The position numbers were made by a program, and so were the translations under genes. Below, piece by piece: positions 1 through 45,907 of a stretch of 45,907 nt of DNA; the first letter of the stretch is position 1, and each line of letters opens with the position of its first letter. The notes under the pieces are model-generated. The model searched no databases. It saw nothing but the letters and a program-made list of their open reading frames with translations, and was not told the origin of the DNA. The DNA comes from a virus. Where the stretch lies: positions 1-45,907 of IMG/VR virus record IMGVR_UViG_3300046007_006036. One strand, given 5' to 3'.

Positions 1-1
1 G

Positions 2-457
2 AAATTGACTATTGATGATAAATCAACTACTGTAAATTATATGTTGGCTGACCTTGCAGTTATTCCACCTGCACCAGACTTGAAAGAATTGCCTAAGTTT
101 GAGTTGGACATTACGATTACAAAAGAGTTTATTGATAAATTCATCAAGGCAAAGTCTGCTCTTTCAGATATTGAAAAGTTTACGGTATTAAAGAATGAAA
201 AATTGAACAAGTATCAAATTGTTCTTGGATATTCAAATACAAATTCAAATCGTATTTCTATTGATATTGATTGTAATGCCAGTGGTGACATTGAACCGAT
301 TAGTTTCTCTGCTAAATACTTCAATGGTATTCTTGCCGCTAACAAAGATTTGAATGGCGGAACTCTTAAAGTTTCTTCCGAAGGTTTGGCAAAAGTTGAA
401 TTTGATATTGATGATTTCGATGCAAAGTATTATTTAGTAAAATTGGATAATAATTGA
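2..457 (+). CDS. Sliding clamp (gp45/PCNA-like), C-terminal part
   Basis: The open frame runs in from the left edge, so the N-terminus lies outside the window and about 151 residues are visible. It would be the DNA polymerase processivity ring that holds the replicative polymerase on DNA and, in T4, also activates late transcription. The last 60 residues show the alternating strand-helix-strand pattern of a clamp domain, with a FSAKYFNGIL helix and a final YYLVKLD strand. The call is supported by the clamp-loader genes at 3211 and 4427. In T4 genes 45, 44 and 62 are adjacent; here two methyltransferase genes sit between clamp and loader. The stop overlaps the next start (TGATG). Confidence 0.72.
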   Translation, partial: KLTIDDKSTTVNYMLADLAVIPPAPDLKELPKFELDITITKEFIDKFIKAKSALSDIEKFTVLKNEKLNKYQIVLGYSNTNSNRISIDIDCNASGDIEPISFSAKYFNGILAANKDLNGGTLKVSSEGLAKVEFDIDDFDAKYYLVKLDNN

Positions 458-2079
458 TGAAAAAGTATTTCTATGAAAAGGGTGATGTTCTATCTTGGCC
501 GTCAAACATCACATACGGCGAATTGGTAACTTATGATGATGCTAAGTTTTCCGAATGGATAGAAGAATTACGCATGAGGTTTTTGAAAGACTGGGATGAA
601 AACGGTAAACCGCCACTTGTTGGCAGATCCGAAGAAGAGATTGTTCAATCATTCTCAAAGCTCCGTCAATTCAATACTTCAAAAATCTTTCATAGTCCAG
701 AGAAAGGCAATGACGAAGATATAATCGGCGTCATTGCTAACTTCTCTAAAAACGGCTCTGCTGCTAATCAATTCTTTCCAACCATGTTGAAAACAAAGAT
801 TGCAAGTGGAACAAGTGGTGATACATCTAGATCAATATATGATTTCTTTACCGATGAAATGAAAGACACTTTTCATCATGTTATGCGTAGAACTCTTTAC
901 AATGACTCTATGTATCTTTACAGTAAATCTATTTCATCAAATCAAATCAAGAATCCATATTTCCGAGAAGGTGAAACATTAAGAGATTTCTTTTTGGCAT
1001 TCAAGAATGGTGATGGTAGATTTGATGGACAAGGTTTGCGTATATCAAAAATATCTTGCACACTTGAAACCTATAATAAAAAATATACAAAGTATCTGAC
1101 CATTAAGGCAGATCAAATCCGTGAGTTTGTTAAAGATGGCATACTTGATGCAAGTATGATATTTTATTTGGGTGACATAGATGAACTCTCTGATAACTTT
1201 ATGATAAAGAAAGACGGTGAAGAACCAAGAGTAAATGTTTTCTTGGTTAGAGTATATGAAAAGAGTGCAAAATTATTTCCACAAGCATTTCAGATATTCC
1301 GTATTTCTTTCTCACAACCTGCTGTAAACTTTCCACCAATGACTGCAAAGTTTTTGTATGAACATTTTACAAAACACGTTCCAGCAAGTGAAATGGTTAC
1401 AGTTTACGATCCAAGTGCAGGTTGGGGTGGAAGAATTTTAGGAGCAATGTCGGTGAGTAGACCGATACATTATGTTGGAACGGATCCTAATACGGACAAT
1501 TCAATTTCAGAATTGGGAATAACTCGTTATGAATATCTTGCAGACTTTTATTTAAAGTCAATCGGTGAGAAAGGTAGTTCACTTTCATCCAAATTCTTTG
1601 ATGTAAGAGAAGACCACACATACGAAGTTTTCCAAGACGGTTCTGAAACGATACAATTCAATCCTGATTTTCAAAAGTATAAAGGTAAATTGGATTTCGT
1701 TTTCACATCACCACCGTATTTCAATCGTGAAATGTATTCAGATGATGACACGCAATCATATAAGGCACACGGAGAATATGCAGACTGGCGTGATAACTTT
1801 TTGAAACCAACATTAGAAACTGCAGTTGCTTATTTGAAAAGTGACAGGTATCTTTGTTGGAACATTGCAAATATCAAAGTATCTGCAAATAAAACCATAC
1901 TTCTTGAAGATGATTCAATAAACATTTTGAAATCATTGGGAATGGAATACAAAGGTAAGATGTGTATGTTGATGACGAAAATGATTGGTAATTCGGATCC
2001 AGAAAGATTGGCAAATAAAGTTTTATACAATGGTGAATGGTTTAAGCACGAACCAATTTTTGTTTTCTATAAGCCCTAA
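457..2079 (+). CDS. SPPY-type DNA methyltransferase, long paralogue
   Basis: This 540-residue protein is a probable SAM-dependent amino-group DNA methyltransferase (N6-adenine or N4-cytosine). A glycine-rich SAM motif (DPSAGWGGR) lies near residues 317-325 and a catalytic TSPPYF motif near 417-422, followed by a conserved acidic QSYK stretch. The N-terminal 280 residues are a long extension that shares short blocks (LRQFN, KIF) with the next gene. I chose the ATG at 457, which overlaps the upstream stop, over the TTG at 454. No restriction partner is visible, so it is more likely a solitary modification enzyme than part of a restriction system. Target base and sequence cannot be read from the sequence. 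Confidence 0.8.
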   Translation: MKKYFYEKGDVLSWPSNITYGELVTYDDAKFSEWIEELRMRFLKDWDENGKPPLVGRSEEEIVQSFSKLRQFNTSKIFHSPEKGNDEDIIGVIANFSKNGSAANQFFPTMLKTKIASGTSGDTSRSIYDFFTDEMKDTFHHVMRRTLYNDSMYLYSKSISSNQIKNPYFREGETLRDFFLAFKNGDGRFDGQGLRISKISCTLETYNKKYTKYLTIKADQIREFVKDGILDASMIFYLGDIDELSDNFMIKKDGEEPRVNVFLVRVYEKSAKLFPQAFQIFRISFSQPAVNFPPMTAKFLYEHFTKHVPASEMVTVYDPSAGWGGRILGAMSVSRPIHYVGTDPNTDNSISELGITRYEYLADFYLKSIGEKGSSLSSKFFDVREDHTYEVFQDGSETIQFNPDFQKYKGKLDFVFTSPPYFNREMYSDDDTQSYKAHGEYADWRDNFLKPTLETAVAYLKSDRYLCWNIANIKVSANKTILLEDDSINILKSLGMEYKGKMCMLMTKMIGNSDPERLANKVLYNGEWFKHEPIFVFYKP

Positions 2080-2080
2080 C

Positions 2081-3151
2081 ATGAAACCTAACAGCGATAG
2101 TTTAAGTAAATTTTTTGATGTTGATCCGCTAGAAGTTCGTTTGTGGAAAGAGACCGGTGAATTTTTTGCAGGTAAAAGAGAATTGGATGATACAATAGAT
2201 TGTATCTTTCAGTATTACCGCAAACACGGTTATCCATATATGAAAATCACCGAACAAGAAAAACACGAACACATGAGAAAACTACAACAATTCAATTATG
2301 ATAGTATTTTCAAAGACGGTGATATAATTCAAACCATGAACGGACTTCGATTGGCGTGGTCATACTTTCCACACGCAATGGAAGTTAAATGTGGAAACTC
2401 AAAGATGTCTCCAATGGATAATTTTTTGAATGACCAAACATTCAAAATGACAATACGCAAATGTTTGAAGTGGTTATCAAAACATTGGGGTAGTTCTTTC
2501 CAAGAGAACCGTCTTCGTCAATCACTTAAAATATATTCTGGTGTTCAAGGTGTTTCCAATTTCAGACCAACTGCTGCCGGTGTTATCTATAAAAAATATG
2601 GCGGTGATGGCGTGATGTGGGATATGTCTTGTGGTTGGGGTGGAAGATTGGTTGGTGCTCTTGCCTCACCATACATTAAAACTTATATTGGAACAGAACC
2701 ATCAACTAAAACTTTTGAAGGACTATGTAAACTTCGTGATGACTTTGCTTATCTTGGTAAAGATATTCAATTGAATATGATGGGTTCGGAAGATTACATA
2801 CCACAAAAAGATAGTTTGGATTTGTGTTTTACTTCGCCACCATATTTCGATACTGAAAAATATGCAGATGAAGAAACTCAATCATATAATAAATTCCCAA
2901 CAAGAGAAGAATGGGGATCTGGATTTCTTCAATCAACATTCCGTAATTGTTATCATGGTCTAAAAATGGGTGGCTATATGCTAATCAACATAGCCAACAC
3001 ACCAAAGTATAAAGATTTGGAAGAAATGACTATAAAGTATGCCAACCTAGTTGGTTTCGATCACACCGATACTCTACAACTGATACTGTCCGCAGTTATG
3101 GGAGCTGGCTATAAAAGAGAGCCAATCTTCGTATTTCAAAAAAATCGCTAG
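2081..3151 (+). CDS. SPPY-type DNA methyltransferase, short paralogue
   Basis: This 356-residue protein starts one base after the preceding stop. It repeats the plan of its neighbour: DMSCGWGGRLVGA near residues 181-193, then FTSPPYF near 249-255, then the same ExYxxDxxQSY and W-x-x-x-FL spacing and a C-terminal EPIFVFQK that matches EPIFVFYK of the neighbour. The two are therefore tandem paralogues. In this copy the N-terminal region is about 180 residues shorter. Each has both the SAM and SPPY motifs, so both could be active, or they could work as a heterodimer; the sequence does not decide. A longer in-frame extension upstream (to 1985) lies inside the previous gene and was discarded. Confidence 0.8.
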   Translation: MKPNSDSLSKFFDVDPLEVRLWKETGEFFAGKRELDDTIDCIFQYYRKHGYPYMKITEQEKHEHMRKLQQFNYDSIFKDGDIIQTMNGLRLAWSYFPHAMEVKCGNSKMSPMDNFLNDQTFKMTIRKCLKWLSKHWGSSFQENRLRQSLKIYSGVQGVSNFRPTAAGVIYKKYGGDGVMWDMSCGWGGRLVGALASPYIKTYIGTEPSTKTFEGLCKLRDDFAYLGKDIQLNMMGSEDYIPQKDSLDLCFTSPPYFDTEKYADEETQSYNKFPTREEWGSGFLQSTFRNCYHGLKMGGYMLINIANTPKYKDLEEMTIKYANLVGFDHTDTLQLILSAVMGAGYKREPIFVFQKNR

Positions 3152-3171
3152 GATATTAGGCAAAAATTTCG

Positions 3172-3179
3172 TATATTAG
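3172..3179 (+). promoter_or_regulatory. Possible -7 element TATATTAG before the clamp loader
   Basis: TATATTAG lies 31 bases before the clamp loader ATG, in the only intergenic gap of this block. The same octamer occurs at 27087 and differs by one base from the TATATTTG elements described elsewhere in this window. No convincing -33 TTTG is present at the expected distance, so support is weak. Confidence 0.35.
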
Positions 3180-3210
3180 TCTATGAATTTATTAACCAAT
3201 AAGGTATGTT

Positions 3211-4152
3211 ATGTTTAACCCCTCACACACTATTTGGAATGAAAAGTATCGCCCACAAACTCTTGCAACTTATGTTGGCAATGAAACAGTAAAGGCAACC
3301 TTTCAACAATATATTGAGACAAACGATGTTCCTCACTTACTTCTTTATGGTGACGCTGGTAGTGGTAAAACCACACTTGCTAAGATTGTTGCAAATACTA
3401 TTGCAAAAGACAACTACATTTACATCAATGCTTCCGATGAAAACTCGGTAGATACTGTTCGTGATAAAATTAAACAGTTTGCTTCTTCGATTGGTTTTGG
3501 TGGATTGAAACTAATTATATTGGATGAATGTGATTACATGACACCAAATGCTCAGGCGGCACTTCGTAATGTCATCGAAACATTCAGTAAGACAACTCGT
3601 TTTATTTTAACTTGTAATTATGTAGATAAGATTATTGATCCAATTCAATCTCGTTGTCAAATCTTTAACATAGTTCCACCATCGAAGAAAGAAGTTGCAC
3701 AACATCTTGTAACAATTTTGAATGATGAAGGTGTAAAATATGAGAAAGATAATCTTGCAACAATTATCAATCAATCCTATCCAGATATTCGCCGTGTAAT
3801 TAACACAACTCAGCGATGTGTTATTGGTGGTGTTTTGAAATTGGATGAAACAACTTTGGTTGAACACAATTATCTTTCTTCGATTGTTGATGTTTTGAAA
3901 TCTAATAAAAACAAAAAAGAAAAGTTTGACGGTATTCGTCAGTTACTCGCTGACAATCATGTAAGAGACTTTAATCAAATGTTCAGGCACCTTTACGATA
4001 ATGTTGATACATTCGCAAACGGTTTTGTATCTACAATTATTTTAATTATTGCTGAAGCACAATATAAAGACAGTTTTGTTGTAGACCATGAAATAAATGC
4101 CATGGCTATGTTTATTCAAATTATTATGGAAATTGACCAAAGGAGAAAATGA
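3211..4152 (+). CDS. Clamp loader large subunit (gp44/RFC-like AAA+ ATPase)
   Basis: This 313-residue AAA+ ATPase opens the sliding clamp and loads it on primer-template DNA. Walker A is GDAGSGKT at residues 47-54, Walker B LIILDECD at 101-108, sensor 1 LTCNY near 133-137, and the RFC-type SRC arginine-finger motif lies at 147-149. Length and order match T4 gp44 and archaeal or eukaryotic RFC small subunits rather than bacterial DnaX. An AAGG lies 7 bases before the ATG. The stop overlaps the next start (ATGA), so the following zinc-ribbon gene is translationally coupled. The Walker B is DECD, as in RFC, which supports the assignment. Confidence 0.93.
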   Translation: MFNPSHTIWNEKYRPQTLATYVGNETVKATFQQYIETNDVPHLLLYGDAGSGKTTLAKIVANTIAKDNYIYINASDENSVDTVRDKIKQFASSIGFGGLKLIILDECDYMTPNAQAALRNVIETFSKTTRFILTCNYVDKIIDPIQSRCQIFNIVPPSKKEVAQHLVTILNDEGVKYEKDNLATIINQSYPDIRRVINTTQRCVIGGVLKLDETTLVEHNYLSSIVDVLKSNKNKKEKFDGIRQLLADNHVRDFNQMFRHLYDNVDTFANGFVSTIILIIAEAQYKDSFVVDHEINAMAMFIQIIMEIDQRRK

Positions 4153-4418
4153 TGGCTGTTTATGATATTAACGGTGGTGGCGATATGTCACAACAAGCAC
4201 AACAAATCAGTATTGATTTGAACCAGGCAACAGATATTGAATGCACAGAATGTGGAAACAAATTTTTTAATGAGGTAGTTTTCTTTAAGAAAATATCGGC
4301 ATTGATTTCACCAAATGGGCAAGAAGGAATTGTTCCTATTCCAACTTATGCATGTACAAAGTGTGGAAACATTAACGATGAATTTTTACCAAGTAAAAGA
4401 CAACAATTAAACGGTTAA
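4149..4418 (+). CDS. Small zinc-ribbon protein
   Basis: This 89-residue protein has two CxxC knuckles (Cys 32/35 and 69/72) separated by a strand-rich segment, which is a zinc ribbon. Its ATG overlaps the clamp loader stop and has an AGGAG 4 bases upstream. Position between the two clamp-loader subunit genes suggests a role in replication or in coupling replication to late transcription, but that is inference from neighbours. I recognise the general style (a ribbon following clamp loader genes in marine T4-like phages) but cannot give a biochemical function. Confidence 0.7.
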   Translation: MMAVYDINGGGDMSQQAQQISIDLNQATDIECTECGNKFFNEVVFFKKISALISPNGQEGIVPIPTYACTKCGNINDEFLPSKRQQLNG

Positions 4419-4426
4419 GGATTATC

Positions 4427-4879
4427 ATGGCAAAAAGTTTATTTGATCATATTAAAGGTGTTACTTTCCGTAAAACAAAATGGGAAGAACTTTCAGAAGA
4501 AGATGCAAAGTCATGGAGCAATTATATGATTGCTCGTTTCTTTTCAATGGAACCTGAATTTGTTGAAGTCATAAATGAGTTTCAAACATATTCAAATGGA
4601 ATACTGTCTTCAAAGGATTACTATAAACTTTTGCTAGATATTCTACCAAAGAAATCAATCTTTCTGAAATACATAAAATCAAAACACAAAATGGAAATAG
4701 AACCGGAAATTCTATCTACATTTTGTAATCACTTTGAGTTAGGAAGAAATGAAGTCTATGAGTATATTCGTTTTCTGAAAGAGAATAATCAAGATGAATT
4801 GATAAACATATTGAAAAAGTATGGAACACCTGAAGCAGACATTAACAAATTTGAAAAACAATTAAAGAATGTAAAATGA
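4427..4879 (+). CDS. Probable clamp loader small subunit (gp62-like)
   Basis: This is a 150-residue, mainly helical protein. The N-terminal SLFDHIKGVT, the YMIARFFSM block around residues 33-41 and the LPKKSIFLKYIKSK block near 73-86 resemble the small clamp-loader subunits I recall from marine T4-like phages. It has no ATPase motifs, as expected for gp62, which is not a nucleotide-binding subunit. Position next to the large subunit is the strongest support. gp62 proteins diverge fast, so similarity alone would not settle it. The stop overlaps a potential ATG of the next gene. Confidence 0.55.
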   Translation: MAKSLFDHIKGVTFRKTKWEELSEEDAKSWSNYMIARFFSMEPEFVEVINEFQTYSNGILSSKDYYKLLLDILPKKSIFLKYIKSKHKMEIEPEILSTFCNHFELGRNEVYEYIRFLKENNQDELINILKKYGTPEADINKFEKQLKNVK

Positions 4880-4890
4880 GGAATAATAAA

Positions 4891-5262
4891 ATGTCAATAA
4901 AAGAAATTGATTTAGGTAGGAAACAAAATGATGTTGTTACCGAAATGGAAAAGAAGTTTCCTGTAATGACAGCCGAGTTTAAAAAAATACAACAAGCTCA
5001 ATACGAATTATTCTGTGCAAAACAAAGTAACTATGGTCCAGATAATATATCAATGGGTAGTACGCTTGAACGAGAAGAAGACCGTAAACTTTCTTTACAA
5101 GGTCTTTTCTTTCGTATAAATGATAAGGTAAACCGTTACAAACAAATGATTATGTTTGGTTCAAAGGATGCAGTCGGTGAAAGTCTTGATGATACATTCA
5201 AAGATATTTCTGTATATGGTATCATTGCACAACTTGTTCAGTCTGGCAAGTGGGGTAAATAA
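4891..5262 (+). CDS. Nmad1/DUF1599-like protein
   Basis: This 123-residue protein matches the nucleotide-modification-associated domain 1 (DUF1599) pattern: YELFCAKQSNYGPDNISMGS near 38-57, then FFRINDKVNRY near 73-83, then ESLDDTFKDISVYGII near 97-112. The family has been predicted to act in base or nucleotide modification in phages; no reaction is established. A start at 4876 overlapping the upstream stop is possible. I prefer 4891, which has GAGG about 10 bases upstream. Its closeness to two DNA methyltransferases is suggestive of a modification pathway, but the link is inference. Its stop overlaps the nuclease start (TAATG). Confidence 0.72.
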   Translation: MSIKEIDLGRKQNDVVTEMEKKFPVMTAEFKKIQQAQYELFCAKQSNYGPDNISMGSTLEREEDRKLSLQGLFFRINDKVNRYKQMIMFGSKDAVGESLDDTFKDISVYGIIAQLVQSGKWGK

Positions 5263-6173
5263 TGCCTAACAGAAAAGTATCTTTTTCACAATATCAAATG
5301 TGGAAAGATTGTCCTCATAGATGGAAACTAACATACATTGATAAACTTGCAACATATCAACCATCAACCGCTGCTCTTTTTGGAACAGCGATGCACGAAG
5401 TATTGCAAGAATATGTTAAGACCATCTATGAGAAATCAATCGTTGAGGCAAATAAACTTGACCTCAATGAAATGTTACAGGCAGGTATTCGGAACGAATA
5501 TAAAAAGTTACTTACCGAAAATAAAGATGTTCACTTCTCTACCGATAAAGAATTAAAAGAATACTATTCAGATGGTGTTCAAATTCTTAATTGGTTTAAG
5601 GCACATAGAGCTGATTATTTTCAAAAGAAAGATTATGAATTGGTTGGTATCGAATTACCTATAAACATAGTTCCACTTGAAACACATCCAACTGTTAAAC
5701 TTGTTGGGTTTTTGGATTTAGTTATTAGGAATACAAAGACGGGTGAAATATACATATACGATTTCAAGACTAGCACAAACGGTTGGAACAAATATACCAA
5801 AGCCGATAAAGTAAAGACATCACAACTTGTTCTTTACAAAACATATTATGCAAAACAATATGGTATTAGTCCTGAGGAAATAAATGTTGAGTATTTAATT
5901 CTTCGTAGAAAGATTATGGAAGATGCCGAATATGAGGCAATGAAACAGAGAGTTCAACGATTTGAACCATCAAATGGCAAAGTTTCTCAAAACAATATCA
6001 AGAAAGAAATTGCAGAATTTATTACCACAAACTTTACCGAAGAGGGTGAATATAAATTTGATGTAATACAATCTGCCGAAGGTGGTAACAATTATTCTAA
6101 CTGCAAGTATTGTGATTTCAATTCTAATGAAGAACTTTGCCCGAAAGAAAAAAGAAATATAATGCCATTCTAA
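5262..6173 (+). CDS. RecB/Cas4-like PD-(D/E)XK nuclease
   Basis: This 303-residue protein has the PD-(D/E)XK nuclease order: N-terminal SFSQYQMWKDCPHRW with Cys17, GTAMHE at 41-46, GFLDLV with Asp152, YDFKTS with Asp167 and Lys169, and QLVLY at 188-192. Cys17 plus Cys281, 284 and 293 at the C-terminus give the four-cysteine layout of Cas4/AddB-type iron-sulphur nucleases. A role in recombination or DNA end processing during replication is likely. No helicase or CRISPR gene is beside it. The start overlaps the upstream stop. It is the last gene of the replication block before a promoter-bearing gap. Confidence 0.85.
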   Translation: MPNRKVSFSQYQMWKDCPHRWKLTYIDKLATYQPSTAALFGTAMHEVLQEYVKTIYEKSIVEANKLDLNEMLQAGIRNEYKKLLTENKDVHFSTDKELKEYYSDGVQILNWFKAHRADYFQKKDYELVGIELPINIVPLETHPTVKLVGFLDLVIRNTKTGEIYIYDFKTSTNGWNKYTKADKVKTSQLVLYKTYYAKQYGISPEEINVEYLILRRKIMEDAEYEAMKQRVQRFEPSNGKVSQNNIKKEIAEFITTNFTEEGEYKFDVIQSAEGGNNYSNCKYCDFNSNEELCPKEKRNIMPF

Positions 6174-6213
6174 AATAAATCTACTATTTTCTATTGTTTT
6201 CTAAAATTGATAC

Positions 6214-6221
6214 ATATTTAT
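6214..6221 (+). promoter_or_regulatory. ATATTTAT motif, putative phage promoter (copy 1)
   Basis: ATATTTATATGTATG begins here, 27 bases before the GTG of the ribbon-helix-helix gene and upstream of the whole glycan island. Six further copies in intergenic gaps share the ATATTTAT core in the sense direction of the gene that follows. Confidence 0.5.
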
Positions 6222-6248
6222 ATGTATGTTTAATTCATAGAGAATGTT

Positions 6249-6401
6249 GTGGATGCAAAATCAAAATACTCGAGCATACAAATTCGCAATTCTATAAAAG
6301 AAGAATTGGCAAACTATTGTCAAGAAAACGGATATAAATTGAGCGGATTGATAGAAAAACTTATATTAAATCATTTAACTGGAAGTTTAGGTGTTTCGTG
6401 A
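6249..6401 (+). CDS. Small ribbon-helix-helix-like protein
   Basis: This 50-residue frame starts at GTG, with GAGA a few bases upstream, and ends in a GTGA overlap with the first glycan gene. The sequence has a short strand (YSSIQIRNS) followed by two helices (IKEELANYCQENG and SGLIEKLILNHL), the layout of MetJ/Arc ribbon-helix-helix DNA-binding proteins. Such proteins bind DNA as dimers and repress transcription, often of their own operon. As first gene of the island it could regulate it. No ATG is available in frame after the stop at 6231; the tight overlap with the next gene supports the reading. Confidence 0.62.
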   Translation: MDAKSKYSSIQIRNSIKEELANYCQENGYKLSGLIEKLILNHLTGSLGVS

Positions 6402-7783
6402 AAATAGCTCAATTAGCAATCATTGACCTTTCTGTTTATAGGGGCATACATACATTCACCAAAAATATATCATCACTCGGTAGTGTTGATACATTTTATT
6501 TTAATCCAAGTGAAACAAATAACTTCAAATCTGAATATCAGAACTGTACAGATATTTCAGAAATGGAAATAGGTGAACTCAAAAATAAATTGGAAGGTTA
6601 TGATATTGTTGTTTTGAACCTCAACAAATTCATCTATGATGTTGATGGTATAGAAAAAAGAAAACCAGAACATAAAAAAAGATTGATCGATTTGGCAAAG
6701 ATGTATTGTCAGTTGAATACTATAACTGCATTCTTTGACCATGAAATATATCCGTATGAGGGCATGCACTTCAATACAATTTGTGTTCCCGCTTTCATAA
6801 AGTATAGTGATTACTATTTAACATACACACCATTCTTTGTGGATGCTCTCAAAGAGTATATCGGAATGAGAGGAACTTCTGGATATACTTTTCAAGTCGG
6901 TGGTTATATTGACATGAGTATCTATGATAAATGGATTGAAAAATCATGGGTAGATGAAAAAGAATTACCATACATTTCAGAATGTGCTTACTACGCGAAA
7001 TTCAAAGGTCATGGGAACTTCAAACCAATAGTAGAAACAATGAATAAGTTGGGATTGAAAGATTTATCTGGTAAGAAATTGGTTCATATTGGAAACACTT
7101 ACTCACCTGAAAATTATTTCAATCATGTGAAGATACTTGCAGAACACGCAAACGTTTCTCGTAAAACTTTTAGTGATACATTTCTACCAGACTTTGATTT
7201 GGATCCAACTGTATTCAAAGTGTTCGATAACAATAAACCAATGATACTTGCTGGAACATACACAATGGAAAGTATGATGGACTTTTTATCTGGATGTAGA
7301 TTTAGTATATCAACAACAAATACAAAAGTGCCGTTCTTCGGAATGTTTATCACACCGAGATTTGAATACGCTCAAATAGAAAAGAACTTGATGACTATTC
7401 CAATATATGATAAAACATATATTGACCTATTCAAAGGAACAGAATTTTCTGAATTAGTTTTGTCTTATGATATAAATGATTTGGAAAATTCGTTAAAAAG
7501 TCTTATATTAGAAATGAAAAGATTAGAACAAGACGAAGAAGAATATAACAGAAGAAGATTGCGATTGATACGATTAACCAGAGACATGAATAAACTTGAT
7601 AACTTTGTTCGTGACATGAATGAAATAGTTTCAAACGGTAAAAGAAATAAAGATGATTATTCGGAAGATTGGTTTAATTCGTCATTAGAACAAATGGGTT
7701 ACAAATTCAAACCATATCGTAAGATGTTATTGAATATGCAAACCGTATCAACAAATACAACACAAAAGTTTTTTAACATATAA
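6398..7783 (+). CDS. Putative GT-B-like glycosyltransferase, first gene of glycan island
   Basis: This 461-residue protein starts at a GTG that overlaps the preceding stop by four bases. The N-terminus KIAQLAIIDLSVYRGIHTF resembles a GT-B Rossmann start. The middle has a KKLVHIGNTYSPENYF strand and the C-terminal third is helical and charged (EMKRLEQDEEEYNRRR). No clear donor-binding E-x7-E motif is visible, so the assignment rests on general shape and context. It could equally be a non-catalytic partner. It leads a run of some seventeen glycan genes spaced by 0-15 bases. Confidence 0.5.
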   Translation: MKIAQLAIIDLSVYRGIHTFTKNISSLGSVDTFYFNPSETNNFKSEYQNCTDISEMEIGELKNKLEGYDIVVLNLNKFIYDVDGIEKRKPEHKKRLIDLAKMYCQLNTITAFFDHEIYPYEGMHFNTICVPAFIKYSDYYLTYTPFFVDALKEYIGMRGTSGYTFQVGGYIDMSIYDKWIEKSWVDEKELPYISECAYYAKFKGHGNFKPIVETMNKLGLKDLSGKKLVHIGNTYSPENYFNHVKILAEHANVSRKTFSDTFLPDFDLDPTVFKVFDNNKPMILAGTYTMESMMDFLSGCRFSISTTNTKVPFFGMFITPRFEYAQIEKNLMTIPIYDKTYIDLFKGTEFSELVLSYDINDLENSLKSLILEMKRLEQDEEEYNRRRLRLIRLTRDMNKLDNFVRDMNEIVSNGKRNKDDYSEDWFNSSLEQMGYKFKPYRKMLLNMQTVSTNTTQKFFNI

Positions 7784-7792
7784 AGGTTTCAC

Positions 7793-9229
7793 ATGGCAAA
7801 GAAAAAGATATTATTGTTGTCAGATGATTTGAGACTAACATCCGGTATTGCAACTGTATCAAGAGATATAGTTATTTCAACCGCCAAAGAATTTGATTGG
7901 GTTCAGGTTGGTGCCGCTATAAATCATCCAGATAAAGGAAAAGTGTTGGATTTATCCGAAGACACAAAAAATATAACCGGTGTAGATGATGCATCTGTTA
8001 AAATATATTGTAATGATGGTTACGGTGACTCACTTCTATTAAGAAGAATGATTGAAATGGAAAAGCCGGATGCTATTTTACATTTTACAGATCCAAGATT
8101 TTGGGGATGGTTGTATAACATGGAACATGAAATACGTCAAAAAATTCCTCTAATGTATCTTAACATTTGGGATGGTGCCGGATTTATCGGTGATACACCA
8201 ACCGATCCAATGTGGAATAAAGATGCATACGCAAGTTGTGATTTGTTAATGGCAATTTCAAAACAAACCTATGGTATAAATAAACGCATATTGGAAAGAA
8301 TAGATGAACCAACTCCAGACCACAGAATAACATATGTTCCCCATGGTATTGATACTGGCATCTTTCATCCAATAAATGAAACTGAAACAGAAAAACATAA
8401 TCAATGGGAAGAACTACAAGAAGAAAGTAAAAGAGTTCGTGGTGATAATCCAAACAAATTTGTTGTGATGTGGAACAACAGAAACATTCATCGTAAACAT
8501 CCGGGTGATGTTGTTCTTGCTTACAAACATTTCTGTCAATTGGTGGATAAAAATGGCGGTAACGCCAAAGATGATTGTGTTTTATTTATGCACACACAAC
8601 CTATTGATCCAAACGGAACTGACTTGGTTGCTTTAGTTGGTGAATTGTGTAATGATTATCAAGTATTATTTGATGATAAGATAGTTCCAGGAAATAGATT
8701 AAATGTTCTGTATAATAATGCAGATGTTGTTGTTAATATGGCATCCAATGAAGGATTTGGTTTGGGAACCGCCGAAGCAATTGCTGCCGGAACACCAATA
8801 GTTGTAAATGTTACCGGTGGTTTACAAGACCAATGTGGATTTATCAATCCAAAAACAAACACATATTTCACACCAGAAGATTATATTGAAGTACATACAC
8901 TACATAGAAAAGATGTTTGGGGTGATTTGAAACATGGTGAGTGGGTTAAACCAGTTTGGCCATCAAACATATCATTACAAGGTTCAGTTCCAACTCCATA
9001 TATTTTCGATGACCGTGCGGATTTTAGAGACATTGGTGCAGCGATATATGAATGGTACAAAACACCAAAAGAAGAAAGAGTATCTGCTGGATTGAAAGGG
9101 AGACAATTCTTATTGGATGTTAATGTTGGAATGTCCAGAGATAATATGGGTAATAGAATTATCAAAGATATAAATTCTACTATCGAAAACTTTAAACCAA
9201 GAAATCGTTTTGAATTATACTTAACATGA
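7793..9229 (+). CDS. Glycosyltransferase, GT4-like (GT-B fold)
   Basis: This 478-residue enzyme would transfer a sugar from a nucleotide donor with retention. It shows an N-terminal KKKILLLSDDLRLTSGIATV Rossmann start, YVPHGIDTGIFHP in the middle, and the donor-site motif EGFGLGTAEAIAAGTP near residues 319-335, with the two glutamates of the E-x7-E signature. A full-length two-domain protein is present. AAAGG precedes the ATG. Acceptor and sugar cannot be predicted. Confidence 0.88.
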   Translation: MAKKKILLLSDDLRLTSGIATVSRDIVISTAKEFDWVQVGAAINHPDKGKVLDLSEDTKNITGVDDASVKIYCNDGYGDSLLLRRMIEMEKPDAILHFTDPRFWGWLYNMEHEIRQKIPLMYLNIWDGAGFIGDTPTDPMWNKDAYASCDLLMAISKQTYGINKRILERIDEPTPDHRITYVPHGIDTGIFHPINETETEKHNQWEELQEESKRVRGDNPNKFVVMWNNRNIHRKHPGDVVLAYKHFCQLVDKNGGNAKDDCVLFMHTQPIDPNGTDLVALVGELCNDYQVLFDDKIVPGNRLNVLYNNADVVVNMASNEGFGLGTAEAIAAGTPIVVNVTGGLQDQCGFINPKTNTYFTPEDYIEVHTLHRKDVWGDLKHGEWVKPVWPSNISLQGSVPTPYIFDDRADFRDIGAAIYEWYKTPKEERVSAGLKGRQFLLDVNVGMSRDNMGNRIIKDINSTIENFKPRNRFELYLT

Positions 9230-9236
9230 GGATGAA

Positions 9237-10559
9237 ATGGAACATAGACCAAAATTAGTATTTTGTGCACCAGTTACAACAGTTAGTGGTTATGGTGCAC
9301 ATTCACGTGACTTACTTCTATCTTTGATAAAGATGGATAAATTTGATATATCAGTTATTCCTATAAATTGGGGAGAAACTCCCATGAATGCATTGGATGA
9401 AAATAATGATGAACACAAGATGATATTGAATTTAATATCAGATAAACCATTGACATCACAGCCGGAAATATGGATGCAGTGTACTATACCAAATGAATTT
9501 CAACCAGTTGGAAAATATAATATCGGAATAACTGCAGGTGTTGAAACAGACATTTGTTCTCCAGAATGGATTGAGGGTTGTAACCGAATGAACCTTGTTA
9601 TTGTTCCATCCAAACATGCAAAAAATGTATTTTTGAATACACAATATGAAAAACGAGATAAGGTTGCCAATCAACCAATCGGTAGTCTTTCTATAAATGT
9701 TCCAATTGAAGTTTTACACGAAGGAGTTAGATTGGATATTTACGGCAAGTCGCTTCCAATGGAACAAAATATCGTTGATACTGTAAATGAGATTGATGAA
9801 AATTTTGTTTACTTATTTGTTGGTCATTGGTTAAAAGGAGACTTCGGACAGGATAGAAAAGATTTATCTGGAATGATTTATACATTTTTAGAAACTTTCT
9901 CAAATAGACCAAATAAACCAGCACTATTGCTTAAGGCATCTGCCGGTACATTTTCTGTTTCTGATAGAAGTCGTGTTATTGAAAAAATAAATTTAATAAA
10001 ACACATGACCAATAAAACGGATTTACCAAACATATATCTTTTACATGGTGACTTGACGGATGCAGAAATGAATACACTATATCATCACGAAAAAGTAAAG
10101 GCATTAGTTTCCTTTACAAAAGGTGAAGGTTATGGAAGACCTATTGCGGAATTTATTACATCGGGTAAACCCGTTCTTGTTTCTGATTGGAGTGGACACA
10201 CCGATTTTGTTAGTAAAAATTTCCACACATTATTGAAAGGTGAAGTGAAACCTGTTCATAGTAGTGCAATTTGGAATGGAATAATAAACGAAGGATCATC
10301 ATGGTTTACAGTAGACTATCAAAATGCCGCAAAAGAATTAGATAAAGTTTTTACAAATTATCAAAAGTATCATATAAACTCAAAACGTTCTGTTAGAGAA
10401 ATAGAAAAATTGTGGTCTTTCGATGCTATGCAAAACAAGTTTGATAAAATACTTGAGAACAATTTGCCTAAGTTTTCAAAAAAATTAGAATTAAATTTAC
10501 CACAATTGAAAAAATTACCAACTTTGAAAAAGATAGATTTGAATGGAGAGAATATATGA
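9237..10559 (+). CDS. Glycosyltransferase, GT4-like (GT-B fold)
   Basis: This 440-residue protein begins with LVFCAPVTTVSGYGAHSRDL, carries a VGHWLKGDFGQDRKDL phosphate-binding-like segment after the interdomain linker, and has the C-terminal donor motif GEGYGRPIAEFITSGKP near 295-312. GAGGA lies before the start. It overlaps the next gene by four bases. It is probably paralogous in fold to the preceding enzyme, but the sequences are clearly different, so they are likely to use different donors or acceptors. Confidence 0.87.
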   Translation: MEHRPKLVFCAPVTTVSGYGAHSRDLLLSLIKMDKFDISVIPINWGETPMNALDENNDEHKMILNLISDKPLTSQPEIWMQCTIPNEFQPVGKYNIGITAGVETDICSPEWIEGCNRMNLVIVPSKHAKNVFLNTQYEKRDKVANQPIGSLSINVPIEVLHEGVRLDIYGKSLPMEQNIVDTVNEIDENFVYLFVGHWLKGDFGQDRKDLSGMIYTFLETFSNRPNKPALLLKASAGTFSVSDRSRVIEKINLIKHMTNKTDLPNIYLLHGDLTDAEMNTLYHHEKVKALVSFTKGEGYGRPIAEFITSGKPVLVSDWSGHTDFVSKNFHTLLKGEVKPVHSSAIWNGIINEGSSWFTVDYQNAAKELDKVFTNYQKYHINSKRSVREIEKLWSFDAMQNKFDKILENNLPKFSKKLELNLPQLKKLPTLKKIDLNGENI

Positions 10560-11179
10560 TTTCATATACCATAACTGTTTGTAATGAACATTCGGAATTA
10601 TTAAAACTTTTATATTATCTTAAAGATAAAATAACAGAAGATGACGAAATAGTAATTCAGATGGATGAACATAATGTTACTGATGAAGTTAGAAATGTTA
10701 TTGAAAATAATCGTCATTTGATAAAAAATTTAACAGTTACGGAATTTCCTCTGAATAAAGATTTTTCAACATTTAAAAATAATTTGAAAAAACATTGTAA
10801 AAAAGATTGGATATTCAATATAGATGCAGATGAAATTCCTTCTCAATTTCTAATGCAAAACATACATCAGATATTGAAAGATAATCCCGATGTAGAAATG
10901 ATGTTAGTACCAAGATGGAATGTTGTTGATGGTATAACGGAAGAACATATAGTCAAGTGGCATTGGATGTATGATGAACTTGGTAGAATAAATTGGCCAG
11001 ATTATCAAACTAGAATATACCGCAATAATGAAAACATAGTTTGGAAAAACAAAGTCCATGAAAGATTATCAGGTTATACATCACATAGCTCACTTCCTGC
11101 AGAAGATGAATTTTGTTTATACCATGTTAAATCAATTGACCGTCAAGAAAAACAAAACGAATTTTATAGTGAAATATAG
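10556..11179 (+). CDS. GT2-like glycosyltransferase (GT-A fold)
   Basis: This 207-residue protein has MISYTITVCNEHSELLKLL at the N-terminus, a DDEIVIQMDE strand and the metal-binding NIDADE motif near 88-93, which together define a GT-A family 2 enzyme. The later WKNKVHERL segment resembles the WaaE/KdtX lipopolysaccharide glucosyltransferase style. At about 200 residues it is shorter than typical GT2 enzymes and ends soon after the catalytic domain. GGAG precedes the ATG. Confidence 0.8.
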   Translation: MISYTITVCNEHSELLKLLYYLKDKITEDDEIVIQMDEHNVTDEVRNVIENNRHLIKNLTVTEFPLNKDFSTFKNNLKKHCKKDWIFNIDADEIPSQFLMQNIHQILKDNPDVEMMLVPRWNVVDGITEEHIVKWHWMYDELGRINWPDYQTRIYRNNENIVWKNKVHERLSGYTSHSSLPAEDEFCLYHVKSIDRQEKQNEFYSEI

Positions 11180-11187
11180 GGCATAAA

Positions 11188-11949
11188 ATGAAAAATCTTT
11201 TGATAGGTGCAATAAGTGGAAACTATAATGTTTCCGATGTTAGAAAATGGGTTGAAACTACTAACGGATTTGATATTGACAGAACTCTGCTTCTGTATAA
11301 TTCAAATAACAATGAATTGATAGAATACCTATTGAGTCAAAATATAAATGTAATTCCAGTCACTCACAATTTTTATGGACATGAAATAGATAAATTTGAA
11401 GTTGATACTGGAAAAATGACATTAGAAAGTTCATATGATATTGTACATAATATAAGATTTTTTCATATATGGCAGTATTTGAATGATAATGAATATGATA
11501 AGGTTTTGATTACAGATGTCCGCGATGTGTATTTCAATAGAAATCCATTTGATCATATCCCACATAATATGTTAATAGCATCAAGTGAAATGATAAAATA
11601 TAAAAACGAAGATTGGAATAAACGTCATTTATTTACAAACTTGGGTGGTATTGGAATAGAAACATTACTTGATAAAGAAGTTTACAATGTTGGTGTATTC
11701 GGTGGTGCGGCTCATTATGTTAAAAATATATCAAAAGACATTTATCTAATGTCCGTTGGCAAACCATTAGTTGCGGATCAAACATCATTCAATTACCTAA
11801 TACAAACATCATATAAAGATGACACAATGTTTACAGATTTGAATGATAAGTTTGGTATACATCTTCATGTAATTGCGAACGGTTTTGTTGATTTTGATTT
11901 GAATAAAATAGACGATTATACAATAGTTCACCAATACGATAGATTATGA
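11188..11949 (+). CDS. Putative GT-A-like glycosyltransferase
   Basis: This 253-residue protein shows a DKVLITDVRDVYFNRNPF segment near 106-120, in which the DVRD replaces the usual DxD metal site, then NVGVFGG and DQTSFNYLI downstream, and a final IVHQYDR. This layout is common in nucleotide-sugar transferases that modify glycans. No biochemical detail can be given. It is preceded by an eight-base gap and overlaps the following GT7-like gene by four bases. Confidence 0.68.
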   Translation: MKNLLIGAISGNYNVSDVRKWVETTNGFDIDRTLLLYNSNNNELIEYLLSQNINVIPVTHNFYGHEIDKFEVDTGKMTLESSYDIVHNIRFFHIWQYLNDNEYDKVLITDVRDVYFNRNPFDHIPHNMLIASSEMIKYKNEDWNKRHLFTNLGGIGIETLLDKEVYNVGVFGGAAHYVKNISKDIYLMSVGKPLVADQTSFNYLIQTSYKDDTMFTDLNDKFGIHLHVIANGFVDFDLNKIDDYTIVHQYDRL

Positions 11950-12677
11950 GATACTCAATAATAATACCATACAGAGACAGAGAAACACATTTAAGTATAC
12001 TGATACCAAGATTGCAAGAAGTATTCTCCGGAAAAGATTATGAGATAATAATTTCGGAACAAGATAATGATGATAACTTTCAAATATCATGTGTTCAGAA
12101 TGTAGGATATGGAAAATCAAATGGCGATATTGTTATATTTCATCAAGTAGATTATGTTCCTGCAGACGATGTTTCATATGAAGTAGATGATATTCCGGTT
12201 CTTCCTGCAAGGGTTGGTATATTCCTCGATAAAGATAATAAGTCTCCAAGGGAATATACAGACATACCTGCGGGCTATCGTAAATGGTCTAACGAAATTG
12301 ATAGTAGATTTTATGGTGGAGTTATTTGCATGAAAAGAGAACACTTTGAAACTATCAATGGGTTCAATCCAAAGTATCGTGGTTGGGGTAATGAAGATGA
12401 AGATTTGCGTGAAAGATTTGTTTGGGCGAATATACCCGTAAAAAGAAATGAACTCGGAACATTCTATTGTTTATATCACGAAGACAATGGCGATATGAAT
12501 AAAAAAGATGATGACGGTAGAAAAGATTTCTTTGATGGAAAAAAATACTACATAGAAAATGCTTTCAAAGAAAGACATATTGGTTTTACAAATCTTATAG
12601 CCGATATTGAAGAATATGATGTTGGTATTCAGAATGTAAGATGGATAAAAAGCAAAAATTATGAGGTCATAGAATAA
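11946..12677 (+). CDS. GT7-like (beta-1,4-galactosyltransferase-type) enzyme
   Basis: This 243-residue protein has IIPYRDRETHL at residues 5-15 and FYGGVICMKREHFETINGF with GWGNEDEDLRER about 25 residues later. These two blocks are the N- and C-terminal signatures of GT7 galactosyltransferases and chondroitin synthase-type enzymes (GWG-x-ED-x-D). It probably adds a hexose or HexNAc using an inverting mechanism and Mn2+. The central DxD-type site would be in the HQVDYVPADD stretch. Confidence 0.82.
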   Translation: MRYSIIIPYRDRETHLSILIPRLQEVFSGKDYEIIISEQDNDDNFQISCVQNVGYGKSNGDIVIFHQVDYVPADDVSYEVDDIPVLPARVGIFLDKDNKSPREYTDIPAGYRKWSNEIDSRFYGGVICMKREHFETINGFNPKYRGWGNEDEDLRERFVWANIPVKRNELGTFYCLYHEDNGDMNKKDDDGRKDFFDGKKYYIENAFKERHIGFTNLIADIEEYDVGIQNVRWIKSKNYEVIE

Positions 12678-12678
12678 T

Positions 12679-13641
12679 ATGAAAAAATTAAACCTGTATA
12701 CATTTCATAGAGGTATTGCAAATCATAGATTTGATGCTCACAATACAAATGAAATAAAAAAAATACTAAGCAAAAAGTATGAAGTCAATCACTATGATAT
12801 GAATGGTGAGGATTCATTTAGATATAAGAATGATTGTGATGTCTTAATAAATCAGGGTTCTATTGTTATATTTGAATTTGATGATACAAAAAAATTTAAG
12901 ACTTTTGATTTCGGTGATGCACCAACACTAACTGTGCAATTATCCAAATCTAAAAATTTTATTGGAGCTGCAATAGGACAGTATAATCAACAACTGTGGG
13001 ATCACATAATAGAAAATAAAGAATTACTAGATAAAATAAAACCAAGTGTTTATCCAGAAAGTTGTTGGAATTTTGGAATAGAAAATTATGAAACAATAAA
13101 AGAATATAGAAATTCAATAGAATTAGACAAAAGATTATATTGGCGTGGTAGCATATATCGTAATCCTAATATGGTAGAATTTAATAGGAGATTGTCTATA
13201 CAAATTTTAAACAGTAAATTGGATAGTTTTTATTTTGGTGATAGTCCATTATTGTTTGATGATTACATCCAAGAGGCAATACAATTTAAACTTGCATTAT
13301 GTTTTGGAGTTGGTGGTGGTTATGTATGTGGTGATTTTTGTTTTAGAGATATAGAAATGTATGGGATGGGAATACCAACTATAAGACCAAAATATGCAGT
13401 TCAATCATCCGATGAACTTATTCCAGATTTTCATTACATATCAGTTGATTGTGAATTTGACCAAACATATAGGTATAAAAATCCAGAATTACTTGCAGAC
13501 AAAATAATAGAAAGATACAATCAGGTAATAAACGATGATGACTACTTGAAATTTATTTCAAATAATGCGAGAGACTGGTATATTAAAAATGCATCTGGTC
13601 CTAATATAACTAATAAAATTATTGATACATTGGAATTGTAA
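12679..13641 (+). CDS. Putative glycosyltransferase (exostosin/GT90-like style)
   Basis: This 320-residue protein has YWRGSIYRNPNMVEFNRR near residues 154-171 and a glycine-rich GVGGGYVCGDFCFRD block near 214-228 followed by MYGMGIPTIRP. A tryptophan-arginine-glycine start and a terminal donor-side block of this sort occur in GT90/CAP10 and exostosin-like enzymes. The family assignment is tentative. The gene starts one base after the previous stop, as expected in this coupled operon. Confidence 0.55.
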   Translation: MKKLNLYTFHRGIANHRFDAHNTNEIKKILSKKYEVNHYDMNGEDSFRYKNDCDVLINQGSIVIFEFDDTKKFKTFDFGDAPTLTVQLSKSKNFIGAAIGQYNQQLWDHIIENKELLDKIKPSVYPESCWNFGIENYETIKEYRNSIELDKRLYWRGSIYRNPNMVEFNRRLSIQILNSKLDSFYFGDSPLLFDDYIQEAIQFKLALCFGVGGGYVCGDFCFRDIEMYGMGIPTIRPKYAVQSSDELIPDFHYISVDCEFDQTYRYKNPELLADKIIERYNQVINDDDYLKFISNNARDWYIKNASGPNITNKIIDTLEL

Positions 13642-13643
13642 TA

Positions 13644-14273
13644 ATGTTAAAAGAACTTGATTTGAGAGATTTGAAATCCGATTTAAATTTACAGTTTAAA
13701 GGTTTAATACAAGTTGGAAGTTTTGTATCAAAAGAATTTTCAAAACTAAAAGAACTTGGTATTTCAGATTTTATATTTGTTGAAGCGAATCCAAATATAA
13801 TTCCACAGTTAAAAGAAAACGTTGATAATTCGTGTCTTATATTTAATGAATTGATTTCTGATACAGACAATCTTGAGTATGAGTTTTACATATCGAATCA
13901 TCTGCAGTCATCATCAATGTTGAAGTTCGATAAACATTCACACTATTATCCGAATATGTCTACTGTAATTGATACTATAAAATTAAAGAGTATAAAACTT
14001 GACACTTTAATAGAAAGGGAAAACATAGATATTAAAAAATATAATACTCTAATGATTGACGTGCAGGGTGCCGAGTTATTAGTAATAAAAGGTTTTATGA
14101 AAAACATAAACAACATAGATTACATATACACCGAATTAAATTTCGATAGAATGTATGATGGTTGTATGTTGGAACCTGAGTTCACAAAACATATGAAATC
14201 TATTGGTTTTGATTTAATAAAATACTTTGATACCGGAAATGGTTGGGGTGATGGTTTATATGTTAGGAGATAA
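13644..14273 (+). CDS. FkbM-family SAM methyltransferase, copy 1
   Basis: This 209-residue protein has GLIQVGSF as SAM motif, FIFVEANP as the acidic second strand, and the FkbM signature LMIDVQGAELLVIKG near 136-150. FkbM enzymes O-methylate sugars or similar hydroxyls. Within this island it most likely caps or decorates a glycan residue. A second copy lies at 18534. Start ATG is two bases past the upstream stop. Confidence 0.85.
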   Translation: MLKELDLRDLKSDLNLQFKGLIQVGSFVSKEFSKLKELGISDFIFVEANPNIIPQLKENVDNSCLIFNELISDTDNLEYEFYISNHLQSSSMLKFDKHSHYYPNMSTVIDTIKLKSIKLDTLIERENIDIKKYNTLMIDVQGAELLVIKGFMKNINNIDYIYTELNFDRMYDGCMLEPEFTKHMKSIGFDLIKYFDTGNGWGDGLYVRR

Positions 14274-14277
14274 TACA

Positions 14278-15009
14278 ATGCAAAATATACCAATTATAGT
14301 TAGTAGTTGTGATAAGTACAGATACCTTTGGGATATTCAGTTACAGTTGTTTAATAAATACTGGAATGATTGTCCTCACAAAATATATTATTTATCTGAA
14401 AATTCCGAACTGCCTGTTTTTGAAAGTAAATTAAATTTAGAAAATATAAAGATGGGTATACAGACAAGCGGACCTTCGGATTGGTCTTATATGCTTAGAA
14501 TGTTTTTGAACAACCTTGACTCAGAATACTTCATATACATGCAAGAAGATTATGTTTTAAACGATTATGTCAATCAAAATAAATTAAATAAGTTGATAGA
14601 TTATGTTATTTCAAATGAAATAAATTATGTTAGATTTATTACGTCTCCTCCTGGAAACGGAGATATTATTTTAATAGATGATGATATATCTATCAGAGAA
14701 ATAGAAAATAATATGCAATGGAGATCCAGTTTAATGACTGCTATTTGGAAAAAAAGTTCTTTCATAGAGTTATTAAATAGTGATATGAACATAACACCAT
14801 GGCAATTTGAACATATAAATTCATCTAATATCGAAAAATTTTATTGTTTGGATTTGGATGACGATGGTGAAACTGATATTATACCATTTATTGGCATATA
14901 TGGTTCATCAAATGGACATGGGATATATCCACAAGTTGTTGAATTTTTAAAAAGTCATAATTTGAAAATGATTAACGGTAGTGAAATAAATTATGAGATA
15001 AGACTATGA
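14278..15009 (+). CDS. Putative GT-A-like glycosyltransferase
   Basis: This 243-residue protein starts at the ATG at 14278, which has AGGAG 8 bases upstream; a longer frame to 14227 overlaps the FkbM gene and was rejected. It has IPIIVSSCDKYRYLWD at the N-terminus and IYMQEDYVL near 88-96, where QED may be the metal site. A short C-terminal IGIYGSSNGHGIYP block follows. The pattern is like phage glycosyltransferases that have not been assigned to a CAZy family. The stop overlaps the following start. Confidence 0.6.
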   Translation: MQNIPIIVSSCDKYRYLWDIQLQLFNKYWNDCPHKIYYLSENSELPVFESKLNLENIKMGIQTSGPSDWSYMLRMFLNNLDSEYFIYMQEDYVLNDYVNQNKLNKLIDYVISNEINYVRFITSPPGNGDIILIDDDISIREIENNMQWRSSLMTAIWKKSSFIELLNSDMNITPWQFEHINSSNIEKFYCLDLDDDGETDIIPFIGIYGSSNGHGIYPQVVEFLKSHNLKMINGSEINYEIRL

Positions 15010-15383
15010 TGGTTGATGTATCAAACGGAGAACTTCTTGATAAACTTTCTATATTAAAAATAAAATTAGAAAATATAAAAGATGAAAACAAACTTGTTAA
15101 TATAAAAAAGGAGTTTGATATATTAACATCTGTATCTAATTCTTTGTTTTTAAAATATGATATAAAAGATATGTTCGATAGTTTATTTCAAATAAACTAT
15201 AAACTGTGGCAGATAGAGGATTCAATTCGTGATAAAGAAAGAAAAAAAGAATTTGATGAAGAATTTGTTTTTTACGCAAGAAATGTGTATATTACAAATG
15301 ATTTAAGGTCTGATATAAAAAAACAAATAAATAATAAAACAAATTCTGAAATTGTAGAGGAAAAATCATATGAGCGGTACTAA
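15006..15383 (+). CDS. DUF6165 family protein
   Basis: This 125-residue protein begins VDVSNGELLDKLSILKIKLE and ends EIVEEKSYERY, with LWQIEDSIRDKE and VYITNDLRSDIKKQIN in between. This is the DUF6165 pattern: a small helical protein that I know from glycosyltransferase loci. Function is unknown. Its position immediately before, and overlapping, a GT9 gene suggests the two products act together. A second ATG at 15009 is an equally possible start. Confidence 0.75.
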   Translation: MMVDVSNGELLDKLSILKIKLENIKDENKLVNIKKEFDILTSVSNSLFLKYDIKDMFDSLFQINYKLWQIEDSIRDKERKKEFDEEFVFYARNVYITNDLRSDIKKQINNKTNSEIVEEKSYERY

Positions 15384-16275
15384 ATGTTTGATTGTTACAC
15401 ATGGATTTTTTGGAGATATAATTTTTGCAAGTTCTATTGCAAAAAGATTAAGGCATGAAAATCAATTTAGTTTTGTTGATTATCTAATAGGTTTTCCACA
15501 AGTTGCAAGACTTGTTAAGAACAACCCGTATGTGAATGATGTGTATGTTTCAGAAATACCATTACCGTCACCAACACATAGTAAAATAGATGTAACAAAA
15601 TATGATAGAATTGTTAAATTAGAACCATTATCTTTTTTAGAACCACCAACTATTGAGTTCCAGAAACATGCGGGTGTTAGAAATCCTGTTTCATCATATC
15701 GAGTTTATACGGATTTCCAATTTGATTTGTTTATGAAAACGGAATATAAAGAATCAAACCCATTTGACAAAAATAAAAAAACTATCGCGGTTATGCGTAA
15801 TTGGAAACCAAAGACATATCTTTTTACCAAAGAAGAATACGATAGAGGTATTGATGTGCCAAATCTCGGATATGGTGGAAAACATAGAAATGTTGAATGG
15901 ATAGTTGATAAACTCAAAGAAAAATTTAACATACTATTTGTTGGTGTTGATCCAGATGTTAGCCAATATCAAACACAATTTGTTCCAGATGAATCTTTTG
16001 AATCTATTTTGTTTCAATGTTCTTTAATTAAATACTGTGATGCATTTATTGGAACAGAGGGTGGACTTTGTAATCTCGCAGCCGGAGTTGGAACAAAAAC
16101 TATAATAACCGGAGATTATGTGCATCAACTGTATGGACCAAATGGTGTTATTAAAAAAATAGAAGAACCAAAATTGGGACCAAAGTATTACTTTCCAGAT
16201 GCAGGTCATGTTACACTTGATCCTTTCTTAACGGATGAAGAAGTTTATGAACAAATAGTAAAGGAATTAGAATAA
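15370..16275 (+). CDS. GT9-like (heptosyltransferase-type) glycosyltransferase
   Basis: This 301-residue protein has the GT9 layout: LIVTHGFFGDIIFASSIAKRL at the N-terminus, KIDVTKYDRIVKLEP, a FNILFVGVDPD strand, and the donor-site IGTEGGLCNLAAGVGTKTI near 226-244. GT9 enzymes usually transfer heptose or a related sugar from an ADP- or nucleotide-linked donor to a lipopolysaccharide core. GAGGA precedes the ATG. It overlaps DUF6165 by 14 bases and the next gene by one base. What it decorates here is open. Confidence 0.82.
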   Translation: MSGTKCLIVTHGFFGDIIFASSIAKRLRHENQFSFVDYLIGFPQVARLVKNNPYVNDVYVSEIPLPSPTHSKIDVTKYDRIVKLEPLSFLEPPTIEFQKHAGVRNPVSSYRVYTDFQFDLFMKTEYKESNPFDKNKKTIAVMRNWKPKTYLFTKEEYDRGIDVPNLGYGGKHRNVEWIVDKLKEKFNILFVGVDPDVSQYQTQFVPDESFESILFQCSLIKYCDAFIGTEGGLCNLAAGVGTKTIITGDYVHQLYGPNGVIKKIEEPKLGPKYYFPDAGHVTLDPFLTDEEVYEQIVKELE

Positions 16276-16997
16276 TGGATTTAATCTATAATTACTTTGT
16301 GTTGGGATATAACGCTATAAATTATTTTGAACAATGGTATGACTTTAATCAATTTACAAATACAAATTTGCGTATAATAGATAATGGAAGACAATCTTCA
16401 TCCGAAAAAATAAATCCATATATTATACATAAAACAAAACAAAACATAGGTTGTGCTGGTGGGTGGAATCTGATATGTGATATTGGTTTTAAACATTATG
16501 GTTTTGAAAAAATAATAGTAGGACAAGAAGACGCGCGAGTTTCTGAATCTATATTCGATGCTCTATTAGAAGAGTGTAATCCCAATACATTATGTGGTAC
16601 ATTCAATAACGGTTTTACCTTTTCAACATTTGCTATTCATAAAGATACTTTTGAAAGAATTGGTAGATTTGATGAAAACATTGTTTATGTTGGATGTGAG
16701 GATAACGATTATCAGTATAGATGTGAATTAAATGGTGTAACGGTAAAGTCATTAGGAATATCCAATCAATTTAATTGCAGTATTGCTAATAATGATGATG
16801 TTAAACCACCAGCAACATCACCTGCTAATGCAAATTATGTAAATGCAAAGTGGGGTAACTACACATACAAAACATCATTTAACGGAAATAATGTACCAAA
16901 ATATAGTGAGTGGTTTATTAAAATGTATGGTCATACAGACATTTGGCCGAGTGAAAATGAATATGAAAAATTTTTAAAAAATAAAGAGGACTTATGA
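16275..16997 (+). CDS. GT2-like glycosyltransferase
   Basis: This 240-residue protein has an N-terminal YNYFVLGYNAINYFEQW, then the GT2 loop NIGCAGGWNLICD, then VGQEDARVS in place of DxD, and the acceptor-side block IGRFDENIVYVGCEDNDY. These last two are typical of family 2 rhamnosyl- or other glycosyltransferases. AAGGA precedes the start. The start shares one base with the previous stop. Confidence 0.75.
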   Translation: MDLIYNYFVLGYNAINYFEQWYDFNQFTNTNLRIIDNGRQSSSEKINPYIIHKTKQNIGCAGGWNLICDIGFKHYGFEKIIVGQEDARVSESIFDALLEECNPNTLCGTFNNGFTFSTFAIHKDTFERIGRFDENIVYVGCEDNDYQYRCELNGVTVKSLGISNQFNCSIANNDDVKPPATSPANANYVNAKWGNYTYKTSFNGNNVPKYSEWFIKMYGHTDIWPSENEYEKFLKNKEDL

Positions 16998-17575
16998 AAA
17001 CAACAATTTATTTGGACAATGAAACATTAAACGATATAAACATGAATGATGATCTAAAAGTAATAAATTGTTACGGTGAATACTATGACAGACCAAGTGG
17101 AGAAGAACATTATAGATTGTTAAAATATCTTGCAAAAAACATTGAAGGTGACATAACAGAAATAGGAACTCATTGTGGAACATCTGCAGTAGCACTTGCA
17201 ACATCATCCGATTATGAAGTTTTTACGTATGATATTGAAAATCTTAAAACAAATGATTTATCTCATATAAAAAATCTTACATTTAGATTGCGTGAATTTA
17301 ATAATGATGTTGATTACAGAGAAAAAATCTTAAATTCAAAAATGATATTCATAGATGCTCCACACGATGGCAATTTTGAAATCATGTGTTACAATTGGTT
17401 AATTGAAAATGATTACAAAGGAATTACTGTTTGGGATGATATTCATTTGAATACAGAAATGGAAAACTTTTGGAATAGTGTAACTCATAATAAAATAGAT
17501 GTTACGAATTATGGTCATGTAACCGGAACAGGAATAATCTTTTTTTCAGATGATGTGGAGATTGGTTTAATATGA
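16994..17575 (+). CDS. Class I SAM methyltransferase (Methyltransf_24-like)
   Basis: This 193-residue protein has DITEIGTHCGTSAVALA near residues 53-69 as SAM-binding loop, YDIENL as second strand, and MIFIDAPHDG as fourth. That order is shared by Methyltransf_24 and cephalosporin-hydroxylase-like enzymes that act on sugars. No FkbM signature is present, so it is distinct from the two FkbM proteins of this island. It overlaps both neighbours by four bases. Confidence 0.68.
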   Translation: MKTTIYLDNETLNDINMNDDLKVINCYGEYYDRPSGEEHYRLLKYLAKNIEGDITEIGTHCGTSAVALATSSDYEVFTYDIENLKTNDLSHIKNLTFRLREFNNDVDYREKILNSKMIFIDAPHDGNFEIMCYNWLIENDYKGITVWDDIHLNTEMENFWNSVTHNKIDVTNYGHVTGTGIIFFSDDVEIGLI

Positions 17576-18531
17576 AGATAGCTTTTCACAGTAATCAATT
17601 GGGTGTGAGGGGAACAGAAATTTCTTTATATGATTATGCATTTTACAATAGAGAAATTCTTGGAAATAAATCTATAATAGTTTCAGATAGAAATGCGGAT
17701 ATGTCTGCTTACGAAAAATTTAATAGAGAATTTGAAGTTATATTATACGATAGATTTGAAGAAGTGATACCAATTTTACATTCAAAAAGAATTGATGTTG
17801 CTTATTTTCAAAAGTCTGGCCAATATGATGGTAAATTGATTCCAAATATGAAGAACGTTGTTCATTCTATATTTCAATTTCATCAACCACATGGTGATGT
17901 ATATTCATACATATCCAAATGGTTGTCAAATAAAATGTCAAATGGCGTAAATCCATATGTTCCGTATATTGTAGATTTTTTGAAATATGATCACCAAATG
18001 GATTATAGAGAGTTTTTAGGAATACCAAAAGATGCATTTGTATTTGGGTATTATGGTGGACCTACTTCTTTCAATATAGAATTTGCAAAGAAGGCGGTAA
18101 TTGATATTGCAACAAAGTATAAAGATATTTACTTCTTATTTATGAACTCGGAACAATTCTGTGAGGGTATTGATAACGTTATATTTTTACAATCAACTAC
18201 TGATATGGAAAGAAAGGTTGGATTTGTTAATACTTGTGATGCGTGTCTTCATGCCAGAAACGGTGGTGAGAGTTTTGGTTTAACTGTTGCTGAATTTTCT
18301 GTTAAAAATAAACCAGTGTTTACAACAACTTATTGTACTGATCCATTATGCGATGGTGCACATCTTGAAATGTTGGGTGATAAGTGTGTATTGTATTCTG
18401 ACTATGATGATTTGGTACAAAAGATACTAAATGCAAAAGAAATAATTTCTTCTAAAAGTGATTGGAATGCTTATAGAGAATACTCTGCTGAAAATGTAAT
18501 GAATATATTTAAGAATGTTTTTTTAGGATAA
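17572..18531 (+). CDS. GT4-like glycosyltransferase
   Basis: This 319-residue protein starts MKIAFHSNQLGVRGTEISL, a GT-B N-terminal loop with the conserved GTE. FVFGYYGGPTSFNIEFAK is the second-domain start, and NGGESFGLTVAEFSVKNKP near 225-243 is the donor site with its two glutamates. The protein is shorter than the GT4 enzymes at 7793 and 9237 but has both domains. Confidence 0.82.
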   Translation: MKIAFHSNQLGVRGTEISLYDYAFYNREILGNKSIIVSDRNADMSAYEKFNREFEVILYDRFEEVIPILHSKRIDVAYFQKSGQYDGKLIPNMKNVVHSIFQFHQPHGDVYSYISKWLSNKMSNGVNPYVPYIVDFLKYDHQMDYREFLGIPKDAFVFGYYGGPTSFNIEFAKKAVIDIATKYKDIYFLFMNSEQFCEGIDNVIFLQSTTDMERKVGFVNTCDACLHARNGGESFGLTVAEFSVKNKPVFTTTYCTDPLCDGAHLEMLGDKCVLYSDYDDLVQKILNAKEIISSKSDWNAYREYSAENVMNIFKNVFLG

Positions 18532-18533
18532 TA

Positions 18534-19145
18534 ATGTTAATAAATTTTCAATATCTACAAAATCTATCCAACTTGAGCATAACAAGTGTACTTGATATTG
18601 GTGCACACTTTGGTCATTTTACATTATCTATGCATGATATTTTTCCGGATGCACGTTATCACATGATAGAAGCAAACGGTAATTGCGAAGAAACATTGAA
18701 ATCAATAGAATTTGCATCATATGATATAACATTATTATCAGATTTTGAAAAAGATGTTTATTACTATATGAATAAAAATGATTTGACATCAACTGGAAAT
18801 TCTTATTACAGAGAATTAACAGAACATTTTAATGATGAAAATGTAATAGAAGTTTTAGTTAAGTCTAAAACACTTGATGGTTTATTTCCGAATACTAAAT
18901 TTGATTTGATAAAATTAGACACACAAGGATCAGAAATAGATATTCTTAAAGGTGGAAGTGAATTGTTAAAATTTTCAAAATATGTTTTGATGGAATGTGC
19001 AATAATTGAATATAATAAAAATTCACCTAAAATTGATGATGTTATTTATTACATGAATCAAATTGGTTTTACAAAAAATAAATCAATATATGATCATATA
19101 ATGAATGGTGTCTTAATGCAACAAGATATTCTATTTACAAAATAA
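18534..19145 (+). CDS. FkbM-family SAM methyltransferase, copy 2
   Basis: This 203-residue protein shows VLDIGAHFGHFTLSM near residues 19-33, YHMIEANG as second strand, and IKLDTQGSEIDILKGG near 124-139, the FkbM signature. It differs strongly from copy 1 at 13644, so the two probably act at different positions or sugars. AGGA precedes the ATG. Confidence 0.84.
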   Translation: MLINFQYLQNLSNLSITSVLDIGAHFGHFTLSMHDIFPDARYHMIEANGNCEETLKSIEFASYDITLLSDFEKDVYYYMNKNDLTSTGNSYYRELTEHFNDENVIEVLVKSKTLDGLFPNTKFDLIKLDTQGSEIDILKGGSELLKFSKYVLMECAIIEYNKNSPKIDDVIYYMNQIGFTKNKSIYDHIMNGVLMQQDILFTK

Positions 19146-19157
19146 TTTGAGTTAATT

Positions 19158-20141
19158 ATGAAGATACTTTTTATAGCAAATAATAAACAAAATGATTTCT
19201 TATCCGATGCGGTGTTTCATGGACTACTGTGTATGGATAATGTTGAGGTTGTTGATTACAACCCATTGTGGTATATGTACAATGATATTGGCAAGAATAC
19301 GTTAGTTAATAGATTTCACGGCAGAGGATTTACATATTATGCATCTTTACCGCCAAACAATGTTGATAGAAATGACATAGAAAATAAAATAAGAAATAGG
19401 TATTTTGATACTATAATATATGGTAATATACAAAGAAATTCGGATTTGAAGGAAATTGTATTTCAGTATTACAATGAGGATAATATAATAGTTTTGGATG
19501 GCCAAGATGAAACATCGTTATCAACCGATTACATATTAAATACAATATATTTTAAACGAGAATTTATACTCGATGATTATTACAAATATCCTTTCATAAA
19601 ACCAATATCATTTGCTCAACCACAAAACAAGATAGTCGGTGGTATTGTTCAAAAGGAAAAATTAGTAGCTCATGTTATTCCAGGAGTATCGGAAACATTT
19701 ATATTTACAAATGAAGATGATTACTTTGAAGACTATGCGGTTTCTTTGTTTGGGTTTACTTGGAAGAAATCTGGATGGGATTGTCTAAGACACTATGAGA
19801 TAATATCAAGTGCATGTATGCCTTTGTTTTTGGATATAGAAAAATGCCCACCAACTATATGTAGTACATATCCAAAGGATATTTTAATAGAATACTATAA
19901 AAAATCTGGTTTGTATGATATATTCAATATGGGTGGTGAATTTGAATACGATGAAAGAAATACTATGATAACAAATAGGGATCTAAATTTAATAAATAAT
20001 TTGGAAATTGATGATAATTTTTATAGATTGTATTCAGAGTATATGGAAAAACTTATATCATATACAAAAACAAAATTAACAACAAGAAGTTTGGCAGAAT
20101 ATGTTTTAAGTTTTGTTAAAAAATATGGTAATGACTTATGA
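19158..20141 (+). CDS. Putative glycosyltransferase-like protein
   Basis: I do not recognise a specific family for this 327-residue protein. It begins MKILFIANNKQNDFLSD, like a GT-B Rossmann domain, and has FGFTWKKSGWDCLRHYEIIS followed by CMPLFLDIEKCPPT, which resembles the C-terminal half of exostosin-type or GT-B enzymes that bind the donor. Position, strand and coupling to the next gene (ATGA overlap) make a glycan role likely. Confidence 0.5.
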   Translation: MKILFIANNKQNDFLSDAVFHGLLCMDNVEVVDYNPLWYMYNDIGKNTLVNRFHGRGFTYYASLPPNNVDRNDIENKIRNRYFDTIIYGNIQRNSDLKEIVFQYYNEDNIIVLDGQDETSLSTDYILNTIYFKREFILDDYYKYPFIKPISFAQPQNKIVGGIVQKEKLVAHVIPGVSETFIFTNEDDYFEDYAVSLFGFTWKKSGWDCLRHYEIISSACMPLFLDIEKCPPTICSTYPKDILIEYYKKSGLYDIFNMGGEFEYDERNTMITNRDLNLINNLEIDDNFYRLYSEYMEKLISYTKTKLTTRSLAEYVLSFVKKYGNDL

Positions 20142-20827
20142 AAATAATTTATAGAATATCCGATGCGGGTTACAATAAAATAAAACCAGGTTACATAACA
20201 AATGAAAACTGTTTAAGAAATGCCGTTGGAGTATTTGGTAAAGATAATTTCCATGTTATTGCCGATAATATATCAGATACTACAAAAGAAATGATATTGA
20301 AATATGTTGATGATGTACAAATAGTTTCGGTTGGTAATGGTGCGGGGACATTTAATTTAGCATTAGATTTGGCACTAAAGCAAGATGACAATTTGATTGT
20401 ATATTTTTTGGAAAATGATTATCTACATAAACCAAATTCAATTGATATAATTAAGGAAGGAATAGAACTTGGTGCAGAATATATTAGTCTCTATGATCAT
20501 CCGGACAAATACATACCGGCAAGTCGAGGTGGTAATCCACAGATAGATGATGACGGTGGTGAATATACAAAACTATTTTTATCAAAATCATGTCATTGGA
20601 AGATTACGAACAGCACAACAATGACATTCGCATCAACTGTTAAGATATTAAAAGAGGATGAAACCATTTTAAGAAAATGGACAAACAGAGGACATTATCC
20701 TGATGACTATAAAATGTTCTTGGAATTAAGAGAAAAAAATCGTATATTAGTAACTTCGGTTCCAGGTTATTCAACTCACGGCGAGACTGCTTGGTTATCA
20801 CCATTAACAGATTGGAGTAAAATATGA
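20138..20827 (+). CDS. Putative GT-A-like glycosyltransferase
   Basis: This 229-residue protein has MKIIYRISDAGYNKIKPGY at the N-terminus, a long GNGAGTFNLALDLAL helix and IVYFLENDYLHKP near 87-99 where ENDY takes the place of a DxD motif. The ending HGETAWLSPLTDW is seen in several phage-encoded glycosyltransferase-like proteins. The exact family is not known to me. It overlaps both neighbours by four bases. Confidence 0.55.
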   Translation: MKIIYRISDAGYNKIKPGYITNENCLRNAVGVFGKDNFHVIADNISDTTKEMILKYVDDVQIVSVGNGAGTFNLALDLALKQDDNLIVYFLENDYLHKPNSIDIIKEGIELGAEYISLYDHPDKYIPASRGGNPQIDDDGGEYTKLFLSKSCHWKITNSTTMTFASTVKILKEDETILRKWTNRGHYPDDYKMFLELREKNRILVTSVPGYSTHGETAWLSPLTDWSKI

Positions 20828-21612
20828 TTTCAGTAATAATACCTTCGTACAGAAATCCTAAATGTTTGGATATTTGTTTGAAGTCTGCGTTGAAAAACCA
20901 AACTTACGATAATGAAATAATAGTTGTAATTGATGGGTTCGTTGAAGAATCACAACACATCATTGATGAATACAATAACAGAGTTTCTTTTATACAATTA
21001 GAACAGAACTCTGGTATGCAACATGCACTCAATGTTGGTGCATATAATGCGAATAACGAATGGATATTGATAGTAAATGATGATAATGTTTTTCCGAAAG
21101 ATTGGGACACTATTCTTGAAAAAGATTTTGAAGATAAGTTAATCATAACACCAAATCAAATTGAAAGAACGCCAAGCATATTTAATTTTGTTACGCTTAA
21201 CTTTGGTGGTGTAGATAATTTTGATTTTAACAGATACACAGAAGAAGAACAAAATCATAGAGAAGATTCATTAACAAATGATGGTGAGATATTTCCATTC
21301 ATTATGCAGAAGAAATACTATATGGCTGTTGGTGGGTTTGACACACTATATGATTCGCCTTTCATTTGTGATTGGGATTTTTTCCTGAAATTAGAATTGA
21401 TTGGATGCATGTTTTTAAGAAGTAGGAAGTTAAACTTTTATCACTTTGGAAGCATGGCAACAAAAAATGGTTCCGAGTCAAATAGATTTAAAGAAAGTGA
21501 AATGAATGCCGCAGAAACATTCGTCTATAAATGGGGATTTGATCCATTCAGAACAAAAGAAAATTCACATTCACCGAAAGGTAATATAATTAAAGGAATA
21601 CGATATGAATAA
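20824..21612 (+). CDS. GT2 glycosyltransferase
   Basis: This 262-residue protein is a clear GT-A family 2 enzyme: MISVIIPSYRNPKCLDICL at the N-terminus, EIIVVIDG, QNSGMQHALNVGAYNA, and the metal-binding VNDDN near residues 83-87. FDTLYDSPFICDWDFFLKLE is the acceptor-side helix. It overlaps the epimerase gene by eight bases. Confidence 0.88.
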   Translation: MISVIIPSYRNPKCLDICLKSALKNQTYDNEIIVVIDGFVEESQHIIDEYNNRVSFIQLEQNSGMQHALNVGAYNANNEWILIVNDDNVFPKDWDTILEKDFEDKLIITPNQIERTPSIFNFVTLNFGGVDNFDFNRYTEEEQNHREDSLTNDGEIFPFIMQKKYYMAVGGFDTLYDSPFICDWDFFLKLELIGCMFLRSRKLNFYHFGSMATKNGSESNRFKESEMNAAETFVYKWGFDPFRTKENSHSPKGNIIKGIRYE

Positions 21613-22606
21613 ACAAACTGTTTTAATTACTGGAGGTGCTGGACTAATAGGTTCAAGACTTGCAGATTGGATTATTGAAAATCAAACAAACTATGAGGTC
21701 GTTATAGTTGATAATCTATCAGGTGGTTACATTGAAAATGTTAATGAAAATGCAATCTTTTACAAAGTTGATTGTGTTGATAGGAAAGGTATAGATGATA
21801 TATTCGATAAACATAAACCAACTTATGTGTATCACATGGCCGCTTATGCAGCAGAAGGATTGTCTCCGTTCATTCGATGTTTCAACTATGAGAATAACCT
21901 ATTGGCAACTGCCAACATTGTGAACAACTGTATTAAACATGATATAAAAAGATTGGTATTCACATCAACGATGGCAGTCTATGGTCATGGCAATCCACCA
22001 TTTGATGAAAGTCATCAACCTGCACCGATAGATCCTTACGGTGTTGCAAAGTTTGCCTGCGAACAAGACATACAGATTGCAGGTGAACAACACGCATTAG
22101 ACTGGTGTATAATAAGGCCACACAATGTTTACGGTATGAAACAAAACATTTGGGATAAATATAGAAATGTATTGGGGATATGGATGTATCAGGTTCTCAA
22201 TAATAAACCAATGACTATTTACGGTGACGGTAATCAAGTTCGTTCTTTTAGTTACATAGATGACTGTCTCGAACCACTTTGGAAAGCTGCCGTTGATACT
22301 AGAGCTTCAAAGGAAATAATAAATCTTGGCGGAACACATGAACAGAGTATCAATTTTGCTAATGAAGTTTTGCGTTCTGTCATAGGTTATGGTGATACTG
22401 TTTATTTGGAACCAAGACATGAGGTAAAGTATGCTCATCCAACTTGGGACAAGTCAATTAGATTATTGGATTACCGAGATAATACATTACTCGATGAAGG
22501 TTTGAGACAAATGTGGGAATGGGCAAAACAACAACCAATGAGAGACCAGTTCGTATGGAGTGAATACGAATTGGATAAAGGCATATATTCATTTTGGAAA
22601 AACTAA
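21605..22606 (+). CDS. NAD-dependent sugar epimerase/dehydratase (extended SDR)
   Basis: This 333-residue enzyme has the Rossmann loop GGAGLIG at 10-16, DNLSGG, the catalytic YGVAK at 145-149 with a serine about 25 residues earlier (FTSTMAVYG), and RPHNVYG near 172-178. These are features of UDP-glucose 4-epimerase-type extended SDRs that make or interconvert nucleotide sugars. It probably supplies a donor for the island's transferases. Exact substrate cannot be set. AAGGA precedes the start. Confidence 0.9.
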   Translation: MNKQTVLITGGAGLIGSRLADWIIENQTNYEVVIVDNLSGGYIENVNENAIFYKVDCVDRKGIDDIFDKHKPTYVYHMAAYAAEGLSPFIRCFNYENNLLATANIVNNCIKHDIKRLVFTSTMAVYGHGNPPFDESHQPAPIDPYGVAKFACEQDIQIAGEQHALDWCIIRPHNVYGMKQNIWDKYRNVLGIWMYQVLNNKPMTIYGDGNQVRSFSYIDDCLEPLWKAAVDTRASKEIINLGGTHEQSINFANEVLRSVIGYGDTVYLEPRHEVKYAHPTWDKSIRLLDYRDNTLLDEGLRQMWEWAKQQPMRDQFVWSEYELDKGIYSFWKN

Positions 22607-22621
22607 TTAGAGAGAAGTTAT

Positions 22622-23458
22622 ATGAAAACAATAGGAATTGTAGGACAAGGATTTGTAGGAAATTCTGTAAAAGAAGGATTAAAAAATCACTTTAAAATTG
22701 AAACATTTGATTTGATTGAAGAAAAAAGAACAGTAAAAACTCTTGAAGACTTATTCACAAAATCTGATATACTGTTTGTTTGTCTACCAACACCTATGAA
22801 ACTAACAGGTGAATGTGACATAAAGATTGTTGAAAATGTATTTAGTCAATTAAATGAATATGGTAAAAAAATTGTTATACTAAAATCAACAGTTCCACCT
22901 GGAACTTGCAATGTTCTTGCCGGTAAATATAAAAACCTAGATGTTGTATTTAATCCAGAGTTTTTGACCGAAGCAAATGCAGTTAAAGATTTCATAGAAC
23001 AAGACAGAATTGTAATAGGTGGTGGTTCAGAGGAAGTATTGGAAACAGTAGAGACATTATTTAGAGTTGCATTCAAATCCATCCCCATTATCAAAACGGA
23101 TAGAAAGACAGCTGAAATGGTAAAATATGTTACAAATTGTTTTCTTGCAACCAAAGTATCTTTTGCCAATAACGTATATGACATTTGTAAGAAATCTGGA
23201 ATAAACTACGATGAAGTTATTGATATTGCAAAACATGATAAAAGAATTGGTAATAGTCACTGGATGGTTCCTGGTCCTGATGGCGATAGAGGTTATGGTG
23301 GGCATTGTTTTCCAAAAGATATGAAGGCACTTGTTTACTATGCTTCCACTCTAGGTTACTACCCATTACTTATTGATAGTGCAATAAAAGTGAATGATAG
23401 AATAAGAACAGATAGAAATTGGGAAAATATGAAAGGTAGAGCAGTATCGGATGAATAA
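22622..23458 (+). CDS. UDP-glucose/GDP-mannose dehydrogenase-like, C-terminally short
   Basis: This 278-residue protein has the NAD-binding GQGFVG at 8-13, VCLPTP, LKSTVPPGT, FNPEFLTEANAVKDF and the catalytic-cysteine motif GYGGHCFPKD with Cys229. These are signatures of UDP-glucose/GDP-mannose 6-dehydrogenases, which oxidise a nucleotide sugar twice to a uronic acid. Full-length enzymes run to about 400-440 residues; here the C-terminal UDP-binding domain is missing, although the frame ends cleanly. It may be an active short form or an enzyme with altered substrate. It is the last gene of the island. Confidence 0.85.
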   Translation: MKTIGIVGQGFVGNSVKEGLKNHFKIETFDLIEEKRTVKTLEDLFTKSDILFVCLPTPMKLTGECDIKIVENVFSQLNEYGKKIVILKSTVPPGTCNVLAGKYKNLDVVFNPEFLTEANAVKDFIEQDRIVIGGGSEEVLETVETLFRVAFKSIPIIKTDRKTAEMVKYVTNCFLATKVSFANNVYDICKKSGINYDEVIDIAKHDKRIGNSHWMVPGPDGDRGYGGHCFPKDMKALVYYASTLGYYPLLIDSAIKVNDRIRTDRNWENMKGRAVSDE

Positions 23459-23473
23459 AACAAAATTAACTCT

Positions 23474-23481
23474 ATATTTAT
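23474..23481 (+). promoter_or_regulatory. ATATTTAT motif, putative phage promoter (copy 2)
   Basis: This core lies in the gap after the glycan island, 35 bases before the ATG at 23517. It is in the same orientation relative to the gene as the other copies. Confidence 0.5.
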
Positions 23482-23516
23482 ACATGGAATATGATATTTA
23501 ATTTTTGGAGAATGTA

Positions 23517-23873
23517 ATGCATGAAATAGCTAGCACATTAGTTGCTATTCAAACACAGTTAAGATTTTTTCATTGGCAGACCAAATCTTACGCCCGCCAT
23601 CAGGCATATGGGGGAACTTACTCCGCAATGGACGGTTTAATTGATAATTTTGTTGAAGTTCTTATGGGTAAATATGGCAGAGTTCCTGCAATGCCATTTA
23701 AACTATACAACAGAAATGAAAAGGATATTGTATCATTTATAGATGAAACGATTTCATATCTATTGAATTTAGATAATATCCTAAATACACAAACAGATAC
23801 AGATTTATTGAATATCCGCGATGAAATGGTTGCAGAATTTAATAAACTTCGTTATTTAATTACATTAAAGTAA
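23517..23873 (+). CDS. DUF5856-like (ferritin-fold style) phage protein
   Basis: This 118-residue protein has LRFFHWQTKSYARHQAYG near residues 14-31 and a LIDNFVEVLMGKYGR block near 41-55. This FHWQT/KYGR pattern is one I associate with DUF5856, a small helical phage family that resembles Dps/ferritin bundles. Function is unknown. GGAG sits 6 bases upstream of the ATG; a TTG at 23505 is an unlikely start. Confidence 0.7.
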   Translation: MHEIASTLVAIQTQLRFFHWQTKSYARHQAYGGTYSAMDGLIDNFVEVLMGKYGRVPAMPFKLYNRNEKDIVSFIDETISYLLNLDNILNTQTDTDLLNIRDEMVAEFNKLRYLITLK

Positions 23874-23895
23874 AACTAATTTAAAGGTGGTTATT

Positions 23896-24084
23896 ATGAG
23901 TGAACAAACACAACTGAACGAAAATCAAGAATCAAAAGGACTTGGTGACACTATTGCAAAGGTCACACACGCTGTTGGTTTGGACAGAGTTGCGGAGAGC
24001 GTTGCTAAGGCGGTTGGTAAAGAAGACTGTGGATGCAACAAAAGAAGACAGAAATTAAATGATATGTTTCCGTATAATAAATGA
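23896..24084 (+). CDS. Small phage protein with DCGCNKR motif
   Basis: This is a 62-residue protein. Residues 17-45 form an amphipathic GLGDTIAKVTHAVGLDRV-type helix, followed by a cysteine knuckle EDCGCNKRRQKLNDMFPY. I have seen this ending in small proteins of T4-like phages, but no role is known to me. The ATG follows AAAGGTGG. The stop overlaps the next start (ATGA). Confidence 0.65.
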   Translation: MSEQTQLNENQESKGLGDTIAKVTHAVGLDRVAESVAKAVGKEDCGCNKRRQKLNDMFPYNK

Positions 24085-24275
24085 TACCAAAAGACATACA
24101 TAAGATTGCAGATAAAATTGGTGTATCTTGGGATGGCGATAAGAAGTTTATGTCATGGTGTAAAGATACAGTTGGCAAAGAACATCTTGATGATATGTCA
24201 GAGGTCGAATTGATAATGGTGTATAACCGTTTGAAAAATGGTAAATACCCACAATCTTTGAATAAAAATGGCTAA
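24081..24275 (+). CDS. Small protein of unknown function
   Basis: This 64-residue frame is coupled on both sides (ATGA with the previous gene, eight-base overlap with Nudix). It has a compact helical composition (DIHKIADKIGVSWDGDKKF, then ELIMVYNRLKNG) and no motif that I recognise. Strand and coupling support it as a real gene. Confidence 0.6.
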   Translation: MIPKDIHKIADKIGVSWDGDKKFMSWCKDTVGKEHLDDMSEVELIMVYNRLKNGKYPQSLNKNG

Positions 24276-24699
24276 TATAAATCACATAACACCAGAACAA
24301 TTATCTAAAATAATAAAACCGGGAGCATCTGGTATTTTAACCATGACTGCTTCCGGTGAATTTCTTTTAACAAAAAGAACAATTAAAGCTCATTATCTTG
24401 GTGGACACTGGTCTGTTCCATCTGGAGAAGTGGATGTTAATAGATTGGAGTCAATGGAAGATTGTGCTCGTAGAGAGTTCTTTGAAGAAACAACTCATAC
24501 CATATCACCTGATTCTAAACTAGTTTGTATTGATAGATACTTTGTTGATGATAGAATGTATTTTTTGTTTCTGTATAAAGTTAAAAACCGTTTCTTTGTA
24601 AAGATAGATTGGGAACATGAAGATTTTAATTGGTTTACAAAAGATAATCTACCACAACCAATATCTTCACAAATTTACGATGCAATACAAAGAATTTGA
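24268..24699 (+). CDS. Nudix hydrolase
   Basis: This 143-residue protein hydrolyses a nucleoside diphosphate linked to some other moiety. The Nudix box is visible as SGEVDVNRLESMEDCARREF then FEET: REFFEE and the upstream Glu are in place, but the gap between the first Gly and that Glu is two residues longer than the standard five. KRTIKAHYLGGHWSVPSGE precedes it. It could trim nucleotide sugars for the glycan island, clean the nucleotide pool, or act on RNA caps or NAD-type cofactors; nothing in the sequence chooses. Confidence 0.85.
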   Translation: MANINHITPEQLSKIIKPGASGILTMTASGEFLLTKRTIKAHYLGGHWSVPSGEVDVNRLESMEDCARREFFEETTHTISPDSKLVCIDRYFVDDRMYFLFLYKVKNRFFVKIDWEHEDFNWFTKDNLPQPISSQIYDAIQRI

Positions 24700-24706
24700 T
24701 ATTTAT
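24699..24706 (+). promoter_or_regulatory. ATATTTAT motif, putative phage promoter (copy 3)
   Basis: The core overlaps the Nudix stop region and ends only 4 bases before the ATG at 24711. If it acts as a -10-like element the transcript would be nearly leaderless; otherwise it is a shared sequence near starts. The downstream TTGTATGG resembles the ATGTATG after copies 1 and 5. Confidence 0.4.
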
Positions 24707-24710
24707 TTGT

Positions 24711-25175
24711 ATGGAAAATAAAATAGAAAACATATTAGAAAAGTGGTCTACTAAATATAAAAGGTCTATAAATTGTTCAAGACCAAAAGGATTTAGTCAG
24801 AAAGCCCATTGTGCCGGAAGAAAAAAGAGAAAAAAAATGTATAAAGAAATACAAGATGCAAAATATATTATGCAAATGATGAAAGAGGATGTGTTTGGTC
24901 ATAGAGTTACACAGTATTCACCGAAAGATACTATGAGACTCAAGAATAAACTAATGCAACCAACAACTGATGCTGAAAAGGAAATGTTTGTTGCAGTTGT
25001 TGAACCTCTTATGAAAAAGAAAACATACATATCTTCAGATAAAGATGCATTTCTGGATTCATTTGTTGATTTAGATACAAGAGTTAGTCAAAGAGATTTC
25101 ATTAGACCAGAAGACGAAGAAGATGAATTGGATTATCTTTTCGGTGGCATAGAAGATATTTTGGATGATGAATAA
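24711..25175 (+). CDS. Probable virion-associated protein with GFSQKAHCAGRK motif
   Basis: This 154-residue protein begins MENKIENILEKWSTKYK and carries SRPKGFSQKAHCAGRKKRKK near residues 23-42. A block of this sort (PKGFSQ-x-AHCAGRK) recurs in proteins of T4-like marine phages and may be a capsid-associated tag, though its role is not known to me. The middle is basic and the tail is acidic (PEDEEDELDYLFGG). I chose 24711 over 24696 because the upstream extension lies inside the Nudix gene. Confidence 0.6.
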   Translation: MENKIENILEKWSTKYKRSINCSRPKGFSQKAHCAGRKKRKKMYKEIQDAKYIMQMMKEDVFGHRVTQYSPKDTMRLKNKLMQPTTDAEKEMFVAVVEPLMKKKTYISSDKDAFLDSFVDLDTRVSQRDFIRPEDEEDELDYLFGGIEDILDDE

Positions 25176-25180
25176 ATTGC

Positions 25181-25211
25181 TTTGTAATATCAAATAATTT
25201 TATTATATTTG
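25181..25211 (+). promoter_or_regulatory. FCB-type promoter TTTG-N19-TATATTTG
   Basis: TTTG at 25181-25184 and TATATTTG at 25204-25211 are separated by 19 bases. This matches the Bacteroidota housekeeping promoter consensus (-33 TTTG, -7 TAnnTTTG). It lies 31 bases before the ATG at 25243. Two promoters on the minus strand (42782-42812 and 44810-44840) have the same octamer and the same spacer length. Confidence 0.75.
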
Positions 25212-25242
25212 TAAGTCCTCAATTGAGGTATTGGAGATAGTA

Positions 25243-25842
25243 ATGAATCCTGTTAAAAAGATTATCATTGAAGAAACTGCTAAAGTTTTAAAAGAAGTTA
25301 AAGATATTAAGAAATTAAATATGACTGCAAAAGATTTGTATGAGGCAGTAAAAACTTCTGATATTGTTAAAAACAATCCTAAAAAATATAGAATTGCAAA
25401 TAAATTAGTTTCTATCAATGAAAATAAATTTATGAAAGAACGCCAGAGAATAAAAGAAAATCATCAGTTTGAAGATGAAAGTGAAATGGCGAAGGCACAA
25501 TTGCTTGCTATAATGGAAAAGGCAAAAGAATTATATCACATGATTGGTGATAATGTTCAACTCGAAGATTGGGTTCAATATAAACTTTCTATCGCAGAAA
25601 ATTACATGGACGCCGTACATGGTTATATGAAATACTTTAATGGAGGAGAAGACATGAACACAGATGATATGGATGATGATCAGTTTGATGATGTAGACGA
25701 AGAAGACTTTGAAGACTTCGATGACGAAGAATTTGAAGACTTCGATGAAGAAGGATATGACGATTTTGATGGATTTGATGACGAAGAATTTGAAGACTTC
25801 GATGATGAAGACGAAGATGACTTTGAAGAATTTGGTGTATAG
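25243..25842 (+). CDS. Phage protein with helical N-domain and acidic repeat tail
   Basis: This is a 199-residue protein. The N-terminal 65 residues are basic and helical. Residues 80-130 contain AKAQLLAIMEKAKELYHMI and LEDWVQYKLSIAENYMDAV, a block I recognise as recurrent in head-associated proteins of T4-like phages. From residue 140 the chain is almost entirely Asp, Glu, Phe and Gly with FEDFDDEEFEDFDEE-type repeats. The acidic tail may be a disordered DNA-mimic or a scaffold-interaction region. GGAG precedes the ATG. Confidence 0.7.
   Translation: MNPVKKIIIEETAKVLKEVKDIKKLNMTAKDLYEAVKTSDIVKNNPKKYRIANKLVSINENKFMKERQRIKENHQFEDESEMAKAQLLAIMEKAKELYHMIGDNVQLEDWVQYKLSIAENYMDAVHGYMKYFNGGEDMNTDDMDDDQFDDVDEEDFEDFDDEEFEDFDEEGYDDFDGFDDEEFEDFDDEDEDDFEEFGV
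25720..25805 (+). repeat. In-frame 29-base direct repeat, 57-base period
   Basis: A 29-base unit beginning GATGACGAAGAATTTGAAG occurs at 25720-25748 and again at 25777-25805. The offset of 57 bases is 19 codons, so the repeat preserves the frame and encodes DDEEFEDFD twice in the acidic tail. Such repeats can expand or contract by slippage. Confidence 0.85.
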
Positions 25843-25858
25843 AAGGTAAAACTTAAAA

Positions 25859-26062
25859 ATGATAATCCCTTTTATTTTCTTAGATGGAAATACCATTTAT
25901 TCTTATGATGGAACTTATCTGCAATTAACAAATGAAGATATTGAAAATTACAACGAAAACAAAATATCGTATGATGAAGTAAAGTCTATGGCATATTCTT
26001 ATTTAACACATATACCATTAAATGAATTTAACTATGGAAACACACAAACGGCCGAATTTTGA
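25859..26062 (+). CDS. Small protein of unknown function
   Basis: This 67-residue frame starts at ATG after GAAGG and encodes MIIPFIFLDGNTIYSYDGTY, a beta-rich start, then a helical EDIENYNENKISYDEVKSM segment. No family is recognised. It overlaps the next gene. Confidence 0.5.
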   Translation: MIIPFIFLDGNTIYSYDGTYLQLTNEDIENYNENKISYDEVKSMAYSYLTHIPLNEFNYGNTQTAEF

Positions 26063-26333
26063 TACAAGTGTTGTAATGGATGTAATGGAATTAGATGAAG
26101 ATTTAAAGAAATCAATAATATCAATAATAGATGAAGAACAATTATTTTCAGATAGCATTGGTCAATTTAATTCCGATATTTTTATTGAATCAATAACACC
26201 CATAATTCTGGATCATTTGAAAACTTTTTTCAAAAAAGATTCGGAAAGATTGAAAATACCATTTCTAAAAAAAATAGTAAACTTAAATAATGTAGACTAT
26301 GGTTATATTATTATGGAATTAACAAAAATATAA
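26034..26333 (+). CDS. Small helical protein of unknown function
   Basis: This frame encodes about 99 residues rich in Ile, Asp and Lys, with DEDLKKSIISIIDEEQLFSD and ITPIILDHLKTFFKK helices. The start may be 26034 (METHKRP) or 26022 (MNLTMETH); both overlap the preceding gene and neither has a clear ribosome site. I recognise no domain. Confidence 0.5.
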   Translation: METHKRPNFDTSVVMDVMELDEDLKKSIISIIDEEQLFSDSIGQFNSDIFIESITPIILDHLKTFFKKDSERLKIPFLKKIVNLNNVDYGYIIMELTKI

Positions 26334-26348
26334 ATTAAAGGTTTTGAT

Positions 26349-26519
26349 ATGTCTAATAAGTTTTTTGAGTTTTTTGCAACTGGACTACTAACTCCAGTGA
26401 TATATTTAGTGTATTCTTTATTTGCAATACTGGGAACCTTTGTATTGGGTTTGCCAATTGCTTTTGGTATTTATTTTATTCAGCTCGCAATGAATTTATT
26501 GTTATCAAATGGAGGATGA
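26349..26519 (+). CDS. Small two-helix membrane protein
   Basis: This 56-residue frame encodes an N-terminal FFEFFATGLLTPVIYLVYSL hydrophobic stretch and a second LGTFVLGLPIAFGIYFIQLA stretch, with few charges and a short polar tail. It starts 15 bases after the upstream stop. Two closely spaced membrane segments in a phage protein of this size are holin-like, but small phage membrane proteins have many roles and no lysin is adjacent. The stop lies just before the FmdB-type gene, and its last codons supply that gene's GGAGG. Confidence 0.6.
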   Translation: MSNKFFEFFATGLLTPVIYLVYSLFAILGTFVLGLPIAFGIYFIQLAMNLLLSNGG

Positions 26520-26520
26520 T

Positions 26521-26706
26521 ATGCCAATATATGACTTTAAATGTGAGAAGTGTGGGATTGTACAAGAACATTATGTGAAAACATTTTCAAGCGTTCCTGA
26601 AAAATGTGGATGTGGAAAGAAAGGAAAATTTAAAAAAATGGAAACCTTTACTTCTACGAAACCCATTTTGAAAGGAAATGGTTTTTATGAAACCGATTAC
26701 AAATAA
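26521..26706 (+). CDS. FmdB-family zinc ribbon protein
   Basis: This 61-residue protein matches the FmdB putative regulatory family: MPIYDFKCEKCG at the N-terminus, a KCGCG second knuckle and a KGNGFYETDYK ending. These bind zinc and are thought to be regulatory; no target is established. The ATG at 26521 has GGAGG at 26511-26515; an upstream ATG at 26509 sits on top of that ribosome site and was rejected. Confidence 0.85.
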   Translation: MPIYDFKCEKCGIVQEHYVKTFSSVPEKCGCGKKGKFKKMETFTSTKPILKGNGFYETDYK

Positions 26707-26723
26707 TAATTAGTGAGGTCGTT

Positions 26724-27056
26724 ATGAATTATCCCAAACACAGACTGGGAAAAAATGTTGTGGTTAGATTGGCACCACAAGTTGGCGTTATGAATTGTGA
26801 GTATAGACATTTAGTTAGAGCATTTGGACAACCAACATTCTCAACAGAATCAGGTGATGATTTTGATGGTGTAGAAAAAGTTGCATGGCACATAGAGTTT
26901 GAAACGGGTCATGTTGCTAAAATATCAGATGTTCGCCCATTCGGACTTCACGAAATGGATTACCAAACTGTTACTGAATGGAAAGTTAATGCACACTCAC
27001 AAGAACCATATGAATGGATTAAAGAAAAAATAAGAAATGCAAATCCATTAGGGTAA
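26724..27056 (+). CDS. Conserved phage protein of unknown function
   Basis: This 110-residue protein contains YRHLVRAFGQPTFS near residues 27-40, DDFDGVEKVAWHIEFETGHV near 45-64 and ISDVRPFG near 67-74, followed by TEWKVN. I recognise this combination as a widespread phage family, but no function is known. GAGG lies upstream of the ATG. Confidence 0.65.
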   Translation: MNYPKHRLGKNVVVRLAPQVGVMNCEYRHLVRAFGQPTFSTESGDDFDGVEKVAWHIEFETGHVAKISDVRPFGLHEMDYQTVTEWKVNAHSQEPYEWIKEKIRNANPLG

Positions 27057-27062
27057 AATACA

Positions 27063-27094
27063 TTTGGTTCTTATCTATAAATTTGTTATATTAG
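27063..27094 (+). promoter_or_regulatory. FCB-type promoter TTTG-N20-TATATTAG
   Basis: TTTG at 27063-27066 and TATATTAG at 27087-27094 are 20 bases apart, one base off the TATATTTG consensus. A T4-late-like CTATAAAT also sits between them (27075-27082). It lies 33 bases before the ATG of the T9SS-sorted protein and is the only promoter seen before that small operon. Confidence 0.6.
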
Positions 27095-27127
27095 TAAACT
27101 TAATAATTTTCAAAAGGAGTTTAGACA

Positions 27128-27550
27128 ATGAATTATATCATTGCCTTATTTCTCGCAGTTGGCGTATTAACTGCGAGTGATACCAAACCACATCTACTTA
27201 AATCTATTGTTAGTGGTGGTAATGGTAATGCAACACTTGGTCAAGTGATTGCAGGTTACAAGAATAAGTTTCATGTGGGTATTCGTATTCCAAAAAGGGT
27301 TGCGTTATCCGTAGAGGAAACTAATAATGTTGGATTATTGGCATACCCAAATCCAACGAGAGACGGTGTAGTTTCATTCGGTATTGATGGTATTGAGTCA
27401 ATACAAGTAACAGATGTATATGGTAGAGTAGTAACCGAAATAATGAACGGTGCTTCAAATACAATTACATTGCCAAATCGTGGTGTATTCTATATCAGAA
27501 TTACAACATGGGATAGACAAGGATATTCAACAAAAGTTATTTTTAATTAA
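27128..27550 (+). CDS. Secreted protein with T9SS C-terminal sorting domain
   Basis: This 140-residue protein has a signal peptide at residues 1-17 (MNYIIALFLAVGVLTAS) and a C-terminal domain from about residue 70 that matches the type IX secretion (Por) sorting signal: LAYPNPTRDG (71-80), IQVTDVYGRVV (92-102), GVFYIRI (119-125) and the terminal KVIFN. The middle 45 residues are basic and contain no known domain, so most of the mature protein is the sorting domain itself. In the FCB group such domains target proteins through the outer membrane and are removed and swapped for a surface anchor. AAAGGAG precedes the ATG. It is followed by a second exported protein. Its role is unknown; surface display by an infected cell is the simplest reading. 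Confidence 0.85.
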   Translation: MNYIIALFLAVGVLTASDTKPHLLKSIVSGGNGNATLGQVIAGYKNKFHVGIRIPKRVALSVEETNNVGLLAYPNPTRDGVVSFGIDGIESIQVTDVYGRVVTEIMNGASNTITLPNRGVFYIRITTWDRQGYSTKVIFN

Positions 27551-27564
27551 AAAATGAGGAAAAA

Positions 27565-28740
27565 ATGAGACAAGTTATTTTGGCAATCTTTACTTTGATT
27601 GCAGTAAATGCATTTGCAGGAACAAACATTCAGTATCAAGCACACGCACCTGCCGGAACAGATATTAACTCTAAGTTTTCAGTTTACATTGCAGACAGTT
27701 CTTTCGATGAAGTATCACGATTGAATACTGCCGCTCTTTGGTATCGTGAGAATGTTGATATTGAAATCAACAACGGTATCATCAATTATCTTATTGAGAA
27801 TGTTGCAGACAATATCTTGATTGATAACTACGGTAAGAAACTTTTTGTTTATGCTTATGTGAACGGTGTATCACTTGGAAGATTACAAATCAGAACAGTT
27901 CCTTATGCACTTCTTTCAACTTATGCACTTGAAGCTGCTGAGGCAAAGACTGCTCAAACTGCAAATAAGGCAAAGTTTGCTGATAGTTCTAAATCATCTG
28001 CACATTCCGTAACTGCTAATAGTTCACTCACATCAAAATATGCAGATTCAACCAATGTCAGTAATCATTCAAATACATCTAGATTTGCAGATACTACCCG
28101 TGCCGCTGGTAAAGCAACTCTTTCAGACTTGGCAACTTATTCATCAACCGCTGCTCACTCTGCTAAATCAGATACATCATTCTATTCCTTAAATGGAATC
28201 CATGCTAAATTTGCAGATACATCAGTATTTGCTTTTGATGCAGACCATGCTAACTTTGCATCCACTTCTGCTTTTGCTACGAACTCTGCTCGTTCAGTTC
28301 TTGCAGATACTGCAAAAACATTAGTTGATAACTCAATCGAACATCGTCATTTCACAACGGAATCTGTAAGACTTTCTTCACTCGAAGGTAGTTCAACTGC
28401 ACCGGTTGGTTCATATGCCGTTCGTGGTGTTGGTGGTATATCATGGGAAGTGAACCCACAACATAGAACTAGTAGTGTCACAGTTCATACAGTCGCACCA
28501 ACAACTATCGCTGGTAATTCAAGATGGATCGTCAGTCGTGTTGCGGTGGACTACAACATTGTTTCCCCTTCAGGTCCAAGTGTTGGTCAACTCGTCACCA
28601 TTTTCAATGGATCAACTGCAAATACTGTTACAATTAGAAATGTAGTTTGGGGAATTGATACTGCACTTGATTATACAATTTTCCCCAATCAATCAAGAAC
28701 TCTTTGGTTCAACGGAACCAATTGGGTTGTAGTAGAATAA
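27565..28740 (+). CDS. Secreted fibre-like protein with FAD repeats
   Basis: This 391-residue protein has a signal peptide (MRQVILAIFTLIAVNAFA, residues 1-18), a globular N-domain to about residue 120 ending VPYALLSTYALEA, then six imperfect repeats around [KRN][FY]AD[ST] (residues about 130-255) that should form an elongated trimeric stalk. It ends in a compact domain finishing LWFNGTNWVVVE, a style seen at phage fibre tips. The PYAL followed by AKFAD style is common in exported proteins of Bacteroidota and Ignavibacteria. A signal peptide on a fibre is unusual, because virion fibres assemble in the cytoplasm. It has no T9SS domain. GAGG precedes the ATG. Confidence 0.72.
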   Translation: MRQVILAIFTLIAVNAFAGTNIQYQAHAPAGTDINSKFSVYIADSSFDEVSRLNTAALWYRENVDIEINNGIINYLIENVADNILIDNYGKKLFVYAYVNGVSLGRLQIRTVPYALLSTYALEAAEAKTAQTANKAKFADSSKSSAHSVTANSSLTSKYADSTNVSNHSNTSRFADTTRAAGKATLSDLATYSSTAAHSAKSDTSFYSLNGIHAKFADTSVFAFDADHANFASTSAFATNSARSVLADTAKTLVDNSIEHRHFTTESVRLSSLEGSSTAPVGSYAVRGVGGISWEVNPQHRTSSVTVHTVAPTTIAGNSRWIVSRVAVDYNIVSPSGPSVGQLVTIFNGSTANTVTIRNVVWGIDTALDYTIFPNQSRTLWFNGTNWVVVE

Positions 28741-28757
28741 TTCAAGGAGATAATAAA

Positions 28758-29048
28758 ATGTATGAACCTTTTTTAGGCATGATAATACAGTTTCCATATA
28801 ATTTCGCACCAAAAGATTGGACATTTTGTCATGGACAACTTTTACAAATTCAACACAATGAAGCATTGTTTTCTTTACTTGGAACAATGTATGGTGGTGA
28901 TGGTATTCATAATTTTGGATTACCAGATTTGAGACCAAAGGATGAACATGGTAATCCATTGCATATTGAATTTGGAGACATCTATCAAGGGAAACCTTAT
29001 ATGGAATACTCTATTTGTCTCAATGGTGTTTACCCATCAAGAAACTAA
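28758..29048 (+). CDS. Tail collar (MdpB-like) domain protein
   Basis: This 96-residue protein matches the phage tail collar / microcystin-dependent-protein domain: GMIIQFPYNFAPKDWTFCHG at residues 6-25, QIQHNEALFSLLGTMYGGDG and FGLPDLRP after it. This domain is found at the tips of tail fibres and in contractile injection systems. It is a single short domain, less than the usual 160-180 residues, and may be a fibre-tip subunit or accessory for the preceding fibre-like protein. AAGGAG lies upstream; the longer frame to 28704 overlaps the previous gene and was rejected. Confidence 0.8.
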   Translation: MYEPFLGMIIQFPYNFAPKDWTFCHGQLLQIQHNEALFSLLGTMYGGDGIHNFGLPDLRPKDEHGNPLHIEFGDIYQGKPYMEYSICLNGVYPSRN

Positions 29049-29081
29049 TCTCAATAACCATGTGTTAATGAAGTTACGAAG

Positions 29082-29102
29082 TCGCCAGATTATGTCTGGC
29101 GA
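29082..29102 (+). terminator. Intrinsic terminator after tail-collar gene
   Basis: An 8-bp stem, TCGCCAGA at 29082-29089 and TCTGGCGA at 29095-29102, encloses a five-base loop and is followed by a T-rich TTTCTGTTTATTTC. It ends the operon that starts with the T9SS gene and is soon followed by a promoter-like motif. Confidence 0.8.
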
Positions 29103-29127
29103 TTTCTGTTTATTTCAATTTTGGTTG

Positions 29128-29135
29128 ATATTTAT
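29128..29135 (+). promoter_or_regulatory. ATATTTAT motif, putative phage promoter (copy 4)
   Basis: This copy (ATATTTATATGTGG) lies 26 bases after the terminator and 33 bases before the next ATG, where a promoter for the lysin/virion gene operon would be expected. Confidence 0.55.
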
Positions 29136-29168
29136 ATGTGGTATTTTTATATTCATTAAGAGAATGGT

Positions 29169-29573
29169 ATGAAAGATTTGGTAAATGAAGGTAGAAATCT
29201 TCAAGACAACTTTAAAAATAAGTTGGTAAAAGAGGATCCAATGATGAGTCCAGTAATAACTGCACCATCTAAATTGGATGCACACTATAAGATAAATCAT
29301 CCAGTATTAACTTTATTAAGTATTCAGCAATCCGGTGGTGAAACGAAATCAATGAGTTCATCGCAATCAATTATGATAATGACATTCGGTTTTAAGTCTT
29401 TTGACACAAACAGAATGAATATAGAATCCTTGATGAAGGATGCTAGTAAAATTGCCAGAATGATATGTGATTTATTGGATAACTACAACACGGATCATTA
29501 TCCTGGTAGACCATCACAAAAAGATAATACTATAACTATACCCATAAAAGTAACTACTTGGACTGGAGATTGA
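29169..29573 (+). CDS. Phage protein of unknown function
   Basis: This 134-residue protein begins MKDLVNEGRNLQDNFKNKL. It has a middle beta-rich stretch (SIMIMTFGFKSF), a helical MKDASKIARMICDLLDNY and ends in strands. I recognise no family. An N-terminal MKDLVNEG could be a short capsid-targeting peptide as discussed in the findings. It is coupled to the GH19 lysin (one base between stop and start). Confidence 0.5.
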   Translation: MKDLVNEGRNLQDNFKNKLVKEDPMMSPVITAPSKLDAHYKINHPVLTLLSIQQSGGETKSMSSSQSIMIMTFGFKSFDTNRMNIESLMKDASKIARMICDLLDNYNTDHYPGRPSQKDNTITIPIKVTTWTGD

Positions 29574-29574
29574 T

Positions 29575-30180
29575 ATGGACATTACTAAATTAAATGGTAA
29601 ACTACCAGAAGGAGTTTATAGGGAAATACCTTCTGTCATAGAAACATTTAAGATTGATACACCAGTAAGATTATCACACTTCCTGGGTCAATGCGCACAT
29701 GAAAGCGGTGATTTTAAGTTCGTTACTGAAAACTTAAATTATTCAACAAAAGGTCTATTGGCAACATTTCCAAAGTATTTCAAGCAGCCAGGACTTGCCG
29801 AGGCATACGCCAGACATCCTGAAAGGATTGCATCAAGAGTTTATGCAGACAGAATGGGAAATGGTGCAGAAGGAACATCGGATGGTTGGAAATTTAGAGG
29901 CAGAGGTTACATACAATTGACTGGTAAAAGTAACTACACTGCATTTGATAAGTTTGTCAATGAAGATATTATTCGTGAACCAGATTTGGTAGCTAAAAAA
30001 TATCCATTGTTATCTGCAGCATGGTTCTTTCATAAGAACAAATTGAATACAATATCAGATAAAGGATTAACTGAAACTGTTATACTTGAATTAACAAAAA
30101 GGATAAATGGTGGAACAAATGGTTTACAAGACCGTATTAAATATACAACAAAATTTGGTAAGATACTCGGAGTGATTTGA
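29575..30180 (+). CDS. Endolysin, GH19 chitinase/lysozyme-like
   Basis: This 201-residue glycoside hydrolase family 19 enzyme cuts the glycan strand of peptidoglycan. LSHFLGQCAHESGDFKFVTE places the catalytic acid at Glu43 and the second carboxylate near Glu52; NYSTKGLLATFPKYF and GRGYIQLTGKSNY follow in the expected order. It has no signal peptide, so it needs a holin or pinholin to reach the wall. Holin-like genes lie on the opposite strand at 39204 and upstream at 26349. The stop overlaps the next TTG and the next ATG is two codons on. Confidence 0.9.
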   Translation: MDITKLNGKLPEGVYREIPSVIETFKIDTPVRLSHFLGQCAHESGDFKFVTENLNYSTKGLLATFPKYFKQPGLAEAYARHPERIASRVYADRMGNGAEGTSDGWKFRGRGYIQLTGKSNYTAFDKFVNEDIIREPDLVAKKYPLLSAAWFFHKNKLNTISDKGLTETVILELTKRINGGTNGLQDRIKYTTKFGKILGVI

Positions 30181-30182
30181 AA

Positions 30183-32027
30183 ATGATAAACGATAAAAAC
30201 ATATTTGAAAGATCAAATAAGATTATTAGATCCGTAAACAAGATATTGATGGAAAATAAATCTATAAACGAGGAACCTGCTAAAATGAATGCAAATGAAA
30301 AGTTTATAGAACAATCTTGGAAGTCATTGACCAACAAAACAAAAGTATTTGAGACTATACCACTAATATATGCGGTATCAGAAAAGGATGATTTATCCGC
30401 TGAAGAAATTATTGCAATACTAAACAAAAAATATGACTGGGATGATTCGGGAAAAGAATGGTTACTAACTATTCTTAAAAAAATAAAGAAAGATTCTAAA
30501 GCATTTGACACTTTCAAAAAAGTTGTTATAGCTGGAACAGTTGATCCAAATGCACCAACATTGAAGGATTTGTACAATGGACAGCCGGCAAGTGGATTTA
30601 TACATAAAAATATAACTAAATTTTATGCAAAACTAAAATCGGTTTCAAAATACAATCCAAAGAGTAAGACTTTTACCGCAGATGTTGTTCTGTTTTGGGG
30701 ACCTGATAGTGTAGAATCTGCATTTCAAGGGGATTTATTAAAAGATATGAAGCCGGATGCAGACTCTTTAATAAAATTGAAAGGTGGAAAAACCGTAATG
30801 GCCTGTGTGAGTTTGAAAGCACTTGAAGGTCGTGTTGGTAAAGTAACAACATTGTTTATTGATAAATTCGGCGGAGATGCAACAGTTGAAGAAGGTGTTT
30901 TGGATTTGTTCAAAAATACTGTTACAAAAGTAAAAGATGCCGGTTCTGCTGGAATGAAGAAACTCAAAGATTATTTCACAGATTTTACAGAATGGGTAAA
31001 AAATACTACCGATGAACTAACAGATATATTCTCACCTTCAAATAAAAGTGTAGCTGACGCACAAGTTGAAGCAAAAGAAATAGAAACAGAAGCTGAAGAT
31101 GTTTTGAGTGAATTTGATGTTGAAATAACTGAGCATTTAAATAGGTCTGGAAAACCAATAACAGAGGCAAATGAAGATGAACCAATACAAATAAGCCATT
31201 GTTTTAGGGAAAAATTGCTTAGTTGGTATTCAAAATTTGAAAATGATACTAAAAAATATAATAAAGCGTTTGAAGAATTTGAAAAGAACATATCAGAATA
31301 CTCAACAAAGAACTTTTTTAGAATGCAATTTAAGTCATTACCAAAAGAAAAGTCTGATTTTAAGAAAGAACTTACACGAATAAAATCAATAATTGATTCG
31401 GTAAAAAGAGCAAAGGCAGTTGAGAATACCGATAAAAAACAGAAATGTATGCTTCTGGTTGATGCTGGAAATCCAGTTACGTTTACTCGTAAAGAAATAA
31501 AAACTATATTGATGTCAAACGCAAACTATATTGCAATTGATATGTTAAATAAAATGATTGAGGAATATCTCAAAAAGACTGATAAGAAAAGTACAAAACA
31601 GGCGATTCAAAATTTAATAAAGTTTGCAACTGAAATAAATGCTGAAGCAATTTTTGGTGGTGCATTAGAAGTTCCTTTGATAAAATATAATGGAAAGGTT
31701 ATTATTAAATATGGTTCGCGTTCTAACTATGAGGCAACTCACACAACAAAAATGGTAGAGTATTTTAATTCAGCAAAAACAATCCCGATTATAGGATTAA
31801 AGATATATCCTGTTCAAAATAAATCCGGAGAAGTATCTACATACTATATGATACTAATGTATAGTTTATCTGATTACAAAGGTTCTGCTAGTAGTAAACC
31901 AAAAGACTCTGATTTTTCTTACAATTTCATAATGATAAATTGTAATAGTGGTTCAGATTTCAGATTCTCCGTAGAAAGTAGTAAGACAGTAGATGGTGCA
32001 TCTGTTACAAAAGCATTTATGGGATAA
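30183..32027 (+). CDS. Large phage protein of unknown function, probably virion-associated
   Basis: This 614-residue protein starts at ATG 30183; a TTG at 30177 overlaps the previous stop. It begins with a charged helical leader (FERSNKIIRSVNKILMEN). Residues 60-150 form a compact domain. Around 225-330 it is coiled-coil-like and acidic, and the final 150 residues are strand-rich (KVIIKYGSRSNYEATHTTKM and later SYNFIMINCNSGSDF). I recognise no family. Size and location beside a lysin and a tail-collar gene suggest a structural or injected protein. Confidence 0.5.
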   Translation: MINDKNIFERSNKIIRSVNKILMENKSINEEPAKMNANEKFIEQSWKSLTNKTKVFETIPLIYAVSEKDDLSAEEIIAILNKKYDWDDSGKEWLLTILKKIKKDSKAFDTFKKVVIAGTVDPNAPTLKDLYNGQPASGFIHKNITKFYAKLKSVSKYNPKSKTFTADVVLFWGPDSVESAFQGDLLKDMKPDADSLIKLKGGKTVMACVSLKALEGRVGKVTTLFIDKFGGDATVEEGVLDLFKNTVTKVKDAGSAGMKKLKDYFTDFTEWVKNTTDELTDIFSPSNKSVADAQVEAKEIETEAEDVLSEFDVEITEHLNRSGKPITEANEDEPIQISHCFREKLLSWYSKFENDTKKYNKAFEEFEKNISEYSTKNFFRMQFKSLPKEKSDFKKELTRIKSIIDSVKRAKAVENTDKKQKCMLLVDAGNPVTFTRKEIKTILMSNANYIAIDMLNKMIEEYLKKTDKKSTKQAIQNLIKFATEINAEAIFGGALEVPLIKYNGKVIIKYGSRSNYEATHTTKMVEYFNSAKTIPIIGLKIYPVQNKSGEVSTYYMILMYSLSDYKGSASSKPKDSDFSYNFIMINCNSGSDFRFSVESSKTVDGASVTKAFMG

Positions 32028-32032
32028 TACAA

Positions 32033-32314
32033 ATGTTAGAACAGTTTTTTGCTAGTTTAGAAATAGACGATGTATCTGATTTGAATTACACGGAATATAC
32101 TCCATATAATTCACAAGAACAAAAAGAAGATGTTTTGGAAAAGATAGATTGGGTATTACTTAAACTACATAAAATTAAAGATAGACGTAAATATGATTAT
32201 GATGTTGTAATGGGTATTAAAAATAGAATAAGATTTAATGATTGTTCATTGACTACAAGGGGTGTTGAATTTTTGAATATAATCACAACAGATTTAAAAC
32301 AAGACATCTTCTAA
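32033..32314 (+). CDS. Small protein of unknown function
   Basis: This 93-residue protein is acidic and helical (EQKEDVLEKIDWVLLKLHKIKD in pieces) and starts five bases after the preceding stop. It is the last gene of the rightward operon and ends directly before a strong terminator. No family recognised. Confidence 0.55.
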   Translation: MLEQFFASLEIDDVSDLNYTEYTPYNSQEQKEDVLEKIDWVLLKLHKIKDRRKYDYDVVMGIKNRIRFNDCSLTTRGVEFLNIITTDLKQDIF

Positions 32315-32320
32315 TAAAAA

Positions 32321-32340
32321 ACCCCTCGAAATCGAGGGGT
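32321..32340. terminator. Bidirectional intrinsic terminator
   Basis: ACCCCTCG at 32321-32328, a four-base loop and CGAGGGGT at 32333-32340 form a strong stem with A-runs on the left and T-runs on the right, so it can act on both strands. It lies exactly where the rightward (to 32314) and leftward (to 32347) operons meet. Confidence 0.92.
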
Positions 32341-32346
32341 TTATTT

Positions 32347-33513
32347 TTATGAGCTCCACGCCTTACTTCCAATTAGATTTACTATTTCCTCAAATACTTT
32401 TCCAGATTCTTTCATTTCATCAACTTTAATCTGAAATTTATTCAAGTTGTGTTCTATCGCCTGGTCAAATGTTGATAGATAATTGTCACCCTTTCTTTTA
32501 CGTATTGTCCCAACCCATAGTATTGCCTGCATTTCAAGTGGTTCCATATTGAACTGTTGTGCAAGTTGTTGGGTTTGTTTTGCAAGATATACATAACTCT
32601 TATTTTGTGCAAGTATCTTTCTTTTTTCCTTTGTACCTAATTCTGGATAGAAAAATGTTGCCATCCAAATATCCATTGTAACTGGAAACCAACCATGTTC
32701 AGTTTGATAATTTGGATCAATTAGATTTAAACAGAATGATAATATCTTTTCAGAAGAAATAACTTTTGTATCTAATAATGATCCTGTATCAGGTCTTATA
32801 TGTTTACCAATTTCTTGTGCAACATCTTTTGAATTGAATTTATATCCCTTTTCTTTGTACAGTTTAAGGGTTCTCAATATATTAGGTAAAACTGTTGGAA
32901 CACTTTTGTTACCTTTGATGAATCCTTTTACAGTTGCCAAGTTCTTAAATTCATTTCTTTGTTTTATTCTTTGATAGACTTCTGTGCTTGGTAATTCTAT
33001 CATAGCAAGAAGTTCACGTTCTGTTTCTGGATTAGATAAATCTTTTTTAATACCAGTATAAACTTGTGATGCCAATTTAAAGTTATCTGCTAGTCTAGCG
33101 AATGATGCAAATATACCGAGAAGAATTAAAAACAAACAACCATCGGATTCATTCATGGCTTCCATAATTTTTTTGTTCATGTCTTCATACCACTTCTTAG
33201 CAGACATACCTAAATCAACTATTTCTTCAACACTATCGAAAACAGATTTATCAATTTTTATTACATATCCGCCTTCTTCTAATTCTGCGGTAGTCATTTT
33301 TAGATATTCTGGTTTTTCTTTTTCATCAAGTTCCATTTCAATGAAAGGTTTTATATCGGCTCCCACTTCTTTTGCAAAGTTATTTAATTTTGCAAATTCT
33401 TTAGCATCCAATTCAAAACCAACTTCTCCACCTTCGTTTACCATCCAATATCTTTTACGGCGTTCTCTTGCCCATTTAGTGTCTTCGGACAATAAATCTC
33501 TTAATTTTATCAT
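32347..33513 (-). CDS. Probable virion/internal protein
   Basis: This 388-residue protein begins MIKLRDLLSEDTKWARERRK. Around residues 290-355 it has GWFPVTMDIWMATFFYP then FNMEPLEMQAILWVGTIRKR; this VTxDxW...QAxxW...R pattern resembles a family found in phage proteins that I believe is DUF7178, though I could not check. A hydrophobic CLFLILLGIFASFARL stretch near 126-141 may be a buried helix or a membrane segment. Its start overlaps the upstream stop (ATGA). The N-terminal peptide resembles a T4-type capsid-targeting sequence. Confidence 0.55.
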   Translation of the reverse strand: MIKLRDLLSEDTKWARERRKRYWMVNEGGEVGFELDAKEFAKLNNFAKEVGADIKPFIEMELDEKEKPEYLKMTTAELEEGGYVIKIDKSVFDSVEEIVDLGMSAKKWYEDMNKKIMEAMNESDGCLFLILLGIFASFARLADNFKLASQVYTGIKKDLSNPETERELLAMIELPSTEVYQRIKQRNEFKNLATVKGFIKGNKSVPTVLPNILRTLKLYKEKGYKFNSKDVAQEIGKHIRPDTGSLLDTKVISSEKILSFCLNLIDPNYQTEHGWFPVTMDIWMATFFYPELGTKEKRKILAQNKSYVYLAKQTQQLAQQFNMEPLEMQAILWVGTIRKRKGDNYLSTFDQAIEHNLNKFQIKVDEMKESGKVFEEIVNLIGSKAWSS

Positions 33514-34289
33514 TCTTTTATCTCCATGTAAGGTATTCCTAAATCCAAATGAAACTGTTTGTCTGATGCTTCATATGATTCTTGTGTTTCATCTGTTGTG
33601 TTTGTTGTGTATTGCCAATTCCAAAATAAACTGTCTGGAGTATCAAATCCGTAAAAATTCAATACATCTTTTTGGGTCTTTGTTACATCCGCACCATTCC
33701 AATTTTGACCTATACAAATGAAACCGGCTTGTTTTCCTTGTAGTATATTATCTTCTCCTAACGTACTATGGCGATTTTCTAACCATGTTAATCTCTCTAT
33801 TAACTTCTGATATTCTGAATTGGTTTGTCCCCATCGGATAGATGAAAAGAAAAGTATAATATCCGAACTCAATAATTCTTTACTCACACGCCATAATTCA
33901 TCTTCTCTATCATTTACTGATGCCCAGCATCTATGATGGCCAGATGGATTTTTCTTTTTATCTTTTAATACCGCATCCATTACACCACAAGTGTTTCCTG
34001 TTTTGTGTGAAACATTGCCCTCACATGGATATATTTTCAATTGAGGAACATCAATCCATTCCGATTTGTTTTTTATACTCTCCTTAATAAAGAGTGCGAG
34101 TTCTGTTGATTTCGGTAATTCTAAATCAACGCCACCTTTATTATATTCAGTATTAAATGGGTATCGTGTGGATGTGGTAATGAATAAAACTTTTTTTGAT
34201 GGTTGTAGTGCTAGATATGAAACAGTATCACTAACTACTGCTGATAGATCCCTTCTCTTAATCAATGATGCTAAAGATGGTATTGCCAT
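33510..34289 (-). CDS. Flavodoxin-fold NAD(P)H-dependent oxidoreductase-like protein
   Basis: This 259-residue protein has KVLFITTSTRYPFNTEYN as a flavin-phosphate loop, DIILFFSSIRWGQTNSEYQ near 142-160 as the second conserved strand-loop, and GKQAGFICIGQNWNGADV near 187-204. This order is typical of NADPH-dependent FMN reductases and other flavodoxin-like proteins. It would transfer electrons from NAD(P)H to a quinone, nitro compound or other acceptor. Its target in infection is unknown. It sits between virion-like genes and ends with ATGA coupling to the next. Confidence 0.72.
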   Translation of the reverse strand: MAIPSLASLIKRRDLSAVVSDTVSYLALQPSKKVLFITTSTRYPFNTEYNKGGVDLELPKSTELALFIKESIKNKSEWIDVPQLKIYPCEGNVSHKTGNTCGVMDAVLKDKKKNPSGHHRCWASVNDREDELWRVSKELLSSDIILFFSSIRWGQTNSEYQKLIERLTWLENRHSTLGEDNILQGKQAGFICIGQNWNGADVTKTQKDVLNFYGFDTPDSLFWNWQYTTNTTDETQESYEASDKQFHLDLGIPYMEIKE

Positions 34290-34302
34290 TATTGCGTTCC
34301 GT

Positions 34303-34533
34303 TTATTTGTATATCGTCAATAGTGATGTTAATACATTGCCTTGACCAACAATAGTGCCGGTATGAGAATGTGTTTTATTTGTTTTTGGATTGTATAACC
34401 CAATCAATCTACCCTTTGTATCGCGAAGTACATTTACACCATTTGATTTCAATTCCAATGTTCCAATTATAGAACCTTTGGTGTCTTTCAATGGTGTTCT
34501 TCCTTCGAGTAATATGTCTATCAATTTTATCAT
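34303..34533 (-). CDS. Small beta-rich protein with capsid-targeting-like leader
   Basis: This 76-residue protein starts MIKLIDILLEG, then three short beta-repeat-like segments (DTKGSIIGTLE, DTKGRLIGLYNPKTNKTHS, GTIVGQGNVLTSLL). The repeats resemble a 4-fold beta-flower or similar small barrel. The N-terminal ten residues end in LLE-G, the form of a T4 prohead protease site ([IL]xE-[AG]). The gene lies directly after the groEL terminator, with the putative phage promoter ending 4 bases before its ATG. Confidence 0.6.
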   Translation of the reverse strand: MIKLIDILLEGRTPLKDTKGSIIGTLELKSNGVNVLRDTKGRLIGLYNPKTNKTHSHTGTIVGQGNVLTSLLTIYK

Positions 34534-34537
34534 ACAT

Positions 34538-34545
34538 ATAAATAT
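34538..34545 (-). promoter_or_regulatory. ATATTTAT motif, putative phage promoter (copy 5)
   Basis: On the minus strand the sequence is ATATTTATATGTATG, with the last ATG the start codon at 34533. It lies just after the groEL terminator, in sense with the downstream operon. Confidence 0.5.
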
Positions 34546-34559
34546 GATGTATAAAAAAA

Positions 34560-34583
34560 AGCCCCCTTGTTTTTAAGGGGGCT
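34560..34583 (-). terminator. Intrinsic terminator of groESL operon
   Basis: AGCCCCCTT (34560-34568) and AAGGGGGCT (34575-34583) form a 9-bp stem with a six-base loop. On the minus strand it is followed by eight T residues, the classical rho-independent form, directly downstream of groEL. Confidence 0.93.
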
Positions 34584-34597
34584 TTATGTTTGATAAT

Positions 34598-36226
34598 TTA
34601 GAACATACCGCCGCCCGATGCCAAATCATATTGAGGTTTGTCATTTGGTTCTGGTTTGTTCACAATAGTGGCTTCCGTTGTCAATAGTAAACTTGAAACC
34701 GATGCCGCATTTTGTAATGCAACTCTTGATACCTTAGTTGGATCAATCACACCGGCTTTAATCAAGTCTTCATATTTTTCTGTTCTAGCATTAAACCCAT
34801 TAGAGTTCTTACTTTCTTTTATTTTATTAACAATAACCGATGGTTCAATTCCTGCATTAGAAACGATTTGACGGATTGGTTCTTCAATCGCTCTTCTGAT
34901 GATTGATATACCTGTGTCTTGGTCGTGATTCTCTCCTTTCAAATTATCAAGGACTTTAACTGCCCTTAAATATGCAACACCACCACCTGGAACAATTCCT
35001 TCTTCAACTGCCGCTCTTGTTGCATGGAGTGCATCTTCGATTCGTGCTTTCTTCTCCTTCATTTCAACTTCGGTTGATGCACCAATTTTGAGAACTGCAA
35101 CACCACCTGCTAATTTAGCAAGTCTTTCTTGTAATTTATCTCTTTCATAATCTGCGGTACTCTTTTCTATTAGTGCTTTAATTTCACCGATTCTCGCTTT
35201 AATATCTGCACTATCACCACTACCTTCAACGATTGTTGTTTTCTCTTTGTCTATGGTAATCTTCTTTGCGGAACCAAGATGTTGGATTCCAACTGTTTCT
35301 AACTTGTAACCTTGTTCCGATGAAATAACAACACCACCTGTTAGTGTTGCAATATCATTGAGTAGTGCGGTTCTGAAACTTCCGAACTCTGGTGCCTTAA
35401 CAGCGGCAACTTTCAATATACCACGTAGTTTGTTCACAACCAATGTTGCAAGTGCCTCACCTTGTATATCTTCTGATATAATAAGCAAGGGTCTTCCTGT
35501 CTGTGCAGTTTTTTCAAGGATTGGTAGAATGTCTTTTACAGTTGCAATCACTTGGTCATGTATTAGAATATATGGATCATCCAATACTGCCTCCATTGTA
35601 TCTTGACTTGTAACAAAATATGGTGACAGATAACCTCTTTGGAACTGCATACCTTCCACAACATCCATTGATGTCTCAGTACCTTTTGCTTCTTCAACGG
35701 TGATTACACCGTCTTTACCAACTCGTTCAACCGCATCCGCAATAAGATTTCCTATTGCAGAATCATTGTTTGCAGATATAGTACCAACCTGTGCTATTTC
35801 AGTTTTACCAGTAACTTCTTTACTCATTGATTTCAATTCTTCTGTAATCTTTTCAACAGCCAAATCAATACCTCTTTTTAAGTCCATTGGATTTGCACCT
35901 GCAGTTACATTCTTTAAACCCTCTCGAACTATTGCTTGTGCAAGAACAGTTGCTGTTGTTGTGCCGTCACCGGCCACATCGCTTGTTTTTGATGCAACTT
36001 CTCTGACCATTTGTGCACCAAGATTTTCAATTGGATCATCCAATTCGATTTCTCTCGCAACAGTTACACCGTCTTTTGTAACGGTTGGTGAACCCAATTT
36101 TTTATCAATGATTACATTTCTACCTTTTGGACCAAGAGTAACTTTTACTGCATTGGCAAGTTGATCAACTCCACGCTTTAATGCTGAGCGTGCTTCAACA
36201 TCAAATGTTATTATCTTTGAACTCAT
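34598..36226 (-). CDS. groEL: GroEL chaperonin (60 kDa)
   Basis: This 542-residue chaperonin forms the double ring that folds proteins in an ATP-driven cycle. ATPase residues are in place: [10 protein letters not shown] with Asp52 and GDGTTT at 86-91 with Asp87; the hinge-region [17 protein letters not shown] is present. Length matches bacterial GroEL, but the C-terminus is [12 protein letters not shown], with only one glycine-methionine unit instead of the usual GGM repeats. A strong GGAGG precedes the ATG. It follows groES in the same operon and ends at a strong terminator. It probably assists folding of the phage's own capsid or tail proteins. It looks like a complete, functional gene. Confidence 0.97.
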
Positions 36227-36246
36227 AACTTTAAAAACCTCCGTTT

Positions 36247-36540
36247 TTATTTTGAATATAAAATTGCTAAAACTTCACTCTCACTTAAAAGAAGTAATGA
36301 TTCATCATCAACTGTTACTTCAACACCCGCATTTCTACGGAACAGAATTTCATCGTTTACCGAAACCTTCGTTGGAACTACATTACCATTCAACATTGTA
36401 ATTCCGTCTCCTACTGAAAGAACATTTCCTTGAACTGGTCTTTCCTGTGCAGAGTCAGGAATAATAATTCCAGATGATGTTCTTTCTTCTGCCTTTCTTG
36501 GTCTTACAAGTATTCCATCTCTTAATGGCAATAATCTCAT
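36247..36540 (-). CDS. groES: GroES co-chaperonin
   Basis: This 97-residue co-chaperonin caps the GroEL ring. It has [19 protein letters not shown] at the N-terminus, a mobile loop with the hydrophobic GIIIP anchor near 24-28, [11 protein letters not shown] in the middle and the [11 protein letters not shown] strand. All elements of a ten-kDa chaperonin are present, so the phage supplies a complete pair rather than a T4 gp31-type substitute. AAGGAG lies seven bases before the ATG. The gap to groEL is 20 bases. Confidence 0.96.
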
Positions 36541-36584
36541 AACAACTCCTTTTTAAATTAAACAAAACTATAATAATATAACAT

Positions 36585-37280
36585 CTATTCTTCATCGGGA
36601 GTTTCATCCCAATCAAAGAATTTTTCTTGTTCTTCTTTTTTCTTTTGTTCTTGTTGTTTGATTCGTTCTTCTAATCTTCTACGGTATCTGCCGTCTCTTG
36701 GACGTTTCTCACCATACCAGGGTGTCTTTGATACTGTTCCATATGTCCACCCTTGATACGATGTTGATGGTGTCCTAACAAGATTAAAATAACAATTAAA
36801 ACATAACAGACGCAAATTGTCTAACTTACAATTACGCCAGTTATTATCAATGAAGTCTATCAGAAGGGGATAGTTACCGTCAGTCATTCTCGGTTCATCC
36901 CACCCACAAGCGGCACAAACACACGGAACCCATCCTGATAGTAATAATCTTTTTCGTAACTTTTTTGTTTCGTATGCAGGATATTTCCCATCAAGAATAT
37001 CCTCTAACCTTTCTTTGTAACCTTTATTACAGTCAAATGATTTACCATTCCACTTGTCATCTTTCTTTTCACGTGTAAGTGGAACACCAAGTTTTGAATG
37101 TAATTGGAATAAAGTTTTACCGGTCTCACTATCAATGTGTTGTTGTGCCCATCTTTTGTAAGTTCGGTAATCTACTTTGAGAAATCTGGCAGCATCTTTA
37201 TTACCGAAACTGTTTTGCATTGCATAACGGATTTGGGCTTCGGTAAGTATTAGTTGTGGTCTGCCCATCTTCTTATTCAT
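36585..37280 (-). CDS. HTH protein with degenerate HNH zinc domain
   Basis: This is a 231-residue protein. Residues 12-46 (LTEAQIRYAMQ then AARFLKVDYRTYKRWA) form a helix-turn-helix. Residues 119-170 form a zinc-bound HNH-like module with CAAC at 122-125 and CFNC at 160-163, and NLRLLC between. The usual catalytic DH is DF (Asp142-Phe143) and the final His of CPNCH is Tyr164, so the nuclease is probably inactive. The tail is strongly charged. It is related to HNH-type phage proteins of the LTEAQIR family and likely binds DNA as a regulator. Tandem repeats overlap its start codon. Confidence 0.72.
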   Translation of the reverse strand: MNKKMGRPQLILTEAQIRYAMQNSFGNKDAARFLKVDYRTYKRWAQQHIDSETGKTLFQLHSKLGVPLTREKKDDKWNGKSFDCNKGYKERLEDILDGKYPAYETKKLRKRLLLSGWVPCVCAACGWDEPRMTDGNYPLLIDFIDNNWRNCKLDNLRLLCFNCYFNLVRTPSTSYQGWTYGTVSKTPWYGEKRPRDGRYRRRLEERIKQQEQKKKEEQEKFFDWDETPDEE

Positions 37281-37316
37281 AACACACTAACTCATAACAC
37301 TAAAACATAACACTAA
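37278..37316 (-). repeat. Tandem CATAACACTAA repeats at the HTH/HNH gene start
   Basis: Reading the plus strand, CATAACACACTAA is at 37278-37290 and CATAACACTAA at 37293-37303 and 37306-37316 (13- and 15-base periods). On the minus strand these read TTAGTGTTATG, and the last one includes the start codon. Three evenly spaced copies between promoter and coding region look like binding sites, either for this gene's own HTH product or for translational control. Confidence 0.7.
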
Positions 37317-37323
37317 TAAATAT
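37316..37323 (-). promoter_or_regulatory. ATATTTAT motif, putative phage promoter (copy 6)
   Basis: Minus-strand ATATTTATTAGTG, 35 bases before the ATG of the HTH/HNH gene, directly upstream of the tandem repeats. Confidence 0.5.
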
Positions 37324-37332
37324 GTGTTAAAT

Positions 37333-37524
37333 TCACAAATGATAGATTATTGTTTTAATTTTTTCAACTTTATCTTCCAATTTTCTCATATCGGATTCTA
37401 ACTCTGTTATTAAATTCATAAGATTTCTTTTATTTTCACTAACAGTTTCGGTTTGATATTCATTAGTTGATGGTGAGTTTTCGTAAAAATAATCTCTGTC
37501 TTGTGTAGTTAATGGAAATTCCAT
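37333..37524 (-). CDS. Small coiled-coil protein
   Basis: This 63-residue protein has a polar N-terminal 25 residues followed by one long heptad-type helix (NLMNLITELESDMRKLEDKV) to the end. TGGAG precedes the ATG. It starts 21 bases after the glycosyltransferase stop. It has no recognisable family; a short coiled coil of this type may be a structural accessory or an antitoxin-like interaction module. Confidence 0.6.
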   Translation of the reverse strand: MEFPLTTQDRDYFYENSPSTNEYQTETVSENKRNLMNLITELESDMRKLEDKVEKIKTIIYHL

Positions 37525-37545
37525 ATAATTTTACTCCATAATAAA

Positions 37546-38349
37546 TTAAAAATCTAATCCAACTTTATCGTATGTGTATAAAAATATCTGTTTACTTAAA
37601 TCATAAAATTGCTTTTCAACTGATGTTTCATCTTCTGGTGATACAAATGTGGATGCTCTAACGGTATGTTTAAAAGTTATACTGCCATCATAAAGAACAT
37701 TGTAACCCAAATGTCTTGCAAAATAGGAACACCATACTTCTTCAAAAAAATGTGGTGTTTCTAAAAATGCTCCGATTGCACTTGGATATAATCTTTTATA
37801 TTTTGGATGGTTGGTTAATACATTCCAAACATTTCTACGAATAAAATATGCTGCACCAGAAACATTTATCACAAGTTTCCTTTCTTTATACAGTTTATCA
37901 TTCTTATCGAGTTCACCTACACCAATAAAATTTGCATTAAAATTATCACCAGTTATACCCGCATGGTATATCTTATCTTCGGTAGTTAGTATTTTTGGAC
38001 CGAGAATATGTATGCCTGGATTTTCATCAAATACTTTTTGTATTTTTTCAAGTTCATTGGGACCGAAACGTGTATCAGCATGAACAAACCCTATAATGTC
38101 TGAACTACCTTTTGATGCCATATAATTACACGCCCGTGCATATCCATCGTTCTCTTTTAAAAACATTCTTTCTATTTTGAAATAGTTTATATTTCTACGA
38201 ATCCATTTTCTAAATTCGGGACCAGAACCACTATCATACAAATATATTTTACAGACATTCTTTAGCAGTTCTTTATTTTTATGAAGTTCCACTAATAGTT
38301 TTTCTAATAATGTTTCTGTTCTATGGTGTGTTATACATAAGTCTATCAT
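37546..38349 (-). CDS. GT2 glycosyltransferase (separate from the main island)
   Basis: This 267-residue protein is a GT-A family 2 enzyme: MIDLCITHHRTETLLEKLL, KIYLYDSGSG, NDGYARACNYMA near 68-79 and the metal-binding HADTR at 90-94, then GPKI and the acceptor-side FFEEVWCSYFARHLGYNVLY. It lies on the opposite strand from the 6-23 kb island and has its own promoter, so it may act at a different time. Its substrate is unknown. Confidence 0.82.
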   Translation of the reverse strand: MIDLCITHHRTETLLEKLLVELHKNKELLKNVCKIYLYDSGSGPEFRKWIRRNINYFKIERMFLKENDGYARACNYMASKGSSDIIGFVHADTRFGPNELEKIQKVFDENPGIHILGPKILTTEDKIYHAGITGDNFNANFIGVGELDKNDKLYKERKLVINVSGAAYFIRRNVWNVLTNHPKYKRLYPSAIGAFLETPHFFEEVWCSYFARHLGYNVLYDGSITFKHTVRASTFVSPEDETSVEKQFYDLSKQIFLYTYDKVGLDF

Positions 38350-38378
38350 TTTTATTCTATATTGAATTTAAAATATAA

Positions 38379-38409
38379 CAAATATAATAAATTTGTTTGT
38401 AACAAACAA
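38379..38409 (-). promoter_or_regulatory. FCB-type promoter with TATATTTG before GT2
   Basis: The minus strand reads TATATTTG at 38386-38379, with a TTG about 20 bases upstream (38409-38407). It follows a terminator and precedes the ATG at 38349 by 29 bases. The -33 part is less exact than in the three best copies. Confidence 0.55.
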
Positions 38410-38421
38410 GCATAAATAAAA

Positions 38422-38443
38422 AAGGTGAGCCGAAACTCACCTT
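38422..38443 (-). terminator. Intrinsic terminator after CHAP endolysin
   Basis: AAGGTGAG (38422-38429) and CTCACCTT (38436-38443) form an 8-bp stem with a six-base loop. Reading the minus strand it is followed by TTTTTATTTATG. It ends the lysis operon four bases beyond the CHAP gene stop. Confidence 0.88.
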
Positions 38444-38447
38444 AATT

Positions 38448-39029
38448 TTATCGTTGGTCTAACAGAGCAAAGTCTGTTATTCGGAAATGGTTGTATGGAT
38501 TTATCGTTCTATTACGATGCCATACTCCCCCACCATTCCATTGATTACCACTACGGCCAGATGAAGTATTACCTTCTATGGTAGTTCCACTGGCTCCTTG
38601 CCATTTGTCTACAAATCCAACATGACCAAACATGGTTGTTCCTCTACGCCAAACCACTACCGAACCCATCGGTATCTTCATATTAGATTGTAAAACTTTT
38701 GTTGCTTTGATTGTCTTGTTCTTGGATATGAAGTGTCTCGCCAATCCAGAACGAACACGCATTGTCTTTATGTCGGCACTATCAAGACAAAAGGAAACGA
38801 ATGCTGCACACCAGGGATTACCTGGTCGAAGTCCTACGGATTTCAAAAACTTTGTAACCCAATATCCTCCGTTGTTTCCTACTTCTTTTGTTCCAACAAA
38901 ACCATATGCAATGTTTCTAACTCTTTCACCGTCTGTCTGATTAACTATTTGAGAAGCAGAGAGCAGCTGTGACGATGTTAGCAAACAACCAAATAGCATA
39001 AGCGATAGGATTTTCTGCAAGTATTTCAC
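38448..39029 (-). CDS. CHAP-domain endolysin with signal peptide
   Basis: This 193-residue protein starts at GTG 39029, supported by AAGGAGG eight bases upstream. It has an N-terminal hydrophobic segment (MKYLQKILSLMLFGCLLTSS) that acts as a signal or signal-anchor, then a CHAP (papain-like) domain with NPWCAAFVSF (Cys74), FGHVGFVDKW (His136) and IEGNTS (Glu152/Asn154). CHAP enzymes cut peptidoglycan as amidases or endopeptidases. With an export signal it could be a SAR-type or periplasmically active lysin, independent of a large holin. LFGC in the signal is not a good lipobox. The start lies inside the upstream membrane-protein gene (89-base overlap). Confidence 0.85.
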   Translation of the reverse strand: MKYLQKILSLMLFGCLLTSSQLLSASQIVNQTDGERVRNIAYGFVGTKEVGNNGGYWVTKFLKSVGLRPGNPWCAAFVSFCLDSADIKTMRVRSGLARHFISKNKTIKATKVLQSNMKIPMGSVVVWRRGTTMFGHVGFVDKWQGASGTTIEGNTSSGRSGNQWNGGGVWHRNRTINPYNHFRITDFALLDQR

Positions 39030-39204
39030 GGGTCTTTACCTCCTTGATTAAGTATGAATCAACAAACCAAGCAGCTCCAACAGCAAGTGCATATTTTGAA
39101 AGTCCTACTGCGAATGTGCTGAAATTGCCGTCCCCAAATGTTGCACCAATGGCAATCACGGAAAGAACTAGTAATGGGGTAAATGTTTTTAAGGTATCAA
39201 TCAT
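38941..39204 (-). CDS. Holin-like membrane protein
   Basis: This 87-residue protein starts at the ATG 39204, which has GAGG upstream. It has three hydrophobic segments: LLVLSVIAIGATFG, STFAVGLSKYALAVGAAWFV and AIWLFANIVTAALCF. Together with its 3' overlap with a peptidoglycan hydrolase this suggests a holin, which makes the membrane hole at lysis. No conserved holin family was recognised. The longer frame to 39231 is not needed. Confidence 0.68.
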   Translation of the reverse strand: MIDTLKTFTPLLVLSVIAIGATFGDGNFSTFAVGLSKYALAVGAAWFVDSYLIKEVKTREILAENPIAYAIWLFANIVTAALCFSNS

Positions 39205-39243
39205 TACGAAACCTCTATAATAATAAAACAATTAACTGTATAA

Positions 39244-39251
39244 ATAAATAT
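39244..39251 (-). promoter_or_regulatory. ATATTTAT motif, putative phage promoter (copy 7)
   Basis: Minus-strand ATATTTATTTATACAG, 39 bases before the ATG of the holin-like gene. It directly follows an inverted repeat. Confidence 0.55.
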
Positions 39252-39278
39252 GGGTAGTGATTAAAAAACCACTACCCA
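39251..39278 (-). terminator. Inverted repeat, possible terminator
   Basis: TGGGTAGTG at 39251-39259 pairs with CACTACCCA at 39270-39278 (9 bp, ten-base loop). On the minus strand the following bases are TATTTATTTATA, a weak U-tract. It separates the coiled-coil exported protein gene from the lysis genes. Termination is plausible but less certain than for the other stems. Confidence 0.5.
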
Positions 39279-39306
39279 TTTCATTGACATAACCCATGAT
39301 AATCTA

Positions 39307-39633
39307 TCAGGGTTTAGTTTTCTTTAATTCACGAAGTTGTCCTCTTGCATCACGAATTGCAGTTTTACCGGCCTTTACTTGTTCTTTGCCAGTTCTTGCA
39401 GTTTCACGAAGTTGAGCCAAGGATTGTTTGGCTTCTTCTTTTGTCATTGTTCCGGCTTTAACACCATCTTTAATTGTTTTAGCCTGTTCTTTGGCGCCCT
39501 TAATTATGGCAACACCAGAAGAAACTTGTTCCTTTGCGGTAGCAATCTTTTGTTTGAGTGCTTCCTTTTCATTTGCTTGAAGTGTTACTCCAAAGCAGAA
39601 CATCAATCCAATCAAACTTAATAATACACGCAT
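39307..39633 (-). CDS. Small exported helical protein
   Basis: This 108-residue protein starts at ATG 39633, with AAGGAG seven bases upstream; a longer frame to 39675 has no ribosome site. It has a signal peptide (RVLLSLIGLMFCFGVTLQA) and a strongly helical, Lys/Glu/Ala-rich mature part with imperfect KEQV..GxxxIK..KEQA repeats. It would be a coiled coil in the periplasm. A spanin-like or chaperone-like role is possible because it lies beside lysis genes, but no motif supports it directly. Confidence 0.65.
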   Translation of the reverse strand: MRVLLSLIGLMFCFGVTLQANEKEALKQKIATAKEQVSSGVAIIKGAKEQAKTIKDGVKAGTMTKEEAKQSLAQLRETARTGKEQVKAGKTAIRDARGQLRELKKTKP

Positions 39634-39728
39634 GGTGCATCTCCTTGATAAATTAGTAAAACTATTTGTCTTCATTGTATTAGACAGAATTTAGTATATC
39701 TGGGTTTAATCCCAATTCATTTTTTTTG

Positions 39729-39811
39729 TAGTCCGGGTGGGACTCGAACCCACAATCCCTTACGGGCAACGCATTTTAAGTGCGTTGCGTATTCCATTCC
39801 GCCACCGGACC
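39729..39811 (-). tRNA. tRNA-Leu (anticodon UAA)
   Basis: The 83-base minus-strand sequence folds as a class II tRNA. Acceptor: GGTCCGG with CCGGACT, closing with a G1-U72 wobble. D-arm: GTGGCGGAATGG. Anticodon stem: ACGCA / TGCGT around a CTTAAAA loop with anticodon TAA. A long variable arm follows, then GTGGG / TTCGAGT / CCCAC. The discriminator is A and no CCA is encoded. UUA is a common leucine codon in these AT-rich genes, so it may boost late translation. It is the only tRNA I found. Confidence 0.93.
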
Positions 39812-39816
39812 ATTCA

Positions 39817-40146
39817 TCACATTTCATACACATAACCGAAGAACTCTTTTCGTAGGTCTTCCGGTAATTGATTTACCAAAGTATCCGGAAATAGATAGTC
39901 GAACATTTCCACATTGTCAGTTGTGTGAATTTGATCCAACATTCTTGTCAGAAACTCACGCTTGGATTTTATGTCGCGTATTCTATCACCGAACCGGTCG
40001 CGGAGATTTTCTTCAACGGAATAATTTATCAAGTCTCTTTCGTAATAAGAACGGTATAAGAAATCTTTTGCGTTCTGTAATTGTTTGAGTTGATTGTCAC
40101 ATTGTTCAATCCACTCCCATATCTGCAATTCAGTTATACCATTCAT
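39817..40146 (-). CDS. Small helical protein of unknown function
   Basis: This 109-residue protein is rich in charged and aromatic residues and helical throughout (QIWEWIEQCDNQLKQLQNAK, then EENLRDRFGDRIRDIKSKRE). GGAGAG precedes the ATG. Its start follows the preceding tiny membrane gene by one base. Last coding gene of a long leftward operon; no family recognised. Confidence 0.6.
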   Translation of the reverse strand: MNGITELQIWEWIEQCDNQLKQLQNAKDFLYRSYYERDLINYSVEENLRDRFGDRIRDIKSKREFLTRMLDQIHTTDNVEMFDYLFPDTLVNQLPEDLRKEFFGYVYEM

Positions 40147-40147
40147 A

Positions 40148-40300
40148 TCACTCTCCGAAGACTGTTAAAAAACCTTTCACCATGTCGTATATGCGTCCAC
40201 TAATAAATAGGAAGAAGACTGCGTTCACCACGCCAATCCCAATCCATATATTCGTCAGTCGCTCGCCGCGAGATTCCAGAATTTGTTTTGGTTCATTCAT
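40148..40300 (-). CDS. Tiny membrane protein
   Basis: This 50-residue frame, below the usual length cut, encodes MNEPKQILESRGERLTNIWI, then a single membrane segment IGVVNAVFFLFIS, then a short positive tail. GGAG lies nine bases upstream of the ATG, and the stop is one base before the next ATG. Coupling to neighbours supports it as a real gene. No function known. Confidence 0.6.
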   Translation of the reverse strand: MNEPKQILESRGERLTNIWIGIGVVNAVFFLFISGRIYDMVKGFLTVFGE

Positions 40301-40330
40301 ATATGTAACTCCATTATTTGTGTTCGGTAT

Positions 40331-40363
40331 GTTTCCACTTCAAACTTCGTTTGAGTTTGAAAC
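40331..40363 (-). other. Imperfect long hairpin between tiny genes
   Basis: Fifteen-base arms (40331-40345 and 40349-40363) pair at 12 of 15 positions around a TTC loop. It lies in the 75-base gap between two coupled tiny genes. There is no T-run, so it may be a processing or stabilising stem rather than a terminator. Confidence 0.4.
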
Positions 40364-40375
40364 ATCCCTCACCAC

Positions 40376-40522
40376 TTATTTGCTAAACAACATCCACAGT
40401 ATCATACCAATCAGGACAGTATTCAACACAGTCAATCCAATCAACCACAGAACCGTGTCCATAATGTAATCCACAGTTCTCGGTGAATCCTCACTCCATA
40501 CCCTTGAAAACTTGCGAATCAT
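40376..40522 (-). CDS. Tiny membrane protein
   Basis: This 48-residue frame encodes a polar head (RKFSRVWSEDSPRT) and one membrane segment (TVLWLIGLTVLNTVLIGMIL). Its ATG overlaps the upstream stop (ATGA). It would insert as a single-span protein. No family recognised. Confidence 0.6.
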   Translation of the reverse strand: MIRKFSRVWSEDSPRTVDYIMDTVLWLIGLTVLNTVLIGMILWMLFSK

Positions 40523-40656
40523 ACAAACACCTCGTCAAGAATACACTCGAATACAAAGTCTGTTCCATACTCCGCATTTTCCATAGCCAATTCGTGTGTG
40601 GAATATACACCACGAATTTCACAAAATCTTTGGTTGTAAAGCACATATACCTTCAT
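40519..40656 (-). CDS. Tiny protein of unknown function
   Basis: This 45-residue frame encodes MKVYVLYNQRFCEIRGVYST, then an acidic helix (HELAMENAEYGTD) and a strand. The layout resembles small phage proteins with an N-terminal V-Y-V-L-Y strand. AAGGAGG sits seven bases before the ATG. Both ends overlap the neighbours by four bases. Confidence 0.6.
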   Translation of the reverse strand: MKVYVLYNQRFCEIRGVYSTHELAMENAEYGTDFVFECILDEVFV

Positions 40657-40826
40657 CGTTTGTGCCTCCTTAATAAATGTTGAATAAATCCTAAGTTCTT
40701 ATCGTTCCATTTCGCATACCGATAAGATTCCCATTTTGCACCGAACCAATTTGTTACACCGGTGACTGCAGCCCAAAGAGCAACAAGTGAAACACCAATG
40801 AGTATTGAAGCAACAATGTCCATCAT
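40653..40826 (-). CDS. Tiny membrane protein
   Basis: This 57-residue frame encodes MMDIVASILIGVSLVALWAA as a membrane segment followed by an aromatic, basic tail (WFGAKWESYRYAKW). Its ATG overlaps the upstream stop and its stop overlaps the next start. A competing frame at 40699-40926 was rejected. Confidence 0.6.
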   Translation of the reverse strand: MMDIVASILIGVSLVALWAAVTGVTNWFGAKWESYRYAKWNDKNLGFIQHLLRRHKR

Positions 40827-41032
40827 AGGTATAGTTCCAATACTGAAAGAATGATGGCAAGGATGACCGAGACTTTGAATATCTTGTATATGGCATAAAG
40901 TCTCTGGCTTGATTCAAAGTCTTCAAAGTCTCTACGGATGAATATATCGTAAACCGAGAGTCCTATGTAAGTGATACCGGCAAGGGCGGCTATGATAAGC
41001 ACACCAAGAATGATTGGCGTTAGAAATGTCAT
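40823..41032 (-). CDS. Small membrane protein
   Basis: This 69-residue protein has two hydrophobic segments: IILGVLIIAALAGITYIGL near residues 7-25 and IFKVSVILAIILSVLELYL at the C-terminus, with a charged linker (RRDFEDFESSQR). GAAGGA lies upstream. It could be a two-span membrane protein in the same coupled group. Confidence 0.65.
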   Translation of the reverse strand: MTFLTPIILGVLIIAALAGITYIGLSVYDIFIRRDFEDFESSQRLYAIYKIFKVSVILAIILSVLELYL

Positions 41033-41142
41033 TTTTTAGATTCCTTCATAATTGTATAAAATTCGTATAGAGTTTTGAGAATCGTCCAACCGGGAATACC
41101 GATGAAGACCGCATACAATAGTATCGTGATTATGATGTCCAT
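41029..41142 (-). CDS. Tiny membrane protein
   Basis: This 37-residue frame encodes a single membrane segment (IIITILLYAVFIGIPGWTIL) and a short polar tail ending KESKK. GGAG lies about six bases before the ATG, and the stop overlaps the next start (ATGA). Very short, so confidence rests on coupling and hydrophobicity. Confidence 0.55.
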   Translation of the reverse strand: MDIIITILLYAVFIGIPGWTILKTLYEFYTIMKESKK

Positions 41143-41145
41143 TGT

Positions 41146-41364
41146 TTATACTCCGGCGGTAAAACCGATTGGATTTGATTTAGGTTCGTTCATGTTCTTC
41201 ACATAGTCTCGCACATCGACAAGTTCACCGGCGTCATTGTAAACGAGCTGCACGGGCTTTTGATCGACTGGAAGACTATCAACCAATCTTTGAATGTTCT
41301 CGTTGAATGATTTGCCACGCAGGTTCTGGAGATTGATAAGATATTTTATGCTCAGTTTACTCAT
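41146..41364 (-). CDS. Small protein of unknown function
   Basis: This 72-residue protein has a basic helical start (LSIKYLINLQNLRGKSF) and a strand region (KPVQLVYNDAGELVDVRDYV). Its ATG overlaps the upstream stop by four bases. It ends three bases before the next start. Unknown family. Confidence 0.6.
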   Translation of the reverse strand: MSKLSIKYLINLQNLRGKSFNENIQRLVDSLPVDQKPVQLVYNDAGELVDVRDYVKNMNEPKSNPIGFTAGV

Positions 41365-41657
41365 TGTGCACCACCGGGATAATCATTTGGGATATGGTCT
41401 CCATGTCCATCCATTGGCAAATAATCTGGTGGTAGATAGTCTGGGTCTTCTTCATGTTCTTCATCGGTGAAATACTCAATGTATAGTTCTTTGAGCACTT
41501 CGTCATCAACATTTTGATAGCCAGTGAAACCATACTCAAGCACTTCACGCCAATCTGGCATGATGTCATGTTCAAGTTCAAAGTCAATGATGCGGTCAAT
41601 TACCTCTTGTCTGGTTTGACCGTGAAAAAATGTGTCTCCGATTTCATTCTGTATCAT
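41361..41657 (-). CDS. Acidic protein of unknown function
   Basis: This 98-residue protein is strongly acidic. RQEVIDRIIDFELEHDIMPD and WREVLEYGFTGYQN suggest a helical N-half, followed by a disordered DEEHEEDPDYLPPDYLPMDG tail. Its charge is what would be expected of a DNA mimic or of a protein that binds basic partners, but no family is recognised. AAGGTGAT precedes the ATG. Confidence 0.6.
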   Translation of the reverse strand: MIQNEIGDTFFHGQTRQEVIDRIIDFELEHDIMPDWREVLEYGFTGYQNVDDEVLKELYIEYFTDEEHEEDPDYLPPDYLPMDGHGDHIPNDYPGGAQ

Positions 41658-41667
41658 GTCATCACCT

Positions 41668-41856
41668 TTAATTGTTGGTTATTGATTTTCTTCCTGGTGT
41701 TTTCATCCGTTCTAACTTATCTTGAAGTGCAATCAACCGCTTAACATCAGGATTGTTTTTATCTTGGTCAAATTGAGTTGCAATCATCAGGTCAAGTATC
41801 TCCGCGATAATTCTGTCTTCTGGATCGGAATACATTTTTTTATAGTTAGTCTTCAT
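41668..41856 (-). CDS. Small helical protein of unknown function
   Basis: This frame encodes about 62 residues starting MKTNYKKMYSDPEDRIIAEI. GAGG lies nine bases before 41856; an ATG at 41865 is a possible alternative. It overlaps the end of the acidic upstream gene. No domain recognised. Confidence 0.5.
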   Translation of the reverse strand: MKTNYKKMYSDPEDRIIAEILDLMIATQFDQDKNNPDVKRLIALQDKLERMKTPGRKSITNN

Positions 41857-42088
41857 CTTCTTCATCCTCTATTTCTTCTACATACCATAACTCATTGTCA
41901 AGTAGATATGTTGCCATTTCGTGTTGTTCCTCGGCATTGTAAAGTAGCCGATTAAATTCATCAATCTTATTTTCGTAATAATAAATGTCATCCTCAGCAC
42001 CGTTTAGCAGAGCTTCCAAATCCGCTTTTGTATAGTCACCTTCGTTTTCATATTCCGTTTCACCGGTCATATATCTGTAATCAATCAT
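41846..42088 (-). CDS. Acidic helical protein of unknown function
   Basis: This 80-residue protein is Glu/Asp/Tyr-rich (GAEDDIYYYENKIDEFNRLL, then EEQHEMATYLLDNELWYVEE) and ends in EDEEDED. GGAGG precedes the ATG. It overlaps the preceding gene by eight bases. Acidic small proteins are typical of early phage genes, but its partner is unknown. Confidence 0.6.
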   Translation of the reverse strand: MIDYRYMTGETEYENEGDYTKADLEALLNGAEDDIYYYENKIDEFNRLLYNAEEQHEMATYLLDNELWYVEEIEDEEDED

Positions 42089-42521
42089 TGGTTTCCTCCA
42101 CTTCTTCTACTTCGTAAATAGGGTGATTATTCAATCGTTGTAATTCACGCAGTATTCCAATGAGGGTATCAGTTGGAATTTGATCCTTCACAGACTGCCA
42201 AGATACAGATGAACCTGTTGGATATTCGTGTGAGAACAACCAAGTTTCCTTATCTATTTCTTCTTTGTTATTAAAAACAATTCTATCTACCCATGCCAAT
42301 GCAACATTATCAGGATAATTTTCAAAGTCACCATACACAATGCGGTATTCTTCTTGAAAATGTAATACTAACTTTGGAGCGGTTTTTCTATTATTGGCTT
42401 CACGCAATTGAAAATTTATATCTTGAATAATCGCTCTACGAAGCTCTGTATTTAATTCACTATACGCTTCGGGTGTGGAAATCATCGGCTGTCCGAATGT
42501 TTTTCTATAATTACATACCAT
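42081..42521 (-). CDS. Protein of unknown function
   Basis: This 146-residue protein has TELRRAIIQDINFQLREANN helices at the N-terminus, then a strand-rich middle (KLVLHFQEEYRIVYGDFENY) and an acidic end (YEVEEVEETND). GGAG precedes the ATG. It follows a promoter-proximal zinc-ribbon gene by one base. I recognise no family. Confidence 0.65.
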   Translation of the reverse strand: MVCNYRKTFGQPMISTPEAYSELNTELRRAIIQDINFQLREANNRKTAPKLVLHFQEEYRIVYGDFENYPDNVALAWVDRIVFNNKEEIDKETWLFSHEYPTGSSVSWQSVKDQIPTDTLIGILRELQRLNNHPIYEVEEVEETND

Positions 42522-42522
42522 T

Positions 42523-42747
42523 TTATTCGGTCTCCTTCGGTGTGATCCACATACTTGAAAATACCATTGTTAAAATCTCCTCCCATTCACCACTACATGA
42601 ATTGCATTGCATCTCATAGTAGTATATGTCATCATCCATACCTTGATCAAGAGTTTCCCAAGTATCACTACCGCAATGTGGGCATTGACCTTCACGAATA
42701 GGTCTTCCATTGTAACTCTGACCTTTCTCAACATAGACTTGTTCCAT
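42523..42747 (-). CDS. Small zinc-ribbon protein
   Basis: This 74-residue protein has two CxxC knuckles, CPHCGSDTW near residues 22-30 and CNSCSGEW near 48-55, which should bind one zinc. AAGGA precedes the ATG. It is the first gene after the promoter at 42782-42812. Zinc ribbons of this size often act on RNA polymerase or nucleic acids; no specific target is evident. Confidence 0.72.
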   Translation of the reverse strand: MEQVYVEKGQSYNGRPIREGQCPHCGSDTWETLDQGMDDDIYYYEMQCNSCSGEWEEILTMVFSSMWITPKETE

Positions 42748-42781
42748 ACTGTCATCCTTCGGTTAGTTGTTTATTGATATA

Positions 42782-42812
42782 CAAATATAAGGCATTCTCG
42801 CCTAACGGCAAA
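42782..42812 (-). promoter_or_regulatory. FCB-type promoter TTTG-N19-TATATTTG
   Basis: On the minus strand TTTG (42812-42809) and TATATTTG (42789-42782) are 19 bases apart. The bases before the -33 (TAAATAGTGC) and before the -7 (AATGCCT in part) are shared with the promoter at 44810-44840. It lies just after the stop of the upstream gene and 35 bases before the ATG at 42747. Confidence 0.8.
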
Positions 42813-42819
42813 GCACTAT

Positions 42820-43035
42820 TTAACTTATTGGTTGGCATTGTAACTGACGCATCCACTTTCGGTATTCATCCTTTGGGATGGCATCCACGGACTTTATTCT
42901 GGTCATCTTTGTTTCGTATAGGGCACTTTCAACGGCCATATCCGATGACTGTTCCCATGTTTCAATTCTTTCCATGTTGCCATCCTCACCTTCGAGAATA
43001 ACAATCCACTCTTGGTATGCAGTGTAGTTGTTCAT
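42820..43035 (-). CDS. Small protein of unknown function
   Basis: This 71-residue protein has a strand region (YQEWIVILEGEDGNMERIET) and a helical SSDMAVESALYETKMTRIKS. The ATG at 43035 overlaps the upstream stop (TAATG). It ends directly before the 42.8 kb promoter. Family not recognised. Confidence 0.6.
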   Translation of the reverse strand: MNNYTAYQEWIVILEGEDGNMERIETWEQSSDMAVESALYETKMTRIKSVDAIPKDEYRKWMRQLQCQPIS

Positions 43036-43280
43036 TAGTTCCACCTATAATCATGTGTGCAGGACATTGTTTGTTCTGTTAGGGCTTTGAGCATACCGAA
43101 TGCCAAAAATTGTTGTTCGTGTGCGAGTAACTTCTGTTGGCGGAAATCTTCGTAACAGTAACCGTCTTTTTCAAAGCCACTCACTATGCCCTTCCAATGA
43201 TGGTAGTCTTCGAGTTTACTATGAAAGTTCATAAGAGCATTGCAACATATATCATTCACTTGTTCATCATTCAGTAACAT
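43035..43280 (-). CDS. Small protein of unknown function
   Basis: This 81-residue helical protein has NDEQVNDICCNALMNFHSKL, a EDYHHWKGIVSGFEKDGYCY segment and a final HDYRWN. Its start lies three bases after the end of the preceding gene. No domain is recognised. Confidence 0.6.
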   Translation of the reverse strand: MLLNDEQVNDICCNALMNFHSKLEDYHHWKGIVSGFEKDGYCYEDFRQQKLLAHEQQFLAFGMLKALTEQTMSCTHDYRWN

Positions 43281-43283
43281 AGT

Positions 43284-43520
43284 TCACCATTGAATAATTT
43301 TGATATTTGAAAATTGATTAAAGTCTCTGCGGGTGAAATTAAATTCACCACTATACGCTTCACCGGTTCTGTGGTTCTCAATGTATCGAACCCAAGCCCG
43401 ATTGGTTCCCGTAACCGTGCAGTCAATCCACTTGCCACGGCTCGGGCAATACCATTGGAATTTGGTGCCACGCTTTACATGGTGTGAACGGCGGTCACGG
43501 ATGCCGGGTTTACCTACCAT
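43284..43520 (-). CDS. Small basic beta-rich protein
   Basis: This 78-residue protein is basic (KPGIRDRRSHHVKRGTKF) with a beta-rich centre (KWIDCTVTGTNRAWVRYIE). GGAGG lies 5 bases before the ATG, so this frame was preferred over a competing frame at 43271-43471. It could bind nucleic acid, but that is only suggested by charge. Confidence 0.62.
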   Translation of the reverse strand: MVGKPGIRDRRSHHVKRGTKFQWYCPSRGKWIDCTVTGTNRAWVRYIENHRTGEAYSGEFNFTRRDFNQFSNIKIIQW

Positions 43521-43894
43521 GAGGACCTCCTATTTGGTAGATACTCAGGACCCCAAACATCATAGTGTGCGGTGCCATCCATAATGTTTCCTCTTGCATG
43601 TTTTGCGGGTGCCTTGTATGAAGCGGCTTTGAGTAAGTCACCGGGCTTGTAATTGATTCCACCTACGGTGCATTCTTTGAGGACAACGAAGCCCCAAACG
43701 GACTTCATTCTGTGTCCGGCTGCATCATAATTGTCCATAATCTTTGCATACTTTTTGCCAAATTCTACTGTCCATTCTTTGTTCAGCTTGTTACCGTCAT
43801 ATTTTTTTGCCAGTTCTGGTAGTTTCTTACGAGCAAGTTCATAGACTGCAAGTGTGAGACTTGGTTTTCCTGGTGTGTTTGGTTGTATGTTCAT
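43514..43894 (-). CDS. Protein of unknown function
   Basis: This 126-residue protein starts at the ATG 43894, which follows AAGGAAACAA; the longer frame to 43951 overlaps the ardA-like gene. It has a basic helical first half (ELARKKLPELAKKYDGNKLN) and a second half with VWGFVVLKECTVGGINYKPG and a DVWGPEYLPNRRSSW end. No family recognised. Confidence 0.6.
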   Translation of the reverse strand: MNIQPNTPGKPSLTLAVYELARKKLPELAKKYDGNKLNKEWTVEFGKKYAKIMDNYDAAGHRMKSVWGFVVLKECTVGGINYKPGDLLKAASYKAPAKHARGNIMDGTAHYDVWGPEYLPNRRSSW

Positions 43895-43907
43895 ATTTGT
43901 TTCCTTA

Positions 43908-44447
43908 TTAAATGTTTCTGAAATAGTGACCGTTGCTTTCTTCATAGTCATACATTACATCACGAGCGGTTCTTTCCCAATCAATATAAATCCAGCTTGG
44001 AAAGTCGTCTGGAATCCACCCATTCTGTTCAATCATTTCTTCAACAAATTCCTGGTCATTATCGTATTCGCCTTGGTAACATTCATCAATATCCGAAAAT
44101 TCAATACCACAATCTTGTGCTGCCTCGAACACATCTACATCATGGTGACTGGCGTAATAATGTTGTGCAAATTCAGAAATCGCCTCCCATATATCCCAAT
44201 CACCAATCAGAAATTGTGGTAGCTCGCTGAAATCAAATTCCACCATGTCTTCGGTAATGTCTATTAAGTCAATGTCCTCTGGGTCTTGCAATACAATAGT
44301 GCCATCATGGACTGCACTATCAAAATGATTTTGTAGTTGTTCAAGTGCATCTTCGAGTGTGTGAGTTTCTTCCAAGTCTAATTGGAAATCATATACACAT
44401 CCTTGCACGGTCAATTTTGCATTGATAAAAAAATACTCTTTACTCAT
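43908..44447 (-). CDS. ArdA-like antirestriction protein
   Basis: This 179-residue protein is highly acidic and has the ArdA signature order: VFEAAQDCGIEFSDIDECYQ, GEYDNDQEFVEEMIEQNG, then the C-terminal WIYIDWERTARDVMYDYEE followed by YFRN. ArdA proteins mimic bent B-form DNA and occupy type I restriction enzymes, so the phage DNA escapes cutting on entry. Length equals that of known ArdA proteins. AAGGA precedes the ATG. It lies in the early-type region, as expected for a protein needed at once. The match is by pattern, not by alignment. Confidence 0.85.
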   Translation of the reverse strand: MSKEYFFINAKLTVQGCVYDFQLDLEETHTLEDALEQLQNHFDSAVHDGTIVLQDPEDIDLIDITEDMVEFDFSELPQFLIGDWDIWEAISEFAQHYYASHHDVDVFEAAQDCGIEFSDIDECYQGEYDNDQEFVEEMIEQNGWIPDDFPSWIYIDWERTARDVMYDYEESNGHYFRNI

Positions 44448-44462
44448 GGTTGTTTTTCCTTA

Positions 44463-44768
44463 TTACTTAATAATTTCAATTAAATTCATTGGAACCGTCC
44501 AGCTACTTTGTGTCCCTACCATAGTGAGAACCGCCTTTGTTCTGTTTACTTTCTTAACGATAAATTTCTTACCGGCTAATCTGGTATGGTTTACCTTGCA
44601 GGTCATACCCGGATGCAACATATTTTTCATCGCATGAATTTTGGTATGTTGCTGTAAACTTAATCTACTGTTCACAAAACTACGCAAAGATGCTAGTTCA
44701 TCATAAGACAATTCACCAATACAATTCTGGATGGTTGTCATTGCGTTTGTCATCTGTTTCTTCGTCAT
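44463..44768 (-). CDS. Small KOW-like protein of unknown function
   Basis: This 101-residue protein has a helical first half (NAMTTIQNCIGELSYDELAS) and a second half that looks like a small beta barrel, LHPGMTCKVNHTRLAGKKFI then VKKVNRTKAVLTM. This is the style of KOW/SH3-like RNA- or protein-binding folds. AAGGA precedes the ATG; it is the first gene after the 44.8 kb promoter. Confidence 0.58.
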   Translation of the reverse strand: MTKKQMTNAMTTIQNCIGELSYDELASLRSFVNSRLSLQQHTKIHAMKNMLHPGMTCKVNHTRLAGKKFIVKKVNRTKAVLTMVGTQSSWTVPMNLIEIIK

Positions 44769-44809
44769 GGCTGTTTCCTTTGTTGGTTTGTTGGTTATTT
44801 ATTATGTTA

Positions 44810-44840
44810 CAAATATAAGGCATTTTTGGGAAAGATCAAA
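44810..44840 (-). promoter_or_regulatory. FCB-type promoter TTTG-N19-TATATTTG
   Basis: Minus-strand TTTG (44840-44837) and TATATTTG (44817-44810) are 19 bases apart. The flanks match the 42.8 kb promoter (TAAATAGTGC before -33). It precedes the ATG at 44768 by 41 bases and would drive the ardA-like gene. Confidence 0.8.
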
Positions 44841-44847
44841 GCACTAT

Positions 44848-45084
44848 TTACTTACCAAAAAGATTTTTGGTTGGCACACCTGCACCCATTTTCATCTGGT
44901 CAAGTGCGTCACTATACAAAGCAATACGGTATAGTATAGTTTCCTTTCGTCTGGCAAAGTCTTGATACTTTTTTGTGGACATTGGTTTATTTTTGTTTAT
45001 GCATTCACTTTGTTCACGGATGAGCTTTGAATAGTCACCCCAAGCATCTGCAAGTTTATCGTTGATTGTTTTTGAATATAACAT
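44848..45084 (-). CDS. Small helical protein of unknown function
   Basis: This 78-residue protein starts at ATG 45084 after CCGAAAGGAAACAACC; the longer frame to 45141 is rejected. It is helical and basic (KLADAWGDYSKLIREQSECI, then KYQDFARRKETILYRIALY). No domain recognised. Its 22-base leader is identical to that of the gene at 45746. Confidence 0.6.
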   Translation of the reverse strand: MLYSKTINDKLADAWGDYSKLIREQSECINKNKPMSTKKYQDFARRKETILYRIALYSDALDQMKMGAGVPTKNLFGK

Positions 45085-45103
45085 GGTTGTTTCCTTTCGG
45101 TAA
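45082..45103 (-). repeat. Repeated translation leader (copy A)
   Basis: Twenty-two bases spanning the start codon and its AAGGA are identical to those at 45744-45765. Related AAGGAAA leaders precede 44768, 44447, 43894 and 45470. Confidence 0.85.
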
Positions 45104-45115
45104 GTAAAAAATAAA

Positions 45116-45286
45116 TTATCGTGTGCACAAACCGGCTTCAATCAATGCCATTGCAGTTCTACCATAGAAACCTTGCAATGACCAAACAGCTCCACTATCA
45201 ATGAGAGTTTGGAATGATTGGATATACAGTTCTTCTGTGCATTCATCATTACATTCGATATTCATAATTGCATCAATCATGTCCAT
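45116..45286 (-). CDS. Small conserved phage protein (DUF7417-like)
   Basis: This 56-residue frame encodes YIQSFQTLIDSGAVWSLQGF then YGRTAMALIEAGLC. I recognise this W-x-LQG-x-x-GR-x-A pattern as a widespread phage family that I believe is DUF7417, but I could not verify the name. It starts one base after the preceding stop. Function unknown. Confidence 0.65.
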   Translation of the reverse strand: MDMIDAIMNIECNDECTEELYIQSFQTLIDSGAVWSLQGFYGRTAMALIEAGLCTR

Positions 45287-45287
45287 A

Positions 45288-45470
45288 TTATTGTCCTTGT
45301 TGTTGTTTTACTTTACTATTAAATTCTTTTTCTTCAGCAATAGTTTTACGGAAAACTTTTTCAGCTTCATCAAACTGTCCAGCAAAGCACATTGCCTCAT
45401 AGAGCTTTTTAAGTTCACGGTATCTGTTTGTGTCTGTGAATTTGTTTGTCCACGGTTTTTCATACCACAT
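45288..45470 (-). CDS. Small helical protein of unknown function
   Basis: This 60-residue protein is a charged helix (YRELKKLYEAMCFAGQFDEA, then EKVFRKTIAEEKEF) ending KVKQQQGQ. AGGAAACAATT precedes the ATG, like the other genes here. It lies 12 bases after the previous stop. Function unknown. Confidence 0.55.
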   Translation of the reverse strand: MWYEKPWTNKFTDTNRYRELKKLYEAMCFAGQFDEAEKVFRKTIAEEKEFNSKVKQQQGQ

Positions 45471-45482
45471 AATTGTTTCCTG

Positions 45483-45746
45483 TTAAAGTTTTGAAAGATT
45501 TGGACAAGAGTTAAACATTCTACGGGTAAAGGTATGGCGTCTATTATCTTCCTCATTGATAGCAACAATCAATGATGGCGTTAGACCTGTAATTGTTAAT
45601 TTAATATCCTTTTTACCGTGACTATATTCATAGTCATACATCCAACGGTTGTGACAAAACCAAGCATACAAAACGCCTATATCTTTGTTCACATCATTAC
45701 GCCAGAAAATTTTATCGCCTATTTCAAGGCCAGTTGATTTTGCCAT
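45483..45746 (-). CDS. Small protein of unknown function
   Basis: This 87-residue protein is beta-rich (LEIGDKIFWRNDVNKDIGVL then DIKLTITGLTPSLIVAINEE) with a basic RRHTFTRRMF end. CCGAAAGGAAACAACC precedes the ATG. No domain recognised. Confidence 0.6.
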   Translation of the reverse strand: MAKSTGLEIGDKIFWRNDVNKDIGVLYAWFCHNRWMYDYEYSHGKKDIKLTITGLTPSLIVAINEEDNRRHTFTRRMFNSCPNLSKL

Positions 45747-45765
45747 GGTTGTTTCCTTTCGGTAA
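45744..45765 (-). repeat. Repeated translation leader (copy B)
   Basis: Identical in 22 bases to 45082-45103, in the same position relative to the start codon. Such exact leader sharing in an early region could mean duplicated expression cassettes or common translational control. Confidence 0.85.
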
Positions 45766-45795
45766 TAAAAATAATAATACTATACTGTGAATGAA

Positions 45796-45907
45796 TTACT
45801 CATACATACCAAGTGCAGATTTTTCTAAATGTTCAATATAACTTTGCAACTCATGTATATGATTCTTCATATCAATTATCCGTTTAGAAGCTTTCTCAAC
45901 CTTAGCA
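45796..45907 (-). CDS. Partial gene at right edge, helical C-terminus
   Basis: The last 37 residues of a protein enter from the right edge (KVEKASKRIIDMKNHIHELQ, then SYIEHLEKSALGMYE). The heptad pattern suggests a coiled coil. The start lies outside the window. Function cannot be said. Confidence 0.5.
   Translation of the reverse strand, partial: AKVEKASKRIIDMKNHIHELQSYIEHLEKSALGMYE

Follow-up and report, generated by a model that had tools for sequence, protein, structure and literature searches.

A phage gene pair coding a predicted type IX secretion cargo protein and a tail-fibre-like protein: a putative surface-fibre cassette with a likely remote relative on Bacteroidota chromosomes

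Why a phage should code for a small protein carrying the sorting signal of a bacterial type IX secretion system (T9SS) is the question raised by an open reading frame of a 45.9 kb virus record, the whole of which was analysed and is named the window hereafter. The frame, gene 1, extends exactly from 27128 to 27550 on the plus strand, runs from ATG to TAA, is preceded by an AAGGAG motif and codes a polypeptide of 140 amino acids. A preliminary description of this DNA presented the product as a protein built almost entirely of a sorting domain and displayed on the infected cell through the host's own T9SS. The following features are distinguished in the gene:

27128..27550, plus strand: gene 1, small T9SS cargo protein and proposed surface anchor (TIGR04183, IMG/VR relatives, purifying selection)
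27128..27184, plus strand: signal-peptide-like segment, residues 1-19 (hydrophobic predicted helix 2-18)
27185..27331, plus strand: residues 20-68, a conserved segment near the N-terminus proposed to bind the partner (invariance, low dN/dS)
27341..27541, plus strand: T9SS type A sorting domain, residues 72-138 (TIGR04183 and structural matches)

The signal peptide is called by eye and from the hydrophobic helix of residues 2-18 in the AlphaFold2 model; the putative cleavage site has small residues at positions -3 and -1, also judged by eye from the sequence. The sorting domain is recognized by TIGR04183 over residues 72-138 of 140 with 32.7 bits (E 5.4e-8), above the curated cut-off of 23 bits, while PF18962, which has a gathering score of 27, aligns to residues 73-136 with E 4.7e-4 but no more than 20.8 bits. 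The profile evidence expected by the preliminary description was thus obtained with the first family and weakly with the second. T9SS type A domains are immunoglobulin-like seven-stranded 3+4 beta-sandwiches (PMC11285876). The AlphaFold2 model of residues 70-140 is a beta-sandwich (pLDDT 83-89, strands predicted within residues 72-139) that matches this seven-stranded fold, and the eight best PDB matches in structural alignment are all T9SS sorting domains (Z 10.1-7.4). They comprise 8glk, 8gl8, 8gl6 and 8glj, solved in T9SS complexes (Z 10.1-8.8), followed by 8qb1, 5ag8, 5m11 and 7pq4 (mirolase, RgpB, PorZ and RgpB by NMR, respectively; Z 8.0-7.4). The first three Foldseek ranks are T9SS sorting domains too. 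Gene 1 is classed as a T9SS type A cargo on TIGR04183 and the fold, the PF18962 gathering score not being reached, and there is very little doubt that it codes such a cargo. The sorting signal and the fold foreseen in the preliminary description are both borne out, and the presence of a genuine type A domain makes it most likely that the T9SS of the host exports the protein to the cell surface. TIGR04183 has exactly one match per record in 20 virus records, namely the window and 19 relatives, and in each it is the gene 1 homologue; 18 of these 20 phage members score above the cut-off and two below.

Phage-encoded T9SS cargo has already been published, so that the statement that no phage system of this kind had been described does not hold. 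Cryophage (Nat Commun 2020) encodes three cargo proteins with a T9SS C-terminal domain, for which superinfection exclusion was proposed (PMC7468147). These genes are like gene 1 in having type A sorting domains and in their proposed use of the host system, but they code an endoglucanase, a GH39 protein and a PA14 protein, in contrast to the 140-amino acid product found here, which is strictly paired with an exported fibre. A crAss-like phage described in 2019 likewise has a T9SS sorting domain in its genome, in this case on a protein with BACON domains, for which no fibre pair appears to be mentioned (PMC6949934). The pairing of a candidate anchor with a fibre appears to be new. The genes that follow gene 1 have this organization:

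27565..28740, plus strand: gene 2, coding an exported protein of 391 aa that is tail-fibre-like, separated from the gene 1 stop by 14 nt
27619..27906, plus strand: fibre N-terminal beta domain, residues 19-114, ending in ...GRLQIRTVPYAL (pLDDT mostly 70-87)
27907..28374, plus strand: fibre shaft of A/S/D-rich repeats, residues 115-270 (from sequence; low-confidence helix or disorder in the monomer model)
28375..28737, plus strand: C-terminal domain of the fibre, residues 271-391, resembling domains of phage tailspikes and gp9 (structural matches)
28758..29048, plus strand: phage tail collar domain protein, 96 aa (PF07484, E 9.6e-24)

The fibre also has a signal-peptide-like start, and in 10 of 20 members the residue after the putative cleavage site is glutamine, as in the Q-rule of Bacteroidetes (PMC5837995). 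No T9SS domain was found in it by TIGR04183 and PF18962 searches, nor by TIGR04183 over the 20 virus records. Residues 301-391 of the monomer model match Solidus gp83 (Z 11.5), CBA120 TSP4 (Z 9.0) and T4 gp9 (Z 7.7), and the fibre probably forms a trimer. Gene 1 is followed directly by the fibre gene in the window and in every relative with enough downstream sequence, a count that leaves out contig L011, which ends too soon. When the scan was made with the fibre instead, the same contigs came up together with one more, L164, and no fibre lacked a T9SS gene directly upstream.

The gene 1 family is carried by 20 IMG/VR phage contigs, which are metagenomic and mostly fragments, those of the relatives reaching 177 kb; similar phage proteins, whose search the preliminary description had called for, thus exist. 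The relatives are 41-89% identical to gene 1, with L164 as a more distant contig. INPHARED phages hold no relative of gene 1 or of the fibre, PHROGs gave no family for either, and no relative of the fibre was found in PLSDB plasmids. Whole-gene dN/dS between relatives is 0.13-0.41, showing that gene 1 is a real gene. Its sorting domain makes up about half of the protein and not almost all of it, and the other half is the more constrained. Most of the family's invariant positions, with the pattern GGN..A..GQV...N..H.GIR.P, fall in residues 20-68, where SGGN.NATLGQV.AG..N..H.GIR.P is kept in all relatives; between divergent pairs dN/dS is 0.03-0.31 for this segment versus 0.13-0.33 for the sorting domain, and lower in most pairs. 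AlphaFold2 gives no confident monomer fold for residues 17-69 (pLDDT about 42 for the conserved segment). Two T9SS genes, L008:6001-6420 and L011:6001-6414, are mosaics of the N-terminal half of one phage type and the sorting domain of another, which suggests recombination between gene halves.

The conserved segment of gene 1 resembles that of a family of short T9SS proteins which we take to be common in Bacteroidota. Of 72 evaluable Bacteroidota loci fetched with a probe of this family, 69, a proportion conditional on that family, had the short T9SS protein followed on the same strand by an exported fibre, with gaps mostly of 2-22 nt. The chromosomal type A proteins display the pattern SGGxATGSGGSVSYSVGQV...GVQQPYEI, and the fibres start with MSYQAVIR... 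and have an N-terminal domain that ends in SVPYAL. None of 63 complete chromosomal fibres has a PNP-type sorting motif of its own. Their carboxyl termini vary widely, with exchangeable adhesin-type tips that are Lcl/DUF1566-like, FISUMP, S74-like or collar (some assigned by eye); NCBIfam matches in example fibres are to the Lcl adhesin, FISUMP and the N-terminal domain of MAT fibres, all below the family cut-offs. At control loci with T9SS domains a fibre came next in 0 of 12 cases. Independently of the loci fetched with that probe, the MAT_N profile (NF053851) matched in 49 of 296 genomes at E 1e-5 or better, and a short T9SS-domain protein lies directly upstream at 18 of the 26 evaluable loci picked in this way. 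A literature search largely confined to papers free of subscription found no pair of a T9SS protein and a fibre in phages or chromosomes, no paper on DUF1566 with T9SS and none on phage genomes with Por sorting domains.

The phage and chromosomal pairs are alike in gene order, strand, spacing, signal-peptide-like starts, the presence of a T9SS domain on the first protein only and a beta-rich fibre N-terminal domain ending in PYAL. They differ in that their sequences are remote and that the phage tip is tailspike-like while the chromosomal tips are lectin-like. Searched against 395 Bacteroidota genomes, independently of the probe-fetched loci, the phage gene 1 profile has its best match (E 2.5e-13) at locus L170, where a fibre is next; this member of the short T9SS family is the only one of nine matches covering the N-terminal half. 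Phage and bacterial T9SS proteins align over their full length with E 1.4e-10, a signal that comes mainly from the sorting domain. Taken by itself, the N-terminal half of gene 1 scores 17.0 against the bacterial segment, equalled by 1 of 200 shuffles, and the relationship between the two segments is suggestive only. The profile restricted to this half (A4) had no clear genome match, and patterns derived from the phage profile returned no relative in GTDB genome contigs. For the fibre N-terminal domains, profile alignment of the phage and bacterial sets covers 88 columns with a score of 28.1, the best of 200 shuffles reaching 20.0; a narrower bacterial set aligned at the PYAL end only, the wider one over the full domain. 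Searched directly, the phage fibre N-domain profile had no match at E 1e-3 among 198 genomes. Homology is favoured by set-level scores when these are compared with shuffled sequences, the p-values being set aside since the sequences are related to one another. It is likely, given the fibre N-domain alignment together with the same gene order, spacing and orientation and the same split of functions between the two genes, that the phage pair is a remote homologue of the chromosomal cassette.

The tail collar gene at 28758-29048 is possibly a third, variable gene of the cassette: its product has 65% identity over 57 amino acids with the C-terminus of the bacterial cassette fibre L030, and the gene is present after the fibre in relative L002 and replaced or absent in L005 and L003. 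In the bacterial cassette fibres L030 and L082 the stretch that matches the last 15-18 residues of this protein precedes the collar domain, an arrangement that looks like a circular permutation.

The fibres of both kinds of pair recall the MAT fibres of Bdellovibrio, which have a signal peptide, a conserved beta-rich N-terminal domain and variable phage-like tips (PMC10769870; NF053851). The likeness has limits: the Bacteroidota fibres match NF053851 with E down to 1e-12 but all stay below its curated cut-off of 60 bits, and the phage fibre has no NF053851 match in the phage records. According to the authors of the MAT study, the surface element bound by the fibre N-terminal domain is unknown, and the words "secretion" and "Bacteroid" are absent from their paper (PMC10769870).

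The reading preferred here, with a probability of roughly 0.58, is that the two genes form a phage-borne export cassette, a small, diverged counterpart of the chromosomal surface-fibre cassette of Bacteroidota, in which gene 1 anchors the fibre. In T9SS hosts, Sec and the T9SS carry such cargo to the cell surface. Sec would bring the gene 1 product across the inner membrane, and the host's T9SS, addressed by the C-terminal domain, would take it further; the mature segment of residues 20-68 would remain on the cell surface, where it would act as anchor or docking partner for the N-terminal domain of the exported, probably trimeric fibre. The infected cell would thereby display a phage-tail-like fibre made of this conserved domain and a tailspike-like tip. 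Docking is proposed because the T9SS signal is present on gene 1 only, because no confident fold is predicted for the conserved segment by itself, as would suit a binding peptide, and because the MAT authors hold that the fibre N-terminal domain must bind a surface element which they did not identify (PMC10769870). The balance tips slightly in favour of gene 1 holding the gene 2 product on the surface. As to the benefit, the first guess is that receptors are occupied or masked so that competing phages cannot adsorb, and the second is altered adhesion or aggregation; superinfection exclusion by such masking is the likeliest purpose, yet less probable than not.

The same anatomy could serve another purpose, the pair being a displayed adhesin that sticks infected cells to other cells or particles and not an anti-phage defence. 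The exchangeable adhesin-type tips of the chromosomal fibres and the binding of surface glycans by Bdellovibrio MAT fibres (PMC10769870) point in this direction, but the tip of the phage fibre is one conserved domain and not a variable lectin, and we regard this purpose as rather unlikely. The tip domain is present as a single copy in each of 12 phage records; the idea that it imitates a fibre of the phage's own virion is unsupported, no second copy of the tip being found in the phage records.

A role of the fibre in the virion is conceivable since its tip, folding like tailspikes and T4 gp9, resembles virion parts and a tail collar gene adjoins it. The protein would then be a tail fibre or spike, with the small protein as its export or assembly helper and surface display incidental. 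Virions, however, assemble in the cytoplasm, while both proteins have signal-peptide-like starts and half of the fibres have a glutamine at +1. The pair is also far from the structural genes. This is seen in a relative of 123 kb (G008) with a contractile-tail gene set, in which the pair is found at 23.5-25.1 kb and the genes with PHROGs matches to terminase, portal, major head protein, tail sheath and tape measure at 91-117 kb; the pair is not part of the tail or structural module, the distance to tape measure and sheath genes being ~66 kb or more. On chromosomes, furthermore, such pairs are found across hundreds of kilobases of sequence and have no evident role for a phage. A virion fibre is thus an unlikely identity for the gene 2 product.

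The preliminary description had also envisaged that a lone, nearly bare sorting domain jams the sortase or translocon. As a decoy cargo competing for this machinery, the small protein would shut down T9SS adhesins used as phage receptors, and the fibre would be unrelated to it. Gene 1 is indeed very small and half sorting domain, its predicted fold resembles that of the substrates bound in the T9SS complexes 8glk and 8gl6, and T9SS adhesins were suggested to be phage receptors in Cellulophaga (PMC13288928). But the sorting domain is never alone: the gene is always paired with an exported fibre, a strict association that the decoy leaves unexplained, and pairs of the same kind exist on bacterial chromosomes. 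Residues 20-68 are moreover conserved in every relative under strong purifying selection, a constraint that would be superfluous for a bare decoy. In its original form the proposal is not supported, and a decoy function is improbable. Even less credit is due to a recently acquired host gene pair that is functionless for the phage, a reading to which the host-like architecture might lead but which is contradicted by the retention of the pair, at identities as low as 41-43%, in 20 phage contigs and by dN/dS well under 1 among closer relatives.

The host of the window phage putatively belongs to the Bacteroidota group. A Shine-Dalgarno-like motif precedes 32 of 54 presumed gene starts between 3211 and 45746, versus a background of 7%. 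Use of this motif is unusual for phages of typical Bacteroidia, and the host may therefore be a member of the wider group that uses it, for example one of the Ignavibacteria. Elsewhere in the window, a 17 kb block (6398-23458) contains a gene for an NDP-sugar dehydrogenase, recognized by TIGR03026, together with presumed genes for glycosyltransferases and a sugar epimerase, and synthesis or modification of a surface glycan by the phage is a possibility. GroEL- and GroES-like genes, identified by eye, are neighbours at 34598-36540. A CHAP-domain protein with a signal-peptide-like start (38448-39029) is a candidate exported lysin, separate from the GH19-type endolysin coded at 29575-30180. In different phage contigs of up to 105 kb (L165:1202-8287, also L166-L169), a run of genes for exported proteins is found just upstream of a GH19-like endolysin gene; it codes a 243-amino acid protein ending in a T9SS-like domain and, as judged by eye, putative curli secretion parts (CsgG-like, 237 amino acids).

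If the anchor and fibre reading is true, phages remodel the infected cell surface through the host type IX system with a dedicated anchor-fibre pair, beyond the export of single enzymes. A broader and more tentative view, to which we give somewhat less than even odds, is that a T9SS-exported mini-protein docking a MAT-like fibre with exchangeable tips is a general fibre mount on Bacteroidota, and that phages took over the pair. The small T9SS-sorted protein encoded directly upstream of the fibre would then be a candidate answer, in Bacteroidota, to the question of what holds MAT-type fibres on cells.
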